A stretch of DNA of 64,000 nucleotides from Chloroflexota bacterium. Its GTDB lineage: Bacteria > Chloroflexota > Anaerolineae > Promineifilales > Promineifilaceae. Position 1 is the stretch's first letter, and every line of letters begins with the position of its first letter. The position numbers and the translations under genes were made by a program. The notes beneath the pieces are model-generated. The model was not told where the DNA came from. It saw only the letters and a program-made list of their open reading frames with translations, and made no database searches. Of this stretch, positions 1 through 64,000 are shown piece by piece. The DNA lies in the NCBI GenBank assembly GCA_018004935.1, contig JAGNBF010000006.1, positions 67,150 to 131,149 on the forward strand. Direction: 5' to 3'.

Positions 1-931
1 GCCTCTGGGGCGGGGTTAGGGGTGAGGGTGGCCTCGGATATTCCCGACGCGCCAAGAAAAGTTCCCACCCTGGGGTGGGGTTAGGGGTGAGGGTGGCCCC
101 GGATATTCCCGACGCGCCGATAAAGCGCCACGGTGACAGGGCAAAAAATGTCAGATGAAGCCCATTGACAATATAGTTCCCTCGGAATGCCATTTTGTGA
201 CCGTGCTGACCATAGCTCAGCAATTCTCAATTTAGCCAACGGTTAAAACCGTTGGCCTCCAGGAACACGCTCGAAAAATGGCCCAACCCGTAGAACAGCC
301 TTTCAGGCTGTTCGCCCTCTCATGAAAACAAAAAATGAGCGTAACGATACACATCCTCCAGAACTGAGCTTGCCGAAGTACGGCTCCGCCTGTATAGAAA
401 GCGCACAGCCTGGAAAGGCTGTGCTACGCCCAGTTGACCGTCGGGCTATCAATACCAGGCCCTACGGGCTAAAACAGCAGGCCAACGGCCTTCGTAACCA
501 TAGCCCGGCCCGTTTTGCGGCCGGGCCGCCTCACCATTTTTAGACGTTCAGGCCAAATTGAGAATTGCTGACTATAGCTTGCACCACTCCCAAAACATGC
601 CACAATCTTCATGGAATCGCCTTTCCCAAAACGCGATCAACAATAGGACGAGCCTGATTCAATCACTGCGATTAAACCAGGCTAAACATTCCGGTTCATT
701 CGGAATTCGCGCCGTGTGGCTATAAGAGCTTAGGGATTGCTCGCAAATAACTTTTAAGTTTGCTGTGGCCCGTCCTCTGACCGAGCCACCCAACTTAATT
801 TTGAGTGAACCCTTAGGACTTACGTGCTGTGACAGTGTTCCCACCGAGCCACATTGATCCCGGTCAGGATACCATCTCGAGCAACCCCGTAAGCCCTAAA
901 CTATAGCAGTGCTCTTTTCCGAGGATACTCT
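1..931. repeat. Intergenic repeat block upstream of folE
   Basis: No credible gene. Positions 1-60 and 61-150 are two partial copies of the G-rich tail of the composite hairpin repeat also seen at 1920-2030, 10556-10690, 19733-19830 and 51715-51912. Around 395-430 lies a short inverted repeat of the form CAGCCTGGAAAGGCTG, shared with about 10710, 14520 and 43410. Around 495-530 is a CCCGGCC-type palindrome related to 2055-2150, 15270-15300 and 51305-51470. Positions about 728-818 are a copy of repeat family A (core GGTCAGGAGACCGG on the opposite strand). Short open frames here, such as one at 322-543, run through repeat DNA and are not annotated. Confidence 0.7.
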
Positions 932-1543
932 ATGACCCTTTCATCTTCCCCGACCACCATTAACGAGGAAAACAAAACCATCATCCGTGAAGCCATGCGC
1001 AACATACTCCAGGCCGTAGGTGAGGATCCCAACCGCGATGGCCTATTAGGAACCCCAGATCGCATCGCCCGTATGTATGACGAAATTCTCGCCGGTTATC
1101 ACGTTGACCCCTACGAACTACTGAACAACGCTCTCTTCGCTGTCGAATATGATGAAATGATCATCGTCAAAGACATCGAATTTTTCAGCCTGTGCGAACA
1201 CCACATGCTCCCCTTCTTTGGCCGCGCCCATGTAGCCTACATCCCCAGCCAAAAAGTAATCGGCCTCTCCAAAATACCCCGCATTGTCGAAATGTACGCC
1301 CGTCGCCTGCAAATCCAGGAACGCATGACCCGGCAAATTGCCGAACTAATCGAAGAAATTCTTAAACCCCAGGGTGTCGCCGTTGTTATTGAAGGTTCCC
1401 ATCTGTGCTCAATGATGCGCGGTGTCAAGAAAGAACATGCCCGAATGGTAACTAGCGCCATGTTGGGTAACTTTCGCACCGCCTCCAAAACTCGCAATGA
1501 ATTCATGAACCATCTTCGCAATCCCAACCAGGTAGAGATTTGA
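932..1543 (+). CDS. folE: GTP cyclohydrolase I (FolE)
   Basis: A cytosolic enzyme converting GTP to 7,8-dihydroneopterin triphosphate, the first step of tetrahydrofolate synthesis (queuosine precursors use the same reaction). At 203 aa it is full length. The signature [18 protein letters not shown] and the later [13 protein letters not shown] give the zinc cysteines and the catalytic histidines of the family; the tail RNEFMNHLR is also typical. ATG at 932 is preceded by GAGGA at 921-925. It stands alone, with repeat DNA on both sides and no other folate gene nearby. A tgt gene for queuosine insertion lies 6 kb downstream, but no operon link is visible. Confidence 0.97.
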
Positions 1544-2422
1544 GTTTCAAATTGTAACGACTACGGCTCTCGAGGGCGGAGCTTGTCGAAGCCTCGTGTT
1601 ACCTGCGACAAGCTCAGGCAACGGCTTAGTAGTTGCTTCAGATTATCAATTGGGGCTATTTTTCGCAGGGGACACCTGCGAAAAATAGCCCCTAAAAGGT
1701 TCCCGCCCCTGGGCCAGAGCCAGGGGTGGGGGAAAAACCGAGTAGACCACCTCTTCACTCCATTCAGGTATAATCAGCCGTTACGGGAATTTACGCTTCG
1801 ACAAGCTCAGGCAGAGCCGTACTCCATCTGTATATACTTACCACGATCATAAAGTGACATTTTGGGAAACCCACCGGCGCGGTTTGGCGGGTGGACGCCC
1901 GCCAAACCGCGCCGAGAAAAACTCCCCGCCCCTGGGGGTGGGGTTAGGGATGAGGGTGGCCCCAGATACACCTAACGCGGCGATAAAGCGACACAACGAC
2001 ACGGCGAAAAAGGTCAGATTATGCCCTTTGGCCGTAAGCGTTCAGTCATATAAATCCACCCGCCAGACCCGCCCGGACGTAAAACGACCGGGCTATGGTT
2101 ACAGAGGTCGCTGGCCTGGAGTTTTAGCCCGCAGGGCTTAGGAATGAGAATTAAATAGAGTTTATCGGTAATAACCTTCCGAAGGTTTATGTCAACTAAC
2201 TGCTCAAAGGTACAAACCTTCGGAAGGGTTTCCAAATGCTATTGCCGATAATGTCTAATAACCTGCTGGTCAAAAGTGGCACGGTCAGGAGACCGGCCAC
2301 AGCAAATCGCTAAGTTAAAAACGAACGATTACTTAATATGTTTAGCCCAGCGTTTGACCACCGGGCGGGATAACTGAACGTTTACCTTTGGCCGTATAGA
2401 TACAAACACAACACACAACAAT
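1544..2422. repeat. Intergenic repeat block between folE and kinase
   Basis: No gene. In order: a CAAGCTCAGGC-type element at 1575-1620 and again near 1800-1815; a perfect 18-bp hairpin at 1652-1692 with a TTTTTCG core in the left arm; a composite repeat at 1838-2030 containing a 16-bp hairpin (1876-1891 with 1898-1913); a CCCGCCCGG palindromic element at about 2055-2150; an inverted repeat CCTTCCGAAGG near 2174 and 2220; and a family A copy at about 2247-2336 with its ACGATTACTTA end. The whole spacer appears to be built from mobile or amplified repeats. Confidence 0.7.
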
Positions 2423-5400
2423 ATGATCCCAGAAACAATTGGCCGGTATCTTGTACAAGCAGAATTGGGGCGCGGGGGGATGGCCACCGTCTACCGTGCC
2501 GTGGATCCCCGCTTTAAGCGGGATGTGGCTATTAAGGTCTTGCCACGCCAATTTTTACACGACCCTAGCTTCCGCACTCGTTTTGAGCGGGAAGCCCAAA
2601 CAATTGCGGCCCTGGAACATCCGGCGATCGTTCCCGTTTATGATTTTGGTGAGGATAACGAACAACCTTATCTAGTAATGCGCCTGATGACGGGCGGCAC
2701 ATTAGCCGAAAAATTACACCTTGGGGCATTATCTCTTACCCAGGTGGCCGCTATTTTGGGTTGGTTAGCCCCCGCCCTGGACGAAGCGCACCGCCAGGGA
2801 ATCATCCATCGTGACCTCAAACCCTCAAATATTCTGTTTGATCAATGGGACAAAGCGTATCTGTCCGATTTTGGTATTGTGAAGTTGGTGGAAGGCAGTG
2901 GCGCTACTCTTACTGACACCAGTACCGCCCTGGGCACGCCTGCCTATATGAGTCCTGAACAGGTGTTGGGTGAAGGCAAACTGGATTCACGCAGTGATAT
3001 TTATGCCTTTGGGGTCATCTTTTTTGAGATGCTGACCGGCAAGAAGCCCTATGTGGCCGATACGCCAATGGGACAGGCGCTAAAACACGTTACGGATACT
3101 ATCCCACACGTGCAAAAGTTTAACCCCTCTTTGCCGCCAGAGTGCCAGGTAATTGTCAGCAAGGCAATGGCCAAGGATCGGGGCAAACGGTACCAGACGG
3201 CGGTGGAACTCGCGGCCGCAATCTTGCCCATTGCCGGTATCACTCCCTCAGCCGAAATCCTCGTCTGGTCTGAAATTAAGACGCCCCCACCCCCTTTCCC
3301 TGCCCCACCCACAGCCGGGGATAATGAGGCGGCAACCGCTTCACTGATCGTGGAGAAAAGTAAACAACCCGCCGTAACCAGTAAACCGTTTGCCGGGGGC
3401 GAGAAAGAGGCGGCAACCAATCGGCCCCTGGTCATCCCCCATCAGCCATCCCCTGATCCCACACTGGTCCCGACGCGCACCCCTACGCCCGCGATTGGCC
3501 GAGGCATCAAACCAGTCGCCATTTTACCCCCTGACCCGGCCCGGATAAATACACCCACGCCCAGAGTCGCGGCCGCGCCCCCCACCGCTTCATCCCCCCG
3601 CCGCCTACCCGGGTTCATTGGGGGTGGTTTACTCGTCATTTTACTGATTGTCATAGGGGTCATCTTGCTCAACAATAATCCGACAAATGGCGAAACCATC
3701 ACCGTCACCAGTCTGGCCATCCAGCAACCGCCCCCTACCCTGAAATTCACCCTGGAACCGCGCACTACCAATACGCCAACTACCGCGGCCGCGCCTCCTA
3801 CCCCAGAACTGGTCACTTCGCCCACATTACGACCAGTGATTTCCCTGCCCAACCTGCCCCTCAGCCCAGATAACCTCACCCAGGTAAGGGCTATCACCAC
3901 CTGGGGAAGGGGCATCCCCAACGAAGTCGCCTTCTCCCCAGCCGGTGATCATTTAGCCATAGCGACAACCAACGGCCTCTTCATTTACCTTGTGACCGGG
4001 GGGCGGGTTCAGGTTCCCCCACTCTACACTCTGGCCCCAGAAACGGTCATCAATACCCTGGCCTACTCCCCCGATGGAACCCTCATTGCCACCGGTGACA
4101 CGGATCGCCAGGTCATTTTGTGGGATGCGGTGACAGGGGAACAAAAACAAGTGTTGGAAGGGCACGAAAACTGGATTCGGGCCGTAGCGTTTGCCCCCGA
4201 TGGCACACTCCTGGCCTCAGCATCCAGTGATACCACTGTGCGGCTCTGGCCTCTCCAGAATGGTCTGGCAGGTGAAGGGCAGGAATTGTCAGGCTTTGAT
4301 ACGACCGTCTGGGGGGTAGCCATTGCCCCGGATAGTCAAACTGTGGCGGTGGGGCTGAATGACAACACAATTCGCCTCATCGAACGGGCCAATCCAGACA
4401 ACCGGCGCACACTGGAAGGGCACAGCGGCCGCGTCTTTGGGGTTACGTTTTCCGCCGATGGCTCCCAACTGGCCTCGGCCTCATCCGATGGCACAGCCCG
4501 CCTCTGGAATGTAGCTACCGGAGAAACGATCCGCACCTTTGAAGGGCATATAGGCTGGCTCCGCAGTGTAGATTTTATGCCCGATGGCAATCGGGTAGTC
4601 ACAGCTTCATATGACGGCACAGCTCGCCTCTGGAATATCGCCGATGGTGAAACCAGTGCCACTCTGTTTGGCCATTTGGGGCTGGTGGTTCATGCAACCG
4701 TAACCCCCAATGGGGCTATCATCGCTACCGCTTCCGCCGATGGGACCGTACGGTTATGGCAAGGGGAAAATGGGGAGGCATTAGGGAGTATTCAGGATGG
4801 GACGGGTCGGGTGTTGACAGTGGCGGTAGATGAGAGTGGCCGGTTCGCGGCCGCGGGCAGTTTTGATGGTTCCGTCAGAATGTGGCAGTTGGCTACCGGC
4901 GAACCAGTCTATTATCTCACCGATCACCAGGACTGGGTGCGGGCAGTGACCTTTGCTCCCCAGGGAGAGTACCTGGCTACCGGCTCTGACGATCACACCG
5001 TGCGCCTCATCGTCGTGGAGACCGGCGAAACCGCCTTGCAACTCACCGGCCACACCAGCCTCATCCGCTCCCTGGCCTTCTCCCCCACGGGAAATCGGCT
5101 CTTTGTGGGAATGGGAGATGGTTCAGTCTGGGTCTGGTCATTGACTGATACACCAGTCAGCCACATTGAGATACTCCCCCCCCAACCTGAAGGAGCCTTA
5201 AGTGTGGCCTTTTCACCCGATAGTTCTCTCATTGCCACCGGAACAGAAACAGGACAGGTACGTTTGTGGCGTACCAGCGATAGCACCCTGCTTCACGACC
5301 TGGCAGGCCACACAGATCGAGTCAATGCTCTGGCCTTCTCCCCGGATGGAGCCTTTCTCGTCTCTGCGGCCGCCGATGGCACTGTGCGTTTGTGGCGCAC

Positions 5401-5674
5401 CAATGACGGCCAAAATCAAACCCTTTGGCAACCCCCGGCGGAAGAACCCATCGTCTTTACCGGCCTGGGATACTCGCCCGATGGGCAACTATTACTGGCA
5501 GGCACGGAAACAGGTGAAATTTATTGGCTCAACCCCACAAACGATCAGGTGTGGCAGATATTGGATGAGCACAGTGACAATGTGCGGATGTTTGCCTTTA
5601 CGACTTCCCAAACCGTTCTGCTCTCTGGCTCCGATGACGGGACAATTGTTTTCTGGGGTGTTCAAGAACCGTAA
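2423..5674 (+). CDS. Membrane Ser/Thr protein kinase with 14 WD40 repeats
   Basis: A Hanks-type kinase occupies residues about 8-270: glycine loop LGRGGMATVYRAV, VAIK lysine, HRDLKPSN with catalytic Asp at about 131, DFG and APE-like MSPEQ. A Pro/Thr-rich linker of about 120 residues follows, then one transmembrane helix at about 396-416. The rest contains 14 recognisable WD40 units (patterns such as AFSPDGTLLASASSDTTVRLW), enough for two seven-bladed propellers. Predicted topology is kinase inside and propellers outside, so extracellular binding may control cytoplasmic phosphorylation; that role is inferred. No ribosome binding site is seen before ATG 2423. murA follows 150 bp later but has its own promoter-like sequence. 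The ligand is unknown. Confidence 0.93.
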   Translation: MIPETIGRYLVQAELGRGGMATVYRAVDPRFKRDVAIKVLPRQFLHDPSFRTRFEREAQTIAALEHPAIVPVYDFGEDNEQPYLVMRLMTGGTLAEKLHLGALSLTQVAAILGWLAPALDEAHRQGIIHRDLKPSNILFDQWDKAYLSDFGIVKLVEGSGATLTDTSTALGTPAYMSPEQVLGEGKLDSRSDIYAFGVIFFEMLTGKKPYVADTPMGQALKHVTDTIPHVQKFNPSLPPECQVIVSKAMAKDRGKRYQTAVELAAAILPIAGITPSAEILVWSEIKTPPPPFPAPPTAGDNEAATASLIVEKSKQPAVTSKPFAGGEKEAATNRPLVIPHQPSPDPTLVPTRTPTPAIGRGIKPVAILPPDPARINTPTPRVAAAPPTASSPRRLPGFIGGGLLVILLIVIGVILLNNNPTNGETITVTSLAIQQPPPTLKFTLEPRTTNTPTTAAAPPTPELVTSPTLRPVISLPNLPLSPDNLTQVRAITTWGRGIPNEVAFSPAGDHLAIATTNGLFIYLVTGGRVQVPPLYTLAPETVINTLAYSPDGTLIATGDTDRQVILWDAVTGEQKQVLEGHENWIRAVAFAPDGTLLASASSDTTVRLWPLQNGLAGEGQELSGFDTTVWGVAIAPDSQTVAVGLNDNTIRLIERANPDNRRTLEGHSGRVFGVTFSADGSQLASASSDGTARLWNVATGETIRTFEGHIGWLRSVDFMPDGNRVVTASYDGTARLWNIADGETSATLFGHLGLVVHATVTPNGAIIATASADGTVRLWQGENGEALGSIQDGTGRVLTVAVDESGRFAAAGSFDGSVRMWQLATGEPVYYLTDHQDWVRAVTFAPQGEYLATGSDDHTVRLIVVETGETALQLTGHTSLIRSLAFSPTGNRLFVGMGDGSVWVWSLTDTPVSHIEILPPQPEGALSVAFSPDSSLIATGTETGQVRLWRTSDSTLLHDLAGHTDRVNALAFSPDGAFLVSAAADGTVRLWRTNDGQNQTLWQPPAEEPIVFTGLGYSPDGQLLLAGTETGEIYWLNPTNDQVWQILDEHSDNVRMFAFTTSQTVLLSGSDDGTIVFWGVQEP

Positions 5675-5751
5675 AGATCACACCACCCTCTTTCGCCCTC
5701 GCCGCGTCGTCCTTTCCCCTTCTCCCATCTCCGACGTAGGCCAATCGTCGT

Positions 5752-5779
5752 TTGTCACCTCGGCCAACCTTGTTAGAAT
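5752..5779 (+). promoter_or_regulatory. Putative sigma70 promoter of murA
   Basis: TTGTCA at 5752-5757, a 16-bp spacer, then TAGAAT at 5774-5779, 47 bp before the murA ATG. It lies in the 150-bp gap after the kinase gene and suggests murA is transcribed independently. Confidence 0.5.
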
Positions 5780-5826
5780 CCGCCTCGGAAGAAGAGAACA
5801 CACCCACATCAAAGCGAGGCAATCCC

Positions 5827-7122
5827 ATGAACGACACCTTCATCATCGAGGGGGGCGTCCCTCTCAACGGCACCATTACAGCCAGTGGCAACAAAAACGC
5901 GGCCATCAAATTACTCCCTGCCTGTTTGTTGACCGATCAGCCCATTACTTTGCACAATATCCCCAATATTGCCGATGTACGGATAGCTCTGGCTATCTTG
6001 CACGACCTGGGCGCTACTGTTACGGACCTGGGCGGCGGGAGTTGGCAAATTCATGCCGCCAATATTAACAAAACGGTACTGGATTTTAAGCTGGCCAATC
6101 AGAGTCGGGCTTCATTTGTGTTTTCTGGGCCGATGTTGGCCCGCCTGGGGCATGTCACCCTGCCTATTCCAGGCGGTGATGTCATTGGTGGGCGGCCGCT
6201 GGATACGCACATCCAGGGGTTGAAGGCGTTAGGGGTACATGTAGAGCTGAACAGCCAGCGCAATGGCTTCCAGATGGATGCCGACCCGCTCCTGGGGGGC
6301 GGGTATATTCTACAGGCCGAAGCCAGTGTGACGGCCACTGAGAATACCCTTATGGCCGCAGTTTTGGCCCAAGGGGAAACGGTGATTGATAATGCCGCCT
6401 GTGAACCACATATTCAAGATTTGTGCCGCTTTCTCAACCAGTTGGGGGCCAACATTGAAGGGATTGGCACGAATCGGCTGAAGATTCAAGGGGTAAAGCA
6501 GTTGGGTGGGGGAGAGTTCACTATTGGCAGTGATTTTATGGAAGTGGGCAGTTTTATTGGCGCGGCCGCGATCACGGGTGGTTCCATTCGCATTCGCAAC
6601 GCTGATCCCCAACAATTGGGCATGATCCGACTGGTATATGAAAAACTAGGGGTGTTCTGGGATGTAGACGGCCAGGATGTGGTCGTACCCCCCCATCAAT
6701 CATTGGAGATACAGGCGGCTTTAAGCGGCCGCATTCTGGAAATCAAACCCCTGCCCTGGCCGGGCTTTCCCCCTGACCTGATGAGTATCCTGGTCATTCT
6801 GGCTACTCAGGGCAAAGGTTCTGTCCTGCTCCATGATTGGATGTATGAAAGTCGTTTCTTTTTTGTAGATAAACTCACCTTCATGGGGGCACGCATTACT
6901 TTATGTGATCCCCATCGGGTTATTGTGCAGGGGCCATCACGTCTATATGCCAACCCGCAAGGCGTCACCAGTCCAGATATCCGCGCGGGAATGACCATGG
7001 TGTTGGCCGCTCTTTGCGCTGAAGGCACCAGTACCATTCATAACATCCACCAGATTGACCGGGGGTATGAGCGTATTGAGGAAAAACTGACCGCTCTGGG
7101 GGCCAGGATACAACGGGTTTAG
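5827..7122 (+). CDS. murA: UDP-N-acetylglucosamine 1-carboxyvinyltransferase (MurA), Cys-to-Asp type
   Basis: Transfers enolpyruvate from PEP to UDP-GlcNAc, the first committed step of peptidoglycan synthesis in the cytosol. The 431-aa length fits the EPT family. GNKNAA near residue 21 holds the conserved Lys23, and RASFVFSGPMLARLG precedes the active-site loop. In that loop the usual PGGC is PGGD (Asp118, codon 6178-6180). Cys-to-Asp at this position is known in Mycobacterium, Chlamydia and Borrelia MurA and is linked to fosfomycin insensitivity; the same is expected here but not shown. Start at 5827 is chosen over the longer in-frame 5752 because GAGG precedes it and the protein then begins like known MurA proteins. 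It lies 46 kb from the dcw cluster. Confidence 0.96.
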   Translation: MNDTFIIEGGVPLNGTITASGNKNAAIKLLPACLLTDQPITLHNIPNIADVRIALAILHDLGATVTDLGGGSWQIHAANINKTVLDFKLANQSRASFVFSGPMLARLGHVTLPIPGGDVIGGRPLDTHIQGLKALGVHVELNSQRNGFQMDADPLLGGGYILQAEASVTATENTLMAAVLAQGETVIDNAACEPHIQDLCRFLNQLGANIEGIGTNRLKIQGVKQLGGGEFTIGSDFMEVGSFIGAAAITGGSIRIRNADPQQLGMIRLVYEKLGVFWDVDGQDVVVPPHQSLEIQAALSGRILEIKPLPWPGFPPDLMSILVILATQGKGSVLLHDWMYESRFFFVDKLTFMGARITLCDPHRVIVQGPSRLYANPQGVTSPDIRAGMTMVLAALCAEGTSTIHNIHQIDRGYERIEEKLTALGARIQRV

Positions 7123-7132
7123 AGGGAAAGGG

Positions 7133-7233
7133 GTATCTTCTCAATGTTTCGAGGGAAACATAGCCTGAGCTTGTCGAAAGCCGTTGGTTGCGACAGGCTC
7201 AACCAACGTCACCGCGTTTTATGGAGAAGATAC
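7133..7233. repeat. Repeat family G copy 1 (TATCTTCTCAA ends)
   Basis: An element of about 100 bp with inverted ends GTATCTTCTCAA and GGAGAAGATAC and an inner inverted repeat around GAGCTTGTCGAAAGCC. Similar elements lie at 51203-51302 and 57967-58066. Confidence 0.6.
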
Positions 7234-7284
7234 GAGAAGGGAATAAAAAAATCGGCGTGGATCGGCATATTCCCCACTCCCCGG

Positions 7285-8423
<1,139 letters not shown>

Positions 8424-8480
8424 GAACTTGCCACTCGCGAACTCGCTTACTCGCCCACATTCACGTATCACGGAGTCATT

Positions 8481-9293
8481 ATGTCCATTCTTGAAGCCAT
8501 CATCCTGGGGATTGTCCAGGGAGCCACCGAATTTTTGCCCGTTTCCAGCTCCGGCCATCTGCTCATCGTGCCCGATTTGTTCCGAATGACCGAACCGTCG
8601 CTAACCGTGATTGCGGTGGCGCATCAGGGGACACTTCTGGCTGTTTTGATCTATTTTTGGGCTGATATTTGGGGCATAGCGCGGGGGGTATTGGCCGGGT
8701 TACAACAACGGCAACTGATGGGGACAACGGAGTCCCGCCTGGGTTGGTATGTGTTGGTAGGCACGATCCCGGCGGTGATAGTGGGTCTGCCCCTATCGTC
8801 AAAATTTGATGAATTGTTTAGCCCGGTCGCGGCCGCGATCAGCCTCATCATCACCTCCATCTTCCTCATCATCGGCGAGCGTTATCTGACCGGGCGCAAA
8901 GCGTTGCCGCAGATGAGTTGGGGGGACGCCATTTTTATCGGCCTGGCCCAGGTGATCGCCCTCATTCCGGGGAATTCCCGCAGTGGCATCACCATTTCCG
9001 CCGGACTGGTGCGCGGGTTAGATCGGGCCACCGCCGCCCGGTACAGCTTCCTGCTGGGCATTCCCGCCATTGCCGGGGCCGGGTTATTGGCTCTACTAGA
9101 TTTGCTCCAGGCTGATGATCTCAGCCAGCAATTGCCCATCCTCATCACCACCTTTCTCGCTTCGGCCATCAGTGGTTATCTCTGTATCCGTTTTCTCATC
9201 AACTGGTTAAAGAGCCACAGTTTGCAGGTGTTTATCATCTATCGGGTGGCTTTTGGGTTGTTTTATCTGCTGTTTGTCTGGCTGGTACGGTAA
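8481..9293 (+). CDS. uppP: Undecaprenyl-diphosphate phosphatase (UppP/BacA)
   Basis: An integral membrane enzyme that recycles undecaprenyl diphosphate to the monophosphate carrier used in wall synthesis. At 270 aa with about eight hydrophobic segments it fits the family. Both signatures are present: GIVQGATEFLPVSSSGHL near the N terminus and PGNSRSGIT in the middle, carrying the conserved Glu, Ser, His and Arg. ATG 8481 follows GGAG with 5-nt spacing. A GCGGCCGC palindrome at 8829 encodes an Ala-rich stretch between membrane segments. Confidence 0.97.
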   Translation: MSILEAIILGIVQGATEFLPVSSSGHLLIVPDLFRMTEPSLTVIAVAHQGTLLAVLIYFWADIWGIARGVLAGLQQRQLMGTTESRLGWYVLVGTIPAVIVGLPLSSKFDELFSPVAAAISLIITSIFLIIGERYLTGRKALPQMSWGDAIFIGLAQVIALIPGNSRSGITISAGLVRGLDRATAARYSFLLGIPAIAGAGLLALLDLLQADDLSQQLPILITTFLASAISGYLCIRFLINWLKSHSLQVFIIYRVAFGLFYLLFVWLVR

Positions 9294-9520
9294 GCGGTAA
9301 CTGGCCTTCCGACCGCGCTATACTTAGGGTTCGTAAAAATATAACTTCTCGGTTTAGACTTGACAGGTTTTCGGAAACCTGTCAGGTCTTGACGGAACTT
9401 AATCTTTTACAGGCCCTTAAGGTTCGCTCAAGATTAAGTTGGGTGGCGCGGTCAGGAGACCGGCCACAGCAAACCGCTAAGTTAAAAACAAACGATTATT
9501 TACCACGGTCATAAAATGAC

Positions 9521-9626
9521 GGATCTTCGGGATTTCGTGGGGTACGGGCAACCCTTGTGGTTGCCCCACACGGGGCAGGCACAAGGCCAGCCCGTACATA
9601 TCAACCTCCTGAATTCCCAAAGAACC
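9521..9626 (+). mobile_element. Family D miniature element with 8-bp target duplication
   Basis: A 106-bp non-coding element with inverted ends GGATCTTCGGG and CCCAAAGAACC, flanked by the identical octamer AAAATGAC at 9513-9520 and 9627-9634. Removing it restores a continuous copy of the neighbouring repeat. Its inside holds an inverted repeat of GGGCAACC and GGTTGCCC. Confidence 0.85.
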
Positions 9627-9686
9627 AAAATGACATTTTGTTGGCGGTAACAAATGGGGTTAGTCCCGGCTGAGGACCCATCCCTC

Positions 9687-9699
9687 TACAATTCCGGTT
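9687..9699 (+). promoter_or_regulatory. -10 box 7 nt before IMPase gene: probable leaderless start
   Basis: TACAAT at 9687-9692 leaves 7 nt to ATG 9700, with no ribosome binding site, the same arrangement as tgt. Confidence 0.4.
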
Positions 9700-10533
9700 A
9701 TGAATCTCAACAATATCTACCCTACCGCCCTGGCCATTGCCCGTGAAGCCGGGGCTTTGTTACGTGAAGGTTATTTCGCCTCTGGCTCCGCCCACAAAGA
9801 AATCGCTCTGAAAAGCTCTAGCATGGATTTAGTGACACGCTACGACAAAGCCGCTGAAACGCTCATCGCCGACCGTCTGCGGTCAGCTTTCCCTGACCAC
9901 CGCCTGCTGGCCGAAGAAGGGGCCACCAACAGCGACGGCGACAGTCCTTACCTGTGGGTGGTTGATCCCCTGGATGGCACAACGAATTTTGCCCATGGCT
10001 TTCCCATTTTTGCTGTCTCAATGGCTCTGCTAGAAAACGGAGTACCCCGTCTGGGCGTTGTTTATGATCCCACCCGCGACGAATGTTTTTCGGCCATCGC
10101 CGGACAAGGGGCGTGGCTGACCCGTGCCGATAGCACAACCGAACCGTTGCAGGTCAGTTCTGCCCGGACGCTCCAGGAAAGTTTGTTGGCGACGGGTTTT
10201 CCCTACGACGTGCAGACGAGCGATTGGGATAATCTGGCCGAGTTTCGGGCCTTTTTGAAATGCTCCCGAGGGGTGCGGCGACCGGGCGCGGCCGCGATTG
10301 ACCTGGCTTATGTGGCCGCCGGGCGGTTCGATGGTTATTGGGAGTATAAACTCAAATCCTGGGATATTGCCGCCGGGGTGCTGTTGGTAGAAGAAGCGGG
10401 CGGCCGCGTCACTAGCATCACCAACGACTCCCTCATTCTGGGGGAGCGCATCCACCTTATCGCCAGCAATGGGCATCTGCATGAAGCCATGGCGGCGGTA
10501 TTAGCAGATGTGCGCAGTCGGCAGGCGAAATAA
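9700..10533 (+). CDS. Inositol monophosphatase family protein (SuhB-like)
   Basis: A magnesium-dependent sugar-phosphate phosphatase, probably acting on inositol 1-phosphate or a related phosphate in the cytosol. The 277-aa protein has the family's metal-site motifs in order: LAEEG, WVVDPLDGTTNFAHGFP, and WDIAAGVLLVEEAGG near the C terminus. Family members also hydrolyse fructose-1,6-bisphosphate, histidinol phosphate or PAP, so the substrate cannot be fixed from sequence. Start ATG 9700 sits just after a -10 box, consistent with a leaderless message. The gene stands alone between repeat clusters. Confidence 0.93.
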   Translation: MNLNNIYPTALAIAREAGALLREGYFASGSAHKEIALKSSSMDLVTRYDKAAETLIADRLRSAFPDHRLLAEEGATNSDGDSPYLWVVDPLDGTTNFAHGFPIFAVSMALLENGVPRLGVVYDPTRDECFSAIAGQGAWLTRADSTTEPLQVSSARTLQESLLATGFPYDVQTSDWDNLAEFRAFLKCSRGVRRPGAAAIDLAYVAAGRFDGYWEYKLKSWDIAAGVLLVEEAGGRVTSITNDSLILGERIHLIASNGHLHEAMAAVLADVRSRQAK

Positions 10534-10852
10534 TGGTCAGGCGTTAAGGAATGAGACTATACTTATCACGGTCATAAAGTGACATTTTATTGGCGGCCAC
10601 AACCTGGGTAGGTTGGGGCTGAAGACCCATCCCCCAGCGATCTCAGAGGGCAGGGGAGAAACCCACCGGCGCGGTGTGGGGGTGGCCCCGTACAAACCGA
10701 GCCGGAAGAGAACGCACAGCCGCGAAAGGCTGTGCTACGTCCAGAGATCGTGTATAAATTTGCCGGAGTCGAATAGTTACAAAAAAAGTACCTGTACAAT
10801 CCCTCACCCTGACCTTCTCCCCCAGGAGAGGAAACGGCATTTCACCTCTATC
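10534..10852. repeat. Composite repeat and short inverted repeats
   Basis: A composite repeat copy runs from about 10556 to 10690: the ACGGTCATAAAGTGACATTTT end, the GCTGAAGACCCATCCCCC middle and a decayed hairpin at about 10664-10705. It is followed at 10706-10780 by a CACAGCC/GGCTGTG inverted repeat that recurs in reverse at about 14466-14560. Confidence 0.65.
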
Positions 10853-11284
10853 ATGACACCAACATTACGCGGCCGCTGGGAAACACGCTTTTTTCTCCTT
10901 ACTGTCTTGGGTCTACCCCTCACAGCCTTCTTTGCCTGGCTGTACCATGATTTGACCCCCTTCATCTTGCTTGGGTATGTCCTTTTTTTTGGACTGGCCT
11001 GGGATGGTATTTATTATGGGTTACAAAGTCGGCGCTGGAATAGGGATTGGCCCCCCTTGTTTGCCCTGATGGGGGGATTTTGGGAAGGCATTTTCCTCTG
11101 GGGAATCATTCGGCTGGCAGTAGCGCAACGGGGTTACTTGCCCGGGGTGTCACCCTTACTGACCGGAGGGCAATTTGTGGCCCATTACGGCACGGTTTTT
11201 TTCATCACTTTTGCCGCTTCATATAGCTTGCTTCCCCTTCTCTTCCCGCGCTGGCGTTTCCGGGGCGGGCAATGGTTGAGTTGA
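10853..11284 (+). CDS. Small membrane protein of unknown function
   Basis: A 143-aa protein with four predicted membrane segments (FFLLTVLGLPLTAFFAWLY, then FILLGYVLFFGLAW, FALMGGFWEGIFLWGII and VFFITFAASYSLLPLLF). I do not recognise the family. An in-frame extension upstream to 10613 is rejected because it runs through repeat DNA and has the composition of the repeats. ATG 10853 follows the repeat end directly; an AGGAGAGG sits too far upstream (about 10824) to be convincing. A GCGGCCGC palindrome at 10869 falls in the first codons. It is flanked on both sides by repeats, so nothing in the context hints at a role. Confidence 0.7.
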   Translation: MTPTLRGRWETRFFLLTVLGLPLTAFFAWLYHDLTPFILLGYVLFFGLAWDGIYYGLQSRRWNRDWPPLFALMGGFWEGIFLWGIIRLAVAQRGYLPGVSPLLTGGQFVAHYGTVFFITFAASYSLLPLLFPRWRFRGGQWLS

Positions 11285-11791
11285 GGTGTACTTACCACGG
11301 TCATAAAGTGGCATTTTGTTGGCGGCAACAGCTTAGTGAGTGTCTAAAAATAAGTTAGGTGGCGCGGTCAGGAGACTGGCCATAACAAAACGGGAAGTTG
11401 TTCTTAGACAGTTACTTAGTGAACATCTAAAAATAACTTCCCGGTTTAGACCTGACAGGTTTTCGAAAATCTGTCAGGTCTGCGCGGAACTTATTCTTGG
11501 ACGATTACTTAGATAGGTTTGGGCTGAAGACCCATCCCCCGTCCCCTTCCCAGTTGTCGTTTAAAAAATTAATCAGGTAATGGAATCCCCACCACCCCTC
11601 ACCCTGCCCCCAGGGGCGGGGAACTTTTCTAAGGGGCATTTTTCGGGGCGAATGCCCCGAAAAATGTCCCATTGGAATTCCCCCCTTCCCTCGGGAATCG
11701 GCAGGGGGGATGGGGTCAATGAAGGCGTTACCCGATTAAAAATTTAATGAACAAGAGGGAAGGGGAGAAACCTACCGGTTGTCTTCTTCTG
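11285..11791. repeat. Repeat cluster: families A, B, composite fragments and hairpin
   Basis: Composite-repeat end at 11287-11330; family A element at about 11329-11419 with clear inverted ends CTTAGTGAGTGTCTAA and TTAGACAGTTACTTAG; a diverged family B element at about 11415-11511 with similar ends; another composite-repeat piece (GCTGAAGACCCATCCCCC) near 11520; and a 17-bp hairpin with one wobble at 11633-11670 with a TTTTTCG core. No gene seen. Confidence 0.7.
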
Positions 11792-12448
11792 CTACCCCCC
11801 CAACTCTACCAACCCTTGTTGAGCCGCAATGGCTACGGCCTCAGTGCGATTGCCCGCGTTGAGTTTGTTGAGGATGGAACTGACGTGAAATTTGACAGTA
11901 CGTTCGCTAATGATGAGCGCGGCCGCGATTTCCTTGTTCTGTTTCCCCTGAACTAACAGGCGCAACACCTCTAGCTCCCGCTCTGTCAACTCATCACCAG
12001 GGGAAGCGGCCGCCGGTGTTTGGATCATACGTTTCAGCAGACGGGCCGCGACCATGGGTTGCAAGAGAGAGCCGCCGCCATGAACCACCCGTACACCATT
12101 AAATAATTCATCACGCGGCGCTCCTTTGAGCAAATACCCCATGGCCCCGGCCTGCACCGCATCCAATATCCGTTCGTCGGTGTCGAAGGCGGTAAAAATG
12201 ATGACCCGGCAAGTTTCCCCTGCCGTGCGTAACTCGCGCAACGCTTGCACCCCATCCACACCAGGCATTTCCAAATCGAGCAAGATGACATGCGGCCGCG
12301 TCACCTGCACCTGGGCCAGTAACTCCGCGCCATTCCCGGCTTCACCCACCACCAAAAAATCTGGTTGTGTGCTGAGAATCGCCACCAACCCATCCCGTAC
12401 CACCGGATGATCATCAACAATGAGAATTCGAATTAGTTCTTTCGTCAT
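11792..12448 (-). CDS. NarL/FixJ-family response regulator
   Basis: A DNA-binding response regulator, 218 aa. The receiver domain covers about residues 6-125 with phosphoacceptor Asp58 in VILLDLEMPG, acidic pair at 12-13 and conserved Thr and Lys positions. The LuxR-type helix-turn-helix is at about 150-210 (ELTERELEVLRLLVQGKQNKEIA and SERTVKFHVSSILNKL). Its partner is almost certainly the histidine kinase upstream on the same strand, 316 bp away across a repeat-filled gap. The target genes are unknown. GCGGCCGC occurs three times in this gene (11919, 12006, 12292). Confidence 0.95.
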   Translation of the reverse strand: MTKELIRILIVDDHPVVRDGLVAILSTQPDFLVVGEAGNGAELLAQVQVTRPHVILLDLEMPGVDGVQALRELRTAGETCRVIIFTAFDTDERILDAVQAGAMGYLLKGAPRDELFNGVRVVHGGGSLLQPMVAARLLKRMIQTPAAASPGDELTERELEVLRLLVQGKQNKEIAAALIISERTVKFHVSSILNKLNAGNRTEAVAIAAQQGLVELGG

Positions 12449-12764
12449 AGTAATGAGTAGAGCGTAACCGTAAACATTCAGTTAGGACTTTGGCCAGAGA
12501 GACCTTAACCTGGACAAGCCAGAATTAAGGATGTTTTTGTAGGGAACTTTCTGATGTGCCGTTTTTCGCGGGCGAATGCCCGCGAAAAACGGCCCGAAGC
12601 GGGGTGTTCACCCAGGGGAATGAAAATTGGTAGGACGATTTTGTAAATCATCCGCTGGGCGATTTACAAAATCGCCCTACATTTTCACAGGAGTATGGAT
12701 TCCCCATTCCCCACTCCCCACTCCCCACTCCCCACTCCCCACTCCCCACTCCCTAACCAATCGC
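12449..12764. repeat. Hairpin and tandem repeats between RR and kinase
   Basis: A perfect 16-bp hairpin with a GAAT loop lies at 12558-12593 and has a TTTTTCG core like those at 1652 and 11633. Around 12629-12680 is a TAGGACGATTT/AAATCGCCCTA inverted repeat, related to 15737-15782. At about 12705-12753 the 8-mer CCCCACTC or a near variant is repeated in tandem about six times. Confidence 0.7.
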
Positions 12765-13925
12765 CTACCCTGTTATCGGAATAATCGCTTCCATTTTCGT
12801 CCCTTCGCCCAATTCACTTTCCAGCCGGAAGGTGCCGCCGAGAAGATTGGCTCGTTCGTTTAATCCGGTCAGACCAAAACGATTAGGGGGAATATTATCC
12901 AGATCAAAGCCACGTCCGTTGTCTTCAATGGTCAATATAAGTTGTTGTGGTGTGACCAACAACTCCATGATCACCTGGGTAGCCTGGGCATGATGGCGGA
13001 TATTATTCAACGCTTCCTGCGCCATGCGGTACAAACCCGCTTCCAGCCGTGCCGACAAAGGCCGATCCCCCACTGCCTGAAATTGGATAATCATCCGGCC
13101 TTCGGCCTGAAATGTGTGACATAACTCGGCCAGGGCATCCCCCAGCGTGCGCCCTTCTAGCGGGGCGGCGCGTAAATCCAACACCGAACGACGGGCTTCT
13201 TCCAGGTTGGCTCGCGTGAGTAGGAGCGCCTGCCGCACTGCCCGTTGTAACCGCTCCGTTTCGCTTTCGGCAGGCAGGAGCGTTTCGGCTAACTCCAGAT
13301 GCAGAATGATGGCTGTCAGCCCCTGGGCAATTGTGTCGTGGATTTCACGGGCCAGGCGGTTGCGTTCTTCTAAAGCACCAAGTTTGCGGCTGGCCTCAAA
13401 AAGGCGTGCCCGTTCAATGGCAATGCTGAGCAGGTCGCCCACGGTGTAAAGCAGGCGCAAATCATCCGGCGAAAGTTCGCGCCAATCCTGGCTGGCGACA
13501 TTGAGCACACCTAATTTTTTGCCATGGGCATAGAGAGGGATGCTGGCATGGTAGCGTAGACCATCGGTGCCATCCACCAGCTTGTTAAGGCGGGTACATT
13601 CGATGACATTCACGTTGGCCGCCCCGTTCAGATCATCAGTGCGGTAAGTGTCCAGGCAATAGCAGGAGCCTTCCATGCGGTGCGGTTTGTGGGCTAAAGC
13701 GGGGGGGAGATTGAGCGCGGCCGCGAGGTAACTCGCCTCACTCTCTTCCCGTAATAACCAGACCCAACCCGTATGCAAAGCCAACAACCCCGCCACATGC
13801 TCCAGCGCCGCCTGCAAAGCATCATTCAGCTTCACCGAGCTATTCAGAGCATTGGCAATGGTGTTGAGGATGGACAATTCACGGTTGCGCTGTTCTAATC
13901 GTTCTTTGTTACTATTTTGTCCCAT
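12765..13925 (-). CDS. GAF-domain sensor histidine kinase, NarX/LiaS type
   Basis: A 386-aa kinase without membrane segments, so probably cytosolic. A GAF domain fills residues about 15-180 (VGDLLSIAIERARLFEASR at its end). The HisKA_3 dimerisation helix follows with phosphoacceptor His196 in AREIHDTIAQGLTAI, then a HATPase with ALNNIRHHAQA and IEDNGRGFD. It should phosphorylate the NarL-type regulator downstream. The N-terminal 31 bp overlap the end of the GNAT gene, so the two are translationally linked. What the GAF domain senses is not evident. Confidence 0.94.
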   Translation of the reverse strand: MGQNSNKERLEQRNRELSILNTIANALNSSVKLNDALQAALEHVAGLLALHTGWVWLLREESEASYLAAALNLPPALAHKPHRMEGSCYCLDTYRTDDLNGAANVNVIECTRLNKLVDGTDGLRYHASIPLYAHGKKLGVLNVASQDWRELSPDDLRLLYTVGDLLSIAIERARLFEASRKLGALEERNRLAREIHDTIAQGLTAIILHLELAETLLPAESETERLQRAVRQALLLTRANLEEARRSVLDLRAAPLEGRTLGDALAELCHTFQAEGRMIIQFQAVGDRPLSARLEAGLYRMAQEALNNIRHHAQATQVIMELLVTPQQLILTIEDNGRGFDLDNIPPNRFGLTGLNERANLLGGTFRLESELGEGTKMEAIIPITG

Positions 13926-14359
13926 CTCACCATGACCGCCAGTGAATCAGAAGAACGGGTTAAGGCGATCATTAACCCCACGAAACGCCGATACCGACGA
14001 AAGATAGCAGGCATTGCGGCCGCATCTTTGATTTCTGCAAACCCAAATTTTTCGTAGAAAGGAACCAGCCGGGAGTTACACATGAGGTAAAGAGGCGGGG
14101 AAACATCTCGTACAAGCCGATTGATGAGAGCACGGGCCACATCGCGACCGCGCCACTCCTTCACCACCGCCAACGACGCCAATTCCCGTATATTTCCACC
14201 ATGCGGTTTAATCTGCCCACAACCGATAAACCGCCCCTGTTCATCCTCTGCCACCACAAAATTGGGCCATTTTAGCCCCGCCGGATTTAGATGATTCTCC
14301 CGAATAAGTTGTTTGATCGTTTGTTGGTCAGTAGCCTGGGCCGCGCGTAATGTATACAT
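13895..14359 (-). CDS. GNAT-family N-acetyltransferase
   Basis: A 154-aa GNAT protein: the acetyl-CoA pocket is visible as LASLAVVKEWRGRDVARALINRLV (the Q/RxxGxG/A loop is RGRDVA) and the family's C-terminal strand as VPFYEKFGFAEI. It resembles N-acetylglutamate-synthase-like GNATs, but the substrate cannot be assigned. Its 3' end overlaps the histidine kinase gene by 31 bp, so acetyltransferase, kinase and regulator probably form one minus-strand operon. Confidence 0.85.
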   Translation of the reverse strand: MYTLRAAQATDQQTIKQLIRENHLNPAGLKWPNFVVAEDEQGRFIGCGQIKPHGGNIRELASLAVVKEWRGRDVARALINRLVRDVSPPLYLMCNSRLVPFYEKFGFAEIKDAAAMPAIFRRYRRFVGLMIALTRSSDSLAVMVRWDKIVTKND

Positions 14360-14785
14360 GAGTAGGGTGATATTACTGGAGTTTGGAGTGTGAGGGAAGA
14401 GCAGGGGAGAAGTTGAGCTTGTCGAAGCCCGAGCCGGGCTTCGACAAGCTCAGGCAGAGCCGAACAACACCTATATATTCGACTCTGGCGAATTTGTACG
14501 CGACCTCTGGACGTAACACAGCCTTTCCAGGCTGTGCGTTCTCTAGTAAAAACGAAAAACGCCAATGGCGAGCTATATAGATACGACGATTAAATAACTT
14601 AAACATTTGCGGTGGTCGGTCTCCTGACCGTGCCACTCCCAACGAGCAAGTTATTCAGGTTCTTTGGGGTTTCGTGGGGTACGGGCAACCCTTGCGGTTG
14701 CCCACACGGAGCAGGCACAAGGCCAGCCCTACATCTGGTGTCAACCCCCTGAATTCCCAAAGAACCGTTATTTAGTTCTCTTGCC
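14360..14785. repeat. Repeat cluster including family D inserted into family A
   Basis: Around 14410-14455 is an AGCTTGTCGAAGCC inverted repeat; 14466-14560 is the reverse of the element near 10706-10780; about 14586-14657 is a reverse family A copy ending AACGAGCAAGTTATT; it is followed by a family D element at 14658-14766. Confidence 0.7.
14658..14766 (+). mobile_element. Family D miniature element with 8-bp target duplication
   Basis: A 109-bp element with perfect 11-bp inverted ends GGTTCTTTGGG and CCCAAAGAACC. Flanking octamers GTTATTCA (14650-14657) and GTTATTTA (14767-14774) differ by one base. It sits at the end of a family A repeat. Confidence 0.85.
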
Positions 14786-15217
14786 TTATTCAATGTGCTT
14801 CTTCATATTGCGGAACATTAACAACATCGCGCCTAAGGTGGTGAAGAAGGCCAGAGCGATTTTGGTCACGTCTACGATGGGTTCAACATGGACCCCGTTG
14901 GGGCCAATAGAAATGGCGGCGATGGGCCGCGCGGCCGCGGTTCCCCCACCCCCACCACCGCCACCACCGCCATAACCTGTCCCCACCGTTTTGCCATCCT
15001 CATCTGTTTCCGTGGGTGTTTCGCCACCACCAGAACCAAACCCCAGCCCCATCCCTACATACACTTCTGAGGCTGTAATGACGGTATATTCGCCTTGTGT
15101 GATGGGTTGACTGAAGGCGGCTTCGGCGCGGGCCGTGGCTACCAATTTGTCTAAAACGGCTGTGGCCTCACTCTGATTCTGTACTGAAGTGGTAAAAAAT
15201 GTGCCGAAATTTTCCAT
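14786..15217 (-). CDS. GerW/YtfJ-family protein with C-terminal membrane helix
   Basis: A 143-aa protein matching the GerW (YtfJ) family pattern: GEYTVITASEVYVGMGLGFG, a polyglycine loop of about ten Gly, then RPIAAISIGPNGVHVEPIVD. A hydrophobic segment follows (IALAFFTTLGAMLLMF). In Bacillus the family is tied to spores; here no sporulation gene is present, so another membrane-associated role is likely. Start 15217 is preferred over 15247 because GGAGA precedes it at the right distance on the minus strand. The neighbour 15451-15726 has a similar layout and probably works with it. Confidence 0.88.
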   Translation of the reverse strand: MENFGTFFTTSVQNQSEATAVLDKLVATARAEAAFSQPITQGEYTVITASEVYVGMGLGFGSGGGETPTETDEDGKTVGTGYGGGGGGGGGGTAAARPIAAISIGPNGVHVEPIVDVTKIALAFFTTLGAMLLMFRNMKKHIE

Positions 15218-15450
15218 GATACTGTCTCCATAAAAACAAGAACTCAAGGGAACTCCTAGGAACTGAGTTATCCCGCCCGGTCGTAAACGACCGGGCGGGT
15301 TTGGCGGATGAATTTACACGACTGAACGGTTAGGGTTCGTAAAAATATAACTTCCCGGTTTAGACCTGACAGGTTTCCGAAAACCTGTCAGGTCTTGACG
15401 GAACTTAATCTTTTACAGACCCTTAACTCAAATCCAAGTTCCCCAAATGA
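15218..15450. repeat. Palindrome and family B element
   Basis: CCCGCCCGGTCGT/ACGACCGGGCGGG palindrome at about 15272-15301, then a family B element at about 15332-15425 (ends TTAGGG and CCCTTA, inner CCTGACAGG palindrome). Confidence 0.7.
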
Positions 15451-15726
15451 TTATCTACTTCGTAAAACTAACCAGAGCAGAAGTGCCATACCTGCTCCAG
15501 CTATCATCGCCCCAATCTGGCCCCAGCGAGTCACATCGGAGATGGGAATACGTTCTGTCTGGTCGCCCTGCTGTACTTCAATGGCAACGGGCCGAGTCCA
15601 GACAAAACCACCCAACGGCAGATGGATCGCGGCCGCACGTGCCACCGGCGTCACCGTATAACCACCCACCTGCATTGGGGCATGGGTCACTTCTTCGTAA
15701 GTAAAAACACCATTATCCTGGTTCAT
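15451..15726 (-). CDS. Small membrane protein, GerW-like partner
   Basis: A 91-aa protein with GGYTVTPVARAAAI, WTRPVAIEV and RIPISDVTRW segments followed by one transmembrane helix (IGAMIAGAGMALLLWLVL). The first part echoes the GerW pattern of its neighbour (YTV..., RP(I/V)A(A/I)...), but lacks the polyglycine loop. ATG 15726 is chosen because GTAGGAG sits five bases upstream on the minus strand; a GTG two codons earlier is possible. It is transcribed toward the GerW gene, about 230 bp apart with a repeat between. Function unknown; a membrane pair is inferred. Confidence 0.75.
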   Translation of the reverse strand: MNQDNGVFTYEEVTHAPMQVGGYTVTPVARAAAIHLPLGGFVWTRPVAIEVQQGDQTERIPISDVTRWGQIGAMIAGAGMALLLWLVLRSR

Positions 15727-16081
15727 AAGCACTCCTACGAAAATGTAGGACGATTTAAAAAATCGTCCTACAAATTTTCATTCCACCTGGTGAGCGCCCC
15801 GCTCATGGGGAACTCCTGAGAAAATAAGTTGCGAATGGCGAGTGAACGTCTACTCGTCTACTCGCCTACTCGCCCACTCGCCTACTCGCCCACTCGCCCA
15901 CTCGCCCACTCGCCTACTCGCCACTCGCACACTCCCCGTTTTCATTCATCCAGATGTGCGCCCCACTCATGGGGAACTCCAGTTGAACGATAACCCGTTT
16001 CATGCTATCTTCACCTCCACATTGTAATCCTTCTTCTTGCCAGACAAAAGCATATTCACCCCCTGAGTTCCTGGAGTTTCG
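15727..16081. repeat. Hairpin and ACTCGCC minisatellite upstream of nuclease
   Basis: TAGGACGATTT/AAATCGTCCTA hairpin at about 15745-15772; tandem ACTCGCC(C/T) units at about 15848-15925; the phrase CTCATGGGGAACTCC occurs twice (about 15803 and 15966). A promoter follows at 15983-16011. Confidence 0.65.
15983..16011 (+). promoter_or_regulatory. Putative sigma70 promoter of nuclease gene
   Basis: TTGAAC at 15983-15988, a 17-bp spacer, then extended -10 TGC-TATCTT with the hexamer at 16006-16011, about 70 bp before the start codon. Confidence 0.5.
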
Positions 16082-18535
16082 ATGAACCGTTATCGCCTGC
16101 TTCTCTGGTCTCTCTGTTACCTGATGCTTGTCTTAGCGGGAAAGGCCGCGCCCGCCACCCAACTTCCCGCTACCATCCCCTTACGCCTCACCGAAATTTA
16201 TTACAACACCCCCGGCACTGACGAAACCGAAGAATGGATCGAAATCGCCAACCTGGGCACAGAAACCCTGGATTTGAGCGACATCAAACTGGGCGATGCC
16301 ACGGGCAGTGGAAGCCGCGAGGGAATGGTACGCTTTCCCGCCGGTGCGACCCTCGAACCGGGGCAGGTCCTCGTCGTGGCCCAAACCGCTACCGGCTTTC
16401 GCACCCTCTTCGGGCAAAACCCCAGCTACGAAATCACTCCCACGGATGAAACCGTGCCCGATATGCGGCTATACCGCCTCTGGGCGACTGGCGCCGTGGG
16501 GCTGAGTAACGACGGCGATGAGGTGGTTCTACTGAATAAGGCCAACGGCTTCATTGACAGCGTGGCTTATGGTGACAGCACAACCCTGTTTGAACCGGCA
16601 GTTTTGGGGGTATTCACCGGGCAAAGCATTGAACGTGTACCGGCGGATTGTGATACGGACGCGGCCGCAGACTGGCAACCGCAAGAACTCCCCACTCCCG
16701 GCCTTATCACCTTCGCGGGCGAATGCACCCTCCCCGAAGAAAGCCTCAACCTGCTCCCCATCGGTCAGATACAGGGTAGTGGCCCGGTAGCTGTGCGCGT
16801 CAACGAAACCGTCACCTTTCGCGGCGTCGTCACCGGGGTGTATGCCGAGCGCAACCTGGACGGGCTGACCTTTCACACCCTGTTTGTACAAGACATGCCC
16901 GGCACCGAAGACGGCGATCCGGCCACATCAGACGGGGTAGCCGTCTTTTTGGGGCGGGAACAGCCCCGCTACACCCTGGGCGATCAGCTTTTGGTGACCG
17001 GGCGGGTGACAGAGTTTTTTGGCTTCACCGAAATTGAGGATGATGGGCTGGAAATCACGCTGGAGAGCCAGGGAAACCCACTCCCCATGCCGATTGAGAT
17101 CAATCCACCAGCCGAAAACGCGGCCGCGATCCTCGAACCCTTTGAAGCCATGCGCGTCAACCTGCCCCAGAGCCTCGTCGTCGGGCCAACCATCGGCGTC
17201 TGTAGTTTTGCCGTTGTGCGGGCAGATGTGGGGGTGACGCGGCTGGTGCGCCAGCAAGAGAGTGACCCCATCGGCCAGATTGTGCCCATTTTGCACACCA
17301 ACGACAGCAACTGCACCGGCTTCCCCTCACTGAAGGTGGGCGATCAGGTGGCCGGGTTGGTTGGCCCGCTGACCTACCATTTCGACCAGTTCAAAATAGT
17401 GGTGCAAGACGCGGCCGCGCTCACCCTCACCCTCGCCCCGGAGCAACCGGCCCCCACCGCTCCACCCCTCTCCCCGGGACAGATCAGTATTGCCAGCTTC
17501 AACATGGAGAACTACTTCGACGCCCAGGATGATACCGGTCTGGACGAAGAACCCAAACCCCTGCCCGTCGAGATTCGACTCAAACAGACCAAACTGGCCT
17601 ACGCCATCAGCACCACCCTGGGTTGCCCAACGCTGATTGGGGTAGCTGAGGTGGAAAAAGAAAGCCTGCTCCTGGAGTTAGCCGATCAACTAACCGAGGT
17701 GTGCGGCTTCACCTACAGCGTCAGCCACCGGGAAAGTGCCGATGGCCGGGGCATTGATGTGGCTCTGTTGAGTGATCCGCGTGTGACACAGGTGCAGGCT
17801 GTCCGGTTGCGCCCCACCTGCTCGGCGATCAGCACCGGCATCAGCGACCCCACGATCACCTGTCCAGCGGGAGAAGAGCCGTTGTTTTCGCGGCCGCCTC
17901 TGCAAATTGATCTCCTTCTGAACAACCAGCCTGTCACCGTCCTGGTCAACCATTTCAAATCCAAGCGGGGCGGCGAAGACGACACCGCACCACAACGTCT
18001 GGCCCAGGCGGTTTATGTCAACCAACTGGTGACAGAGTTCACAGCCAACGGCCAGAACAACCTCATCGTGATGGGGGACTTTAATGATTATGTCAATAGC
18101 CCATCCTTGCAGAAGCTGGCCGAAAGCGGCCTGAGCAACGCCCTGGCGCAAGTGCCAGAATCCGAACGGTACAGCTTCGTTTTTAGTGGCGCGTCTCAAC
18201 TCATTGATGGCCTCTTCCTCTCACCACCGCTGACGGAGCGGCTAGTAGACGCAACTATTTTGCATGTCAATGCCGACTTTCCCGACATCTTGACCGGCGA
18301 TACCAGCCCGGCGGGTCTGCCCCATCAGGTAACGGATCATGATTTGCCGTTGGTGGTGCTAGATTGGCAATGGGCTGGGGCGGATGTGGCGACGGTTGTG
18401 CCGACGGTGGCGGTGGGGGACGCGGCCGCGATACCCCCCTCACCGTCTTCCTTCCCCTGGGTATGGTTAGGTGCAGGCATCCTGGGCATCGGTGTACTTC
18501 TCAGCTTGATGACCTGGCGGCGGTATGCCCGGTAG
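16082..18535 (+). CDS. Secreted lamin-tail endonuclease/exonuclease/phosphatase protein
   Basis: An 817-aa exported protein. A signal peptide (LLLWSLCYLMLVLAGKAAPA) is followed by a lamin-tail domain at about 30-150 (LRLTEIYYNTPGTDETEEWIEI is its hallmark start), an OB-like region at about 225-460, and an endonuclease/exonuclease/phosphatase domain at about 470-775 (SFNMENYF, GVAEVEKE, VLVNHFKS, MGDFNDY, TDHDLPLVV). A C-terminal helix plus RRYAR suggests membrane or surface retention. The layout is like extracellular nucleases of the ExeM/NucH type, so it probably degrades environmental DNA. ATG 16082 has GGAG five bases upstream. Six GCGGCCGC sites occur inside. Confidence 0.92.
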   Translation: MNRYRLLLWSLCYLMLVLAGKAAPATQLPATIPLRLTEIYYNTPGTDETEEWIEIANLGTETLDLSDIKLGDATGSGSREGMVRFPAGATLEPGQVLVVAQTATGFRTLFGQNPSYEITPTDETVPDMRLYRLWATGAVGLSNDGDEVVLLNKANGFIDSVAYGDSTTLFEPAVLGVFTGQSIERVPADCDTDAAADWQPQELPTPGLITFAGECTLPEESLNLLPIGQIQGSGPVAVRVNETVTFRGVVTGVYAERNLDGLTFHTLFVQDMPGTEDGDPATSDGVAVFLGREQPRYTLGDQLLVTGRVTEFFGFTEIEDDGLEITLESQGNPLPMPIEINPPAENAAAILEPFEAMRVNLPQSLVVGPTIGVCSFAVVRADVGVTRLVRQQESDPIGQIVPILHTNDSNCTGFPSLKVGDQVAGLVGPLTYHFDQFKIVVQDAAALTLTLAPEQPAPTAPPLSPGQISIASFNMENYFDAQDDTGLDEEPKPLPVEIRLKQTKLAYAISTTLGCPTLIGVAEVEKESLLLELADQLTEVCGFTYSVSHRESADGRGIDVALLSDPRVTQVQAVRLRPTCSAISTGISDPTITCPAGEEPLFSRPPLQIDLLLNNQPVTVLVNHFKSKRGGEDDTAPQRLAQAVYVNQLVTEFTANGQNNLIVMGDFNDYVNSPSLQKLAESGLSNALAQVPESERYSFVFSGASQLIDGLFLSPPLTERLVDATILHVNADFPDILTGDTSPAGLPHQVTDHDLPLVVLDWQWAGADVATVVPTVAVGDAAAIPPSPSSFPWVWLGAGILGIGVLLSLMTWRRYAR

Positions 18536-18540
18536 TACTG

Positions 18541-18660
18541 GGCCTTCGGGATTTCAGGGGTTGACACCACCTGTCGGGGCAACCCTTGTGGTTGCCCTCG
18601 ACGGGGCAGGCACAAGGCCAGCCCCTACATTTAGCCACACCCCGCAAATTCCGAAAGAAG
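18541..18660 (+). mobile_element. Family D miniature element (no clear target duplication)
   Basis: Begins GGCCTTCGGGATTTC and ends AAATTCCGAAAGAAG, with the GGGCAACC/GGTTGCCC inner arms of the family. Ends have diverged and I could not identify a clean duplication, so this may be an older copy. It starts 6 bp after the nuclease stop codon. Confidence 0.7.
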
Positions 18661-18707
18661 TGCAGTACTTTTATCCTAATTTTCCGCCTTAGCACTCATT
18701 TTCCTGC

Positions 18708-18743
18708 TTTGGAATCAGTTTGGAATCACCTATTTGCTACACT
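18708..18743 (+). promoter_or_regulatory. SARP-type promoter: tandem TTTGGAATCA repeats plus extended -10
   Basis: TTTGGAATCA at 18708-18717 and again at 18719-18728 (11-bp period), a 9-bp gap, then TACACT at 18738-18743 preceded by TGC. The same module occurs at 23664-23699 and 29754-29789. The direct repeat takes the place of the -35 box, as in promoters activated by SARP/BTAD proteins. It is 76 bp upstream of the C39-like gene. Confidence 0.75.
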
Positions 18744-18818
18744 GCAAATTCCTGTTGCCTGGTGGTTGCAAATGAAGGGTGAACCCTCGAAACTCGAAAC
18801 TCATAGAAGGAGCAAAAA

Positions 18819-19667
18819 ATGGCTGTCCAATATTTTCAAAACGATACCCGCTGGGAAAAGAAGCCGTTAGGGTTAAACCCCAACGCCACCATTCGTGATT
18901 TTGGTTGCCTGTTGACCAGTATGACGATGGTCGCCAACAACTTCGGGGGTAATTACACCCCCGAAAGTTACAACGAGGCTATGAAACAGAATGGCGGTTT
19001 CAGCCCCGGTCAGCAATGGATCAAAACCTTTGCTATCACCAAAGTTTTGCCTAATGTCAAATACCAGAAAAGTGTGGAATGCCCGGATAGTCCGGCCCCC
19101 CTGGCCGATATTGATGCCGGGTTGGCCGCTGGTTCGTTGGTGGTGGTCAATGTGGATCGGGATGCCAAAGACACGACGTTCTCCCCAGCGGATGGGCATT
19201 GGGTGGTCATTCACAAAAAACAGGGGAGCGATTACCTCATTTGGGACCCATATAAGTCAGAAGGGGCGTCGGAAACGCTGATAGGGCGTTATGGCTTTGG
19301 CTTCAAAAATGCGGCCCAGATCATTAAACAGGCGATCTGGTTCGGAACGGGCGATTTTCCGGCGCAGGGAACACCCTCAACCCCCACCCAACCGGCCACA
19401 CCCAAACCACCCACAACCCCAACAACACCGAATACCCCACCTACCGGGGGTAAATTGACCGTGCGTACCACCGGAGATCAGGTGTCATTGCGGAGCCAAC
19501 CAGTAGTGTCCACGAATACATTGATTCGCTCCATGCCTAAAGGGACGGTGTTGGAAGTGACAGAAGGGGGCAACGCGGCCGCGAAAATTGGAGCGCAAAA
19601 CGAGTGGCTCAAAGTCAAGGCCAACGACGGCAAAGAAGGTTATGTGGCGGCCTGGTTTGTTGTCTGA
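18819..19667 (+). CDS. C39-like cysteine peptidase domain with SH3 domain
   Basis: A 282-aa protein. Residues 1-170 look like a C39-like papain fold: DFGCLLTSMTMVANNFG carries the candidate catalytic Cys and DGHWVVIHKK the His. A Pro/Thr linker follows, then a bacterial SH3 domain at about 215-282 (VRTTGDQVSLRSQP, LKVKANDGKEGYVAAWFVV). This suggests a wall-targeted peptidase or amidase, but no signal peptide is visible at the N terminus (MAVQYFQNDTRW), so export would need another route. ATG 18819 follows AAGGAG. It is the nearest target of the SARP-type promoter at 18708 and faces the large BTAD regulator that ends 285 bp downstream. Confidence 0.82.
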   Translation: MAVQYFQNDTRWEKKPLGLNPNATIRDFGCLLTSMTMVANNFGGNYTPESYNEAMKQNGGFSPGQQWIKTFAITKVLPNVKYQKSVECPDSPAPLADIDAGLAAGSLVVVNVDRDAKDTTFSPADGHWVVIHKKQGSDYLIWDPYKSEGASETLIGRYGFGFKNAAQIIKQAIWFGTGDFPAQGTPSTPTQPATPKPPTTPTTPNTPPTGGKLTVRTTGDQVSLRSQPVVSTNTLIRSMPKGTVLEVTEGGNAAAKIGAQNEWLKVKANDGKEGYVAAWFVV

Positions 19668-19951
19668 TAGTGTCTAAGGGTTCACTCAAGATTAAGTTGG
19701 GTGGCGCGGTCAGGAGACCGGCCACAGCAAAGGGAAGGGGAGAAATCCACCGGCGCGGTTTGGGGCGTTCGCCTCCAAACCGCGCCGAGAAAAATTCCCC
19801 GCCCCTGGGGCGGGATGAGGAGCGGGGGCCTCTGAATAGTTACCCCATTTGTAACGATATAGCCTCGCGGGAGAAACCGGGTTTTTGCTTAGGCCAACTT
19901 ATACCCTACAAGGGAAAACCCCGGTTTCTGAGGTGTATAGTTACCCCATTT
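19668..19951. repeat. Family A fragment and composite repeat
   Basis: A family A copy starts at about 19671 and is cut at about 19731, where a composite repeat (hairpin 19751-19787 with one wobble pair) takes over. Around 19870-19940 an AGAAACCGGGTTTT/AAAACCCCGGTTTCT inverted repeat lies between the two convergent genes and could act as a terminator, though it lacks a T-run. Confidence 0.65.
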
Positions 19952-22900
19952 TTAGAATAAAGAGGGTGCTAGTTGCGGCCGCGGCCGCACAAAAAGAGCC
20001 GTCAGTACCCCATAACCATTGGTGGGGGTACTCACCCCGCTATAACTGTTGGCCTTCAACAAAGCAACATTCACCGGCATCTCCAAATAGGTACGGCGAA
20101 TATGTTCATCGGCGATTTGTTGGGCCAACACCTTGATTTCTGATTGCGCCTTCAGCAACACCGCATCCATCCGTTTATCCCCTAATGCCCGTAAAACCAA
20201 ATAACAAGTCAGGTAAATCCAGGATGTTTCGGTAAACCCTTCCAGGGTATTACCTTCGGCGATGAAGGTTAAAATAGTGTCCACCCACTTCTTAGCCGTG
20301 GGTAGATTACCTTGTTGGTAAAAGATTTCGGCCAGACCGGCATAGGCTTCCATGGCTATTTGGGCATGATGACAGGCTTGACTAAAGGCGATAGCCTCGT
20401 GGTAAGCCGATTCGGCCTTACCTATTTGTCCCTGAGCCATGAACAAACGGCCATTGACACAATACAAATATCCCAAAACCTCAGTTAGTTTTAGCTTCTG
20501 GCATAATTGTTCACATCGCCGACTGGTTTCCTCGGCCAGCGAGAAATCGCCGGTCTGCCAGTGTAAACGAGTCAACCCCTCTAGCGGGTATACTTCCATG
20601 AGAGGATCACCCAAGGATTGGGATGCCTGTAAAGCGGATTCATAATAGGCCAGGGCCTGGGGAATGTTGCCAAAACGACGAGCCAGATCACCGAGGTTAT
20701 TCTCTAAGCGACCAAGGGTATGGATGTTGGCAAACTGGCGGCTATAGCTAAGGTTTTCCTGCCAGTATTCATACGCCTGCCACAATTGACCCTCATAAAA
20801 AGCCACTCCCCCAGAGCTACGGGCTACTTCATTTTTGAGCCAGCTATCATTTAAGCGGTAGGCAATGATCCGGGCTTCATCTAGATAAGCGCTGGTGGTT
20901 ACTTTGGGCCGGACTAAACGAAGCAAACATTCGGCCGCAATCCGCTCTTGCCCGACGGCCTGGGCCAAGGCCGCACCAGAAGACAATGTTTCTCGGGCCT
21001 GCCGAGATTCCCCTTGTAAAGACAAAAGGCTACCCCGGGCCTGAAGACTGCGGCTGAGGGTTGTACGATCTTGGGTTTGCTGTCCAATTACCCAGGCACG
21101 ATCCGCGGCCGCAGTAGCGGCTTCTATCGCCCCAGAGCGGAGATAAAAGATGGCTTGTTCGGCCCACAAAAGACCAGCCAGGGCCAACTGACGTTGCCAC
21201 TCCCGATAAAACTGATAACTCCTGGGGCTAGAAATGGTCGAGAGCGGGGAAATCGTCTTTTGGATCTGTTCCGCGGCCGCGCCCAGATCCAATAAGGCCG
21301 TGCTGGTTAACCCTTTCATGGTGTAATACCGCACCAGTGGCACCACACATTCGTTAATCCAGGTAAATTGACCCTCTTTTAATGCCCAATACCAGGCTTT
21401 GCGAATATTGTTTAACTCCAGCCCGACAACGGGCAAACTGATTTGTGGTTCGGCCCCCAACAAATACGGCGACTGATCCTTGAGCCAATGTAGATAATAA
21501 TGGCTGTGCGCGGCCGCAACATCATCTTGTGGTTTTACATGGGACTGAGCAAACTGCCGCACCAGTTCATGCATACTGAAACGCCCATCAGCTTGTTTTT
21601 CGATAAAAGCGTGCTGGTGCAAGCCCTGCATAAGCGCCGGAGTGACGCCAGCAATCGCCATAGCGGCTTCTTCTGTCCAGCCCCCCTGGAAAACAGACAA
21701 TTGGCCCAGCAGTTGTCGGAGCGGCATCGCCAACAAGGTATAGGACCAACCCAAAACGGCAGTCATGCTCTTGTGCCGATCCACAATGTCTCGGTATTGC
21801 GTATGGAGCCGTTCCAGGTGCTGGATCAAAGTGTTTTCGATTTCGGCCAGGGAAAACTCATTGATCCAACTGGCCGCCAGCTCCAGAGCCAGCGGCCAGC
21901 CCTGTAAAAAGCCACTGATGCGGGTAATGTGGGCCAGGGTAGTCTCATCCAGGGTAAACCTGGCTCCGGTTCGGGTGGCGCGTTCGATGAAGAGTTGCAC
22001 ACTATCCGCGGCCGCGTCGCCCTCATGCTGGGGTAAGCCTAAACCGGCAATAGGGTAAACCTGTTCATCCGGTAGGTTTAAAGGGTGACGGGATGTAACC
22101 ACAATGGTCAGGTGAGGGGCGGCATCTAACAAACGGGTAACAACCGGGGTGTTGTCTAGCAGGTGTTCAAAATTATCCAGTACCAGCAGATGGTGTTGTG
22201 CTTGAAAACTGGTCAACAGTTCGATAACGGGATCATTGGTGCCGGTGAAGATGTAACCAACCGCGGCCGCGATCACCTGCACCATCACCTTTTCATCTGC
22301 CTCCGCTATAGTGGCCAGGGGGACAAAGCTGGCCCCGTGGGTAAACTGTCTCTGTAACCTTTGGGCCAGGGCAATCGCCAGTCGCGTCTTACCCATTCCC
22401 CCGCCACCAGCCAGTGTGATCAACCGATGGGCCGGATTCAACACTATCTGACTTAAGGTTTCCAGCAATGTGGTGCGCCCAAAAAACGGCGTGCCCGGTT
22501 GCGGCAACGGGGCGGGAGCCATGCGTGGGGGTAAGGGCGGGAGCAAGGCAGTAGCGGGGGCAGTAACAGTCTTAGGGGTGGGGTACTGTGGCACGGGGCG
22601 ATTGAGCAATTGTTGATAACAGGCCCATGTTTCAGGTGAGGGTGAACTACCGAGTTCTTCGGCCAGGATTTTCTGGCACAGGGCAAAATGATGTAACGCG
22701 GCCGTGACCTTGCCTTGTTGGCCTAAGGCTCGCATCACCTGCCGGTGGGGATGTTCCTGCCAGGGGGAAAATTGGATATGCCGCCGGGCGTACTGTTCCG
22801 CCAATGGGCCATTCCCTGTCACCAACGCCTGTTCCGCCAGCAGGGTCAACCCTGACAAAACGGTATTGAGCCGCTGTTCTTGTTGCCACAAACGCCATTC

Positions 22901-23392
22901 ATCAAAATGGGAAGAATCGTCAAGGCCAAAACCGGCTAAAAAATCTCCCTGATACAAATCTACAACCTGGCGCAGGCGGTAGAGACAGTCAGGGCAGGTT
23001 TCTAACAGGGCATGGGGGTGTTCATCACATTGGCGTATGAGTTGTTCACTCAGGATGACATCTGCGTGCAGATCAGGGCCATCCCAAATCAGTTGCACCC
23101 AGTTCAGGTCGGTGAACAGAAGGGGGGCGGAGGGGCGCAGGTCTTGGATGGGGGCCAGGGATTGGCGCAAACGGGTGAGGAGCAGGTTGATATTTTTGCG
23201 GCCGCGACGTCTGTCTTGCTCTGGGAAAAACAGACCCGCCAGGGTGTCACGGGCAATCGGTTCGTTGGGGTAGGCAAGCAAGTAGGCTAACAGGCCCCGT
23301 ACTTTGTCGCTACGGAAAGTAAGCGGGCCAGAAGGGGACGCGGCCGCGAAACCACCCAATAATTTGATTTCCAGATTAAACATGACAGGCAA
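19952..23392 (-). CDS. Large BTAD/NB-ARC/TPR transcriptional regulator
   Basis: A 1146-aa regulator of the AfsR/SARP-ATPase kind. A winged-helix domain lies at about 1-100 (LGGFAAASPSGPLTFRSDKV; RRGRKNINLLLTRLRQSL), a bacterial transcriptional activation domain (BTAD) at about 120-265, an NB-ARC ATPase at about 305-620 with P-loop AGGGGMGKTRLA near 330 and Walker B LLVLDNFEHL, and TPR-like helices from about 640 to the end. A C-x2-HPH-x5-C-x2-C motif precedes the BTAD and is shared with the truncated paralogue at 28412-29731. It lies between two genes that both carry the TTTGGAATCA repeat promoter, and is the best candidate to bind it. Ligand unknown. At least eight GCGGCCGC sites occur inside. 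Confidence 0.93.
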   Translation of the reverse strand: MPVMFNLEIKLLGGFAAASPSGPLTFRSDKVRGLLAYLLAYPNEPIARDTLAGLFFPEQDRRRGRKNINLLLTRLRQSLAPIQDLRPSAPLLFTDLNWVQLIWDGPDLHADVILSEQLIRQCDEHPHALLETCPDCLYRLRQVVDLYQGDFLAGFGLDDSSHFDEWRLWQQEQRLNTVLSGLTLLAEQALVTGNGPLAEQYARRHIQFSPWQEHPHRQVMRALGQQGKVTAALHHFALCQKILAEELGSSPSPETWACYQQLLNRPVPQYPTPKTVTAPATALLPPLPPRMAPAPLPQPGTPFFGRTTLLETLSQIVLNPAHRLITLAGGGGMGKTRLAIALAQRLQRQFTHGASFVPLATIAEADEKVMVQVIAAAVGYIFTGTNDPVIELLTSFQAQHHLLVLDNFEHLLDNTPVVTRLLDAAPHLTIVVTSRHPLNLPDEQVYPIAGLGLPQHEGDAAADSVQLFIERATRTGARFTLDETTLAHITRISGFLQGWPLALELAASWINEFSLAEIENTLIQHLERLHTQYRDIVDRHKSMTAVLGWSYTLLAMPLRQLLGQLSVFQGGWTEEAAMAIAGVTPALMQGLHQHAFIEKQADGRFSMHELVRQFAQSHVKPQDDVAAAHSHYYLHWLKDQSPYLLGAEPQISLPVVGLELNNIRKAWYWALKEGQFTWINECVVPLVRYYTMKGLTSTALLDLGAAAEQIQKTISPLSTISSPRSYQFYREWQRQLALAGLLWAEQAIFYLRSGAIEAATAAADRAWVIGQQTQDRTTLSRSLQARGSLLSLQGESRQARETLSSGAALAQAVGQERIAAECLLRLVRPKVTTSAYLDEARIIAYRLNDSWLKNEVARSSGGVAFYEGQLWQAYEYWQENLSYSRQFANIHTLGRLENNLGDLARRFGNIPQALAYYESALQASQSLGDPLMEVYPLEGLTRLHWQTGDFSLAEETSRRCEQLCQKLKLTEVLGYLYCVNGRLFMAQGQIGKAESAYHEAIAFSQACHHAQIAMEAYAGLAEIFYQQGNLPTAKKWVDTILTFIAEGNTLEGFTETSWIYLTCYLVLRALGDKRMDAVLLKAQSEIKVLAQQIADEHIRRTYLEMPVNVALLKANSYSGVSTPTNGYGVLTALFVRPRPQLAPSLF

Positions 23393-23411
23393 CTCATCAA
23401 CTCCAAATAAC

Positions 23412-23521
23412 GGCTCTTTGGGAACTTAGGGGATTGACACAATATATACGGGCTGGCCTTGTGCCTGCCCAGTGTGGGGCAACCACAAGGGTTGCCCGTA
23501 CCCCACGAAATCCCGAAGACC
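23412..23521 (-). mobile_element. Family D miniature element with 8-9 bp target duplication
   Basis: A 110-bp reverse-oriented copy with ends GGCTCTTTGGG and CCCGAAGACC. It is flanked by identical CCAAATAAC at 23403-23411 and 23522-23530. It is inserted 19 bp upstream of the regulator start codon and may have changed its promoter. Confidence 0.85.
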
Positions 23522-23663
23522 CCAAATAACTACCCCTAATTGTGGCGCACTTCGCTTACGAAAACACTATAGATGTCTCGGCTAAACTATTTGCTTCAGC
23601 GGCAACCAAACCCAGGCGCAAAATCCTAACCAAATCCGAACCTTTGGGGCGCAAAAACGGCCA

Positions 23664-23699
23664 TTTGGAATCAGTTTGGAATCACCTGTTTGGTATTAT
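23664..23699 (+). promoter_or_regulatory. SARP-type promoter of the surface-protein gene
   Basis: TTTGGAATCA at 23664-23673 and 23675-23684, 9-bp gap, then TATTAT at 23694-23699 preceded by TGG (extended -10). Repeat spacing and distance to the -10 are identical to 18708-18743, although the -10 hexamer itself differs. Confidence 0.75.
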
Positions 23700-23880
23700 C
23701 GAGTCAAATAGCCGTAGTGGTTATCGTGGCCACATGGTAACTATCATTTTTATCCAGGAGTTTCACATGGACGGAACGCGCACCAAGAGGGATGAAAATA
23801 ACGCCACCATTTTCATCCCCATCCGTGTTTCTTCCTATCCGTGTTCCCGTCATCCGTGTCTATTTTCGCAGGAGAAGAAA

Positions 23881-26800
23881 ATGTTGCCCCTTGTTGCTAC
23901 AAAAAGAAGAACCGTTTTAGTGGGTTTATTAACCTTACTCATGGCCGGGTTAATAGTCGGGTTGCGGCCGCAGAGGGTGAACGCGGCCGCGCCCAGCGTC
24001 ACCTTCATCGGAGCCGACACCACCACTCACGATGCCTGGCGCACCACCTCAGTCGCCAAACCCCTGGATGTGGATGGGGACAACATCTATGGCACGGATG
24101 GGTTTTACCTTTTTGGTGGACATACCCCACCCCCTACCCGCACCGCTCCCCCCGCTTATGCCACCGTTACCCAACGTCCGGGCACATTGCTTTTTGCCGG
24201 TAATGCCAGTTACATCTACTATGACAACCCCGACCTGACCGGCTCTGGCCCGGTCGCCAACGTCATCAGCGGGGTTGTTTACAGCCAACCAGGGGCCAAT
24301 ATCCCGACTGAGTGGGTGGACATCTCCTTTACCCGTTCTGGCTATTACCGCATTGGTATCATCACCGATAATGCTGATTTTGTAAGCATCTCTCCACTCA
24401 ATTTCCGTTTTCAACAAATCACCGGGGGAACCGTAGACACAGGTTACGTAGCCGCTTCCACCGACCGGGATCGGGATATTGATCATTATCTGTTTGATAT
24501 TGAAGCCACAGCGGGTGATGTTTACCGGGTATCCGGGCAAAGCGATCCCCTTCATGCCAGCAATGGCATTGGCGGGATTTTCTTTGATGGCTTTCCCTAT
24601 CAAACCATTACCGATACCACAGCCGGTACAGCCACCAACAATGGCACGGTAGCCGGGGGCGAATATGTGGGGTACAGCACCGGTATCAACAATGGGTTTG
24701 GGAACGTCATCGGCAGTAATTCCCAACTGCACATTGATGCCGACAGCAGTGGCAACCTGAACCTGGGGCTAAAAGCGGGTGCGGCGGTTGTTTCACCTAA
24801 CGCCATGGTGGTCTACCTTGACACCGACAACGGGGGGACAGGGTTCAGCACTACCAGTGGTTTCACCGATACGGCAGATGGCTGCCGCCGGGCTATTTCC
24901 GGCTTTGATGGCACAAATCGTTCTACCCTAAACTTTGCCACCGGGTTTACGGCCAACTACGCCATTTGCCTGGATAACGGGTTTGCCGGGTTGTGGCAAC
25001 TGACCAATGGCGGTTCCCACACCTTTATTACCAGCCTCAATCGCACCAACACGGGCACGGATTATGAGATGAATTTCACTCTGGCGAATCTGGGGTTGAG
25101 TGCGGGCAGTCAGATTCGTTATGTAGCAACGTATCTCAATTCAACCAATGGGTTCCGCTCCAATGAATTTCATGGTGTGGAGACGTTTGCCGGGGGGAAT
25201 CCGGGTTATACGACGGTGAACCTGCCCTTTAACAGTTTTATTTTGTTTAAGTCGCTTGATCTAACGTTGGTGGTAGACAGGGCGGATGATACAAACGCGG
25301 CCGCGGCCCAGGTCTGTGATGATCTGCTGCCCAATGATTGCTCCTTGCGTGGGGCGATCAGCAAATCGAACGCGGCCGCGAGCCTCACCTACACCATCTC
25401 CTTCGACCCCAGCCTCGACGGTACACCCCTCACCCTCACGGTGGCGGGTGATAGTGAAAATGCCAATGCTACAGGCGACCTGGACATCACCCGCGCCGTT
25501 ACCATCAATGGCAACGGCACCTCAAAAACCATTGTCCAGGCCGGTACGACCAATCTCAATGGCATTGATCGAGTTTTTCACGTTGGCACAAATGTCAATG
25601 TCACCTTTAACGATTTAACGATCCGTTATGGGCGATACTTCGGAGCATCCGGGGGGGGCATTCTGAATGATGCCGGAACTGTGACGGTGAACCGAAGCCT
25701 TATTAGCAGTAATACCGCCGCTTATGGGGGGGGGATCATGAATGATCAGGGTACCCTTACCATAAACCAGACGACCATCACTGACAACGGGGTGTTGAAT
25801 GACGGCGGCGGGATACGCAGTAACGCGTCTAACTTGCCTGCCACCTTAAATGTTTACAACAGCACCATCAGTGGCAACAGAGGTTTTTATCGAGGGGGGG
25901 GCATTCTGGTTTACACCGCAGGGCCGAGTGCCACAGCGCATAGCACCGCCACCCTGATTAACACCACCGTCACCAACAATCGCTCGAATGTCTCTGGTGT
26001 AAGCTATGGGGGCATGTTGATGGTTTGGGATAACGATGGTGGGGCGGCCATCGCCAGAATCACGTTGCAAAACAGCCTGATAGCGGATCCATCTGTCACT
26101 GTCAATTGTGTTACCCATTTAGGCGGGCAAATTGTCTCCAACAATAACAACCTGGACAGTGGTAATACCTGCGCTCTGGCCCAACCCAACGATATTGCCA
26201 ACGGAACGGCTAATTTAGGAGTGTTGCAAGATAATGGCGGCCCGACGTTTACCCAGGCTTTGTTGAGTGGCAGTCAGGCGATTGATGCGGGCAATAATGC
26301 GGCGTGCGCGGCCGCGTCCATCAACAATGTGGATCAACGGGGGGTGGCGCGGCCGCAAAATAGTACCTGCGACATCGGCGCGTATGAATATGTGCCCCCG
26401 GTTTCCCCCGGTGTGAATGGCGGCAATGGCCCCGGTGGCGTCGGCGTCACCAACGGCACATCCCCCCTGCTCCTCTGGCTCCGGGCCGACACAGGGATAT
26501 TCAGCAACACCCCCTGCACCACCCCTGCCAGCCACAACACCGATGTTGCCTGCTGGCGCGATCAGAGTGGCTATAACCGCAGTTACACCCAAGCCCCCAT
26601 CGGCAACCGGCCCACCTACTTCACCGGCATTCGCAACGGCCAGCCCGTCATCCGCTTCAACGGCTCATCTGACCGCCTGACCAATACAGGTGCAGGGGGA
26701 GCCGTCTTGACCGCTGGTGACGATACCTTCAGCTACTTCGCCACCTGGATGTCCAATGTCGCCAACTATCAGGTCATCTATGAGCAAAACAACAATACGC

Positions 26801-27834
26801 TGGTCAATGGCAGGCGAGCCGCCCTTCTAGCGATCCCAGCCAATCAATATGGGTTCAACGGTGAAGCCAATGATTTCCACGCGGCCGCGCCTTATACCAC
26901 TGGGCAATTTGAACTCTCATCTATCGTGTTGAACGGCAACCCCAGCAACAACGTGTATGTGTCTGGGCGTGGTACTCAATATAGCGGCACCATCAACACG
27001 GCTACCCAAGATGTAGGTACCGCCGGGGGCACATCTGTGGGTTACAAAATTACCGCTAGTAGCGAGTTTTTTAACGGTGACATCCCCGAAATCATTGTCT
27101 ATGGCGATGCCCTCGCCGATGTGGATCGCATCCTGGTTGAGAATTACATGAGTGCCAAATACGCCATCAACCTGAACACCAACGATGTTTACGATGGAGA
27201 CAGCAACGGCGACTTTGATCTGGATGTGGCGGGAATTGGCCGTTTCGGGGGTGTCAATCACACCCAATCCCATGCGGGGGGCATGATTGTGGTCAACAAT
27301 AGCTTCCTCAAGGAAAACGGGGACTGGCTCCTCTTTGGGCACAGAACCGCCAGCAATGACAACACAAGCGACGAACTGCCCACCAGTGGTGACTGGGATG
27401 GTGTAGGTGATGTGCGCTGGGCACGCCATTGGTACATAGATGTGACCGACGCCAGTGCCAATAACGGCACGGTCAATATCATCTTTGATTTCAGCGATGC
27501 AGGCATGAGCGGCGGGTTCTCGCCCGCCACACCGGCTAACAATTACCGCCTGCTGAAACGTTCCGGAATCAACGATCAGTTTAGCGACATCACAGCGGCA
27601 TCCGGGGCGGTTGTGGTTGTGACGGGGGATCAGGTGCAATTCTTGGGGGTAGATGTGGCTCAGTTGGGCAGTAACTTTACCCTGGGTTCCCTTGACGGAG
27701 CTATCTCACCCACGGCTATCACCACGCAAAATGCAGATACCCAGGACGACCAAACTAGCTATCTGACGCTTGCCGCTCTGCTGTTGATCATGGTAGCCGC
27801 CACCGTTGTGGCTATCCGGCGACGCCTGATGTAA
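23881..27834 (+). CDS. Giant surface protein with beta-helix and C-terminal membrane anchor
   Basis: A 1317-aa exported protein. The signal peptide is MLPLVATKRRTVLVGLLTLL followed by a hydrophobic stretch to about residue 37. The N-terminal 450 residues are a Gly/Thr/Asn-rich region I cannot assign. CSLRGAISKSNAAA at about 490 opens a parallel beta-helix region with repeats such as YGGGIMNDQGTLTINQTTIT up to about 830. A lectin/LamG-like section follows (LLLWLRADTGIF, CWRDQSGYNRSYTQAPIGNRP) to about 1270. A final helix (LTLAALLLIMVAATVVA) with RRRLM anchors it. ATG 23881 follows AGGAG. A SARP-type promoter lies 180 bp upstream. Adhesin or sheath-like role is a guess. Confidence 0.85.
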   Translation: MLPLVATKRRTVLVGLLTLLMAGLIVGLRPQRVNAAAPSVTFIGADTTTHDAWRTTSVAKPLDVDGDNIYGTDGFYLFGGHTPPPTRTAPPAYATVTQRPGTLLFAGNASYIYYDNPDLTGSGPVANVISGVVYSQPGANIPTEWVDISFTRSGYYRIGIITDNADFVSISPLNFRFQQITGGTVDTGYVAASTDRDRDIDHYLFDIEATAGDVYRVSGQSDPLHASNGIGGIFFDGFPYQTITDTTAGTATNNGTVAGGEYVGYSTGINNGFGNVIGSNSQLHIDADSSGNLNLGLKAGAAVVSPNAMVVYLDTDNGGTGFSTTSGFTDTADGCRRAISGFDGTNRSTLNFATGFTANYAICLDNGFAGLWQLTNGGSHTFITSLNRTNTGTDYEMNFTLANLGLSAGSQIRYVATYLNSTNGFRSNEFHGVETFAGGNPGYTTVNLPFNSFILFKSLDLTLVVDRADDTNAAAAQVCDDLLPNDCSLRGAISKSNAAASLTYTISFDPSLDGTPLTLTVAGDSENANATGDLDITRAVTINGNGTSKTIVQAGTTNLNGIDRVFHVGTNVNVTFNDLTIRYGRYFGASGGGILNDAGTVTVNRSLISSNTAAYGGGIMNDQGTLTINQTTITDNGVLNDGGGIRSNASNLPATLNVYNSTISGNRGFYRGGGILVYTAGPSATAHSTATLINTTVTNNRSNVSGVSYGGMLMVWDNDGGAAIARITLQNSLIADPSVTVNCVTHLGGQIVSNNNNLDSGNTCALAQPNDIANGTANLGVLQDNGGPTFTQALLSGSQAIDAGNNAACAAASINNVDQRGVARPQNSTCDIGAYEYVPPVSPGVNGGNGPGGVGVTNGTSPLLLWLRADTGIFSNTPCTTPASHNTDVACWRDQSGYNRSYTQAPIGNRPTYFTGIRNGQPVIRFNGSSDRLTNTGAGGAVLTAGDDTFSYFATWMSNVANYQVIYEQNNNTLVNGRRAALLAIPANQYGFNGEANDFHAAAPYTTGQFELSSIVLNGNPSNNVYVSGRGTQYSGTINTATQDVGTAGGTSVGYKITASSEFFNGDIPEIIVYGDALADVDRILVENYMSAKYAINLNTNDVYDGDSNGDFDLDVAGIGRFGGVNHTQSHAGGMIVVNNSFLKENGDWLLFGHRTASNDNTSDELPTSGDWDGVGDVRWARHWYIDVTDASANNGTVNIIFDFSDAGMSGGFSPATPANNYRLLKRSGINDQFSDITAASGAVVVVTGDQVQFLGVDVAQLGSNFTLGSLDGAISPTAITTQNADTQDDQTSYLTLAALLLIMVAATVVAIRRRLM

Positions 27835-28411
27835 TCATTTTTTAGGGTAGAGACGCAAAATATTGCGTCTCTACTAAGGGCCTGTAAAAGATTAAGTTCC
27901 GTCAAGATCTGACAGGTTTCCGAAAACCTGTCAGGTCTAAACCGGGAAGTTATATTTTTACGAACCCTAAGGAATGCGGATTAAATAACCTACGGAATAA
28001 CTGTGGCCGGTCTTCAGACCGTGCCACTTTCGATGAGCAGGTTATTTAATTCCCCTTCCTCAGCCAGCAGATTGGCGCTCAGCGGAGGGCGGTGAGCGCC
28101 AAAAAACCTCTCGTGCAAGGGGTAAACCATCCTGGAAATGCCATATTTCCAGGATGGTTTTGTTTTGTATCGTGGCAACGGGCACAATCTGCGGTTTTTT
28201 CGCCCTGTCGCCATCTCGCTTTATCGCCGCGTCGGGTATATTCGTGGCCACCCCCGCCTCTGGGGGCGGGGTTAGGGATGGGGGAAACCCTATTACCTGA
28301 CTATTTTTTAAACAACAACCAACCACCGGGGGTTTTGTGTTAGGCCAAAAAGAGCCTTTCGAGGCTGTTGACCAGCCGTATAAACCTTGGGAAGGCTGAA
28401 TGGTTACTGTT
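27835..28411. repeat. Repeat block with a structured-RNA candidate
   Basis: TAGAGACGCAA/TTGCGTCTCTA hairpin at 27848-27873; reverse family B element at about 27876-27969; reverse family A element at about 27967-28050; structured-RNA candidate at 28052-28165; and composite-repeat remnants at about 28195-28290 (TTTATCGCCGCGTCGGG, then GGGGCGGGGTTAGGG). No gene. Confidence 0.65.
28052..28165 (+). ncRNA. Candidate structured RNA ending in a strong terminator
   Basis: Nested pairing is visible: CCCCTT (28052-28057) with AAGGGG (28117-28122); TTGGCGCTCA (28072-28081) with TGAGCGCCAA (28093-28102); loop GAGG (28085-28088) can pair with CCTC (28107-28110) across an A-rich linker, as in an H-type pseudoknot. 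A perfect 16-bp hairpin (28124-28139 with 28145-28160) followed by TGTTTTG is a rho-independent terminator on the plus strand. No promoter was recognised, and it may instead be the 3' end of the surface-protein transcript. Confidence 0.4.
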
Positions 28412-29731
28412 CTACAGGCGGTAGACGATTTCTTGCTGGAGTTGTAGCGGCCGCGACGCCACCACCAGCATCGTCACCTGGGGCGCGTTCTGCAAAATGT
28501 CCATCACCAGAGTCACCCCATCTTCCGGGGCAGTGGGCTGAATAAAGGGGGTGAAGGCGTCCAGGATAAGGAGCAAGCGGCGCGGCCGCAGATAAATACA
28601 CAAACTTGTTACCAAATCTTGGTCGGGAGGGAGTGTCAGTTGAAACGCGGCCGCAACCGCCTGAGCCAGTACCGTCGGCTGAGTTGTAGGTAAATCCGCC
28701 AGCCCTACATACCAAACCCCCTGAGGAAATTGCCCCATCAATTTTCGCCCGACCGTCTGCGCCAACTCCTTTGACCCGTTCATAGGGCCAACCAGGGTCA
28801 TCAGGCGGTTGATCGGATCAGTCAACAAGGTACTGACATAACGGACAGCCTCTGGGGGCACAGCCTGAGCCGAAGGGATGTCTGGGGGTGGGGTCGAGGC
28901 CTTAGCCTGAGCCTCGCGCTGGATCAGGTGCATTTGGGCCAGCGTGTCTGCGGATGGTTCAACCTGGAGCCTGTCAGCCAGAATACGTTTAAGGGTAGAA
29001 AATTGAATCAACGCGGCCGCATGATCCCCAGCGGCGGCAAGGGCTTGCATCAGTTGTTGGTGAGCACGTTCTTGCCAGGGGACCAGGGCAATCTGACGAC
29101 GAGCATAAAGCTGGACATGGTTATAGTTTGCGGCCGCGAGCGCCCCTTCAGTTAACGCCGATAACGCCACCATCACCTGTTGTAAATGACTCCCCTGTTG
29201 CCACAAACGCCACTCATTAAAATCGGGACTATCTGCCAGTTGCAAACCGGCCATAAAATCACCCGCATACAAATATACCATCCGCTGAAGCCTTAACTGG
29301 CATTGTGCACAGTAATTCAAATTTTCATGCGGATGAAGCCCACAGGCCGTGTACAGGGCATTAAATTCGAGCACATCAGCCCAATGCCAGGCCGGTTGCC
29401 AGTTCAGCCGAATCTGGTCCCGTTCCACTTCCAACAAAGGAAAGGCCATTCCCATTTCCGCCTGTACCGGAGCTAAACTCTGCCGCAGGCGAGTAAGGGT
29501 CAGATTGAGGTTTTTGCGCCCCACCGGGTCTGAATAATCACCATACAGCAAATGAACGAGTTCGACACGGGAGACAACGTGAGCCGGATGCAAGATCAAA
29601 TAAACGAGCAAGGCTCTTACTTTGTCAGACCGGAAAGTCAGAGATGTAGTAGGGGTCGCGGCCGCGAAAGCACCAAACATCGTCACTTCCAAGTAGTACG
29701 TATTTCCCGGGTTTTGCTCAGCAAACACCAT
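28412..29731 (-). CDS. Truncated BTAD regulator with degenerate ATPase
   Basis: A 439-aa paralogue of the 1146-aa regulator: winged-helix (FGAFAAATPTTSLTFRSDKV), the same C-x2-HPH-x5-C-x2-C motif, and a BTAD up to about residue 260. The ATPase part has lost its P-loop: GGGGMGKT of the paralogue aligns with GPMNGSKE. The frame stops at ASRPLQLQQEIVYRL, in the middle of the NB-ARC region, and no TPR remnant follows because repeat DNA begins there. The DNA-binding half is intact, so this may act as an ATP-independent regulator or as a competitor. GGGAGG precedes ATG 29731. A SARP-type repeat lies 23 bp upstream of the start codon, so autoregulation is possible. Confidence 0.85.
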   Translation of the reverse strand: MVFAEQNPGNTYYLEVTMFGAFAAATPTTSLTFRSDKVRALLVYLILHPAHVVSRVELVHLLYGDYSDPVGRKNLNLTLTRLRQSLAPVQAEMGMAFPLLEVERDQIRLNWQPAWHWADVLEFNALYTACGLHPHENLNYCAQCQLRLQRMVYLYAGDFMAGLQLADSPDFNEWRLWQQGSHLQQVMVALSALTEGALAAANYNHVQLYARRQIALVPWQERAHQQLMQALAAAGDHAAALIQFSTLKRILADRLQVEPSADTLAQMHLIQREAQAKASTPPPDIPSAQAVPPEAVRYVSTLLTDPINRLMTLVGPMNGSKELAQTVGRKLMGQFPQGVWYVGLADLPTTQPTVLAQAVAAAFQLTLPPDQDLVTSLCIYLRPRRLLLILDAFTPFIQPTAPEDGVTLVMDILQNAPQVTMLVVASRPLQLQQEIVYRL

Positions 29732-30193
29732 TTTTGCCCTCCCAATACCGCAATTTGGAATCAGTTTGGAATCACCTATTTGCTACACTTCAACCATGCG
29801 AAAACATAACGATTCATAAAATAAATTCTACCGGCTCAAACAGGGTAAGGTTACTTTGGCATCCACCCAAACAATTCATGATCAGTAACCCCCTCATTAG
29901 AAAGAAGCCGGATTTTTAACTGTTTTGTAACTATTCAGGTGTCACAACTTATTCCCACGCTCGGCGTGGGAATTCCCGCTGGGACGCTCTGCGTCCTACA
30001 CGACGCCGAGCGTGGAATGAGAAGGTGAAACCGCTGACCCTCACCCCCGACCCCTCTCCCGAAGCGGGAGAGGGGAGTTAGTTCCCTCTCCCCTGAGGAG
30101 AGGGTTAGGGTGAGGGACTGTATAGATACACTATTTTGACCTTTTTCAGTGGGGTCATCCATAGCTCTCAATATAGATCAGGAGCACAAAGCG
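29732..30193. repeat. Promoter and inverted repeats before small-gene pair
   Basis: After the SARP-type promoter (29754-29789) there is AT-rich unassigned sequence to about 29945, then a CCACGCTCGG inverted repeat at about 29953-30018 and a CTCTCCC/GGGAGAG inverted repeat at about 30050-30110. Nothing else recognised. Confidence 0.6.
29754..29789 (+). promoter_or_regulatory. SARP-type promoter between truncated BTAD gene and small ORFs
   Basis: TTTGGAATCA at 29754-29763 and 29765-29774, 9-bp gap, TACACT at 29784-29789 preceded by TGC. It points away from the truncated regulator, toward the 79-aa and 57-aa genes, though about 400 nt of leader precedes the first of these. Confidence 0.7.
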
Positions 30194-30433
30194 ATGAGTT
30201 CATCATCCAAAGATAACATGGCATGGCATTATCAATCATACATGCTCAGATTATGGCGGGAAGCCCCTGAGTCACCCTATCGAGCTTCCTTACAGGCGAC
30301 CACCAATGGGAAACATCTGGCGTTTGCCGATCTGACAACCTTATTTGCGTTTTTGACTCAACTAGAGCAAACACCACATTCACAACCGCTTGACATTACC
30401 AGAATCAGCCAGGATGCCCAAGGACAATCCTGA
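30194..30433 (+). CDS. Small protein of unknown function (79 aa)
   Basis: A 79-aa soluble protein starting MSSSSKDNMAWHYQSY. The pattern LRLWREAPESPYRASLQATT followed by FADLTTLFAFLTQLE resembles short Chloroflexota proteins I have seen as unnamed families, but I cannot give a name. ATG 30194 is chosen over an upstream in-frame ATG at 30149 because AGGAG precedes it by nine bases. It lies downstream of a SARP-type promoter and upstream of a RiPP-precursor-like gene, separated from the latter by a family A repeat carrying a family D insertion. A role linked to the peptide gene is possible but unsupported. Confidence 0.65.
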   Translation: MSSSSKDNMAWHYQSYMLRLWREAPESPYRASLQATTNGKHLAFADLTTLFAFLTQLEQTPHSQPLDITRISQDAQGQS

Positions 30434-30723
30434 CGATATAGCGGCTCTTAGGACTGAGGATTAAATAACTTGGGGTCTTCGAGATTTCGTGGGGTACGGG
30501 CTGGCCTTATGGTTGCCCCACATGGGCAACCATAAGGCCAGCCCGTACATATGGTGTCAACCCCCTGAATTCCCAAAGAGCCATAACTTGAACATTTACT
30601 GTGGCCAGTCTCTCCACCGTGCCACCACCTTACAACCAACAAATTTTGTCTGTCACACTACTAGCCTATAGTCAGTCAGTTTGTAAGTCAAACCTCATAT
30701 TATCTATAATGGAGAAATAAATC
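30434..30723. repeat. Family A element split by a family D insertion
   Basis: The left part of a family A element (GGATTAAATAACTTG) ends at 30472 and the remainder (ATAACTTGAACATTTACTGTGGCC) resumes at 30583; family D lies between. From about 30645 to 30723 the sequence is AT-rich and probably carries the leader of the peptide gene. Confidence 0.75.
30473..30582 (+). mobile_element. Family D miniature element with perfect 8-bp duplication
   Basis: A 110-bp element (ends GGGTCTTCGAG and CCCAAAGAGCC) flanked by ATAACTTG at 30465-30472 and 30583-30590. It splits an older family A repeat. Confidence 0.88.
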
Positions 30724-30897
30724 ATGACAACTATTCCCACGAAATCATCTACATCTCAGAAACTCTATACGCCTCCTACTATCATCTATGAAGGACAAAT
30801 CAGCACTCGTGCTGGTTCACCCGCTGGCCCCATCGCCCCAACAGAGAGGCAAGAGGTAGATCCAATTGATCTCTTTGACAATGAAGATAGATCTTAA
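30724..30897 (+). CDS. RiPP-precursor-like peptide (57 aa)
   Basis: A 57-aa peptide. Residues 15-24 (YTPPTIIYEG) fit the YxxPxLxxxG leader motif recognised by lasso-peptide and related RiPP maturation proteins, with Ile in place of Leu. A Thr follows at 28 and an AGSP at 30-33, then a Pro-rich stretch and an acidic DPIDLFDNED end. A lasso ring would need Asp or Glu at core position 7-9, which is absent if the core starts at Ala30 or Gly31, so a true lasso peptide is unlikely. No maturation enzyme is in the window. GGAG lies nine bases before ATG 30724. Confidence 0.6.
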   Translation: MTTIPTKSSTSQKLYTPPTIIYEGQISTRAGSPAGPIAPTERQEVDPIDLFDNEDRS

Positions 30898-30933
30898 TGG
30901 TTTTCTACCCTTACAGTGAAAATACCCGGTCTG

Positions 30934-30962
30934 TTGACGATACCCCTACCAGAGGCTATAAT
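30934..30962 (+). promoter_or_regulatory. Consensus sigma70 promoter of the DUF4388 gene
   Basis: TTGACG at 30934-30939, 17-bp spacer, TATAAT at 30957-30962. It is the best match to consensus noticed in the window and lies 63 bp before ATG 31026, so it probably drives the start of the signalling cluster. Confidence 0.7.
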
Positions 30963-31025
30963 GCCTCGCGTTTAGCACCAAGTATGTCCATTAATCTCAA
31001 ACTCTAACCAGCAGGAAAAACACCT

Positions 31026-31874
31026 ATGGCCCTAAAAGGCGACCTGCGCGACTTCTCTACCACACAACTTCTAAACCTCATTGCTCTGGCTCGCAAGACC
31101 GGTATGCTCACGATTCAGGGATCTGAACCAGCCAGGATGTCCTTTAAGGAAGGCAAGCTGATACATGCCGCTGTGGGGAATCAGGAAGGGAGTCTGTCTC
31201 AAATTTTGCAACATGCTGGCAAGCTCACCGCCGAGCAAAGTCGGGTTATCCAGGCCAAAGCCGCGGACAAAAGTGACAAACAATTGGGTCACATGCTCAT
31301 TCAGGCAGGTTATGTCACACAAAGTGATATCATCCAAAGTGTGCGCCAATATGTGTTAGATGTGGTTTACAAACTGTTTACCTGGGCAGATGGCACTTTC
31401 CAATTTGAAGCCAACAAACTACCCCCTCCAGAACGCATTACCATTCCTATAGATTTGGAAGGGGTCATTATGGAAGGAAGCCGTCGGCTAAAAGAATGGG
31501 AACGGCTCCAAGAAGAGATACCAGATCTGGATATTTCTTTGCGCTTTACAGATAAACCAACGGCTCGCCTGCGGAATATAAACCTGACGGTTGAAGAATG
31601 GCGGGTCATCTCTTTCATCAATCCACGTAACAGCATCCGTCAGATTGCCCAGGGAAATAATCTGAACGATTTTGAAATTCGCCGCATTGTCTATGGCCTC
31701 ATCCAGGCCGGTATTGTTGAAATCGTGACGGTGAAAAAACCCAAACAGGTTCTACCACCTACACAAACAACACGCCGAGGCGCGGCCGCACAGGCAGAAG
31801 TCGCTGTTGGTCAGTCACCAGAGGAAAAACGGTCCATTGTCAGCCGTCTGATTACGCGTATCAAGGGACTATAA
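31026..31874 (+). CDS. DUF4388-domain signalling protein
   Basis: A 282-aa cytosolic protein. The N terminus LKGDLRDFSTTQLLNLIALARKTGMLTI is the hallmark of DUF4388 (PatA-like N-terminal) domains found next to response regulators and MglA GTPases. GYVTQSDIIQSVRQYVLDVVYKLFTWADGTFQF continues that domain to about residue 130. A winged-helix-like part follows at about 180-240 (ISFINPRNSIRQIAQGNNLNDFEIRRIVYGLIQAGIVEI). AGGA precedes ATG 31026. It is the first gene of the signalling cluster, 95 bp before the GTPase, and is probably an adaptor for it. Confidence 0.85.
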   Translation: MALKGDLRDFSTTQLLNLIALARKTGMLTIQGSEPARMSFKEGKLIHAAVGNQEGSLSQILQHAGKLTAEQSRVIQAKAADKSDKQLGHMLIQAGYVTQSDIIQSVRQYVLDVVYKLFTWADGTFQFEANKLPPPERITIPIDLEGVIMEGSRRLKEWERLQEEIPDLDISLRFTDKPTARLRNINLTVEEWRVISFINPRNSIRQIAQGNNLNDFEIRRIVYGLIQAGIVEIVTVKKPKQVLPPTQTTRRGAAAQAEVAVGQSPEEKRSIVSRLITRIKGL

Positions 31875-31969
31875 TCCGTCGCCAAGTTCATTTATCCACG
31901 CGGCCGCTACCACGGTTGCTTTTTTCCTTTATCCTATAGCTTTATTACCTTATTCAGAGTGAAGGGCCT

Positions 31970-32518
31970 ATGCAAGCAGTAAAAATGGTCGTCACCGGCC
32001 CCTTTGCGGCAGGAAAAACCGCTTTTATCGGTTCCGTTAGTGAAATTCCCGTTGTCTCTACCGAACGGAGAATCACCAGTTCCGCCGAACAAGTCAAAGA
32101 AACCACAACCGTGGCGATGGATTTCGGTCGTATTACTGCCGAAGATGGATTAGTTCTCTATCTTTTTGGAACCCCAGGTCAGAGGCGTTTTGACTTTATG
32201 TGGGAAATCCTCTCCGAAGGGATGTTGGGGTTTATCGTATTGGTAGATAGCACCAAACCCGAAACATTCCGTGAAGCCAAACGTATTTTAGAAACCTTCG
32301 AAAGTTTTGCCCCTACCCCGTTTGTGGTTGCCGCCAACAAACAAGACCACGATGATGCCTGGGAACCGGAAGATTTACGCATTATTCTCCGGCTCGACGC
32401 CAGCGTCAAAGTATTGCCTTGTGTCGCTACGGATCGTGAAAGCGTAAAAAATGTCTTACTAGAGCTTTTGTACTCCATTCTGGAAGAGCTAGACGACAAA
32501 GGCAAGTCGGCCAAATAA
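31970..32518 (+). CDS. MglA-like small Ras-family GTPase
   Basis: A 182-aa bacterial small GTPase. G1 is GPFAAGKTAF at residues 10-19, the switch I Thr is in TTTVAMDFG, G3 is FGTPGQRRF, and G4 is NKQD. The FGTPGQ form instead of DTAGQ is typical of MglA and related bacterial GTPases. In Myxococcus MglA sets cell polarity; in Chloroflexota the family often sits with DUF4388 and roadblock proteins. No roadblock (MglB-type) gene is present here, so the GTPase-activating partner is unknown. AAGGG precedes ATG 31970. Confidence 0.9.
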   Translation: MQAVKMVVTGPFAAGKTAFIGSVSEIPVVSTERRITSSAEQVKETTTVAMDFGRITAEDGLVLYLFGTPGQRRFDFMWEILSEGMLGFIVLVDSTKPETFREAKRILETFESFAPTPFVVAANKQDHDDAWEPEDLRIILRLDASVKVLPCVATDRESVKNVLLELLYSILEELDDKGKSAK

Positions 32519-32796
32519 CCCATACCGTGCCATTCACGGGCTATTCATCCGACCTTCACCCGCTTTTTACACGTTCAGACAACGGGCAGTGTTAATATTC
32601 CCCAGTGAAAGCATGTTGGCTGATTTTTGTCAGTTGATCTTGAACCAGCCTATTACGCTCTAGTACAATGGTTCTGTTAAGCAACAATGAAATCGGGGCG
32701 TGTTATTGTTTCATCAGGAAAGCTGGATTGAAAACGCAACGATCATCGCCTTAACAAATGGCCGGCGCACATCGAGCGTAATGTGGTGAGGTCAGT
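32519..32796. other. Spacer with promoter, no repeats
   Basis: A 278-bp gap free of the repeat families that fill most other spacers. It contains one promoter-like sequence (32640-32669) and otherwise nothing recognised. Confidence 0.5.
32640..32669 (+). promoter_or_regulatory. Putative sigma70 promoter before alpha/beta hydrolase
   Basis: TTGAAC at 32640-32645, 18-bp spacer, TACAAT at 32664-32669; about 130 bp before GTG 32797. Suggests the hydrolase and V4R gene form a second transcription unit. Confidence 0.45.
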
Positions 32797-33624
32797 GTGA
32801 GTTCGATTGTTACCGATCACGGAATCTTACATTACGAGTCAATTGGACGAGGTCGCCCCATTATCCTGTTGCATGGGTGGATTAACTCCTGGGACGTGTG
32901 GCGTGATTCTATGATCGCTCTGGCCAATCGAGGCACCAACCGCGTTTATGCCCTTGATTTCTGGGGTTTTGGGGATTCCGCCAAACAAACAGTCCATACC
33001 GCCTTTCAGGTAAATAGTTATGTACAGATGGTGTATGAGTTCATGGAAGCCTTGGGCATCCAGTCGGCACCTGTATTTGGACATTCTATGGGCGGTACGG
33101 TGGCCCTGCAATTTGCACTTACGTATCCAGACCGGATCAAAAAATTTGCGGTTGTGGGGTCTCCCATTCAAGGCTCATCCCTCAATCCATTTCTGAAACT
33201 GGCCGGGCAAGGATGGATTGCCGAATTAGTCTGGCGGTACCCCGTACTGCGCAGTACCATCATGTGGGTGTTGCTTCAAGGAGATTCAGATCGTGTCCGC
33301 AACATGATTTTCCGTGATGTGAAACGGACCAGTCTGGACTCTTTTTTTCGCAGTATTAATGACCTGCGCCGCACTGATTTGCGCGAACAGTTAAAAACAC
33401 TGACTGTCCCTGTGTTAGGTATCTATGGGGTAAATGACAACATTGTTTCTCCTAAAAACGCCAGAATCCTTACCCAGGGTACGCAAATGGCAACGGTGAA
33501 GATGATGCAACGGTCACGTCATTTCCCCATGACGGATGAGCCGCAAGAGTTTTTGCAGACCCTGGATAATTTTCTTAATGAAAACCATGAAGTAGCGAGT
33601 GCAATGAAAACAGGCAACCCGTGA
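32797..33624 (+). CDS. Alpha/beta hydrolase (first paralogue)
   Basis: A 275-aa alpha/beta-hydrolase fold protein. HGW (oxyanion region) is near residue 26, the nucleophile elbow is FGHSMGGTVALQ, the acid probably lies in YGVNDNIVS, and the His in SRHFPMTDEP. The substrate is not predictable. It starts with GTG (VSSIVTDHGILHYES). Its TGA stop overlaps the GTG start of the V4R gene (GTGA), so the two are translationally coupled. It is clearly related to the hydrolase at 41117-41926 (shared HYE-x2-GRGRPI and DxWGFGDS), and the pair bracket the signalling genes. Confidence 0.92.
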   Translation: MSSIVTDHGILHYESIGRGRPIILLHGWINSWDVWRDSMIALANRGTNRVYALDFWGFGDSAKQTVHTAFQVNSYVQMVYEFMEALGIQSAPVFGHSMGGTVALQFALTYPDRIKKFAVVGSPIQGSSLNPFLKLAGQGWIAELVWRYPVLRSTIMWVLLQGDSDRVRNMIFRDVKRTSLDSFFRSINDLRRTDLREQLKTLTVPVLGIYGVNDNIVSPKNARILTQGTQMATVKMMQRSRHFPMTDEPQEFLQTLDNFLNENHEVASAMKTGNP

Positions 33625-34259
33625 ACCAAGAACTCCTGGTTAAACAGAAAGAATATTTTTATCCTAACCGTGGCGGCCGCATTGTCCTCACCGCCCTTGA
33701 AGATATTATGGGGTCTCATGGGGTGAATGCTGTTTTGCACCTGGCTCAATTAGACCACCTTGTGAACAATTATCCCCTTAATAATTTACAACTAGGCTTT
33801 TCTTTCACTGACTTTGGTATATTAGAAGAAACATTGGAAAAGATGTTTGGTGAACGTGGCGGCCGCGGTCTGTCTTTACGCGCTGGTCGCGAAACGTTCA
33901 AGTATCTTCTCAAGGAGTTCATGCCAGTCATCGGAATTGCCGACCTGGCAATGAGAGCTTTACCACTAAGCATCAAACTTAAGATTGGTCTGGATATTTT
34001 CGCCGAATCTTTTAACCGCTTTTCCGATCAGGTGGTGCGCCTACGGGAAGAAAAAACGCATCACCTATGGATTATTGAGCGTTGCCCCGTATGTTGGCAA
34101 CGCACGACCTCTACTCCCTGTTGTCAATTAGCAGTAGGTTTGTTAGAAGAATCTTCGTACTGGGTCAGTAATGGCAAAACGTTTCAGATTGAAGAAATAG
34201 AGTGCATTGCGGCAGGAGGAAAAACCTGCACGATTGCTATCAGTAAAAAACCTATTTGA
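33621..34259 (+). CDS. V4R-domain (4-vinyl reductase-like) protein with Cys motifs
   Basis: A 212-aa protein. The C-terminal half matches the V4R fold, ending in the family-typical EIECIAAGGKTCTIAIS. Cys155 and Cys158 (CPVC) plus Cys167-Cys168 could bind a metal or act as a redox switch. V4R domains bind small hydrophobic molecules in regulators such as XylR/DmpR-type proteins and in bacteriochlorophyll-related proteins; here a small-molecule sensor role is likely. It uses a GTG start inside the previous stop codon. A rho-independent terminator follows immediately. Confidence 0.82.
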   Translation: MNQELLVKQKEYFYPNRGGRIVLTALEDIMGSHGVNAVLHLAQLDHLVNNYPLNNLQLGFSFTDFGILEETLEKMFGERGGRGLSLRAGRETFKYLLKEFMPVIGIADLAMRALPLSIKLKIGLDIFAESFNRFSDQVVRLREEKTHHLWIIERCPVCWQRTTSTPCCQLAVGLLEESSYWVSNGKTFQIEEIECIAAGGKTCTIAISKKPI

Positions 34260-34261
34260 TT

Positions 34262-34296
34262 AAAAGTCAGAGCTTCTAAGAATCTCTGACTTTTTT
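34262..34296 (+). terminator. Rho-independent terminator after V4R gene
   Basis: AAAAGTCAGAG pairs with CTCTGACTTTT, followed by a run of T. It ends the hydrolase-V4R unit, 18 bp before the next gene. Confidence 0.8.
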
Positions 34297-34313
34297 GCCT
34301 GTGTACTGTTGTT

Positions 34314-35585
34314 ATGCGCCGTATTATCTTATCTGATCCCACTTTTATTCAGCCGTTTAATGAACCGGCGCGTGATCTGCGGGTGCATAACAAACCCCTT
34401 TGGTTATGGCAACGGGATATTTTAAACCCCTATGTAAACGAAGAACGGGAGTACCCCACCTGGCAAATTGCCCAAAAAGTAGAAGGCAGTGAAATGGTGG
34501 AGGTGTTTGTTCACCGTGATAATCTGTTTTTTAATGAAGCGCTGATTGAGGATTTTTTGACTCGTGCCCGTAGCGGCCGCAAACCCGTCCGTCTCGCCTT
34601 CAAAAGAAACGACCCTGCCATCTCTGAACATGTGATTCCCCTTACCCGTGGCCTGTTCTGTCAGGATGATTTAGTCCTGGCCGACATTTGGTATCTGCCC
34701 CAAGGGGTTTCCCAAAGTGTTATTGCGACTCCTCTCATAGTCAAAACTGAAGCCAAAGAACGCGGTTATTACTTCGTTCCCCCTTATATGTCTAGCCAGT
34801 TTGGAGACCTTGTCTACCAATTACCTCGTAAAGCGTTCGTGGCTATTGAAAACTGGGTTCATGTTTTTATTGTTGACATCCTCTTTGGTGTTTTTGCCCG
34901 CGGTGTTAATGAGGAAGCTCACATTGCCAAGGATTGGCGCTACAAGGTAAAAATCCTGCTCAAATCTATGATGGAGCAAAAACAAATCCTGGGTAGTTCG
35001 GAATTGGTCAGAATCGGCAAAAACGTGAGCATTGACCCCTCGGCTATTATTCATGGGCCAACAACCATTGGTGATAATGTCCGCATTGAAGCGGGTGCGG
35101 TTATTGATAATTGCATTATTGGCAGTAATGTCACGGTGGCTCAGGGATGCCAATTGATGCTCAGTGTGATTGGTGATGGCTGTTTTCTCCCTTTCCGGGC
35201 GGCCTTATTTATGACCACCCTGATGGAAAATACCAGCATTGCCCAAAATACCTGTTTACAGTTATGCGTTATTGGCCGGGACTCCTTTGTCGGTGCCGGG
35301 ACAACTTTTACTGATTATAATGTCCTGCCGGGCATGATCCGGGTAGAAACAAAAGGCGGACTGGAAGACACGAATCTGAAAATTCTCGGCGGGTGTATTG
35401 GTCACCATTGTCGGGTTACATCAGGTTTGATTATGTATCCGGCGCGTACTGTCGAATCAGATGTTGTCCTGATTGCTTCCGAGGAACGACGTTTCATTTA
35501 TAAATCGGTCAGTTATGAACAAAGTGACCATCATCAATTTCCCCACAAAGAACACCCGCGTTTGTATCCGCGTCAGGGTGAGTGA
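34314..35585 (+). CDS. Left-handed beta-helix (hexapeptide repeat) protein
   Basis: A 423-aa protein. From about residue 235 hexapeptide-like turns are visible (IDPSAIIHGPTTIGDNVRIEAGAVIDNCIIGSNV is a typical section; later CVIGRDSFVGAGTTF), giving a left-handed beta-helix as in sugar-nucleotide acyltransferases and GlmU. The N-terminal 230 residues are not a recognisable nucleotidyltransferase: no GxGxR or similar motif. They may be a degenerate version or a binding domain. No ribosome binding site is seen before ATG 34314, and the start lies just after the terminator. Role in the signalling cluster unknown. Confidence 0.75.
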   Translation: MRRIILSDPTFIQPFNEPARDLRVHNKPLWLWQRDILNPYVNEEREYPTWQIAQKVEGSEMVEVFVHRDNLFFNEALIEDFLTRARSGRKPVRLAFKRNDPAISEHVIPLTRGLFCQDDLVLADIWYLPQGVSQSVIATPLIVKTEAKERGYYFVPPYMSSQFGDLVYQLPRKAFVAIENWVHVFIVDILFGVFARGVNEEAHIAKDWRYKVKILLKSMMEQKQILGSSELVRIGKNVSIDPSAIIHGPTTIGDNVRIEAGAVIDNCIIGSNVTVAQGCQLMLSVIGDGCFLPFRAALFMTTLMENTSIAQNTCLQLCVIGRDSFVGAGTTFTDYNVLPGMIRVETKGGLEDTNLKILGGCIGHHCRVTSGLIMYPARTVESDVVLIASEERRFIYKSVSYEQSDHHQFPHKEHPRLYPRQGE

Positions 35586-35950
35586 AGCAACATGGCCTGA
35601 TGGTCACGGGACAAGTCGGTCGTATACAGAGTTGCCGCTTATGGGGAAGTTGGCAACTCTGCTGTTTTTTACTACCTGATTCTTATCAATTCTGGTGAAT
35701 AACGGGTGAAAAGTAACCCGTGAGTTGGTTAAAAAAAGCATTGTCTGGTTGACGCCAGTCCTGTTTACTCGGAAACTATGGTTGAGTCCGCGGCCGCGAA
35801 GCCCTGTACTCATTGTAGCGTTCATGAATACTCTGGTGTAGCATTGTCGCAACCAGATAGCATTGATAGAATTGCGTAAGCAGGTGGTTAGCCATCTGTT
35901 TGAAAATCTGCTTCTCACCGTCCCCACTCGTTTAGTGAAGGAAAGCGCGT
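35586..35950. other. Spacer with terminator and intergenic GCGGCCGC
   Basis: After the terminator at 35628-35670 there is about 280 bp of unassigned sequence without the repeat families. It contains one of only two intergenic GCGGCCGC sites (35790-35797). No clear promoter could be fixed. Confidence 0.5.
35628..35670 (+). terminator. Rho-independent terminator after beta-helix gene
   Basis: AGAGTTGCC pairs with GGCAACTCT, followed by GCTGTTTTTT. Confidence 0.75.
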
Positions 35951-36853
35951 ATGCTCGGAAGAATATTAGTGGTCGAAGACGATGTTGACATCGCAAACAT
36001 GCTCCGAATCTACTTTACCGGGCAGGATTATCAGGTTGAAGTAGCTAACCGGGGTACAGATGCACTCCGCCTGTGCCAAAAACAGATCCCTGATCTGGTG
36101 GTGCTAGACATTATGCTCCCGGATATGGATGGATATTCCATTTGCCGAGAGCTACGCACGACTACCCGCACCAGTCACATCCCCATTATCTTTTTAACCC
36201 AAAAAGATGAACGGAGTGACCGGATCGCCGGGTTAGAACTTGGTGCCGATGATTACATCACCAAACCGTTTGATATTGAAGAGTTGAAGTTGCGGGTGAA
36301 GAGTGCCATTCGCATTCATCAACGAATGAATATGACTGACCCACGGACCGGTCTGCCCAGTAGTCGGCTGATTGAAGATCAGTTACGTCAGCTCATGCGT
36401 GCCGATGGCTGGACACTTCTGCTGGTTGGCATAGACCATCTCTCTCCCTTTAATGACACCTATGGCTTCGTCGCCAGTGGTGAAGTTCTCCGTTTTACTG
36501 CCTTGTTACTAAATGATGTGGTAGATGAATTGGGAACATTGAATGATTTCATTGGTCATGCCAGTAGTGAAACGTTTGTGATTATTACCATGGAGAAAAA
36601 TGTAGCCTCTATGGTCGAACAGTTACGCAAACGGTTTAATGAAGAGGTCCTGACTCATTATAATTTCATTGATCGAGAACAAGGGGGTATTCGCTTGAGC
36701 GATGGTGCATTGGCTCCCTTAATGAGTCTGTCTATTGGGGTCGTATCCAGTAAAACGCCATTCTCTGATATTCGCGAAATTACGGAAGCGGCCGCAGAAC
36801 TGCGTCGCCTGGATCAGGAAGAACAGGCCAGGCACCGGGCCAATAGCCGATAA
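35951..36853 (+). CDS. Response regulator with degenerate GGDEF domain
   Basis: A 300-aa protein. The receiver domain spans residues 3-120 with phosphoacceptor Asp53 (VVLDIMLPDMDG), acidic residues near 10-11, Thr at about 82 and the conserved KPFD Lys. The second domain begins MTDPRTGLPSSRLIEDQL and has the fold signature of GGDEF domains (DHLSPFNDTYGFVASGEVL), but the active loop is GHASSETF at about 202-209 rather than GGDEF, so it should not make c-di-GMP. It may bind nucleotide or dimerise. AAGGA precedes ATG 35951. The histidine kinase starts 64 bp downstream. Confidence 0.9.
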   Translation: MLGRILVVEDDVDIANMLRIYFTGQDYQVEVANRGTDALRLCQKQIPDLVVLDIMLPDMDGYSICRELRTTTRTSHIPIIFLTQKDERSDRIAGLELGADDYITKPFDIEELKLRVKSAIRIHQRMNMTDPRTGLPSSRLIEDQLRQLMRADGWTLLLVGIDHLSPFNDTYGFVASGEVLRFTALLLNDVVDELGTLNDFIGHASSETFVIITMEKNVASMVEQLRKRFNEEVLTHYNFIDREQGGIRLSDGALAPLMSLSIGVVSSKTPFSDIREITEAAAELRRLDQEEQARHRANSR

Positions 36854-36917
36854 CGAATCACCAGGCTTTTTTCTTCTTTGTATTGGTACGGCTGACCTTT
36901 CTGGTCAAGGTCTGGTA

Positions 36918-39900
36918 ATGAGCAACGAACGCCTAAACGCGCTAACCTGGCAATTTCTCGATAACGTGACAGAAGGGGTGGTTATCACTACCCCTGATGG
37001 CATGGTTAATTATGTAAATCCAGCCGCCCAAAAATGGCTTGGTTTATCAAGCATGCCCCATACCGGCACAACCTCAATCGCCGAAATATTGCCATCCCTC
37101 TCCACACATATTTCTTGGGAACAACTCACAAGCGCCAATAACACCGCTCATATTTTTACTGTCAATGGTCATTGGCAGATTAAGGCCACACCCATTCATG
37201 GCACAGGGCATCAGTTCATTCAATGGAATATTGTGCCAGACCAATCGGTAGTGCCCACTTCCCCTGTTATCAATGAAAATGCTGAGGGTTTACAATATTT
37301 GTATGACCTTTCTCAGGCTGTTTTGCGGGAGTATGACTTTGACCGTAAGTTGCAAATGATGGTCAATGGGCTTCAGGCAACGGGGTGGCAACGGATAACA
37401 ATGACTCTGCGTGACCCGGACTTTACTGCCCGCAAATTGATCTCAGCCGGACTAACGCCGGAAGAACATGCCTTTTTGCAGGAAAATATGTTGCCCTCAG
37501 AAGTGTGGCGGCAACGGTTTGCCAGTGTTCAATTTGCTTCTTATCGGCGCGGAAGCTGTTACTTCATCCCCGCAGAAGACCCGTGGGGGCAGGCCAACAT
37601 CGGTGTGGTCTTGCCGGGTCATGAGCCAACAGATATTCATCCTTATACCAACCGCTGGCATCCCCATGATCTGTTTCTGGTACCACTTTATAATCAAAAA
37701 CAACAGATTATGGCCCTTATTGGTCTAGACGCCCCTCGGAATGGGTTGCGGCCAGATGATCATGCCATACAGACAGTAGAACTCTATGCCCAATTTACGG
37801 CTTCTGTTATTGAAACAGGTCAGCTTTTAGAAGAAGCTATCAACCGTAGCCGGGAACTTGCTATTCTGGCTGAAGCTAGTGAGGCCATTACCGGTTCATT
37901 AGAGCAAGAAACGGTTCTGAGCACCATGGGCGAACATCTTTGCCGGGCCGCTCAGGGGGCCGGTTATACCCTGATTCAATGGCTACAAGAGAGTAACCAG
38001 ATTACGGTGTTGTTTGATGAAGAGGCAGGGGGACGCTCCACATCGGAGCTTGAAGGTGAGAGTTTTATTTTGTCAGATTACCCGCCTCTGGCAAAGGTGT
38101 TAACCGGTGGCACAAGAAGTATGGTCTCTTGGGGACAGGGTGAGCCGGGTTATTTGCCCTCGGTGTGGCTGAAAACAGATCGGTCCTACACTCTTATTTT
38201 GTTGCCTTTGACGATTCGGGGAGAGATGTTTGGTCTGGTGCAATTGGGTGTTCCGGGCAACGCGGCCGCAATCGGCCCCACCGATCTGCAAATTCTCGAA
38301 GCTATCGTGAATTCCGCCAGCATTGCCCTGGAAAACGCCCTGCTTTTTGAAGATACTTACAAACGAGAACTATTCTTCACCGCCCTGGGTCGTGTCAGTC
38401 TGGCTCTTAATGCCACACTTGAGCTTGAAGGGGTTCTCAACCTTATCTGTCAGGAAAGTTTAAGTATTTTCCGGCTAGATGGCGTTTATATCTGGCAGGT
38501 AGATCATGGGCGACTTATTGGTATGGCCGCAGTAGGAGAAGGTCAACAGGCCTTTATTGGGCATACCGTATCTGCCAGTGACGAACGGATTTTCCCCGCC
38601 CTGGTTATCCACGAGAATGAGGCATTATACCTCAATGGTTTTGAGGCCAACGGTCCCATTACCCTTGGCTTACCCACACCCGTTCAGGTACGGGCGGTTC
38701 TGGCGGTTCCCTTACAACGGGACAACGACATCATCGGGGTATTGGTGTTGGTGGAAAAGAGTAATCCGCATCGCTTTACCACACAGGATGTGCAACGGGC
38801 TACCCAGTTTGGGGTGCAGGCGGCCATCGCTATGCGTAATGCCCAATTGTTTACGCAATTGCGTACCCTCAATGAAGAATTGGATGAACGAGTGGAGGAA
38901 CGTACCCAGGCCCTGGGGGAAGAGCGTGACCGGGTGCAAATTTTGCTCCGTATCAGTTCGGAGCTGGCGGCCAGTCTGGATGAAGACCGCGTTTTGAGTC
39001 GCGCCCTGGAATTGGTAAATGAAGTGGTAAACGGCACGCAAGGGGTTATCCTGCTGATTGATCAGGAAACGGGCGAGTTAATGTTTAAGGCGGCCCTGGG
39101 TGGACGGTCTCGTGAAATTCCTACGGGTGGCCTGCCTACCGGGTTACGTCGCCATGAAGGGTTGGCAGGCTGGATCATCGAAAACCAGGTGGCGGTCATT
39201 GTAGATGACACAGAAACTGATGATCGTTGGGTAAATTTGCCCACCAGCAAGGATATGCGCTCGTCTCTGGGGGTACCGCTTATCTCTGGGGATGAGGTTA
39301 TTGGTGTGCTGATGATGTTCCATAAAGAGCCACGGGCTTTTACGAAGGAACAATTAAAGTTGGTGGAAGCGGCCGCGATTCAGGTGGCAAATGCCATTTA
39401 CAACTCTCAGCTTTATTTACTCATCCGGGATCAGGCCAACCGGTTGGGGAACCTTCTCCGCGAAGAACAAATTGAAGCGGCTAAGAACCAATCTATTCTG
39501 GAAAGTATTGCTGACGGGGTGCTGGTAGCTGATGCGGAAGGCACCATTCTTATTGCCAATGAGCCAGTCAGCCGGATTTTGGACATTACACGTAACCGGT
39601 TGATCGGCAAATCGGTGCGGACTCTGCTCGGCGTTTATGGTTCATCGGGTGATTCCTGGGTGGATCGCATTGAAGATTGGGCCCAAAGTACGGAGCGCAT
39701 CCGCAATATGCCCTTATCTTATCTCTCGGATCGGCTGGAAATTGAAGATAAGGTTGTCAGTATCCATGTTTCGCCAGTTTTTGCCGGTAACTTATTCTTT
39801 GGTACGGTGTCTATTTTCCGTGACATCACGAAAGAAGTGGAAGTAGACCGGATGAAGAGTGAGTTTGTCTCTACTGTTTCGCATGAACTGCGTACACCGA

Positions 39901-40562
39901 TGACTTCTATCAAAGGGTACGCTGATTTGATGTTGATGGGGGCGGCTGGCCCCATGACGGATCCTCAAATCCGTTATCTGGAAGTTATCAAGAATAATGC
40001 CGATCGTCTGCGCACTCTAGTAGATGAGTTACTAGATATTTCGCGCATTGAGACAGGCAAGACTGAGCTAGATTTACGGCCCATGGATGTCCCACAACTG
40101 GTACACCGGTTATTGGATGAGCACTTACGCGGCCGCATGATGAACGAAGGGAAAAAGATGTCCCTCAGCGCTGAGTTAGAATCAGGTCTTCCCCTGGTCA
40201 ATGCCGACGCCTCACGCGCCCATCAAATCTTGCGCAACCTCCTAGACAACGCTTTCAACTACACCCCGGAAGGCGGATTCATCAAAGTCATCGCCCAGAC
40301 GGTACGTGGATATGTTGCCATCAGTGTCAAAGATACAGGCATTGGCATTGCCAAAGAAAATCTCTCTAAAATTTTTGACCGCTTCTTCCGGGCAGAAGAT
40401 ACTGACATTCAACAGATCCCCGGCACAGGGTTGGGCCTGGCCATTGTCCGTAGCCTGGTGGAGATGCACGGTGGTATCATCCATGTAGACAGTGAAATAG
40501 GCAAAGGTTCTACCTTCACTTTTACCCTCCCTATTGTGACATCTGACGGGGAAATGGTTTAG
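36918..40562 (+). CDS. Large multi-GAF/PAS hybrid sensor histidine kinase
   Basis: A 1214-aa soluble kinase. Approximate order: PAS (1-105), GAF1 (115-300), GAF2 (310-475), GAF3 (485-650), a coiled-coil (NEELDERVEERTQALGEERD), GAF4 (670-840), PAS (865-980), HisKA and HATPase. Phosphoacceptor His989 is in SHELRTPMTSIKGYADLM, the N box is LRNLLDNAFNYTP, and the G boxes are DTGIGIAKENL and GTGLGLAIV. No transmembrane segment, so it senses cytoplasmic or diffusible signals. Start ATG 36918 is used; a longer in-frame start at 36735 would overlap the regulator gene by 119 bp in another frame. It probably signals to the flanking regulators. Confidence 0.93.
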   Translation: MSNERLNALTWQFLDNVTEGVVITTPDGMVNYVNPAAQKWLGLSSMPHTGTTSIAEILPSLSTHISWEQLTSANNTAHIFTVNGHWQIKATPIHGTGHQFIQWNIVPDQSVVPTSPVINENAEGLQYLYDLSQAVLREYDFDRKLQMMVNGLQATGWQRITMTLRDPDFTARKLISAGLTPEEHAFLQENMLPSEVWRQRFASVQFASYRRGSCYFIPAEDPWGQANIGVVLPGHEPTDIHPYTNRWHPHDLFLVPLYNQKQQIMALIGLDAPRNGLRPDDHAIQTVELYAQFTASVIETGQLLEEAINRSRELAILAEASEAITGSLEQETVLSTMGEHLCRAAQGAGYTLIQWLQESNQITVLFDEEAGGRSTSELEGESFILSDYPPLAKVLTGGTRSMVSWGQGEPGYLPSVWLKTDRSYTLILLPLTIRGEMFGLVQLGVPGNAAAIGPTDLQILEAIVNSASIALENALLFEDTYKRELFFTALGRVSLALNATLELEGVLNLICQESLSIFRLDGVYIWQVDHGRLIGMAAVGEGQQAFIGHTVSASDERIFPALVIHENEALYLNGFEANGPITLGLPTPVQVRAVLAVPLQRDNDIIGVLVLVEKSNPHRFTTQDVQRATQFGVQAAIAMRNAQLFTQLRTLNEELDERVEERTQALGEERDRVQILLRISSELAASLDEDRVLSRALELVNEVVNGTQGVILLIDQETGELMFKAALGGRSREIPTGGLPTGLRRHEGLAGWIIENQVAVIVDDTETDDRWVNLPTSKDMRSSLGVPLISGDEVIGVLMMFHKEPRAFTKEQLKLVEAAAIQVANAIYNSQLYLLIRDQANRLGNLLREEQIEAAKNQSILESIADGVLVADAEGTILIANEPVSRILDITRNRLIGKSVRTLLGVYGSSGDSWVDRIEDWAQSTERIRNMPLSYLSDRLEIEDKVVSIHVSPVFAGNLFFGTVSIFRDITKEVEVDRMKSEFVSTVSHELRTPMTSIKGYADLMLMGAAGPMTDPQIRYLEVIKNNADRLRTLVDELLDISRIETGKTELDLRPMDVPQLVHRLLDEHLRGRMMNEGKKMSLSAELESGLPLVNADASRAHQILRNLLDNAFNYTPEGGFIKVIAQTVRGYVAISVKDTGIGIAKENLSKIFDRFFRAEDTDIQQIPGTGLGLAIVRSLVEMHGGIIHVDSEIGKGSTFTFTLPIVTSDGEMV

Positions 40563-40651
40563 TTACGAATGGGTTTTTCATGGTGTGTAGGACACTCATC
40601 CTCAATTCCCACGACACCTTATGAAACACGCCAATCATACAAAGGCTTATT

Positions 40652-41038
40652 ATGGCAAAAATTCTTATTGCCGAAGACGAGAAAGATATACGAGAACTGA
40701 TTACCCTCACCCTACAATTTAGCGGCTTTGAGGTGGTCAGTGCCAGAGACGGCCAGGAAGCCGTAGAAGTTGCCACTACCCCCGGTAACAAGTTCGACCT
40801 GATTTTGATGGATGTGCGGATGCCCCGCAAAACAGGCTATCAGGCCTGTCGGGAAATACGCGATTACGAAGGCACACAAAGTACCCCGCTCATTTTTCTT
40901 TCGGCTAAAGGTCAGGAATCTGAGGTGCAACAAGGACTTGAAGCAGGTGCAGATCAATATATTCTGAAACCATTTGCCCCCGATGCTTTGATCAAGACAG
41001 TCAAAGAAGTCCTGAGCCGAACTAATCATGGGGGATAA
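40652..41038 (+). CDS. Single-domain response regulator (CheY-like)
   Basis: A 128-aa receiver with no output domain. Acidic pair Glu9-Asp10 in IAEDEKD, phosphoacceptor Asp54 in LILMDVRMPR, Ser/Thr in FLSAKGQ and Lys in KPFAPDALIKTV. It lies 90 bp after the large kinase and probably receives phosphate from it, passing the signal by protein contact, perhaps to the MglA-like GTPase system upstream as in some gliding bacteria. That last step is inference. Confidence 0.93.
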   Translation: MAKILIAEDEKDIRELITLTLQFSGFEVVSARDGQEAVEVATTPGNKFDLILMDVRMPRKTGYQACREIRDYEGTQSTPLIFLSAKGQESEVQQGLEAGADQYILKPFAPDALIKTVKEVLSRTNHGG

Positions 41039-41116
41039 CCAATTTACCATTAGCGCTGGCACAATGATGTGCCAGCCTGTTCCAACCTGTACTCCTCAGT
41101 TTTTACGAGTAAAGCC

Positions 41117-41926
41117 ATGAGCATCACCACCATTGGTGCCCATCTCATCCATTATGAAGCACTTGGCCGGGGACGGCCTATTGTGTTCATTCATGGTTGG
41201 CTGGGTTCCTGGCGCTATTGGTGGCCCTCTATGCAGGCATTATCTACTCATCATCGCACATTTGCTTTTGATTTATGGGGTTTTGGTGACTCTAGCAAGG
41301 CTCCCAATATGAGCACTGCTGGGGAGCTTTATAATTTTTCTGTTTATGTAGATATGCTGGACCGGTTTTTAGAGAAGTTGGGCATTAATCAGCCCGTGAC
41401 GCTGATTGGACATTCATTGGGTGCCGCTATTGCCTTGCGTTATGCCAGCAAATATTTAGGACGTGTGGATCGTCTGGTCACGGTGGCCTTACCGGTGCAA
41501 GGTTCGTGCATAAATGACCGGCTGATGAATCTAGATGCTGATTCTTTTGTAAGCAAAGTTTTGGGTAAGAGCAATAGTTTCCCGGAAGTAGACAGCGAAA
41601 TGCGTAAAATTGATTCGCAAGCTGTTAATCGTGTGGCTAGCGAATTAGCTAATTATAATTTTTTGCCCGAAATTGATGATTGCCCCCACCCGTTATTATT
41701 GGTGTATGGGGAGCAAGATCTGGTGATTCAGCAACCCCCCAGTGATTTAGTCCATCTGCGTCAGGCAACGAAGAGTCGTTATTACATTAGTCTTGACGAT
41801 TGCAACCACTTCCCCATGTTGCAACAGACGGCCCAGTTTAATCGCCTTATTCTGGATTTTATCAATGCCGATGGTAACCTCACCAATCTGGCCCCGAAGG
41901 AATATTGGCAACGTCGTACCCGCTGA
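41117..41926 (+). CDS. Alpha/beta hydrolase (second paralogue)
   Basis: A 269-aa alpha/beta hydrolase: IHGWLGSW oxyanion region, nucleophile elbow IGHSLGAAIALR, acid probably in YGEQDLVI, His in DDCNHFPMLQQ. Start ATG 41117 (MSITTIGAHLIHYEALG) is preferred over 41069 because the shorter form aligns with its paralogue at 32797. The two share an N-terminal block (HYE-x2-GRGRPI) and DLWGFGDSS. Substrate unknown. Confidence 0.9.
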   Translation: MSITTIGAHLIHYEALGRGRPIVFIHGWLGSWRYWWPSMQALSTHHRTFAFDLWGFGDSSKAPNMSTAGELYNFSVYVDMLDRFLEKLGINQPVTLIGHSLGAAIALRYASKYLGRVDRLVTVALPVQGSCINDRLMNLDADSFVSKVLGKSNSFPEVDSEMRKIDSQAVNRVASELANYNFLPEIDDCPHPLLLVYGEQDLVIQQPPSDLVHLRQATKSRYYISLDDCNHFPMLQQTAQFNRLILDFINADGNLTNLAPKEYWQRRTR

Positions 41927-41958
41927 TGTGAAGACCATTGTTGTACGCAATTGATTTT

Positions 41959-41999
41959 CAGGCAGACGAACCGGTATGACCCGGGTATGTGTCTGCCTG
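41959..41999 (+). terminator. Hairpin after second hydrolase (possible terminator)
   Basis: Perfect 9-bp stem CAGGCAGAC (41959-41967) with GTCTGCCTG (41991-41999), followed by TTGATCGGTTT. The weak T-run makes termination uncertain. Confidence 0.45.
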
Positions 42000-42026
42000 T
42001 TGATCGGTTTATGATGTAGGTTTGTT

Positions 42027-43274
42027 ATGACCCGAAGTAAGATTATGTGTTTGGTGTGGGTTTTGTTGGCCTGGAGTGGGTTGATTGCCTGCCAGGTGAC
42101 CGGAGATGAGTACGCGGTCGCGTCCCTACCTACCCTCATCACCACCAGGCAACCCACCGAGGCCACAACTACGCCTACCCTGACCAGTGTACCGCCTCCC
42201 GTTTTACCTGTTTTACCCACCCCAACTCCCTCTTTGGTTTCTACGGTAACTATAGTTTTGCCTACGAATGCCCCTAACGCGGCCGCAATCAACCCTACCC
42301 AAATGATTCCCGGTCTCATTGGCCCCTCTGATTACCCCGCCGATGTCAATCCTCTCACCGGCGAAACAGTAAACAACCCGGCTGTACTAGCCCGACGTCC
42401 CCTGGCCATCAAAATTTCTAATTATCCACCCTTGGTGCGGCCGCAGGCTGGCCTTAACAACGCAGACCTCATTTTCGAGCATTATGCCGAAGGTGGCGTC
42501 ACCCGTTTTACCGCCATTTTTTATAGTCAAGATGCGGACCCCGTCGGTTCTATCCGCAGTGGGCGACTTATTGATTTAGAAATCCCCAAAATGTACGATG
42601 CCGCTCTCGCTTACTCTGGTTCCAGTGGTCCAGTACAAGAAATGATTCGTACCGCTTCTTTTTTTGACCGGGTAATCTCACCTGATTTTGGTCACAGTGG
42701 CTTTTACCGCATAGAAAATGCTACTATAGCCCTGGAGCATACACTGTTTACTGATACCCCCACACTTCATTACCTGTTGGGTTTACGTGGCCAGGATACT
42801 CCCCCCCAACTACCCCAGGGAATGGCATTTCTAGCCACCATTCCCCCAGGCGGAACAGATCATATCAATCGCATTGAGTTGCAGTACCGAGGGACCAATG
42901 TATTTTGGCAGTATAACGGCGGGAGTAGCCGCTACACACGTTGGACCGATGGACAACCACATCTAGATGCCAATACGGGGCAACAGCTCAATTTTCGCAA
43001 TATCGTGGTTCTAGGAGCACATCACGAAGATACAGAAATCCTGGAAGACCTGGTAGACGGCGGCCATTATTCCATTCAGATTCAAATTTGGGGTGAAGGA
43101 CCAGTCTCTATTTTTCGCGATGGGCAACGGTTTGAGGGTATTTGGCGTCGAGCTAACGAATCCGATATGCTAACTTTTTATGATGTGGCTGGTAATATAC
43201 TCCCCTTAGCTCCCGGCAATACTTTTTTCCAGATCGTCCCCCTCGGCTTTGAGCATCTAACTGTTTCCCCTTAG
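42027..43274 (+). CDS. DUF3048-family lipoprotein (YerB-like)
   Basis: A 415-aa lipoprotein. The signal peptide ends in lipobox LIAC with the lipidated Cys at residue 22. A Thr/Pro-rich linker to about residue 95 leads to the DUF3048 domain (NPLTGE, RRPLAIKISNYPPLVRPQAGLNNADLIFEHYAEGGVTRFTAIF is characteristic) and its C-terminal part (THxxxVWQYNGGSSRYTRWTDG-type pattern). B. subtilis YerB is the named relative; the function of the family is unknown. It is likely anchored on the outer face of the membrane. It is the last plus-strand gene before a repeat-filled gap and may not belong to the signalling unit. Confidence 0.9.
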   Translation: MTRSKIMCLVWVLLAWSGLIACQVTGDEYAVASLPTLITTRQPTEATTTPTLTSVPPPVLPVLPTPTPSLVSTVTIVLPTNAPNAAAINPTQMIPGLIGPSDYPADVNPLTGETVNNPAVLARRPLAIKISNYPPLVRPQAGLNNADLIFEHYAEGGVTRFTAIFYSQDADPVGSIRSGRLIDLEIPKMYDAALAYSGSSGPVQEMIRTASFFDRVISPDFGHSGFYRIENATIALEHTLFTDTPTLHYLLGLRGQDTPPQLPQGMAFLATIPPGGTDHINRIELQYRGTNVFWQYNGGSSRYTRWTDGQPHLDANTGQQLNFRNIVVLGAHHEDTEILEDLVDGGHYSIQIQIWGEGPVSIFRDGQRFEGIWRRANESDMLTFYDVAGNILPLAPGNTFFQIVPLGFEHLTVSP

Positions 43275-43561
43275 GCCTCGTTTGCACTTAACTTAGCGAT
43301 TTGCTGTGGCCGGTCTCCTGACTGTGCCACTCCCAGCGAACAAGTTATTTAAGCCTCATTCCTTAGGAATCGTTGGGGGGATAACCCTGGCGCGTTTACA
43401 CCAAAGGGTGAACAGCCTGAAAGGCTGTTCTACGGGGTGTAGGGATTATTTCCCCCCTTTTCATTGAGTGTGATACCCTCACAAAAATCCCTTCGTTTTA
43501 CGTTTCCCGTTCCCCCTGTTATCATTCTCGCCTGATATCATTCACCTTTTAGGACACAACC
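43275..43561. repeat. Family A copy and short inverted repeat
   Basis: Reverse family A element at about 43276-43372 (core GGCCGGTCTCCTGACTGTGCC, end CAAGTTATTTAAGCCTCATT). GAACAGCCTGAAAGGCTGTTC inverted repeat at about 43411-43431. The last 120 bp appear to be the leader of the protease gene, with AGGA before its ATG. Confidence 0.65.
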
Positions 43562-45967
43562 ATGTCTATACAAACTCTTAACGCGGCGCAATGTCGCCGT
43601 CTCTGCGATCCCGATCAATTCACCTTCACAACAACCGCCGAACTGGAAGCAACCGATACGATTATCGGCCAACCTCGGGGAGCACGAGCAATTGAGTTTG
43701 GCATTAATATCAAAAGCCACGGGTACAATATTTATGTGCTGGGAGAAGTGGGGACAGGACGCACTACGGCTATTATGCGCTTTTTGGGCGAAAAAAGTAA
43801 AGAAAAGCCGGTTCCTTGCGATTGGATTTATGTCAACAATTTTGTGACTCCCCATCAGCCCCGGGCGATTGGGTTCCCCCCCGGTGAAGGCAAATTGTTC
43901 CAGAGTGAAATCACGACCCTTCTACGCCACTTGAGTGAAGATTTGCCCAAGGCTTTTGCTGGTGAGGCGTACAATGAAGCCGTTGAGATTATGGGTAAGG
44001 AGTTTGAACAACAACGCGCACAGCGGTTGCAGGCGCTACAACAAAAAGCGGCCCAAAATAGTCTAGCGATTGTGAATACGCCTTCGGGATATGGGTTAGC
44101 GGTGGTACAAAATGGACAGATTCTGGACGCGGCCGCGTTCCAACAACTCCCTCTTGATCAACAAAATGAATTACAGCAACACCAGGATGTTCTGGCCGAA
44201 GAGTTGGAAACATTGTTGACCGAATTGTTCCGCCTGGAAGAAATACTCCGCCAAAAGTTAGACCGGCTACAACGTGAAGTCGCGGCCGCGACCATCATGC
44301 ACCATTTCACCCGCCTTAAAAACCGCTACACCGAACACGGCGAAGTCCAGTTATATCTGAATGAAATGTACAACGATATCCTGGACACCGTAGAAACGTT
44401 TCAGCCAGACGCAGACGCAGATGAGGCCGCCCCCCCCGCCGAAATAGATAACCGTCGCTATGAAGTAAACCTTTTAGTAGACAACAGCGGTCTCGGTGGC
44501 GTTCCCGTCATTATTGAGACCAACCCCACCTATACCAACCTGTTGGGGCGTATTGAATATGAAACGGCCGCAGGAGCCATCACCACCCATTTCACCAACA
44601 TCAAAGCCGGAAGCATTCACCGGGCCAATGGGGGTTATCTCGTCATCAATGCGCTAGATTTGCTTCGCCAACCGCTGACCTGGGAAGCCCTCAAACGGGC
44701 CATCAAAGACCAGCAAATCACTTTGCAATCGCCAGAAACGTTATTAGGCGGCCAAATCGCGGCCAAATCATTAGATCCCGAATCTATTCCCCTGACGGTC
44801 AAGATTATCCTTATGGGTAGTGCCGCTTTGTACGAAACGCTATATGAACGCGAAGAGGATTTTAACGAGTTATTCAAAGTGAAAGCTGATTTTGACACGA
44901 TTATGCCCCGTGACGCGGAGCATGAACTGATGCTGGCCCGGTTTATCGCCAACTGTTGCCGCGAGGAAGGGCTAACCCATTTTGACCGGTTCGCGGCCGC
45001 AAAGCTGATTGAATATAGTTCACGCCTCTGTGAACACCAAAACCGGCTCAGTACCCGGTTTGGCGCTTTTGCCGATCTCGTGCGGGAAGCAAGTTACTGG
45101 GCTGGCACACGCGGCCGCACTATCGTTACCGCCAGCGATGTCCAAACCGCCCTGACCGAACGAACCTACCGTGCTAACCGCCTGGAAGAACGCATGTTGG
45201 AGCAAATCACAGACAACCAGATTTACATCTCCACCACAGGCCACATCATCGGCCAGGTCAACGCCCTCTCCGTCATTGATAGCGGCGATTACAGCTTTGG
45301 CCTCATCAGCCGTATCACGGCCCGCACCTATATGGGCGATGAAGGGATTTTGGTGATTGACCGTGAAGTAGAGATGGCAGGCCCCATTCATAACAAAGGG
45401 GTGCTCATTCTTACAGGGTATATGGGTGGGCAATACGCGCATCAGCACCCCCTCTCCCTCTGTGCCAGCATTACCTTTGAGCAAAATTATGGCGAAATAG
45501 ACGGTGATAGCGCCTCATCCACGGAACTCTACGCCTTACTTTCTAGCATTGGGCATCTCCCGCTGGGTCAACACATTGCAGTCACTGGCTCCGTAAACCA
45601 ACGGGGGGAAATACAACCCGTCGGGGGCGTGACGGAAAAAATTGAGGGGTTCTACAATTTGTGTAAACATCGGGGATTAACCGGCACACAAGGCGTCATT
45701 ATCCCCCAGGCTAATATGATCAACGTGAATGTCAATGATGAAGTCGCGGCCGCGATTGCTGAAGGACAATTTCATGTGTGGGCCGTACGCACAGTAGACG
45801 AGGGGATGAGTATCCTCACCGGTCTACCCGCCGGTGAACGCCAACCCGATGGCTCCTTCCCCAATGGCACCATTCATGGCCTTATCGCCCTGCAATTGCA
45901 AGAATTGGCCCATGGGCTAAAAGAGTACGACAAAGACGAAGATCCCCCCGAAACCCATGAAGAGTGA
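43562..45967 (+). CDS. Lon-like ATP-dependent protease (AAA_32 plus Lon protease domain)
   Basis: An 801-aa AAA protease. The N-terminal part matches the AAA_32 (LonB-like) family with an altered Walker A, GEVGTGRTT (residues 61-69), and a long helical insertion at about 140-260. The Lon proteolytic domain begins at about 570; the catalytic dyad is Ser650 (GDSASS) and Lys693 (GVTEKIEG), spaced 43 residues as in Lon. No membrane segment is evident. It probably degrades damaged or regulatory proteins. AGGA precedes ATG 43562. Its last 11 bp overlap the sulfotransferase gene. Confidence 0.93.
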   Translation: MSIQTLNAAQCRRLCDPDQFTFTTTAELEATDTIIGQPRGARAIEFGINIKSHGYNIYVLGEVGTGRTTAIMRFLGEKSKEKPVPCDWIYVNNFVTPHQPRAIGFPPGEGKLFQSEITTLLRHLSEDLPKAFAGEAYNEAVEIMGKEFEQQRAQRLQALQQKAAQNSLAIVNTPSGYGLAVVQNGQILDAAAFQQLPLDQQNELQQHQDVLAEELETLLTELFRLEEILRQKLDRLQREVAAATIMHHFTRLKNRYTEHGEVQLYLNEMYNDILDTVETFQPDADADEAAPPAEIDNRRYEVNLLVDNSGLGGVPVIIETNPTYTNLLGRIEYETAAGAITTHFTNIKAGSIHRANGGYLVINALDLLRQPLTWEALKRAIKDQQITLQSPETLLGGQIAAKSLDPESIPLTVKIILMGSAALYETLYEREEDFNELFKVKADFDTIMPRDAEHELMLARFIANCCREEGLTHFDRFAAAKLIEYSSRLCEHQNRLSTRFGAFADLVREASYWAGTRGRTIVTASDVQTALTERTYRANRLEERMLEQITDNQIYISTTGHIIGQVNALSVIDSGDYSFGLISRITARTYMGDEGILVIDREVEMAGPIHNKGVLILTGYMGGQYAHQHPLSLCASITFEQNYGEIDGDSASSTELYALLSSIGHLPLGQHIAVTGSVNQRGEIQPVGGVTEKIEGFYNLCKHRGLTGTQGVIIPQANMINVNVNDEVAAAIAEGQFHVWAVRTVDEGMSILTGLPAGERQPDGSFPNGTIHGLIALQLQELAHGLKEYDKDEDPPETHEE

Positions 45968-46793
45968 AACAACCGCCATCTTTTTACACCTGCCCAAAAC
46001 TGCTGGCACCACCCTACTTCGCATTTTGGATCGGCAATATCCCTCGGCCTCTGTCTACTCCATCGAAGCCGATGCCCACGCCTCAGTACGCCAGTTCCGT
46101 GAGCTACCAGAAGAGGCACGCGGCCGCTTTCGGCTGGTGCGGGGTCATTTGCCTTATGGCATACACACGGCCATCCCCCGTCCTACCAGCTACTTCACCA
46201 TCCTTCGGGATCCGGTCGAACGAGTCCTCTCCTATTACTTTTACATTCTGCGTACTCCCGGCCATTATCTGTACGATATTGTCATGTCCCGCAACCTGGG
46301 GCTAAAAGAGCTTCTGGAAACAGGGCTGGCACTGATGATGAATGATGGACAGGTGCGTTTGCTTTCTGGGGTGTGGGGAGATGTGGAATTTGGTGGTTGT
46401 ACGCCAGAAATTGTCGCGGCCGCACAACATCACCTGGCCGAAGCGTTCACCGTGGTGGGCCTGACAGAGCAGTTTGATATCAGTTTACTCTTGCTAAAAA
46501 AACAATACGGTTGGCGACACATTTACTATTTAAAGGAAAACGTCACCAGCCACCGCCCCCAACAGGCCGACCTACCCCCGGGAACCATTGACATGGTTCG
46601 CCAATGCAATCAGGGAGACCTGGCCCTCTATGCCTGGGCACAAACTCACCTGGCCGAACAAATACGCCTCCAGGGACCCTTGTTTCCTGCGCAATTGGCC
46701 GCTTTTCACCTGGGAAACCGTCTTTACCGCGAAATTCGGCACCGCTCCGTACGCACCTTCATCCGCCGCCATATCCTGCGCCAGGCCATCTAG
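45957..46793 (+). CDS. Sulfotransferase-family protein
   Basis: A 278-aa protein of the Sulfotransfer_2-like group. The PAPS 5'-phosphate loop is IFLHLPKTAGTTLLRIL (Lys14), and the 3'-phosphate site is TILRDPVERVLSYYFY. Such enzymes move sulfate from PAPS to carbohydrate hydroxyls, often on surface polysaccharide. There is no signal peptide or membrane segment. The start codon lies within the end of the protease gene (11-bp overlap in another frame), so the two are translationally coupled, an odd pairing with no obvious functional reason. Confidence 0.88.
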   Translation: MKSETTAIFLHLPKTAGTTLLRILDRQYPSASVYSIEADAHASVRQFRELPEEARGRFRLVRGHLPYGIHTAIPRPTSYFTILRDPVERVLSYYFYILRTPGHYLYDIVMSRNLGLKELLETGLALMMNDGQVRLLSGVWGDVEFGGCTPEIVAAAQHHLAEAFTVVGLTEQFDISLLLLKKQYGWRHIYYLKENVTSHRPQQADLPPGTIDMVRQCNQGDLALYAWAQTHLAEQIRLQGPLFPAQLAAFHLGNRLYREIRHRSVRTFIRRHILRQAI

Positions 46794-46900
46794 CGGTTGA
46801 ACGAAGTTGGCGAAAATAAGTCACCCTTCGGTAAGTTTCGCCGCGCCCCCAATTCTACCCCTTTCTTTAGCACGGCGTTTTCGTTCCCTGGTCTGTGGCC

Positions 46901-49186
46901 CTACTCATCCTCATCTCCCCCTGACAACGCCTGCCCAATCGGATCATCCCCCTCTTGGGTGTAAGAACGGCGGGTACGTCCCCCCTGTTTGGGATCTTCC
47001 ACTAACCCCATCTCGTGCAGAACTTCCATCAGCCGGGCGGCACGAGGATAACCCACCCGTAACCGCCGTTGGAGCATAGACGTGGAAATCATGTCATACT
47101 TCTGCACCAGTTCAATAGCCTGTTCCAACATTTCATCCCGCTCATCCACAAAATTTTGCCGTTCAATCAGATTTTCCCAGGGTGCTTCCGGAGTTGGCAC
47201 TGGCGGCATGACATGACGCCAATGCTCTACCAGATCATCAATTTCACTATCGTCCAAAAAACAGCCTTGCACCCGCATCGGCGCACTGGCATCTGGCGAA
47301 AGGAAAAGCATGTCACCGCGCCCCAATAAATTCTCCGCCCCTACCGTATCCAAAATAACCCGTGAATCAGTTCCAGAGGCCACAGCAAAAGAGATACGAG
47401 CCGGAAAGTTGGCCTTGATGAGGCCAGTGATCACATCAGTGGACGGGCGTTGGGTTGCCACTACCAGATGAATGCCAGTAGCACGGGCCATTTGCGCCAG
47501 ACGGCAGAGGGCAGGCTCTACTTCGCCCGGATACAGTCCCATCAGATCAGCCAGTTCGTCAATAATGACGGCAATAATCGGCAAAAGCTGGACATTAGGG
47601 TGACGCGCAATTTTGTGGTTATACGTGACCAGATTACGTGCTCCCACCACGGCAAATGCCTGGTAGCGCCGATCCATCTCGGCAGTTAACCATTTCAATA
47701 CCCCCAAAGCCCGTTCCGCTTCTACTTCTACTTTACCGAGCAGGTGGGGTAGGCCGTTAAAACGGATGAGTTCCACCTTTTTGGGGTCAATCATTACCAG
47801 TTTAAGTTGCTCTGGGGTGTTGTTGCACACAAGACAGGCAATCGTAGCATTGAGGCAAACAGATTTCCCGGAACCGGTGGTACCGGCAATGAGTATGTGG
47901 GGCAGTTTGGTCAGTTCGGTGATAACTGGCCCCCCAGAGACATCCGCCCCTAAAGCCACGAGGGTTGTGGATTTCCCTCGTTGGAAGGGATCGGTTTCCA
48001 GGAGGGAACGCAAGCGCACAATGCCTGTTTCATCGTTGGGGACTTCGATACCGACAATGCCTCGTCCCGGCACGGGAGCCTCGATACGTAGACGGGGTAC
48101 TTGCAAGGCCAGGGACAAATCTTTGTTGAGTGAAGCAATCTGGCCAACCCGCACTTTGGCCTGTTTCATATCCCCTTCTGGGCCGGGTCGTTCGACATAA
48201 CCGGGCAATACACCAAATTGGGTGATGGACGGTCCTTGCCGCACGTCGGTAATTTCGGCAGGCAGGCCAAAATCGAGCAAGGTTTGTACGATGACCTGTT
48301 TTTTCCGTTCGATTTCTTCAACGGGGGATTGATAAGTAACTCCTTCATGGAGCAGATCTAGAGAGGGCAGGCGCGGATCACGGCCGCTATTGGGGGTTGG
48401 TTTGGCCGAGGCATCAACGAGAATGGGGGTCGTATCCGAGATAGGTTCAGGGGATGGCTGGGAGCGGGCAACACGCGGCCGCATTGCTCTCGGTGCTCCT
48501 GACTCTACCACATCTATTTGCTCCGCCCATGTTTGCAGGAAAATAGAAAAGCGGCGCAGGGCCGCCAGCAAATCATCCCACCCGAATTTTACCAGGAGGG
48601 CAAAACCCCAGGCCAGTAAACTTAGGTGGAGTAACGTTGTGATAATGGGGCCAAAAAAATCTACCAGCGGAGCCGCCAGCGCCCAGCCCAACAAGCCACC
48701 CCCACGCCCGTTTAAGGCATCTAGCCGTGTCGCCTGACTAAAAATATAGGTCAGAGGGAGGGACGTTACCAGAATCATCTCCAACCCGACTACCTGCAAG
48801 GGAGTTACCGGGTAGGGGCGGATTATCTGGCGCAGGGCAATGTAGAGGCCCGCGGCCGCGAGTGAGAGCCACAACGGATAAGCGCCCCAGCCTACCAGTT
48901 CCCGGTTCCACTGTACCCAAATCCCTAATAAGCCCCCCCGGCTTAACCCAGACAGCCCTAATAGGGTAAGAATTGCCACCAAAACCAGGCCCCCACCACT
49001 CAGTTCTACCCACCAGGGGCTGAGAGCATCAATAAGACGTTCATCCCAGGTAGGGGGGGGTGGGGCCGGTTCGCGGTTCGTTTTGACCGGTGGGAGGATA
49101 ACCGGAGGGGTAGGGGATTCGGGTTCGGCTTTGGTACGAGCCATAAGTTTAAGGCCAATGATCAGCGATATCGAGCTACTGGTCAT
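46901..49186 (-). CDS. ftsK: DNA translocase FtsK/SpoIIIE
   Basis: A 761-aa septal DNA pump that moves chromosome ends and supports dimer resolution. About four membrane helices lie at residues 55-215. A short linker follows, then the motor: Walker A IAGTTGSGKSVCLNA near 435, Walker B VIIDELADLM, and QRPSTDVITGLIK. The winged-helix gamma domain closes the protein (TSMLQRRLRVGYPRAARLMEVLHEMGLV). It is shorter than E. coli FtsK because the linker is short. An alternative start 14 codons later (MARTKAEPE) is equally likely, as neither has a ribosome binding site. It lies near the dcw cluster. Confidence 0.95.
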   Translation of the reverse strand: MTSSSISLIIGLKLMARTKAEPESPTPPVILPPVKTNREPAPPPPTWDERLIDALSPWWVELSGGGLVLVAILTLLGLSGLSRGGLLGIWVQWNRELVGWGAYPLWLSLAAAGLYIALRQIIRPYPVTPLQVVGLEMILVTSLPLTYIFSQATRLDALNGRGGGLLGWALAAPLVDFFGPIITTLLHLSLLAWGFALLVKFGWDDLLAALRRFSIFLQTWAEQIDVVESGAPRAMRPRVARSQPSPEPISDTTPILVDASAKPTPNSGRDPRLPSLDLLHEGVTYQSPVEEIERKKQVIVQTLLDFGLPAEITDVRQGPSITQFGVLPGYVERPGPEGDMKQAKVRVGQIASLNKDLSLALQVPRLRIEAPVPGRGIVGIEVPNDETGIVRLRSLLETDPFQRGKSTTLVALGADVSGGPVITELTKLPHILIAGTTGSGKSVCLNATIACLVCNNTPEQLKLVMIDPKKVELIRFNGLPHLLGKVEVEAERALGVLKWLTAEMDRRYQAFAVVGARNLVTYNHKIARHPNVQLLPIIAVIIDELADLMGLYPGEVEPALCRLAQMARATGIHLVVATQRPSTDVITGLIKANFPARISFAVASGTDSRVILDTVGAENLLGRGDMLFLSPDASAPMRVQGCFLDDSEIDDLVEHWRHVMPPVPTPEAPWENLIERQNFVDERDEMLEQAIELVQKYDMISTSMLQRRLRVGYPRAARLMEVLHEMGLVEDPKQGGRTRRSYTQEGDDPIGQALSGGDEDE

Positions 49187-49229
49187 TGGTTGCGGTGAAG
49201 TCTTATGGAGAAAAACGGTTTTTCAGATT

Positions 49230-49322
49230 AGGGTTCGTAAAAATATAACTTCCCAGTTTAGACCTGACAGGTTTTTGGAAACCTGTCAGGTCTTGACAGA
49301 ACTTAATCTTTTACAGGCCCTT
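49230..49322 (+). repeat. Family B element
   Basis: A 93-bp copy with TTAGGGTTCGTAAAA and TTTTACAGGCCCTTA ends and inner CCTGACAGG palindrome. It lies in the spacer between the FtsK and S1 genes, followed by a degenerate family A element to about 49415. Confidence 0.7.
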
Positions 49323-49416
49323 AGGACTTACGGGATTGCGCGAGCCGGTCTTCTGACCATGCTCGTTACGGCCTGGTGGAGACACCGGCCACAGTGCGTA
49401 ACGCCTGAGCTAACTC

Positions 49417-50376
49417 TCACTGAATATTGTTCATTTTAAGGGAAAGAGCCAATCTGCGGCCGCGGCCATCCACCTGCAATACCCGGGCCACCACTTGCTC
49501 TCCCTGGCGAAGGACATCACGAGGGTGCAAAAATGAACCATCGGCCAGTTCTGAGGTATGCACTAATCCTTCTAATTCTTCTTCCACCTGAATAAACGCT
49601 CCAAAATTGACCACTCGGCTCACAATACCCCTTACTTCCTGCCCCGGAGCATATCGTTTTTCAACCCCAGCCCAGGGATCAGGGCGCAGTTGTTTGATGC
49701 TCAGGGCAATTCGTTGCCCCACCCGATCCACACTGAGAACTTTGACGGTGATAAGTTGCTCTGGCTGTACCAGATCACCAGGATGCTCCACCCGTCCCCA
49801 GGAGAGTTCGGAAATATGTAACAATCCTTCTACCCCACCTAAATCCACAAACACGCCAAATTGGGTAAAGTTTGTCACCCGTCCATGAAGAATATCCCCA
49901 GGGTGAATCGTCTGTAACAATTGTGTCCGGTCAGTAGCTTTGCGAACGGCCATACGCTCAGACAAAATCAGCCGGTTGCGCATGCGATCCAGTTCAATAA
50001 TCTTGAGGTAGAGACGTTGTCCCAGGTGTCCTTCTAACTCGCGTGCTCTTTCTACTTCCTGATGCAGGTTATGCAAATGGTTTAATTGGGAAGCTGGGAT
50101 AAACCCTTGTAAGTTATACCAACTCACCAGCAGACCCCCTTTGTTAAAGCCGATGACTTCTAATTCCAGTAATTCATCTTCCCGAAAACTTTTTTCCGCG
50201 GCCGCCCAGCCATCTGCACGTTGGGCCTGTTTTTCTTCAGGTAGCAACGGAGAAGCGGTTAAGGGGTGATGTGACCGGGCAGGTGGAGAGATAACACTCA
50301 TTGTCTCTTCTTCACGAAAGAGCGAGTGCCAGTAAGCATCATCTAACGGGGCTTGGTGGGGATTGGGGGCAGGCAT
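49417..50376 (-). CDS. S1-domain RNA-binding protein (RpsA-like)
   Basis: A 319-aa protein with three visible S1 domains: about 68-140 (IGFNKGGLLVSWYNLQGFIPASQL), 155-230 (GRVTNFTQFGVFVDLGGVEGLLHISEL) and 240-318 (GIVSRVVNFGAFIQVEEELEGLVHTSEL). This is the layout of short bacterial S1 proteins, which aid translation or RNA stability. The first 60 residues are low-complexity. An internal ATG (about residue 26, MSVISPP) could be the true start. It is isolated from other ribosomal genes. Confidence 0.88.
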   Translation of the reverse strand: MPAPNPHQAPLDDAYWHSLFREEETMSVISPPARSHHPLTASPLLPEEKQAQRADGWAAAEKSFREDELLELEVIGFNKGGLLVSWYNLQGFIPASQLNHLHNLHQEVERARELEGHLGQRLYLKIIELDRMRNRLILSERMAVRKATDRTQLLQTIHPGDILHGRVTNFTQFGVFVDLGGVEGLLHISELSWGRVEHPGDLVQPEQLITVKVLSVDRVGQRIALSIKQLRPDPWAGVEKRYAPGQEVRGIVSRVVNFGAFIQVEEELEGLVHTSELADGSFLHPRDVLRQGEQVVARVLQVDGRGRRLALSLKMNNIQ

Positions 50377-50605
50377 GGGCCAGTACTCACTTCATTTCTT
50401 GACTTTGGCGAATTTTCGGCCCATCTTTGGTCCAAGAGCAACCAGGGAAGGCTGTTTACGCTCCGGCAAAAATAAAAAACGCCAATGTCTCATTCATTGG
50501 TCTTTGTTCCTGAGCATAGCCCTGAAGAAAGACCGCAACCAATACAATCTGAACAGTACACTTAAACGCCAATGAAGTTTAATTATAGGCTGGGGTAAGG
50601 GGCTG
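50377..50605. other. Spacer with no clear element
   Basis: About 230 bp. A GAAGGCTGTTTACG phrase resembles fragments of the short inverted repeat near 10710. Otherwise nothing recognised. Confidence 0.4.
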
Positions 50606-51178
50606 TCAAATCTTTTTGTTAGTGGGTAAGATGGTGCGTGTGAGTTCGTACAAAGCTTCGGCGAGGGTGGGAAAGATGGGAAAGGGGTGGAGCGCGGCCG
50701 CGGCTGGCAATTGCACCTGTTGTTGCCCCCGGCCAGTGAGAACCAGAGCGGTACTCTGCACCCCAGCGGCCCGTCCAGCCTGTATATCGCTCAGCGCGTC
50801 CCCTACCATGATAGAGATGGATAAATCCAATGTCAGGGCCTGAGCCGCCTGCTGTAATAATCCCGGTAACGGTTTTCGGCAAGTACAGGCTTGTTGGGGA
50901 GTATGGGGACACATAAACACAGCATCAATACGGCCCCCCTGTTGCCTGACCGTGGCTACAATTTTCTCATTAAGCCTTTCCGCTTCGGTCAGCGTCAATA
51001 ATCCTTGCCCCACGGCCGATTGATTCGTTACGATCACAATCTTGACAGGTAAATGGCTGACTGCCTGCAACCCTATCAACGCCTGCGGAATAAAAACAAC
51101 ATCTTCCCAACGCCGAACATAATCGGCCCGATTTTCATTGATAACACCATCACGATCCAAAAAAAGTGCTGGAACCAT
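50606..51178 (-). CDS. gmhB: HAD phosphatase, GmhB-like
   Basis: A 190-aa HAD-IIIA hydrolase. FLDRDGVINE supplies the two catalytic Asp residues (8 and 10), IVTNQSAVGQG is motif II, and MCPHTPQQACTCRKP carries the CxH-CxC zinc site typical of D-glycero-D-manno-heptose-1,7-bisphosphate phosphatase. MVGDALSDIQAGRAAGV is motif IV. It would make heptose phosphate for surface glycans, but no heptose pathway partner is in the window, and histidinol-phosphatase activity is a possible alternative. It stands alone. Confidence 0.85.
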   Translation of the reverse strand: MVPALFLDRDGVINENRADYVRRWEDVVFIPQALIGLQAVSHLPVKIVIVTNQSAVGQGLLTLTEAERLNEKIVATVRQQGGRIDAVFMCPHTPQQACTCRKPLPGLLQQAAQALTLDLSISIMVGDALSDIQAGRAAGVQSTALVLTGRGQQQVQLPAAAALHPFPIFPTLAEALYELTRTILPTNKKI

Positions 51179-52036
51179 AGAACCCAGTTACCTGAATAAA
51201 CGCATCTTCTCAATAAAGTGTGGTGACGTTGGTTGAGCCTGTTGCAACCAATCGCCTTCCACAAGCTCAGGCTACGCTTCCCTCGAAATGTTGAGAAGTT
51301 ACCGTAAGCGTTCAGTTATCCCGCCCGGTAGTCAAACCACCGGGCTACATCTACGAAGCTCTGCGGGCTAAAACCCCAGGCCAGCGGCCTTTGTTACCAT
51401 AGCCCGGTTGTTTACGACCGGGCGGGTCCGGCGGATAAATATATACTGCCAAAGGGCATAATCGGATATTTTCCCAGAGAGTGGTGGTTCCTGGAGTTTA
51501 GAGCGAGAGGAGAGAGCGAGAGGAGAGAGGAGAGAGCGAGAGAGCGAGAGGGAATTACTCTGGAAAACCCTCTAGCTCTAGCTCTAGCTCTAGCTCTAGC
51601 TCTGAACTCTAAACTCAACTGGTTCAGGTCATTCAATAATCGCCACACGCCTGATCATCATGGCGGGAATGGGGCCTGTTTTTGTGCCTGGTCTCATGAT
51701 CGGTTTGTCCGAGGCGGCCCCACCCCTAACCCCGCCCCAGGGACGGGAACTATTTCTGGTGCGGTTTGGCGGGCGGACGCCCGCCAAACCGCACCATTGG
51801 TTTCCCCCCTTCCCTTTGGGAAGAGGTAGGGGGATGGGTCTTCTGTCCAGGCTTACTCAGCAGTTGCCGCCAACAAAATGTCATTTTATGACCGTGGTAA
51901 GTATATATAACTGAACACTTACGAAGCTACCGAATAAACCAACAAAAAAGCCTGCCATTTCATATGGCAGGCTTAAGGATAACGTGGGATTAGCAATTAT
52001 CCAACCTATTGTGTTATTCACCAGAGGCAAGTAGGT
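51179..52036. repeat. Long repeat block downstream of GmhB gene
   Basis: Family G copy at about 51203-51302; CCCGCCCGG palindromic element at 51305-51470; purine-rich and CTAGCT tandem repeats at 51492-51617 bounded by GTTTAGAG and CTCTAAAC; composite repeat at 51715-51912 with hairpin 51758-51795; terminator at 51944-51974. A short open frame at 51660-51914 is repeat-derived and rejected. Confidence 0.7.
51944..51974 (-). terminator. Rho-independent terminator of the 66-aa gene
   Basis: On the minus strand AAGCCTGCCAT pairs with ATGGCAGGCTT, followed by TTTTTTG. It lies about 60 bp beyond the stop codon of the small membrane protein. Confidence 0.8.
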
Positions 52037-52237
52037 TTACCGACGAGCAGATACCTGTCTCAGGTTTGCGGCCGCGGGCACGTTTTCGTTTTGGCGTGAC
52101 AAAGAGTTCCGGCGGCCAACTTCTACCGGCTCCTCTTCCCATCGGCTGAATTGGGCAGATGCCATGCAGGCAAAAAGCAGAATGCCTACAGCAAACACCG
52201 TCCACATAACAGCCAAAATGATTAAAGTAGCCATCAT
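52037..52237 (-). CDS. 66-aa single-pass membrane protein
   Basis: A small protein with one transmembrane helix (LIILAVMWTVFAVGILLFACMA, residues 5-26) and a polar, Arg-rich tail (SRWEEEPVEVGRRNSLSRQ). Reading is supported by AAAAGGAG before ATG 52237, a GCGGCCGC site inside it, and its own terminator at 51944-51974. I know no family for it. It lies in an otherwise repeat-filled stretch between the GmhB and FtsZ genes. Confidence 0.7.
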   Translation of the reverse strand: MMATLIILAVMWTVFAVGILLFACMASAQFSRWEEEPVEVGRRNSLSRQNENVPAAANLRQVSARR

Positions 52238-52689
52238 ATTCTCCTTTTAATATAAAACTGCACCAAACCAGTATGATTACATTATACGGAAAGCAAGAAT
52301 TCAATCCATCATACAAAAGTACTAAGAATTTGTGTGTTTTAACTTGGGATCGAGAATTAAATAACTTACATATCTACTACGAGCAGTCTCCTGACCATGT
52401 CAACTCGGGTAAACAAGTTATTTAATTTCTATTTCTTAGTGAACGTCTAAAAATAAGTTGGGTGGCGCGGTCAAGAGACCGGTCACCGCAAGCACCGTCG
52501 TTGGATTGTATCCATGGCTACCTCCACCCCTAATTTTCTCGGGGCGGTCTGGGAGCGTCCGCCCCCAAACCGCGCCGGTGGGTTTCCCCCCTTCCCTCGG
52601 GGATCGCAGGGGGATGGGTCTTCAGCCTGGGCTTACCCAATCTATTACCGCCCACAAAATGTCATTTTATAACCGTGGGTATAGTTACG

Positions 52690-53012
52690 AGGGCAAAAGA
52701 AAACCCCCTGCAAATCCAAGATTCGCAGGGGGTGTCAAGGGGAGAACGATATGCTGTCAAACTGCCGGAAGGGTTATCAGGAGCGCATCATGTACGTCTG
52801 TCTTATTTCAGTTGCCGGTGTTACTCTTTAGTGGCTCGAAGGCTCAGGAGAAACAGGCCAGGTCAACGGATGTTCTTTATTTTTTTGACTCCTACGGCCA
52901 ACTTCTCTGTAGCAGTTATGAGCAGATCATAGAGCAATCAAACCTTGATCAACAGTGACAGATGTCATATTGAAAGGATGATGTTGCGCTAACTCGGTCT
53001 TGGTAAAACAAG
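52690..53012 (-). ncRNA. Candidate non-coding transcript with strong terminator
   Basis: On the minus strand a hairpin of about 14 bp (arms at 52703-52711 and 52725-52733, extended inward by five more pairs around a TTG loop) is followed by TTTCTTTTG, a textbook terminator. Upstream there is no open frame longer than about 14 codons with a ribosome binding site back to the ftsZ terminator. A small RNA is therefore possible. No known RNA signature (SRP RNA, tmRNA, RNase P) was found; some resemblance to 6S RNA (CCTGAGCC) was too weak. Confidence 0.3.
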
Positions 53013-53061
53013 ATTTTAGGGCTTACGGGCTGTGCCGGTCTCCTGACCCGCACCACCTAAT

Positions 53062-53106
53062 AAAAAAGGCGTGTCGTGTGGAGGTTGACCCCACACGACA
53101 CGCCTT
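53062..53106 (-). terminator. Terminator of the dcw operon, after ftsZ
   Basis: AAGGCGTGTCGTGTGG pairs with CCACACGACACGCCTT on the minus strand, followed by TTTTATT. One of the strongest stems in the window. Confidence 0.88.
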
Positions 53107-53123
53107 ACTAACAGGTTTACCCT

Positions 53124-54326
53124 CTATTTCTTACGCAAAAAGGCTGGAATATCCAGATCATTGGGCCGATAGGTAGGCGTAACCCGCTGTGGTTGGCTTG
53201 GCACTGAACCAGACCGCACCGGCACACCCACCGGCTGTTCTTGCGGCCGCGTACTCACACCACTCCCAACATTACTACTCACCCGGCCCAGCGGCCGCGC
53301 CAGCGGCATGTTGTGATCAAACCCCGTAGCAATCACCGTAATCCGAATGGCATCCTTCATCGTTGGGTCAATTACTGCCCCAAAGATCAGATTCACATCC
53401 GGATGGGCCGCCTGCCGTACCAATGAAGCCGCCTGATTAATCTCAAACAAAGTTAAATCATCCCCACCCGTTACGTTGAACAAAATACCGCGTGCCCCAT
53501 CAATGGTCACATCTAACAATTTGCTAGAAAGAGCTTGCGCGGCCGCGTCCTGTGCCCGGTTATCACCTGTGCCATGACCCACAGCCATCAAAGCCGCTCC
53601 CCCTAACGACATAATCGTCTTCACGTCGGCAAAGTCCAGGTTGATGAGGCCAGGAACTGTAATCAATTCACTAATTCCCTGAATCCCCTGGCGCAATACC
53701 TCATCTGCCATACGGAATGAATCCACCAGCGACATCCGTTTGTCAGCCGTTTCCAACAGTTTATCATTGGGAATGACAATGAGCGTATCTACCTGCTCCT
53801 TGAGCCGGTTGATCCCTTCCTCCGCCGATTTCAGGCGGTGGGAACCTTCAAAGGTAAACGGTTTGGTCACTACACCAATGGTCAGCGCACCTTCTTCACG
53901 GGCCACTTTGGCCACAATAGGAGCCGCGCCGGTTCCCGTGCCACCACCCATACCAGCCGTCACAAAGACCATATCCGATCCCCGCAACAGTTGGTGCAAC
54001 TCTTCCTCTGACTCTTCGGCGGAGCGCAGGCCAATGTCTGGGTTCCCCCCCGCCCCCAACCCACGGGTGGTACGTTCACCAATATGCACCCGTTTGGGCG
54101 CATCACTCCGCAGTAACGCCTGATTATCAGTATTGAGGGCGATAAAATCCACCCCCACGATTCCCTCGTTGATCATGCGGTTGACGGCATTACTTCCCCC
54201 GCCGCCTACACCCACCACACGAATCAAGGCGTTCCCTTCGATTTCGGGCATGCGCGTCACCGTATACCCATTTCCCGTCGTCCGCGTTTCTGTTGCTCTC
54301 TGTGTCTCTCTGCCTCTTTGGTTCAT
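53124..54326 (-). CDS. ftsZ: Cell division GTPase FtsZ
   Basis: The tubulin-like protein that forms the division ring. 400 aa. [16 protein letters not shown], the tubulin signature [10 protein letters not shown], and NLDFADV of the T7 loop are all present; the C-terminal conserved peptide is [11 protein letters not shown], used to bind FtsA. A leader of about 30 residues before the GTPase fold ([15 protein letters not shown]) is unusual. It is the last gene of the dcw cluster. The ftsA-ftsZ gap (145 bp) holds a family A repeat at about 54374-54450. Confidence 0.98.
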
Positions 54327-54373
54327 ATTCCTTCCCTCTTTTTATGGGGAGACTGAGAGATCAAGAGACTGTT

Positions 54374-54450
54374 TAGTAATCGTCGGAGGTAGCTCGATCA
54401 GGAGACCGGCCACAGTCAGCATCTTAGTTAAAAACGAACGATTACTTAGT
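54374..54450 (+). repeat. Family A element between ftsA and ftsZ
   Basis: TTAGTAATCGTC at one end and GAACGATTACTTA at the other form inverted ends, with the GGTCAGGAGACCGG core (first base altered: GATCAGGAGACCGG). A mobile-looking repeat has landed inside the division operon. Confidence 0.75.
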
Positions 54451-54471
54451 CTCTTCATCTCCACTCTCTTT

Positions 54472-55689
54472 TTAGCCGGGCAACAATGCCCGCAAAAACT
54501 TCCCTATCCGTTGACTCCATTCTCCTGTGCGTACTTGCCCAGGACGATACACATGATGATCACTCATAGCCCAACGCAACAAACCCACCCCAGTGGCATA
54601 CGCCGGATTGTTAATTGCTTCTACCAGCCCTACCAGATTTTTCGGGGGGGCTACGCGTGCCGGAATGCCTAATATTTTCTGCGCCAGGTCGGTAATACCC
54701 CGCGATTGGGCGACGCCTCCGGTCAGGACAATGCCCGCCGGAAGTAAACCGTTGTAACCCGATTCTTTAATGTTGGCGGCGATCATCTGAAAGATCTCTT
54801 CGGCGCGGGCCTCAATAACATGGGCCAAATCCTGGCGTCCCACCTGGATTTTTTCGCCGCCAAATGGCTCCACGGTGAAGATATTATGGGGATCAATTTC
54901 TTGGGGACGGCAATCACCATATTGCAATTTCACCCGCTCAGCTACTTCAAAAGGTACTCGCAGACCAATGGCGATGTCGTTGGTGATATGGTTGCCGCCA
55001 ATGGGTAAAACGGCGGTGTGCCAGGCCATGCCGTCCGTGTAGAGGGCAATATCGGTCGTCCCACCGCCCATATCGGCCAGCAAGACCCCCATGTCGCGCT
55101 CGGAAGGTTCTAACACGGCTTCCCCGGAAGCCAGGGCATTGAGGACAAACTCATCCGTGGTAATGCCGACGTTTTCGGTGCAGAGGGAGAGGTTTTGCAA
55201 CGCGGCCGCGGCCGCGGTCACAATATGCGCTTCCACCTCAAGCCGGTAGCCAAACAACCCTAGCGGGTTCTTTACCTCATCATTATCATCAATCTTGTAG
55301 CGGCGCGGAATCAGATGAACAATTTGCCGCCCCTGCGGGATGGATATCGCCTGCGCCATTTCTAACGCACGGCCAATATCGGCCGCTACCACCCCCCCCT
55401 CGTTACGACCAATGGGGGCCGTGCCACTGCTATTCGCACAATTAATATGCTCCCCAGCCATGCTAACAAACGCCCGCGACAAATCATAACCCGAGGTTTG
55501 CTCCGCCTTTTCTACTGCCCGCGCAATCGCCACACTGGCCTCACTGGGGTTAATAATCATCCCTTTTTTGATCCCCCGTGAGGGTTCAATACCAATACCG
55601 ATGATGCGCAATTGCCCCTGCCGCGCCTCACCAACAATAGCACAAATCTTAGTCGTTCCGATGTCCAGTGCGAAGATTATCTGTTCCAT
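54472..55689 (-). CDS. ftsA: Cell division protein FtsA
   Basis: An actin-like membrane tether for FtsZ. 405 aa. DIGTTKICAIVGE opens the fold; MIINPSEASVAIARAVEKAEQTSG, VLLADMGGGTTDIALY (phosphate 2) and ILTGGVAQSRGI (adenosine motif) are present. The C terminus (WSQRIGKFLRALLPG) is a good amphipathic membrane-binding helix. Two overlapping GCGGCCGC sites (55202 and 55208) encode a run of Ala in the middle. ftsQ ends 69 bp upstream. Confidence 0.97.
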   Translation of the reverse strand: MEQIIFALDIGTTKICAIVGEARQGQLRIIGIGIEPSRGIKKGMIINPSEASVAIARAVEKAEQTSGYDLSRAFVSMAGEHINCANSSGTAPIGRNEGGVVAADIGRALEMAQAISIPQGRQIVHLIPRRYKIDDNDEVKNPLGLFGYRLEVEAHIVTAAAAALQNLSLCTENVGITTDEFVLNALASGEAVLEPSERDMGVLLADMGGGTTDIALYTDGMAWHTAVLPIGGNHITNDIAIGLRVPFEVAERVKLQYGDCRPQEIDPHNIFTVEPFGGEKIQVGRQDLAHVIEARAEEIFQMIAANIKESGYNGLLPAGIVLTGGVAQSRGITDLAQKILGIPARVAPPKNLVGLVEAINNPAYATGVGLLRWAMSDHHVYRPGQVRTGEWSQRIGKFLRALLPG

Positions 55690-55758
55690 AATACGTTATT
55701 GGTTATTGGTTATTAGTGATTGGTTGGTTACTACGCCAATAACTAACAACGAATAACG

Positions 55759-56760
55759 TCATTCCTCTTCTTCATTTCCCCCAGTCGCCAGGTAAAACGG
55801 CCTTTCCTGGTCACTCACACTAATGAGGCTGGGGGTTTTGCCTCGCGCCAGAAGATCCGCGACGATGGTTTCATAAATTACGAGCTTTTGGTGCATATCA
55901 GTGCCCGTGCCAAAATAAGCGACCCAGCCCCGGCTATCCTGAAAACTCAAACCACCTGATGGCTCGTAATAAAGCCGATCTATGTTGGGGCGCAGTTGTC
56001 TGAGCAAAATGGCCCCATCCAATATATCCAGGGGAATGAAGTTAATAACGGTCGGCGGGTCGGTGGTTACGCCAGTTTCAGCCAGCGCCAATTCTTCTGG
56101 TGTGAGGGTAGGAGGCACCCGCAGGGGTGGGTTGACAATTTGGGATTGAATGCGGGGCAGGCTGGGTAAATCAATGCGTGCCGGTAAAAGTGTCCCATCA
56201 GCGTTAACCCAGTAGGTTTGCCCCGTCTCTTCCCAGATGGCGATGGGTGCATCTTCAACCACAGTAATGGCGACCTGATTAGGCCAATGCAAGGTAACTG
56301 TGGCCGAAATAATACCGGGTAATTCATCAATGGCCGCGGCCGCACTGGCCGGATCCGCCGCAAAAATGTGAATGCCACCCAGTCCACTGGCATCAGCAAT
56401 TTCCTGGGCCGGAATCGCCGCCACCCCAGAAACTGGGACAGTGGTCAAATAAAAATGTTCATCCAGACCAACAAGCACAATGGCGTAAATAGCAATTACC
56501 AACACAGCCAGGCTAATCCATCGGGATGATAGAGCCGCCTGTTTCAACCCCTCCCGGCTGACGGGCAGGTTAAACTGAAACCGATTGCGCCGTTTGCGTC
56601 GGGCCGCCGTGTTAGGCAGGGCCAACTCAGGCATGGGAAAAGGCGCGGCCGCATACATCCGGCGCAATTTCGGCTGTTTGCGTAGCCGTTGAGGTTGCGG
56701 CCGCACCTCCGTTTCTGGCGGTGTCGGACGACGTCGGCGGGGGGAGGTGTCTTGTCTCAT
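55759..56760 (-). CDS. ftsQ: Cell division protein FtsQ/DivIB
   Basis: A bitopic division protein: basic N-terminal tail of about 85 residues, one transmembrane helix (ISLAVLVIAIYAIVLVGL), a POTRA domain (VSGVAAIPAQEIADASGLGGIHIF, VTLHWPNQVAITVVEDAPIAIWEETG) and the FtsQ beta domain ending at an acidic tail (GGNEEEE). 333 aa. Position between ddl and ftsA is the classic order. The spacer to ftsA is made of TTATTGG-type short tandem units, unlike normal operon spacers. Confidence 0.92.
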   Translation of the reverse strand: MRQDTSPRRRRPTPPETEVRPQPQRLRKQPKLRRMYAAAPFPMPELALPNTAARRKRRNRFQFNLPVSREGLKQAALSSRWISLAVLVIAIYAIVLVGLDEHFYLTTVPVSGVAAIPAQEIADASGLGGIHIFAADPASAAAAIDELPGIISATVTLHWPNQVAITVVEDAPIAIWEETGQTYWVNADGTLLPARIDLPSLPRIQSQIVNPPLRVPPTLTPEELALAETGVTTDPPTVINFIPLDILDGAILLRQLRPNIDRLYYEPSGGLSFQDSRGWVAYFGTGTDMHQKLVIYETIVADLLARGKTPSLISVSDQERPFYLATGGNEEEE

Positions 56761-56845
56761 AGGTGTACGGGTGTATCAGTTATTGGTGTATGAGTTATTC
56801 CTCTGGATGGGGCGCATAACTCAGCACAAATAACGAACAACTTTT

Positions 56846-57955
56846 TCATACTTCAAACCGATGCGTCAATTGATCTTTTTCGGCAAATCGTTCCAGGGCC
56901 AGTTGTACGAGCCGGTCCAATAGTTCCGGGTAACTCAAGCCAGTCGCTTCCCATAGTTTGGGATACATCGAAATCTGGGTAAAACCAGGGATGGTGTTAA
57001 TTTCATTCAGGTAAACAGCGTCGCTGTCTTTATCCAACAGCATATCTACCCGACCCAGGCCAGCACAATCTATAGCCTGATACGCCTGCACGGCCATACG
57101 ACGCACGTTCGCGGCCAATTCAGGTGTTAGCGGGGCCGGAATAAGTAGTTCCGAATCGTCGCTGACGTATTTGGCAACATAATCGTAAAAATCGCGCCGC
57201 GGCCGCACTTCACCCACAATACTGGCAATGGGGTCATCATTGCCCAAAACTGACACTTCTAACTCACGCGCATTGATTCCCTGCTCAATAACAATGCGCC
57301 GGTCAAAGCGGGCGGCTTCATCCAGACCAGTAGCCAATTCGGCCCGATCCCGGCATTTGCTGATACCCACACTACTGCCCAGGTTAGCTGGTTTGGTAAA
57401 AACAGGATACCTGAGCCGGGCCTCAATGAGGTCAAGGATGGTTTGCGGCCGCGCCTGCCATTGACTCTTCAGCACCAACAACCAGGGTAGCACCGGTATC
57501 TGATTAGCCGTCATCACCTGCTTGAAGATGGCCTTATCCATCCCCACCGCCGAGCCAACCACCCCAGCCCCAATATACGGCACACCAGCCAGTTCCAACA
57601 GCCCCTGCACCGTGCCATCTTCCCCATAAGTGCCATGGAGTACGGGAAACACCACATCAATGGCATTACTGGCCGTCAGTTGGCTGATCTGCGTTTCCGA
57701 TGTACCGGCCTGCACCAGGGCCATACGACCATTTTCACCAGCCTGATAACCGGCTGTCAGGGCCTGCATCGCCTCACCGGTAAGCCATTGCCCCTCGTGG
57801 GTAATGCCTATCTGCACCACCTCGTATTTTTCTGGATCAAGCGCCTTCATCACCGACCGGGCCGAATTCAGGGAAACTTCATGCTCCCCAGAACGGCCCC
57901 CGAAGATGATACCAACGCGGATTTTGTGTTTGCTTTGCGACATTGCCTTACTCAT
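56846..57955 (-). CDS. ddl: D-alanine--D-alanine ligase
   Basis: An ATP-grasp enzyme joining two D-Ala residues for the peptidoglycan stem peptide. 369 aa. GGRSGEHEVSLNSA, LHGTYGEDGTVQGLLE, KPANLGSSVGISKC and LNEINTIPGFTQISMYPKLWEATG are the family motifs. M1 or M5 could be the start. GCGGCCGC sites lie at 57199 and 57445. A family G repeat separates it from murB. Confidence 0.97.
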   Translation of the reverse strand: MSKAMSQSKHKIRVGIIFGGRSGEHEVSLNSARSVMKALDPEKYEVVQIGITHEGQWLTGEAMQALTAGYQAGENGRMALVQAGTSETQISQLTASNAIDVVFPVLHGTYGEDGTVQGLLELAGVPYIGAGVVGSAVGMDKAIFKQVMTANQIPVLPWLLVLKSQWQARPQTILDLIEARLRYPVFTKPANLGSSVGISKCRDRAELATGLDEAARFDRRIVIEQGINARELEVSVLGNDDPIASIVGEVRPRRDFYDYVAKYVSDDSELLIPAPLTPELAANVRRMAVQAYQAIDCAGLGRVDMLLDKDSDAVYLNEINTIPGFTQISMYPKLWEATGLSYPELLDRLVQLALERFAEKDQLTHRFEV

Positions 57956-57966
57956 TAAAAACGGAT

Positions 57967-58066
57967 TATCTTCTCAAAATTTCGGAGATAACCAGGCCTG
58001 AGCTTGTCGAAGGCCGTGGGTTTCGACAAGCTCAACCCACGACTACCCTGCATTATTGAGAAGATA
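57967..58066. repeat. Repeat family G copy 3, between ddl and murB
   Basis: TATCTTCTCAA and TTGAGAAGATA ends with an inner GAGCTTGTCGAAGGCC / TCGACAAGCTC inverted repeat. The stem may act as an attenuator within the operon. Confidence 0.65.
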
Positions 58067-58075
58067 CAGAATGGA

Positions 58076-59032
58076 TTATTGAAATTCCCACTCGCCCACC
58101 AGTTCCACTTCCAACTCCATTTCCACACCAAACTGTTCGCGCACGGCGTTCCAGGCTTCGGCAATAAGGGCACGGATATCTTCGGCAGTGGCTTCACCAT
58201 CGCTGACAAAGAAGTTGGCATGTTTAGGTGAAATTTCTACATGCCCCACACGGGTTCCTTTTAACCCGGCGGCCTCGATGAGATAACCGGCATAATAATG
58301 GGGTGGGTTCTTAAACATAGAACCGACACTGGCCCCGCCGGGCTGGCTCTGTTTGCGGTGGGTGGTAAAGGCATTGGCGCGGGCGTTCAGCACATCTACC
58401 GGCTCCGGGGTGAGTTGAATTTCGGCAGAGAGGACGACTCGTCGCGGCCGCACAGTGCCTTGTTCCCGCTTCAACACACTATCACGGTACTCATATTTCA
58501 ACTCTTCCGGGCTGAAAATCCGCGCCCCTCGGCCCGGTTCCCAAATCGTCGCCGCCAGCAAATTACCTTTCATATCGCCACCATGCGCCCCAGAGTTACC
58601 TACGACAGCTCCCCCCACCGTTCCCGGTATGTTGACAGCCCATTCCAATCCACCCAGCCCTTTGGCAATACATTGCCGGGCCAGAGAAGACAAATTGGCA
58701 CCGGATTCGGCAATGCAAATCACCTGAATGCCATTACTGCGGAATTTCACCTCACGCGCCCGGTTAAAAATGACCAGACCACGCACCCCTTTGTCAGACA
58801 CCAAAATATTGGAGCCGCCACCCAAAATGAAGTAGTTCATACTTTGGGCATAGGCCAGTTCCACAGCGGCCTGAAGTTCCTGGGCACTATTGACAGTCAG
58901 GAACATCTCCGCTGGTCCACCCACACGGGCCGAGGTAAACCGACTCAGTTCAACTTGGGTCTGAAAGCGGTCTCCAAAAACCTCATAAAACCGTTGGTGA
59001 ATGGCGTCAAGTACGGATGTGGCGAAATTCAT
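58076..59032 (-). CDS. murB: UDP-N-acetylenolpyruvoylglucosamine reductase (MurB)
   Basis: A FAD enzyme that reduces the MurA product to UDP-MurNAc. 318 aa. GGGSNILVSDKG and PGTVGGAVVGNSGAHGGD are the FAD-binding motifs; QPGGASVGSMFKNPP carries the catalytic Ser, and EISPKHANFFV the active-site Glu region. ATG 59032 has GGAG five bases before it. The upstream spacer to murC is a short tandem-repeat sequence. Confidence 0.97.
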   Translation of the reverse strand: MNFATSVLDAIHQRFYEVFGDRFQTQVELSRFTSARVGGPAEMFLTVNSAQELQAAVELAYAQSMNYFILGGGSNILVSDKGVRGLVIFNRAREVKFRSNGIQVICIAESGANLSSLARQCIAKGLGGLEWAVNIPGTVGGAVVGNSGAHGGDMKGNLLAATIWEPGRGARIFSPEELKYEYRDSVLKREQGTVRPRRVVLSAEIQLTPEPVDVLNARANAFTTHRKQSQPGGASVGSMFKNPPHYYAGYLIEAAGLKGTRVGHVEISPKHANFFVSDGEATAEDIRALIAEAWNAVREQFGVEMELEVELVGEWEFQ

Positions 59033-59076
59033 AAATACTCCAGGGTGGATTCAGGTTCCAGGTTTTTATACTGTGG

Positions 59077-59151
59077 TTTAGAGCTAGAGGGGAGGGGTAG
59101 AGGGAATTTCAGGGGTGAACCTGTTTACTCTCACTCTGAACTCTAAACTCA
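59077..59151. repeat. Low-complexity element between murC and murB
   Basis: Bounded by GTTTAGAGCTAGAG and ACTCTGAACTCTAAAC, like the tandem element at 51492-51617 but much shorter. Confidence 0.55.
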
Positions 59152-59172
59152 AGTTTCTATGGTGTACTCGCT

Positions 59173-60624
59173 TCAAATTTCCGTTAACGCGGTCAGTAGC
59201 TCACGCCTCAGCACAATTTCCCCTACCTGGTTGCCATCCCCCGCGCTAAAGGTGATGAGCAGATCGCCGGGTTGGAGTTGGGTGAGCAAGTACGCGGCCG
59301 CGTCCTCAATCTGCGCCACAAACATTACTCCCTCATGGTGAATAGCCTGGGCTACGGCCAAACCAGTTAACCCCAGGGTGGCTTTTTCCCGGCTGGCATA
59401 AATATCCAGCACCAACACCCGGTCGGCATCGGCGAAACAGGTGGCAAAATCGGCCAGCAGGGTTTGGGTGCGGCTGTAGGTGTGTGGTTGCCACACCGCC
59501 CAGATGCGGGCGTGCGGCTGTTGTTGCCGTGCGGCCGCCAGCGTCGCCCGTATCTCCGTGGGATGGTGGCCATAGTCATCTACCACGGTTACGCCATTGC
59601 GCACCCCTTTTACCTCAAACCGCCGCCCCGTGCCCCGGAACGTCGCCAACGCCCCGGCCATTTCGTCCCAGGTCAGCCCTAACGCCCGGCCTATCTGCAC
59701 AGCCGCCAAGGCATTACGGACATTGTGCAGGCCAGGAACTGCCAGCCTAAATGAGTGAGAGACGGAAGAGGGAAGAGTGTGCACCATAAAATCCAGCCCG
59801 CCCTGCTCATTCACCTGCCAATGGGCGGCATAAATATGATTAACGGAGCAGGGATGGGCTTCCGGTGACAGGCTATAACTCCATAATTGGCCTTGTAACA
59901 GGTGTGCCGGTTCACCGGTCATGCCCGACGGATCACTTAATAGCTGGCGAACCCCTTTATCCTCAATATCGGCCACCAAAATTCCGCCTGGGGCTAACAA
60001 AGTCACAAATTGGGCAAAGGCGTCCTGGTAACTCTCCGCTGTGGTATAGATGTCCGGGTGATCATGTTCCAGAGTGGTAATGACAGCGAGACGCGGCCGC
60101 AAACCTAAAAACATATGGTCATACTCATCCGCCTCAATCACGAAGAGGTCACTACGCCCGGCCCGGCCATTGGTTCCCAGGCGTGGCAACACCCCACCCA
60201 TAATGACAGAGGGATCACGCCCCATTTCCAGAAGCATATGAGCGATAAGGCCCGTGGTTGTCGTTTTGCCGTGAGTACCGGCAATGGCGATACCCGTCTG
60301 CCCGGCCATGAGCTGGCCCAGAAAATCATGCCGCTTCAGCACGGGAATAGACTGAGCGTGCGCGGCCGCAACCTCTGGATTATCGGCAGGTATGGCCGAA
60401 GAAATAACAACCATTGCGGCCCCGGCGATGTGCGCGGCCGCGTGGCCCACATACACGGTTGCCCCTTTCGCCCGCAAATCGGCCATCAACTCATTTTCGG
60501 CCCTATCCGACCCAGACACAGTGAAGCCACGCCCCAATAACACCTGGGCAATCGCCGAAATACCCGCCCCGCCGATACCGACGAGGTGGATGTGGAGAGG
60601 TGGCTTAAACGAAGGAGTAATCAT
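59173..60624 (-). CDS. murC: UDP-N-acetylmuramate--L-alanine ligase (MurC)
   Basis: Adds L-Ala to UDP-MurNAc. 483 aa. The N-terminal Rossmann-like domain (IHLVGIGGAGISAIAQVLL), ATP loop AGTHGKTTTTGLIAHML, central EADEYDHMFL and C-terminal DDYGHHPTEIRATL are standard MurC features. Several GCGGCCGC sites occur. A 46-bp gap separates it from the CvpA-like gene. Confidence 0.98.
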   Translation of the reverse strand: MITPSFKPPLHIHLVGIGGAGISAIAQVLLGRGFTVSGSDRAENELMADLRAKGATVYVGHAAAHIAGAAMVVISSAIPADNPEVAAAHAQSIPVLKRHDFLGQLMAGQTGIAIAGTHGKTTTTGLIAHMLLEMGRDPSVIMGGVLPRLGTNGRAGRSDLFVIEADEYDHMFLGLRPRLAVITTLEHDHPDIYTTAESYQDAFAQFVTLLAPGGILVADIEDKGVRQLLSDPSGMTGEPAHLLQGQLWSYSLSPEAHPCSVNHIYAAHWQVNEQGGLDFMVHTLPSSVSHSFRLAVPGLHNVRNALAAVQIGRALGLTWDEMAGALATFRGTGRRFEVKGVRNGVTVVDDYGHHPTEIRATLAAARQQQPHARIWAVWQPHTYSRTQTLLADFATCFADADRVLVLDIYASREKATLGLTGLAVAQAIHHEGVMFVAQIEDAAAYLLTQLQPGDLLITFSAGDGNQVGEIVLRRELLTALTEI

Positions 60625-60670
60625 GATTGGTTTGCGTGTTTGCCAGCGGCCTACGGCCAGTTGCCAGTGG

Positions 60671-61285
60671 CTAAATCAACGCGATAATCACCACAAAAAA
60701 GGCGATAAAGAAAAACAATAACCAGATGGTTGGGGTAAACACACCCAATGGCAGATAAGAAACCAGTTCCATCGCCGATGTGTCGAGAAGCGGCCGCGCT
60801 ACCACCGTCGGGTCAAACACATAGGCTACCCCAGGGGCTAAAGGCTGATAACCGACCTGAGTCACCTGATATTCCAAAAAACTCCACAATCCGCCCACCA
60901 GCAGATAACCATTTACCAGGCCGAGCAAAGCCCCAACAATCCGTTTTTCCAGATTCGCCCGCAACCGTTCCCCAATGCGGCCGCCGGTCACGTTATCCGC
61001 CAGCCGCGCCACCACCTGATAGCTGAAAAAAGCGGTCACCGCATGAAACACCACTTGAATCCAAAACTGTTGCTTCAACTGATAATTCGGATCAGCCAAT
61101 AAATTATCTGGTGAAATGGTGGCCGCCCCGATTAACGTCACCAGTTCATAGCCAAATTGTTGCAAAACAGCCACTGAGGCGATCAGGCCACTCAAGGCAA
61201 TGGCCTCTTTTTGCCAGCCGCGCAAGTAACCAATCAGGCTGAAAAAGACAACCATAATCCAAAAAATGATGGCAAGACTGATCAT
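60671..61285 (-). CDS. CvpA-like membrane protein inside the dcw cluster
   Basis: A 204-aa membrane protein: an N-terminal helix (IIFWIMVVFFSLIGYLRGW followed by KEAIALSGLIASVAVL) matches the CvpA/colicin V production family start, with GRIGERLRANLEKRIVGALLGLVNGYLLVGGLWSFL in the middle and a last hydrophobic helix. Function in the family is unclear. Its ATG overlaps the murG stop codon (ATGA), so it is coupled to murG and probably has a wall or division role. Such a gene is not part of the classic cluster. Confidence 0.7.
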   Translation of the reverse strand: MISLAIIFWIMVVFFSLIGYLRGWQKEAIALSGLIASVAVLQQFGYELVTLIGAATISPDNLLADPNYQLKQQFWIQVVFHAVTAFFSYQVVARLADNVTGGRIGERLRANLEKRIVGALLGLVNGYLLVGGLWSFLEYQVTQVGYQPLAPGVAYVFDPTVVARPLLDTSAMELVSYLPLGVFTPTIWLLFFFIAFFVVIIALI

Positions 61286-62439
61286 AATGATTTACCGATT
61301 GACGATTGACGATTACCGGTTGGCGCATCAATCGGTAATCCACAATCTAAAATGGCTTGAGCCAGGCGATGTACAGCATCAGGTACATCAAGCTGTTTCG
61401 CGGCCGCGCCCATCACCTGCAACTTCTCTCTATCAGACAACAGAGCCAACAACGTCGGGAGCAATTTCGTCCCCATTTCTTCATCATTTAACCGCACGGC
61501 CGCCCCCTTATCCGCCAGATAATCAGCATTCACTTTCTGATAACGCCAGGCATACGGATAGGGCACGAGTACCGAACCCACCCCAAAAGCCGGAGCCTCA
61601 CCGAGCATACCCGCCCCACTGCGGGCCAGCACCAGGTCAGCGGCACGGTAGGCCAGGGCCATATCACTGTGCAAATAGGCAAAGGGCCGATAGAAAGGCC
61701 GAAGCGCGGGGTCGAGGGCACGTGTTTGGGCCTCAACTTCAGGCCAATCCAGCGTACCAGTGACGTGAATCACCTGGGCCAGTTGGAGCAAATCAGGCAA
61801 AATGGCCTGAAGCGCCTGGTTAATCGTCCGTGCCCCACGACTGCCCCCAAAAACAAACAGGGTAGGACGGTCAGCCGTCAGGTTGAAATGGGCCAGAGCC
61901 TGGGTGCGGGGCATTGCGGCCGCGTCGCGCATCTCCTGCCGTACGGGATACCCCGTTACCACCAACTTTTCGGCGGGCAAAAACGCCTTTGAGCCAGCGG
62001 TCGTACAGGCAATTTTGTGACTATACCGGCTCAGTCGTTTGATGGCCGCGCCCGGTTCCACATCAGGCAGGTAGGTGAGGATAGGAATGGTGAACCGTGC
62101 GGCCGCGAGCGCCACCGGCAAATTCACATATCCACCCGTTAAAAAAACCACGTCCGGCATAAATCCTCGTATGATTTGCCAGGCTTTAAAATACCCGGCC
62201 ACCAGCTTCAACCCATTCAACACCTGTGTCCAGAGCGGAACCCCGGCAATCGGGCCACCCTGAATCGTCATTAACAACAATCCGGCACGCGGCACCAACG
62301 TCTCTTCCATTTGCCCCTGCGTGCCGATCCATAAAATCTGTTCCTTCATCACCCCACGCCCCAGCAATGCTTCCACTGCCGCCAACGCCGGGTAAATATG
62401 ACCCCCCGTACCACCCCCACAAATCAGAATCTTCGCCAT
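61282..62439 (-). CDS. murG: UDP-N-acetylglucosamine transferase MurG
   Basis: Adds GlcNAc to lipid I to make lipid II at the inner face of the membrane. 385 aa. CGGGTGGHIYPALA, VFLTGGYVNLPVALAA, VFGGSRGARTINQAL and ARSGAGMLGEAPAFG are family motifs. The last dozen residues (about TGNRQSSIGKSL) are encoded by a GATTGACGATT tandem repeat and lie beyond the usual end, so the natural tail has been replaced by read-through into repeat DNA. The start is 5 bp after the ftsW stop. Confidence 0.96.
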   Translation of the reverse strand: MAKILICGGGTGGHIYPALAAVEALLGRGVMKEQILWIGTQGQMEETLVPRAGLLLMTIQGGPIAGVPLWTQVLNGLKLVAGYFKAWQIIRGFMPDVVFLTGGYVNLPVALAAARFTIPILTYLPDVEPGAAIKRLSRYSHKIACTTAGSKAFLPAEKLVVTGYPVRQEMRDAAAMPRTQALAHFNLTADRPTLFVFGGSRGARTINQALQAILPDLLQLAQVIHVTGTLDWPEVEAQTRALDPALRPFYRPFAYLHSDMALAYRAADLVLARSGAGMLGEAPAFGVGSVLVPYPYAWRYQKVNADYLADKGAAVRLNDEEMGTKLLPTLLALLSDREKLQVMGAAAKQLDVPDAVHRLAQAILDCGLPIDAPTGNRQSSIGKSL

Positions 62440-62444
62440 TTTTC

Positions 62445-63617
62445 TCAGGCTCTTTCTTTTGCCGGTTGGGGCATCGTCGCCCGCCCCGTTAGGGCTTCAT
62501 CTCGCGAGATGTTGAGCAAAATGCCCACCCCTAACAAAGAGACGAGCATGGAAGTACCCCCGTAACTAATAAAGGGCAGAGGCACGCCGGTAAAGGGGAT
62601 GGTGGCCGTGATAACGGCAATATTCATCAACGATTGATATACCAGCCAGACGGTAATCCCCAGTGCCAGCAAAAAACCGTAGTTATCACGCGCTTTGCGG
62701 GCGATCCGCAAACCCCGCCAGGTCATAAAAAGCAACAGGGCAATCACAACAAGACAACCAATCAAGCCTAGTTCTTCGCCGATAATGGCAAAAACGCCGT
62801 CGGTATGGGCCGCAGGCAAGGGGCCGAATTTTTGCACGCCTTCACCCAACCCCACGCCCCAAAAACCACCACTGCCCAGGGCAATGAGGGCCTGACGCAC
62901 CTGCCACACAGCCTGATTGGGGTCACGTAATACTTCACGCCAGGCACCCACGCGTGCGGCCGCGTGCGGCAACGTAAACATCAAAAACACAAATATAGAG
63001 CCACCCACCCCACCAACAATCACCAACTGCTTCCACTCAGCCCCAGCCACAAAAAACAGGGTGAAGCTGATGAGCGCCACCAACCCGGCCGTACTCAATG
63101 CCGGTTGTTGCACAATCAAAAAACAGACAAAACCCGTAATGACCGAGAAGGCCAACAATCCATAGGTTAAATCCTTGATCCGTTCCCCTTTGGAAGAAAT
63201 CCAGTGGGCGATATAGAGAATGGTAGCCAGCTTTGCCAGCTCCGAAGGCTGATAGGAGTTATCAAAAAGACCCCGTGTGGCCCCAAAGTTAGACTCCCCA
63301 AAGAAGAGCAAAAACATCAGGGAGACCAGAGTGATCACCATGATAGCCACAGAAAAACGGCGCAAAATGTGATAATCGAACTGCATGATGGCCACACAAC
63401 CCAAGAGACCTAAAACGGCGGCGATGAGTTGCCGCTGGAAGTAATACAAGGAGTTGTTTTGCGCCAACAGCCCCAGGTCAAAAGTAGTGTCATAAACCAT
63501 CATCAGGCCAAACACCAACAAAGCGGCCACACTGAGTAACAGCCACACATCAAAACGGAACCGGATAGCCGGAAGCACCCGATGGGTTTTTTGTCGAGCA
63601 ACACGTACAGTCGTCAT
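62445..63617 (-). CDS. ftsW: Peptidoglycan glycosyltransferase FtsW (SEDS family)
   Basis: A polytopic SEDS protein that polymerises glycan strands at the septum. 390 aa, about ten membrane segments. GESNFGATRGLFDNSYQPSELAKLATILYIA includes the SEDS region; AHTDGVFAIIGEELGLIG and GVPLPFISYGGTSMLVSLLGVGILLNISR are the classic C-terminal signature. AAGGG precedes ATG 63617, which overlaps the murD stop (ATGA). No partner penicillin-binding protein is in the window. Confidence 0.97.
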   Translation of the reverse strand: MTTVRVARQKTHRVLPAIRFRFDVWLLLSVAALLVFGLMMVYDTTFDLGLLAQNNSLYYFQRQLIAAVLGLLGCVAIMQFDYHILRRFSVAIMVITLVSLMFLLFFGESNFGATRGLFDNSYQPSELAKLATILYIAHWISSKGERIKDLTYGLLAFSVITGFVCFLIVQQPALSTAGLVALISFTLFFVAGAEWKQLVIVGGVGGSIFVFLMFTLPHAAARVGAWREVLRDPNQAVWQVRQALIALGSGGFWGVGLGEGVQKFGPLPAAHTDGVFAIIGEELGLIGCLVVIALLLFMTWRGLRIARKARDNYGFLLALGITVWLVYQSLMNIAVITATIPFTGVPLPFISYGGTSMLVSLLGVGILLNISRDEALTGRATMPQPAKERA

Positions 63618-64000
63618 AAGTACCCTTTGCGCACAGCAACTCTCAGTTCGGTTTGAGCGCCTGGGAATATCTGCCGCACCAACTCCCTGAACAATCGGCC
63701 TCGCTCTTCAAAATCGGTGAACGCATCATAACTAGTGCCCCCCGGGGAGAGCAGAACAACATCACCAGAAACAGCCAGCGCCGCGGCCGCGTTAACTGCC
63801 TCCGCCAACGTATTAACGCGCACGACCGGGAGAGAAGCGGCGGGTAAGGGCAGGCCAGTCTCTGTGATCAGTTCACAATTGGCCAACCGTTGCGCCAACA
63901 TCTCCGCCAACGCGCCAAACAACACCACCGCCTTACACCGGGCAGTCACCTGCCGGGACCACTCATCCCACACCATCTCCTTATCGCGGCCGCCAGCCAG
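63614..64000 (-). CDS. murD: UDP-N-acetylmuramoylalanine--D-glutamate ligase (MurD), partial
   Basis: The C-terminal 128 residues of MurD; the gene continues beyond the window edge. The frame is open to base 64000 and begins LAGGRDKE, a MurD domain-3 motif. VLLSPGGTSYDAFTDFEERGRLFRELV is the characteristic C-terminal signature (SPACASFDxF-type, here with GGTSYDAF). It adds D-Glu to UDP-MurNAc-L-Ala. It overlaps ftsW by four bases. Confidence 0.93.
   Translation of the reverse strand: MAGGRDKEMVWDEWSRQVTARCKAVVLFGALAEMLAQRLANCELITETGLPLPAASLPVVRVNTLAEAVNAAAALAVSGDVVLLSPGGTSYDAFTDFEERGRLFRELVRQIFPGAQTELRVAVRKGYL

Follow-up and report, generated by a model that had tools for sequence, protein, structure and literature searches.

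A putative SARP-type operator beside two BTAD regulators of a Chloroflexota bacterium, and its counterparts at the BTAD genes of relatives

Background

Work on SARP activators has been confined almost entirely to actinomycetes, with targets found one by one. The best comparison for the locus described here is AfsR of Streptomyces coelicolor on the afsS promoter (PDB 8HVR, 8K60, 8JKE; PMC10936776). The AfsR operator consists of 11-bp repeats, the 3' repeat lying 8 bp from the -10; residues R87, R92, R94 and T88 touch the DNA in the cryo-EM structure, and the NTPase and TPR parts of the protein keep its SARP domain inhibited as long as ATP is not bound (PMC10936776). A second SARP of known structure, EmbR from Mycobacterium tuberculosis (PDB 2FEZ, 2FF4), has a C-terminal FHA domain. 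Direct repeats of 11-bp period that replace the -35 are also bound by OmpR/PhoB response regulators, as in the pho box. No operator of a Chloroflexota SARP/BTAD protein was found in the literature searched.

The window analysed here is a 64-kb stretch of DNA from a Chloroflexota bacterium whose 8-Mb genome is a draft, 97% complete. It holds two BTAD regulators, P0002 and P0003, which resemble AfsR in their winged helix and BTAD fold and, for P0002, in the NTPase and TPR parts. The sites beside them likewise have two 11-bp direct repeats where a -35 would stand, with the -10 at a fixed short distance, and the helix positions for the DNA contacts correspond, the last by alignment only, with no binding data for either protein. 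The locus differs from AfsR in that the organism is not an actinomycete, the operator sequence is another one, Asn stands at the R87 position, the operator is divergent to the regulator gene, the targets are anchored and small proteins rather than antibiotic genes, and P0003 is without a sensor part. The FHA domain of EmbR has no counterpart in P0002 or P0003, and unlike OmpR/PhoB proteins both lack a receiver domain and carry BTAD, with the covariation described below pointing to the BTAD proteins.

The two regulators

P0002 (19952-23392, minus strand) is a large SARP/BTAD regulator of 1146 aa comprising winged helix, BTAD, NTPase and TPR regions. Its Walker A motif is intact (GGGGMGKT) and AAA_16 and TPR matches are present, so that the NTPase/TPR criterion for a large, AfsR-like SARP is met. 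P0003 (28412-29731, minus strand; 439 aa) is truncated in the NTPase with a degenerate Walker A, GPMNGSKE standing in its place, and has no TPR; thus, it does not meet that criterion, and no remnant of its lost C-terminal part, frameshifted or otherwise, is found downstream. The BTAD domain (PF03704) scores 57 and 53 bits in the two regulators against a cut-off of 22.1. Both have an N-terminal winged helix directly before BTAD, and the P0003 model has the overall fold of AfsR and EmbR, which fits the domain and fold criteria for a SARP; no receiver domain match was obtained in either, so the definition of an OmpR/PhoB protein is not satisfied. The SARP domain of P0003 was predicted by model with a pLDDT of 95.8, its best structural matches being AfsR in the transcription complex (Z 19.8) and EmbR (Z 18) over ~250 residues, and a profile built from 39 relatives matches AfsR over the whole domain (E 5e-27).

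P0002 and P0003 are each other's closest paralogues in the genome, and their recognition helices are near-identical (GRKN[IL]NLxLTRLRQSLAP). Among the 24 BTAD proteins of the genome with an alignable recognition helix, Asn at column 61 is seen only in these two, most others having Arg. No orthologue of P0002 or P0003 above 40% identity was found in GTDB contigs, and therefore the exact operator could not be traced to sister species.

The operator and its six promoters

The operator is composed of two 11-bp units, TTTGGAATCAG-TTTGGAATCA, followed by 9 bp and then TANNNT. Exact matches to TTTGGAATCAGTTTGGAATCA lie on the plus strand at 18708-18728, 23664-23684 and 29754-29774. Site 1 extends over 18708-18743 with the -10 TACACT at 18738-18743; site 2, divergent from P0002, over 23664-23699 with TATTAT at 23694-23699; and site 3, divergent from P0003 and 23 bp from its start codon, over 29754-29789 with TACACT at 29784-29789. 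The spacer is 9 bp in all three, although 1 bp in this distance hinges on where the unit boundary is drawn. No further match to TTTGGAATCAGTTTGGAATCA at up to 3 mismatches occurs in the window, and the sites are absent from 100 dinucleotide shuffles.

In the whole genome the operator is found at six places: besides the three sites of the window, these are C186:27454, C105:3139 and C132:22751. All six score E 3e-8 or better in a position model whose next match in the genome has E 3.35, and all have TANNNT after 9 bp (TACACT, TATTAT, TACACT, TAAAAT, TAAGAT and TAAAAT), so that the operator meets the SARP expectation of direct repeats at 11 bp whose 3' unit lies about 8 bp from the -10. The repeats are retained across sites while the flanks and -10 letters differ, and 4/6 sites have a longer upstream stretch in common. 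The probability that three of six sites land in the 11-kb interval holding both regulators is 5e-8. The operator with its -10 is absent from 395 other genomes of the class, bar one weak match with 3 mismatches (G379), which was treated as chance. The operator, its geometry and its uniqueness are thus shown by computation. The preliminary description had claimed three sites with identical spacing despite differing -10 hexamers, which held, and an extended -10, which is not general, as TG is present at only 4/6 sites genome-wide. The genome scan for the motif plus TANNNT that it suggested gave six sites, all at promoters, the opposite of one outcome it had named as refutation, namely a motif lying mainly away from gene starts within a dispersed repeat.

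Target genes

All six targets are read downstream from the same strand as their site. The target of site 1 (18819-19667, plus strand) is a 282-aa protein with Peptidase_C39_2-like and SH3_3 domains and without an obvious signal peptide, its gene starting 81 bp past the -10. Site 2 is followed by the gene of a 1317-aa anchored protein (23881-27834, plus strand) with a choice-of-anchor Q domain and hydrophobic segments at both the N- and C-terminal, for which 23881 is the likely start rather than 23542. The operator at C186 stands before a paralogue of this protein (50% identity over 856 alignment columns), that at C105 before a protein which also has N- and C-terminal hydrophobic segments, and that at C132 before a ClC chloride channel gene. 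The probable target of site 3 is a 79-aa protein (30194-30433, plus strand) belonging to an uncatalogued small-protein family, and a second small gene (30724-30897, plus strand) encodes a 57-aa precursor-like peptide, MTTIPTKSSTSQKLYTPPTIIYEGQISTRAGSP... The latter (YTPPTIIYEGQISTRAGSP...) has no Pfam or NCBIfam match, and its likeness to a RiPP leader is by eye only. Just past the small genes, 31026-32518 encodes a DUF4388 protein and then a small Ras/Arf-like GTPase.

Upstream elements and leaders

An upstream element at 23621-23642 (plus strand), before site 2, is a tandem 11-bp repeat, AAATCCTAACC-AAATCCGAACC. A part of it, AACCAAAYCCGAACCTTT, recurs 36-38 bp upstream of the operators at C186, C105 and C132, so that 4/6 operators are preceded by this element. 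The idea that the upstream AACC repeat serves a further BTAD gene as its operator was considered and rejected, no other BTAD gene of the genome having a like repeat at its start.

Long leaders follow sites 2 and 3 and the operators at C186 and C132. Between the C132 operator and the ClC channel gene, the leader contains strong hairpins (L006:1535-1680, z -5.7), including one perfect stem of 17 bp. Dispersed intergenic repeats were observed at 23440-23500, 29955-30030 and 30480-30560, within or close to the leaders that follow sites 2 and 3; the C186 leader holds such repeats as well. That several targets have a long leader containing a hairpin or dispersed repeats counts against the explanation preferred here.

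As a separate observation on repeats, the window holds 99 copies of the highly iterated palindrome GCGGCCGC, where ~1.5 are expected. In most relatives (loci L074-L153) the top octamer is ACGGCCGT, with 88 copies in 41 kb in the genome G001, and in G007 it is TCGGCCGA; the palindromes have a common core, CGGCCG, with lineage-specific flanks. They are comparable to cyanobacterial HIP1, and nothing on such an iterated palindrome in Chloroflexota was found in the literature searched.

Operators at the BTAD genes of relatives

The general occurrence of such operators was assessed in a discovery set, the BTAD genes of the genome itself and of 28 genomes of its family, and in a replication set, the BTAD genes of 11 further genomes and of GTDB contigs, together amounting to 257 distinct BTAD genes with a readable helix. 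A motif-free scan for 10-mers repeated at 11 bp gave 35 sites in 26 kb for the 200-bp bin immediately before the BTAD domain, with 0-4 sites in every other 200-bp bin, 2-4 sites in the same bin at periods 10, 12 and 13, and no 10-mer repeats at period 11 in the coding control. On the divergent strand, 29 TANNNT occur at offsets 27-32 among the 39 sites of the discovery set (chance ~0.5 per offset) and 13 at offsets 27-31 among the 20 sites of the replication set (background 0.45 per offset); no comparable peak in -10 register exists on the codirectional strand.

When an operator was defined by a score of at least 8 of 10 with the -10 fixed in place, 65/253 BTAD genes reached the threshold at period 11 on the divergent strand, compared to 3, 2, 1, 0, 1 and 2 at periods 8, 9, 10, 12, 13 and 14; the remaining 188/253 are without an operator by that threshold. 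Codirectional repeats show a weaker excess (21 at period 11 vs 1-6 at other periods). The computation thus shows that many Chloroflexota BTAD genes in this group are linked to an operator of their own.

Covariation of recognition helix and operator

The operators differ between regulators, and their similarity follows the identity of the recognition helix. Controlling for BTAD-domain identity, the partial Spearman correlation is 0.27 (also given as about 0.26; permutation p 0.0005) and is still 0.245 for pairs less than 40% identical, whereas the BTAD domain itself correlates with operator similarity at 0.07 or less. In a sliding scan over the whole domain the peak lies at the helix (0.248), with values of up to 0.12 in windows away from it. 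Columns 61, 66, 68 and 62, among the best-scoring single columns, correspond in the alignment of P0003 with AfsR to R87, R92, R94 and T88, the DNA-touching residues mentioned above. Column 114 and a few other non-helix columns also score high, which is unexplained and counts against the preferred explanation.

One element of this code concerns column 61. With Arg at this column, the two units both show CG 8-10 bp before the -10 in 43/52 cases, and without Arg in 1/14 (Fisher 3e-7); after helix clustering the counts are 32/39 and 1/10 (5e-5). P0002 and P0003 have Asn at column 61, and their presumed operator has TC where CG otherwise stands. As the genes are related by descent, the p-values of the covariation are only approximate, and more weight can be placed on the count after helix clustering and on the partial correlation. 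Covariation of helix and operator across relatives is shown by the computation. Support for the regulon of the window consists of this general rule together with the way in which its unusual helix and unusual operator match, without a check of conservation from sister species.

A small-protein family and other divergent genes

The genes recurring in divergent position behind the operators encode CSLREA/choice-of-anchor-type secreted proteins, globin-like proteins and a small protein of ~75 aa, the first two labels being read from the sequence and not from a family search. Globin-like genes, recognized by eye, were observed divergent to BTAD regulators and behind SARP-type operators at L077, L254, L256 and L281.

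The small protein, of which the window gene at 30194-30433 is a member, has the consensus YxSYLLRLWxE...WRxxLE..TGxRxGFxxLxxLxxFL. The loci contain 73 members, 56 of which are divergent and lie no more than 700 bp upstream of a BTAD gene; 9 further members lie farther out, and 0 are upstream in the same orientation as the BTAD gene. The sample was drawn around BTAD genes and hence informs on orientation and position, not on exclusivity. Operator and small protein co-occur beyond expectation (25/62 vs 28/173, p 2e-4). The members tested have no Pfam or NCBIfam match, and the model, predicted to consist of three strands and a helix, has no significant match among solved structures. A role as partner or feedback element of the BTAD regulator is possible.

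Proposed mechanism and alternative explanations

It is very likely that the doubled TTTGGAATCAG is the operator of the neighbouring activators P0002 and P0003, an inference from sequence alone, for which data on binding and expression are lacking. In analogy to AfsR, a pair of adjacent protomers would cover the place of the absent -35 box, each taking one 11-bp unit and setting its recognition helix into the major groove, and would bring RNA polymerase to the -10 that follows after 9 bp. P0002 would, on the same analogy, be conditional through control by its NTPase and TPR parts, and P0003, with neither TPR nor a working Walker A, is inferred to act unconditionally or to compete for the same sites. 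Binding by the two proteins, activation over repression and separate roles for P0002 and P0003 all remain inferences, with helix-operator covariation among relatives as indirect evidence for binding and activation.

One alternative is that a response regulator of the OmpR/PhoB type truly binds and the BTAD genes are bystanders, and the period and position of the repeats alone indeed cannot tell the two classes apart. The repeats are, however, concentrated at BTAD genes and their sequence covaries with the recognition helix of the BTAD protein itself, which a regulator encoded elsewhere would not yield, and this reading is therefore very unlikely. The regulators could instead chiefly repress or autoregulate their own divergent genes and not activate the divergent targets, as might be suggested by the short distance between site 3 and the P0003 start codon and by the weaker excess of codirectional repeats across the group. 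This is considered unlikely, though less firmly excluded than the first alternative, given that the -10 keeps a constant register on the divergent strand, the arrangement of AfsR-type activation, and shows no codirectional peak.

It could also be argued that the sites are mere copies, whether of a dispersed repeat or a duplicated promoter, and have no regulatory meaning of their own. The upstream stretch common to 4/6 sites and the position of two sites before paralogous genes speak for such copies; yet there are merely six in 8 Mb, every one before a gene with the -10 in register, the repeats were kept while flanks and -10 letters diverged, and the downstream genes are mostly unrelated. The dispersed-repeat reading was rejected on the small number of copies and their invariable location at promoters, and copying without regulatory meaning is held to be very improbable.

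With operation by the BTAD proteins as the preferred reading, the earlier claim of a SARP-type operator tied to them is supported by geometry, uniqueness, replication and helix covariation, without binding having been shown. The claim that P0002, P0003 or both are in control is not settled as to which regulator acts. A compact surface regulon had also been proposed; compactness failed, as the six promoters of the inferred regulon are spread over four contigs, two being divergent from the genes of their own regulators, and the surface assignment held only in part. The targets include the ClC channel and the C39/SH3 protein without an obvious signal peptide, so that the regulon is dispersed and serves the surface only in part.

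Significance

The operator of a BTAD regulator can be predicted from the sequence beside its gene, and the 66 helix-operator pairs provide a first empirical rule of SARP recognition, in which Arg at the AfsR-R87 position goes with CpG. In a bolder reading, towards which the evidence leans only slightly, the BTAD regulators of Chloroflexota would form a large set of self-linked modules, each made up of a regulator, a divergent operator with a sequence set by the helix and often a divergent protein of ~75 aa, and the window would represent a branch peculiar to its lineage, with Asn in place of Arg and TC in place of CG, which has come to occupy six promoters. The results bring to light an unnamed small-protein family tied to BTAD regulators and offer candidate targets for many BTAD/NTPase/TPR regulators that are so far orphans, in a phylum whose members are difficult to cultivate.

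Follow-up and report, generated by a model that had tools for sequence, protein, structure and literature searches.

The window, a stretch of 64,000 nucleotides from a Chloroflexota genome, carries between positions 31026 and 41926 nine open reading frames on the forward strand (Table 1). Open reading frame calling confirmed all nine genes where the preliminary description had located them. D begins before C ends, the two genes overlapping by 4 bases, and better start codons were found for kinase G at 36918 and for hydrolase 2 (I) at 41117. Freedom from repeats had also been claimed and was borne out: 0 bases of the module lie under 18-mers repeated within the window, compared with 2165 bases elsewhere.

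Table 1. Features of the module, with positions in the window
Gene	Feature	Position	Strand	Basis
A	PATAN/DUF4388 protein, 282 aa	31026..31874	+	Pfam 106 bits; alignment A4
B	Small Ras-like GTPase, apparently MglA Group 5 type	31970..32518	+	Pfam, motifs, PMC4316618 criteria
C	Alpha/beta hydrolase 1	32797..33624	+	Pfam, residue states
D	Predicted V4R/H-NOX/Bet3-fold protein	33621..34259	+	Profile matches, predicted fold
E	Left-handed beta-helix protein	34314..35585	+	Pfam hexapeptide, structure comparison
	Spacer; position of gene X in most relatives	35586..35950	+	No X remnant
F	Response regulator, REC + degenerate GGDEF (SSETF)	35951..36853	+	Pfam, residue states
G	Histidine kinase, PAS / GAF repeats / PAS / HisKA / HATPase	36918..40562	+	Pfam
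H	CheY-like response regulator	40652..41038	+	Pfam REC
I	Alpha/beta hydrolase 2	41117..41926	+	Pfam, residue states

Pfam matched the DUF4388 domain, both hydrolases, the hexapeptide beta-helix and the CheY-like receiver, in agreement with the first reading of the locus. The bracketing hydrolases C and I, described there as paralogous, are 29% identical. PAS, GAF, HisKA and HATPase domains were found in kinase G; a count of four GAF domains was not upheld, as Pfam searches with separate pieces of the protein gave three, one of which fell just short of the cut-off, and the first piece gave none. The GGDEF domain of F is degenerate, as had been noted, the GG[DE]EF signature of an active diguanylate cyclase being found in 0 of the 19 members of its family.

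At least 20 of 21 members retain the triad S97/D214/H242 of hydrolase C. Triad residues are present in window protein I as well, and the nucleophile is lost in 7 of 11 members; because of this loss, the suggestion that the hydrolases process a signal as a pair is unsupported. The N-terminal domain of E resembles sugar-1-phosphate nucleotidylyltransferases, and this part alone of the weak model of E (mean pLDDT 65.3) was usable. Most relatives carry a further gene, X (acyl-ACP reductase/PigE-N-like), though 14 of 40 loci lack it; no remnant of X was found in the window spacer (best tblastn E 0.49). X matched 6jzq with an E-value of 7.6e-40, and its ACMAET motif aligned with ACFAEA, with conservation of the cysteine, which we take to be the catalytic cysteine of the reductase. 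By these alignments X is homologous to acyl-ACP reductase/PigE-N over most of the reductase; since it scored below the AAR equivalog cut-off (121.6 vs 449.7), it is an AAR relative and not a proven AAR. Further AAR-like genes (42% and 40%) were observed in the source genome, which may or may not replace X.

Protein B matched the Pfam families ATP_bind_1 (69.6), Arf (37) and Ras (33.9), and its motifs G67-T68-P69-G70-Q71, T46-T47 and N123-K124-Q125-D126 were invariant in 17 members. Group 5 of the MglA family is distinguished by GTPGQ in G3, threonine replacing arginine in G2 and [NT]KxD in G4, and canonical MglA (Group 1) by TVPGQ in G3 and an intrinsic arginine in G2 (PMC4316618). Judged by its motifs, B appears to be of the Group 5 type. 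The preliminary description, which had named it MglA, was correct as to a small GTPase of this family; canonical MglA is ruled out by GTPGQ in place of TVPGQ. A canonical MglA (TVPGQ) with roadblock genes is found elsewhere in the same genome (L158:11255-11863). Protein A has an alpha-helical insert with weak MshEN-like similarity, the NCBIfam MshEN-type motif scoring below cut-off, and a C-terminal helix that is conserved in alignment A4.

Window protein D alone scored 17.3 against Pfam V4R, below the cut-off of 31. All 18 members of its family (18/18) matched V4R at E <= 1, the best at 3.9e-13, and the cut-off was exceeded by D of locus L186 (42.7 bits) and D' of locus L224 (45.3 bits). The predicted fold of D matched H-NOX (Z 14.9), Thor TRAPPC3 (13.8) and mouse Bet3 (13.2). 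Family-wide matches and predicted fold agree with the V4R identity proposed earlier, though the window match is below cut-off, and D is predicted to be a V4R domain protein (PF02830) of the V4R/H-NOX/Bet3 (TRAPPC3) fold. Sensing of a hydrophobic ligand by D, also proposed earlier, is plausible in view of this fold, of residues aligned with the Cys/Glu positions of MopR and of the adjoining acyl chemistry, namely hydrolase C with its intact triad and, in most relatives, the reductase-like gene X. A possible second V4R-like family, S, recognised by eye in alignment A8 and encoded next to PATAN-roadblock genes at the canonical MglA locus, gave an hhalign probability to D of 4% and no supporting Pfam or PDB match.

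Gene order was kept across the class and partly across the phylum, and thus beyond close strains, which supports the claim of a conserved signalling module. In a set combining loci picked by D with loci picked by B, the order was intact apart from gene losses at 67 of 69 distinct loci of the class, the other 2 being rearranged; hydrolase C was missing from some of these runs, and the PATAN/DUF4388 gene preceded the GTPase gene in 69/69. At the 27 loci picked by B only (L103, which had no B match above threshold, was excluded), the PATAN gene was upstream in all 27, and a module gene followed downstream in 23 of the 26 with room on the contig. Chloroflexia-type genomes have D-E-F-G as a cluster of its own. 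Outside Chloroflexota, D was found near a GTPase at 0 of 52 loci with a class-level profile that distant V4R proteins could escape, a few of the 52 being Chloroflexota MAGs themselves.

A roadblock search, as the preliminary description had advised, revealed a partner R for B at a separate locus of the source genome (G000 C145:156947-157312), unlinked to the operon, and further roadblock genes with the canonical MglA. In some relatives R lies inside the operon. Assignment of B to Group 5 was also tested by the presence of a cognate MglB-like roadblock with Asp-Gly, and such a protein was found: D31-G32 of R are conserved in at least 95% of 40 sequences. Among 400 Chloroflexota genomes, searched at unequal thresholds (B 1e-30, D 1e-12, R 1e-20), B was present in 75, R in 74 and D in 74; B and R occurred together in 74, so that R was present in 74 of the 75 genomes with B, all three occurred in 71, and 323 had none. 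R stood directly before D (same strand, gap below 300 bp) in at least 32 of the 71 genomes having both, scored on R and D matches sharing a contig, plus some controls. Among 118 relatives this arrangement was seen in at least 15, with about 0.02 expected by chance. The counts of R-D adjacency, like those of B-D adjacency, are lower bounds, and since co-occurrence and adjacency are inherited they are not independent events. At L186, PATAN, GTPase, roadblock and V4R genes form a single run, with roadblock and V4R over the Pfam cut-off; a B-R-D run is present at L046 too, and PATAN-roadblock fusion proteins also exist. In genomes of other classes there is mostly no linkage between A-B, R and D, with R at 0 of 13 D loci (L209-L221). 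New here are the near-obligate roadblock partner of the GTPase, the almost perfect co-occurrence of B, R and the V4R protein, the frequent position of the roadblock gene directly 5' of the V4R gene, the predicted Bet3-type fold of D, the presence of X in most relatives and the loss of the hydrolase 2 nucleophile in most of them. The roadblock partner and its V4R linkage, the lack of the reductase gene at this locus and the canonical MglA at its separate locus had escaped the preliminary description.

We tentatively propose, as a reading that falls a little short of an even chance, a Chloroflexota signalling operon with a Ras-like (MglA Group 5) switch at its core. D would bind a hydrophobic, probably acyl, ligand, which may be made or edited by hydrolase C and the beta-helix protein E, joined by X in most relatives; hydrolase 2 would be a non-catalytic binder in most lineages. 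D and R, the latter encoded in trans in the source genome, would set the nucleotide state of B, and B-GTP might target the PATAN protein A or signal through it; a phosphorelay input would come from kinase G and the regulators F and H. The scheme starts from the observed gene content, gene order, co-occurrence, adjacency and residue states and from the predicted fold of D; the identity of the ligand, the contact of R, D and B and the direction of signalling are what we infer in it.

Alternatively, C, E, X and I might form a lipid or glycolipid biosynthesis cluster, regulated by D, F, G and H, with the GTPase pair as a neighbour that has a function of its own. The homology of X to acyl-ACP reductase/PigE-N with its aligned cysteine, the resemblance of E to nucleotidylyltransferase-beta-helix enzymes and the occurrence of D-E-F-G without A-B in another class are consistent with this. 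However, B and D were found together in 72 of the 400 genomes with 5 discordant, A-B-D occurs without the enzyme genes (L062, L082, L196 and L197) and hydrolase 2 is often non-catalytic by residue loss, so that this reading is unlikely, yet deserves some weight. Control of type IV pili or polarity, in which the GTPase and the PATAN protein would direct pilus motors as MglA and PATAN regulators do in other systems, is decidedly unlikely. In cyanobacteria, type IV pili are a target of PATAN response regulators, PixE with PilB1 (PMC7690835), and in a Frankiales MAG (L109) a PATAN-GTPase pair is immediately followed by PilB with MshEN and by PilC. The source genome, in contrast, gave no MshEN match, and MshEN was found in 14 of the 66 relatives that have B and in 11 of the 52 that lack it (p = 1.0, 118 relatives); the earlier suggestion of motility is therefore unsupported for PilB-type pili, and a type IV pilus link in this lineage is rejected for MshEN-type PilB.

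Mostly independent genes, held together by vertical inheritance, would be compatible with the phylogenetic non-independence of the counts and with the flanking gene J (DUF3048), which is often near the module in relatives. This is very unlikely, as genes upstream of the module are not kept among relatives, the order survives gene losses at the 67 loci, and B and R co-occur though mostly unlinked. A role of D as an H-NOX-like gas sensor that uses haem and signals to the kinase is extremely improbable, even with H-NOX as the top structural match of D. H-NOX proteins have a conserved proximal haem histidine, but no invariant or nearly invariant histidine was found in the 18-member alignment of D, and its residues match the MopR Cys/Glu positions instead. 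Haem sensing is rejected for want of this histidine.

The proposed Ras-like switch operon shares features with several known systems. The V4R phenol sensors MopR and PoxR have the fold and the aligned Cys/Glu positions in common with D, but D is a protein on its own, with no transcription factor attached. MglA Group 5 (Wuichet and Sogaard-Andersen, PMC4316618) has the GTPase motifs of B, an occasional PATAN neighbour and members in Chloroflexi; that paper describes the gene neighbourhoods in Groups 1, 4 and 5 as highly variable and V4R has 0 occurrences in its text, whereas the present locus has a conserved neighbourhood of 9-10 genes, a V4R protein and a phosphorelay. The actinobacterial conservon (CvnA-D) likewise unites small GTPase, roadblock and histidine kinase in one system; in the portion of its description available, PATAN, V4R and enzymes are not described, and it has no response regulator compared with two here. 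Its G4 motif is altered. Identity with a conservon is ruled out by G4 of B, which is NKQD, and by the content of the nine-gene module, which includes neither a roadblock nor a CvnC-type gene.

According to an earlier proposal, Bet3 descends from V4R (PMC2253512). The small GTPase, roadblock and TRAPPC3 proteins of Asgard archaea, among them a zinc-bearing TRAPPC3/V4R fold with a ligand cavity (PMC10933270), offer the same ingredients in a prokaryote, but as a rule the Asgard GTPase genes do not share an operon with genes for roadblock, longin or TRAPPC3 proteins, whereas the genes described here share operons in several genomes. TRAPP (Bet3/Trs31/Trs33 with the longins Bet5/Trs23), a regulator of eukaryotic vesicle traffic, is the GEF for Ypt1/Rab1, and its fold classes, Bet3/V4R, roadblock/longin and small GTPase, are those found here co-inherited and often adjacent. 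The present set differs in being bacterial, in having roadblock and not longin, and in being known from fold, adjacency and co-occurrence; the match of D to H-NOX is no worse than that to TRAPPC3, and fold alone is no proof of function. A bacterial TRAPP-like switch, in which a lipid-binding Bet3-fold V4R protein and a roadblock dimer would control the nucleotide state of a Ras-like GTPase, is an unlikely reading; if true, the partnership of Bet3, roadblock/longin and small GTPase would exist in operon form in Chloroflexota. The roles of V4R in prokaryotes are poorly known, and this phylum-wide bacterial set, with V4R, roadblock and Ras-like GTPase genes co-inherited and often adjacent, makes two questions testable, which ligand a V4R protein carries and whether it regulates a small GTPase.

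Nine open reading frames on one strand were borne out by ORF calls, and the domains named in the preliminary description were present in Pfam and NCBIfam searches. The reported absence of repeats from the cluster is real, since repeated 18-mers covered 0 bases there and 2165 bases in the rest of the window. In related loci the order was PATAN (A), GTPase (B), hydrolase (C), V4R protein (D), beta-helix protein (E), an acyl-ACP-reductase-like gene (X), REC-GGDEF regulator (F), kinase (G), CheY-like regulator (H) and hydrolase 2 (I), with genes lost in places and rearrangement scarce. These loci comprised forty around V4R matches, several of which were V4R paralogues outside the operon, and later ones found via the GTPase alone. 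Gene-order conservation had been set beforehand as the refuting test; the order was broken in 2 of the 69 loci with distinct B proteins, PATAN preceded the GTPase in all 69, and at least two further module genes lay downstream in 56. As the order persisted across loci with losses and few rearrangements, the proposal withstood this test, and the nine-gene cluster is a real, conserved and largely undescribed signalling module. When class loci were chosen via the GTPase alone, PATAN lay upstream in 27/27 and a module gene followed in 23 of the 26 with contig room. Neighbours upstream of the operon were not conserved. Of 118 relatives, 83 had the protein in a V4R search. Genomes of other classes of the phylum, whose class name we infer to be Chloroflexia, carried A-B alone or with a roadblock gene (L164-L168), and D-E-F-G as a separate cluster (L211-L214, L219). 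A gene list for Anaerolinea thermolimosa has DUF4388, Srp102-like GTPase, MhpC-like hydrolase and glmU-like genes consecutively, without interpretation at that point of the text (PMC8756737).

The supposed MglA is a small GTPase, but its best scores were with ATP_bind_1 and Arf, and solved MglA matched weakly (29 bits). Its aligned motifs GTPGQ, TT and NKQD are, in the available text of PMC4316618, marks of MglA Groups 4 and 5; Group 4 is nearly restricted to methanogens, and Chloroflexi are named for Group 5, whose genes sometimes have PATAN neighbours. A canonical MglA locus lies elsewhere in the same genome (table), where PATAN and roadblock are split, overlapping genes, unlike the fused proteins of L235 and L241. 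Family S (alignment A8) directly followed the PATAN-roadblock gene in several relatives.

The roadblock search proposed earlier gave three places in the genome over cut-off; the protein on contig C145 was 56% identical to the one directly after A-B in G392 (L167). Among 118 relatives, 63 had both the GTPase and this roadblock partner (R, E <= 1e-15), 3 the GTPase alone, 5 R alone and 47 neither. Across 400 genomes of the phylum, B occurred in 75, R in 74 and D in 74; 74 had B and R together, 0 had R without B, 71 had both R and D, 71 had all three and 323 had none. Linkage does not explain the co-occurrence of B and R, because the two are mostly unlinked; shared descent explains it in part. 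In at least 15/118 relatives a V4R gene came immediately after R in the same orientation (gap <=300 bp), against about 0.02 expected under random placement; with gaps up to 1.5 kb there were at least 17/118. The same adjacency was seen in at least 32 of the 71 phylum-sample genomes having both, with gaps of 22-211 bp and R first in every case. R followed by a V4R gene (D') and a paralogue of F (F') was a common arrangement. PATAN-GTPase-roadblock-V4R runs were observed in L186 (roadblock 70.7 bits, V4R 42.7 bits, both over the Pfam cut-off), L101 and L099/L169, and runs with a hydrolase before V4R in L046 and L052. R was near D in 0/13 other-class D loci (L209-L221), a finding that argues against R-D being a universal unit.

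The model of the V4R protein (mean pLDDT 91.2) resembled H-NOX (Z 14.9, 171 residues, rmsd 3.5-3.6), Thorarchaeal TRAPPC3 (Z 13.8, 148 residues, rmsd 2.9) and mouse Bet3 (Z 13.2, 148 residues, rmsd 2.6; Foldseek, VIA-align), Z differences below 1 being ties. No conserved His occurred in the alignment, which speaks against haem. A profile search weakly aligned the C-terminal part with MopR (E 0.01), including C168, E192, C195 and C203, whose MopR counterparts presumably bind Zn.

The two hydrolases are paralogous, as proposed (29% identity). The triad of hydrolase C was kept in at least 20/21 members; the nucleophile position of hydrolase 2 held Ser in 4/11 and Gly, Ala or Asp in 7/11, and the window's copy has all three triad residues. 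Canonical GGDEF was absent from F in 19/19 members, in line with its description as degenerate, and the claimed four-GAF kinase gave three GAF domains, one under cut-off, when separate pieces were searched with Pfam. The structure model and search of E gave a beta-helix and a domain resembling nucleotidylyltransferases. The usual GxGTR loop of these enzymes was not seen in the alignment, and such activity of E is therefore doubtful.

X lay between E and F in 26/40 loci (not de-duplicated) and was absent from 14, the window and 13 others; no remnant was found in the window's E-F spacer. X is homologous to cyanobacterial long-chain acyl-ACP reductase (AAR) and to the PigE reductase domain, and its invariant Cys aligns with that of AAR 'ACFAEA'. 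Two other homologues in the genome were 42% and 40% identical. In L161 the acyl-reductase family is paired with a two-component system for a second time, as the 730-aa protein adjoins a response regulator and a histidine-kinase-like gene.

PilB and PilC follow the PATAN-GTPase pair in a Frankiales MAG (L109). Type IV pilus operons of actinobacterial MAGs were headed by this pair (L109) or by the GTPase (L113, by eye). Type IV pili are targets of PATAN regulators in cyanobacteria, according to the available part of PMC7690835. No MshEN match was found in the window's genome, and no MshEN-B association among relatives (14/66 with B versus 11/52 without).

The 57-aa ORF contains a Y-x2-P-x-I-x3-G stretch, which we take to resemble a lasso-peptide leader; it had no Pfam or NCBIfam match, and no lasso maturation genes were noticed in the window.

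Positions of the module and of other features in the window and in further loci
Feature	Sequence	Positions	Strand	Remarks
57-aa ORF	window	30724-30894	+	
Nine-gene cluster	window	31026-41926		ORF calls
FtsK-like gene	window	46901-49186		by eye
Cell-division and cell-wall cluster	window	53124-64000	-	ftsZ, ftsA, ftsQ-like, ddl, murB, murC, murG, ftsW; by eye
Canonical TVPGQ MglA locus	L158 (own genome, C196)	8517-12571	-	PATAN, three roadblock-like genes, family S
730-aa protein with adjoining two-component genes	L161 (own genome, C165)	8380-12642	+	C-terminal half of the 730-aa protein acyl-reductase-like
PATAN-roadblock fusion protein	L235	736-1467		MglA-type locus
PATAN-roadblock fusion protein	L241	392-1162		MglA-type locus

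The strongest new fact is that a roadblock protein and a Bet3-fold V4R protein are co-inherited with a Ras-like GTPase and frequently adjacent. The literature searched, with subscription papers mostly outside it, gave no description of the module or of a V4R-roadblock-GTPase linkage in bacteria. Asgard GTPases, in the available text of PMC10933270, do not generally share an operon with roadblock, longin or TRAPPC3, and V4R has been proposed as the ancestor of Bet3 (PMC2253512, available part).
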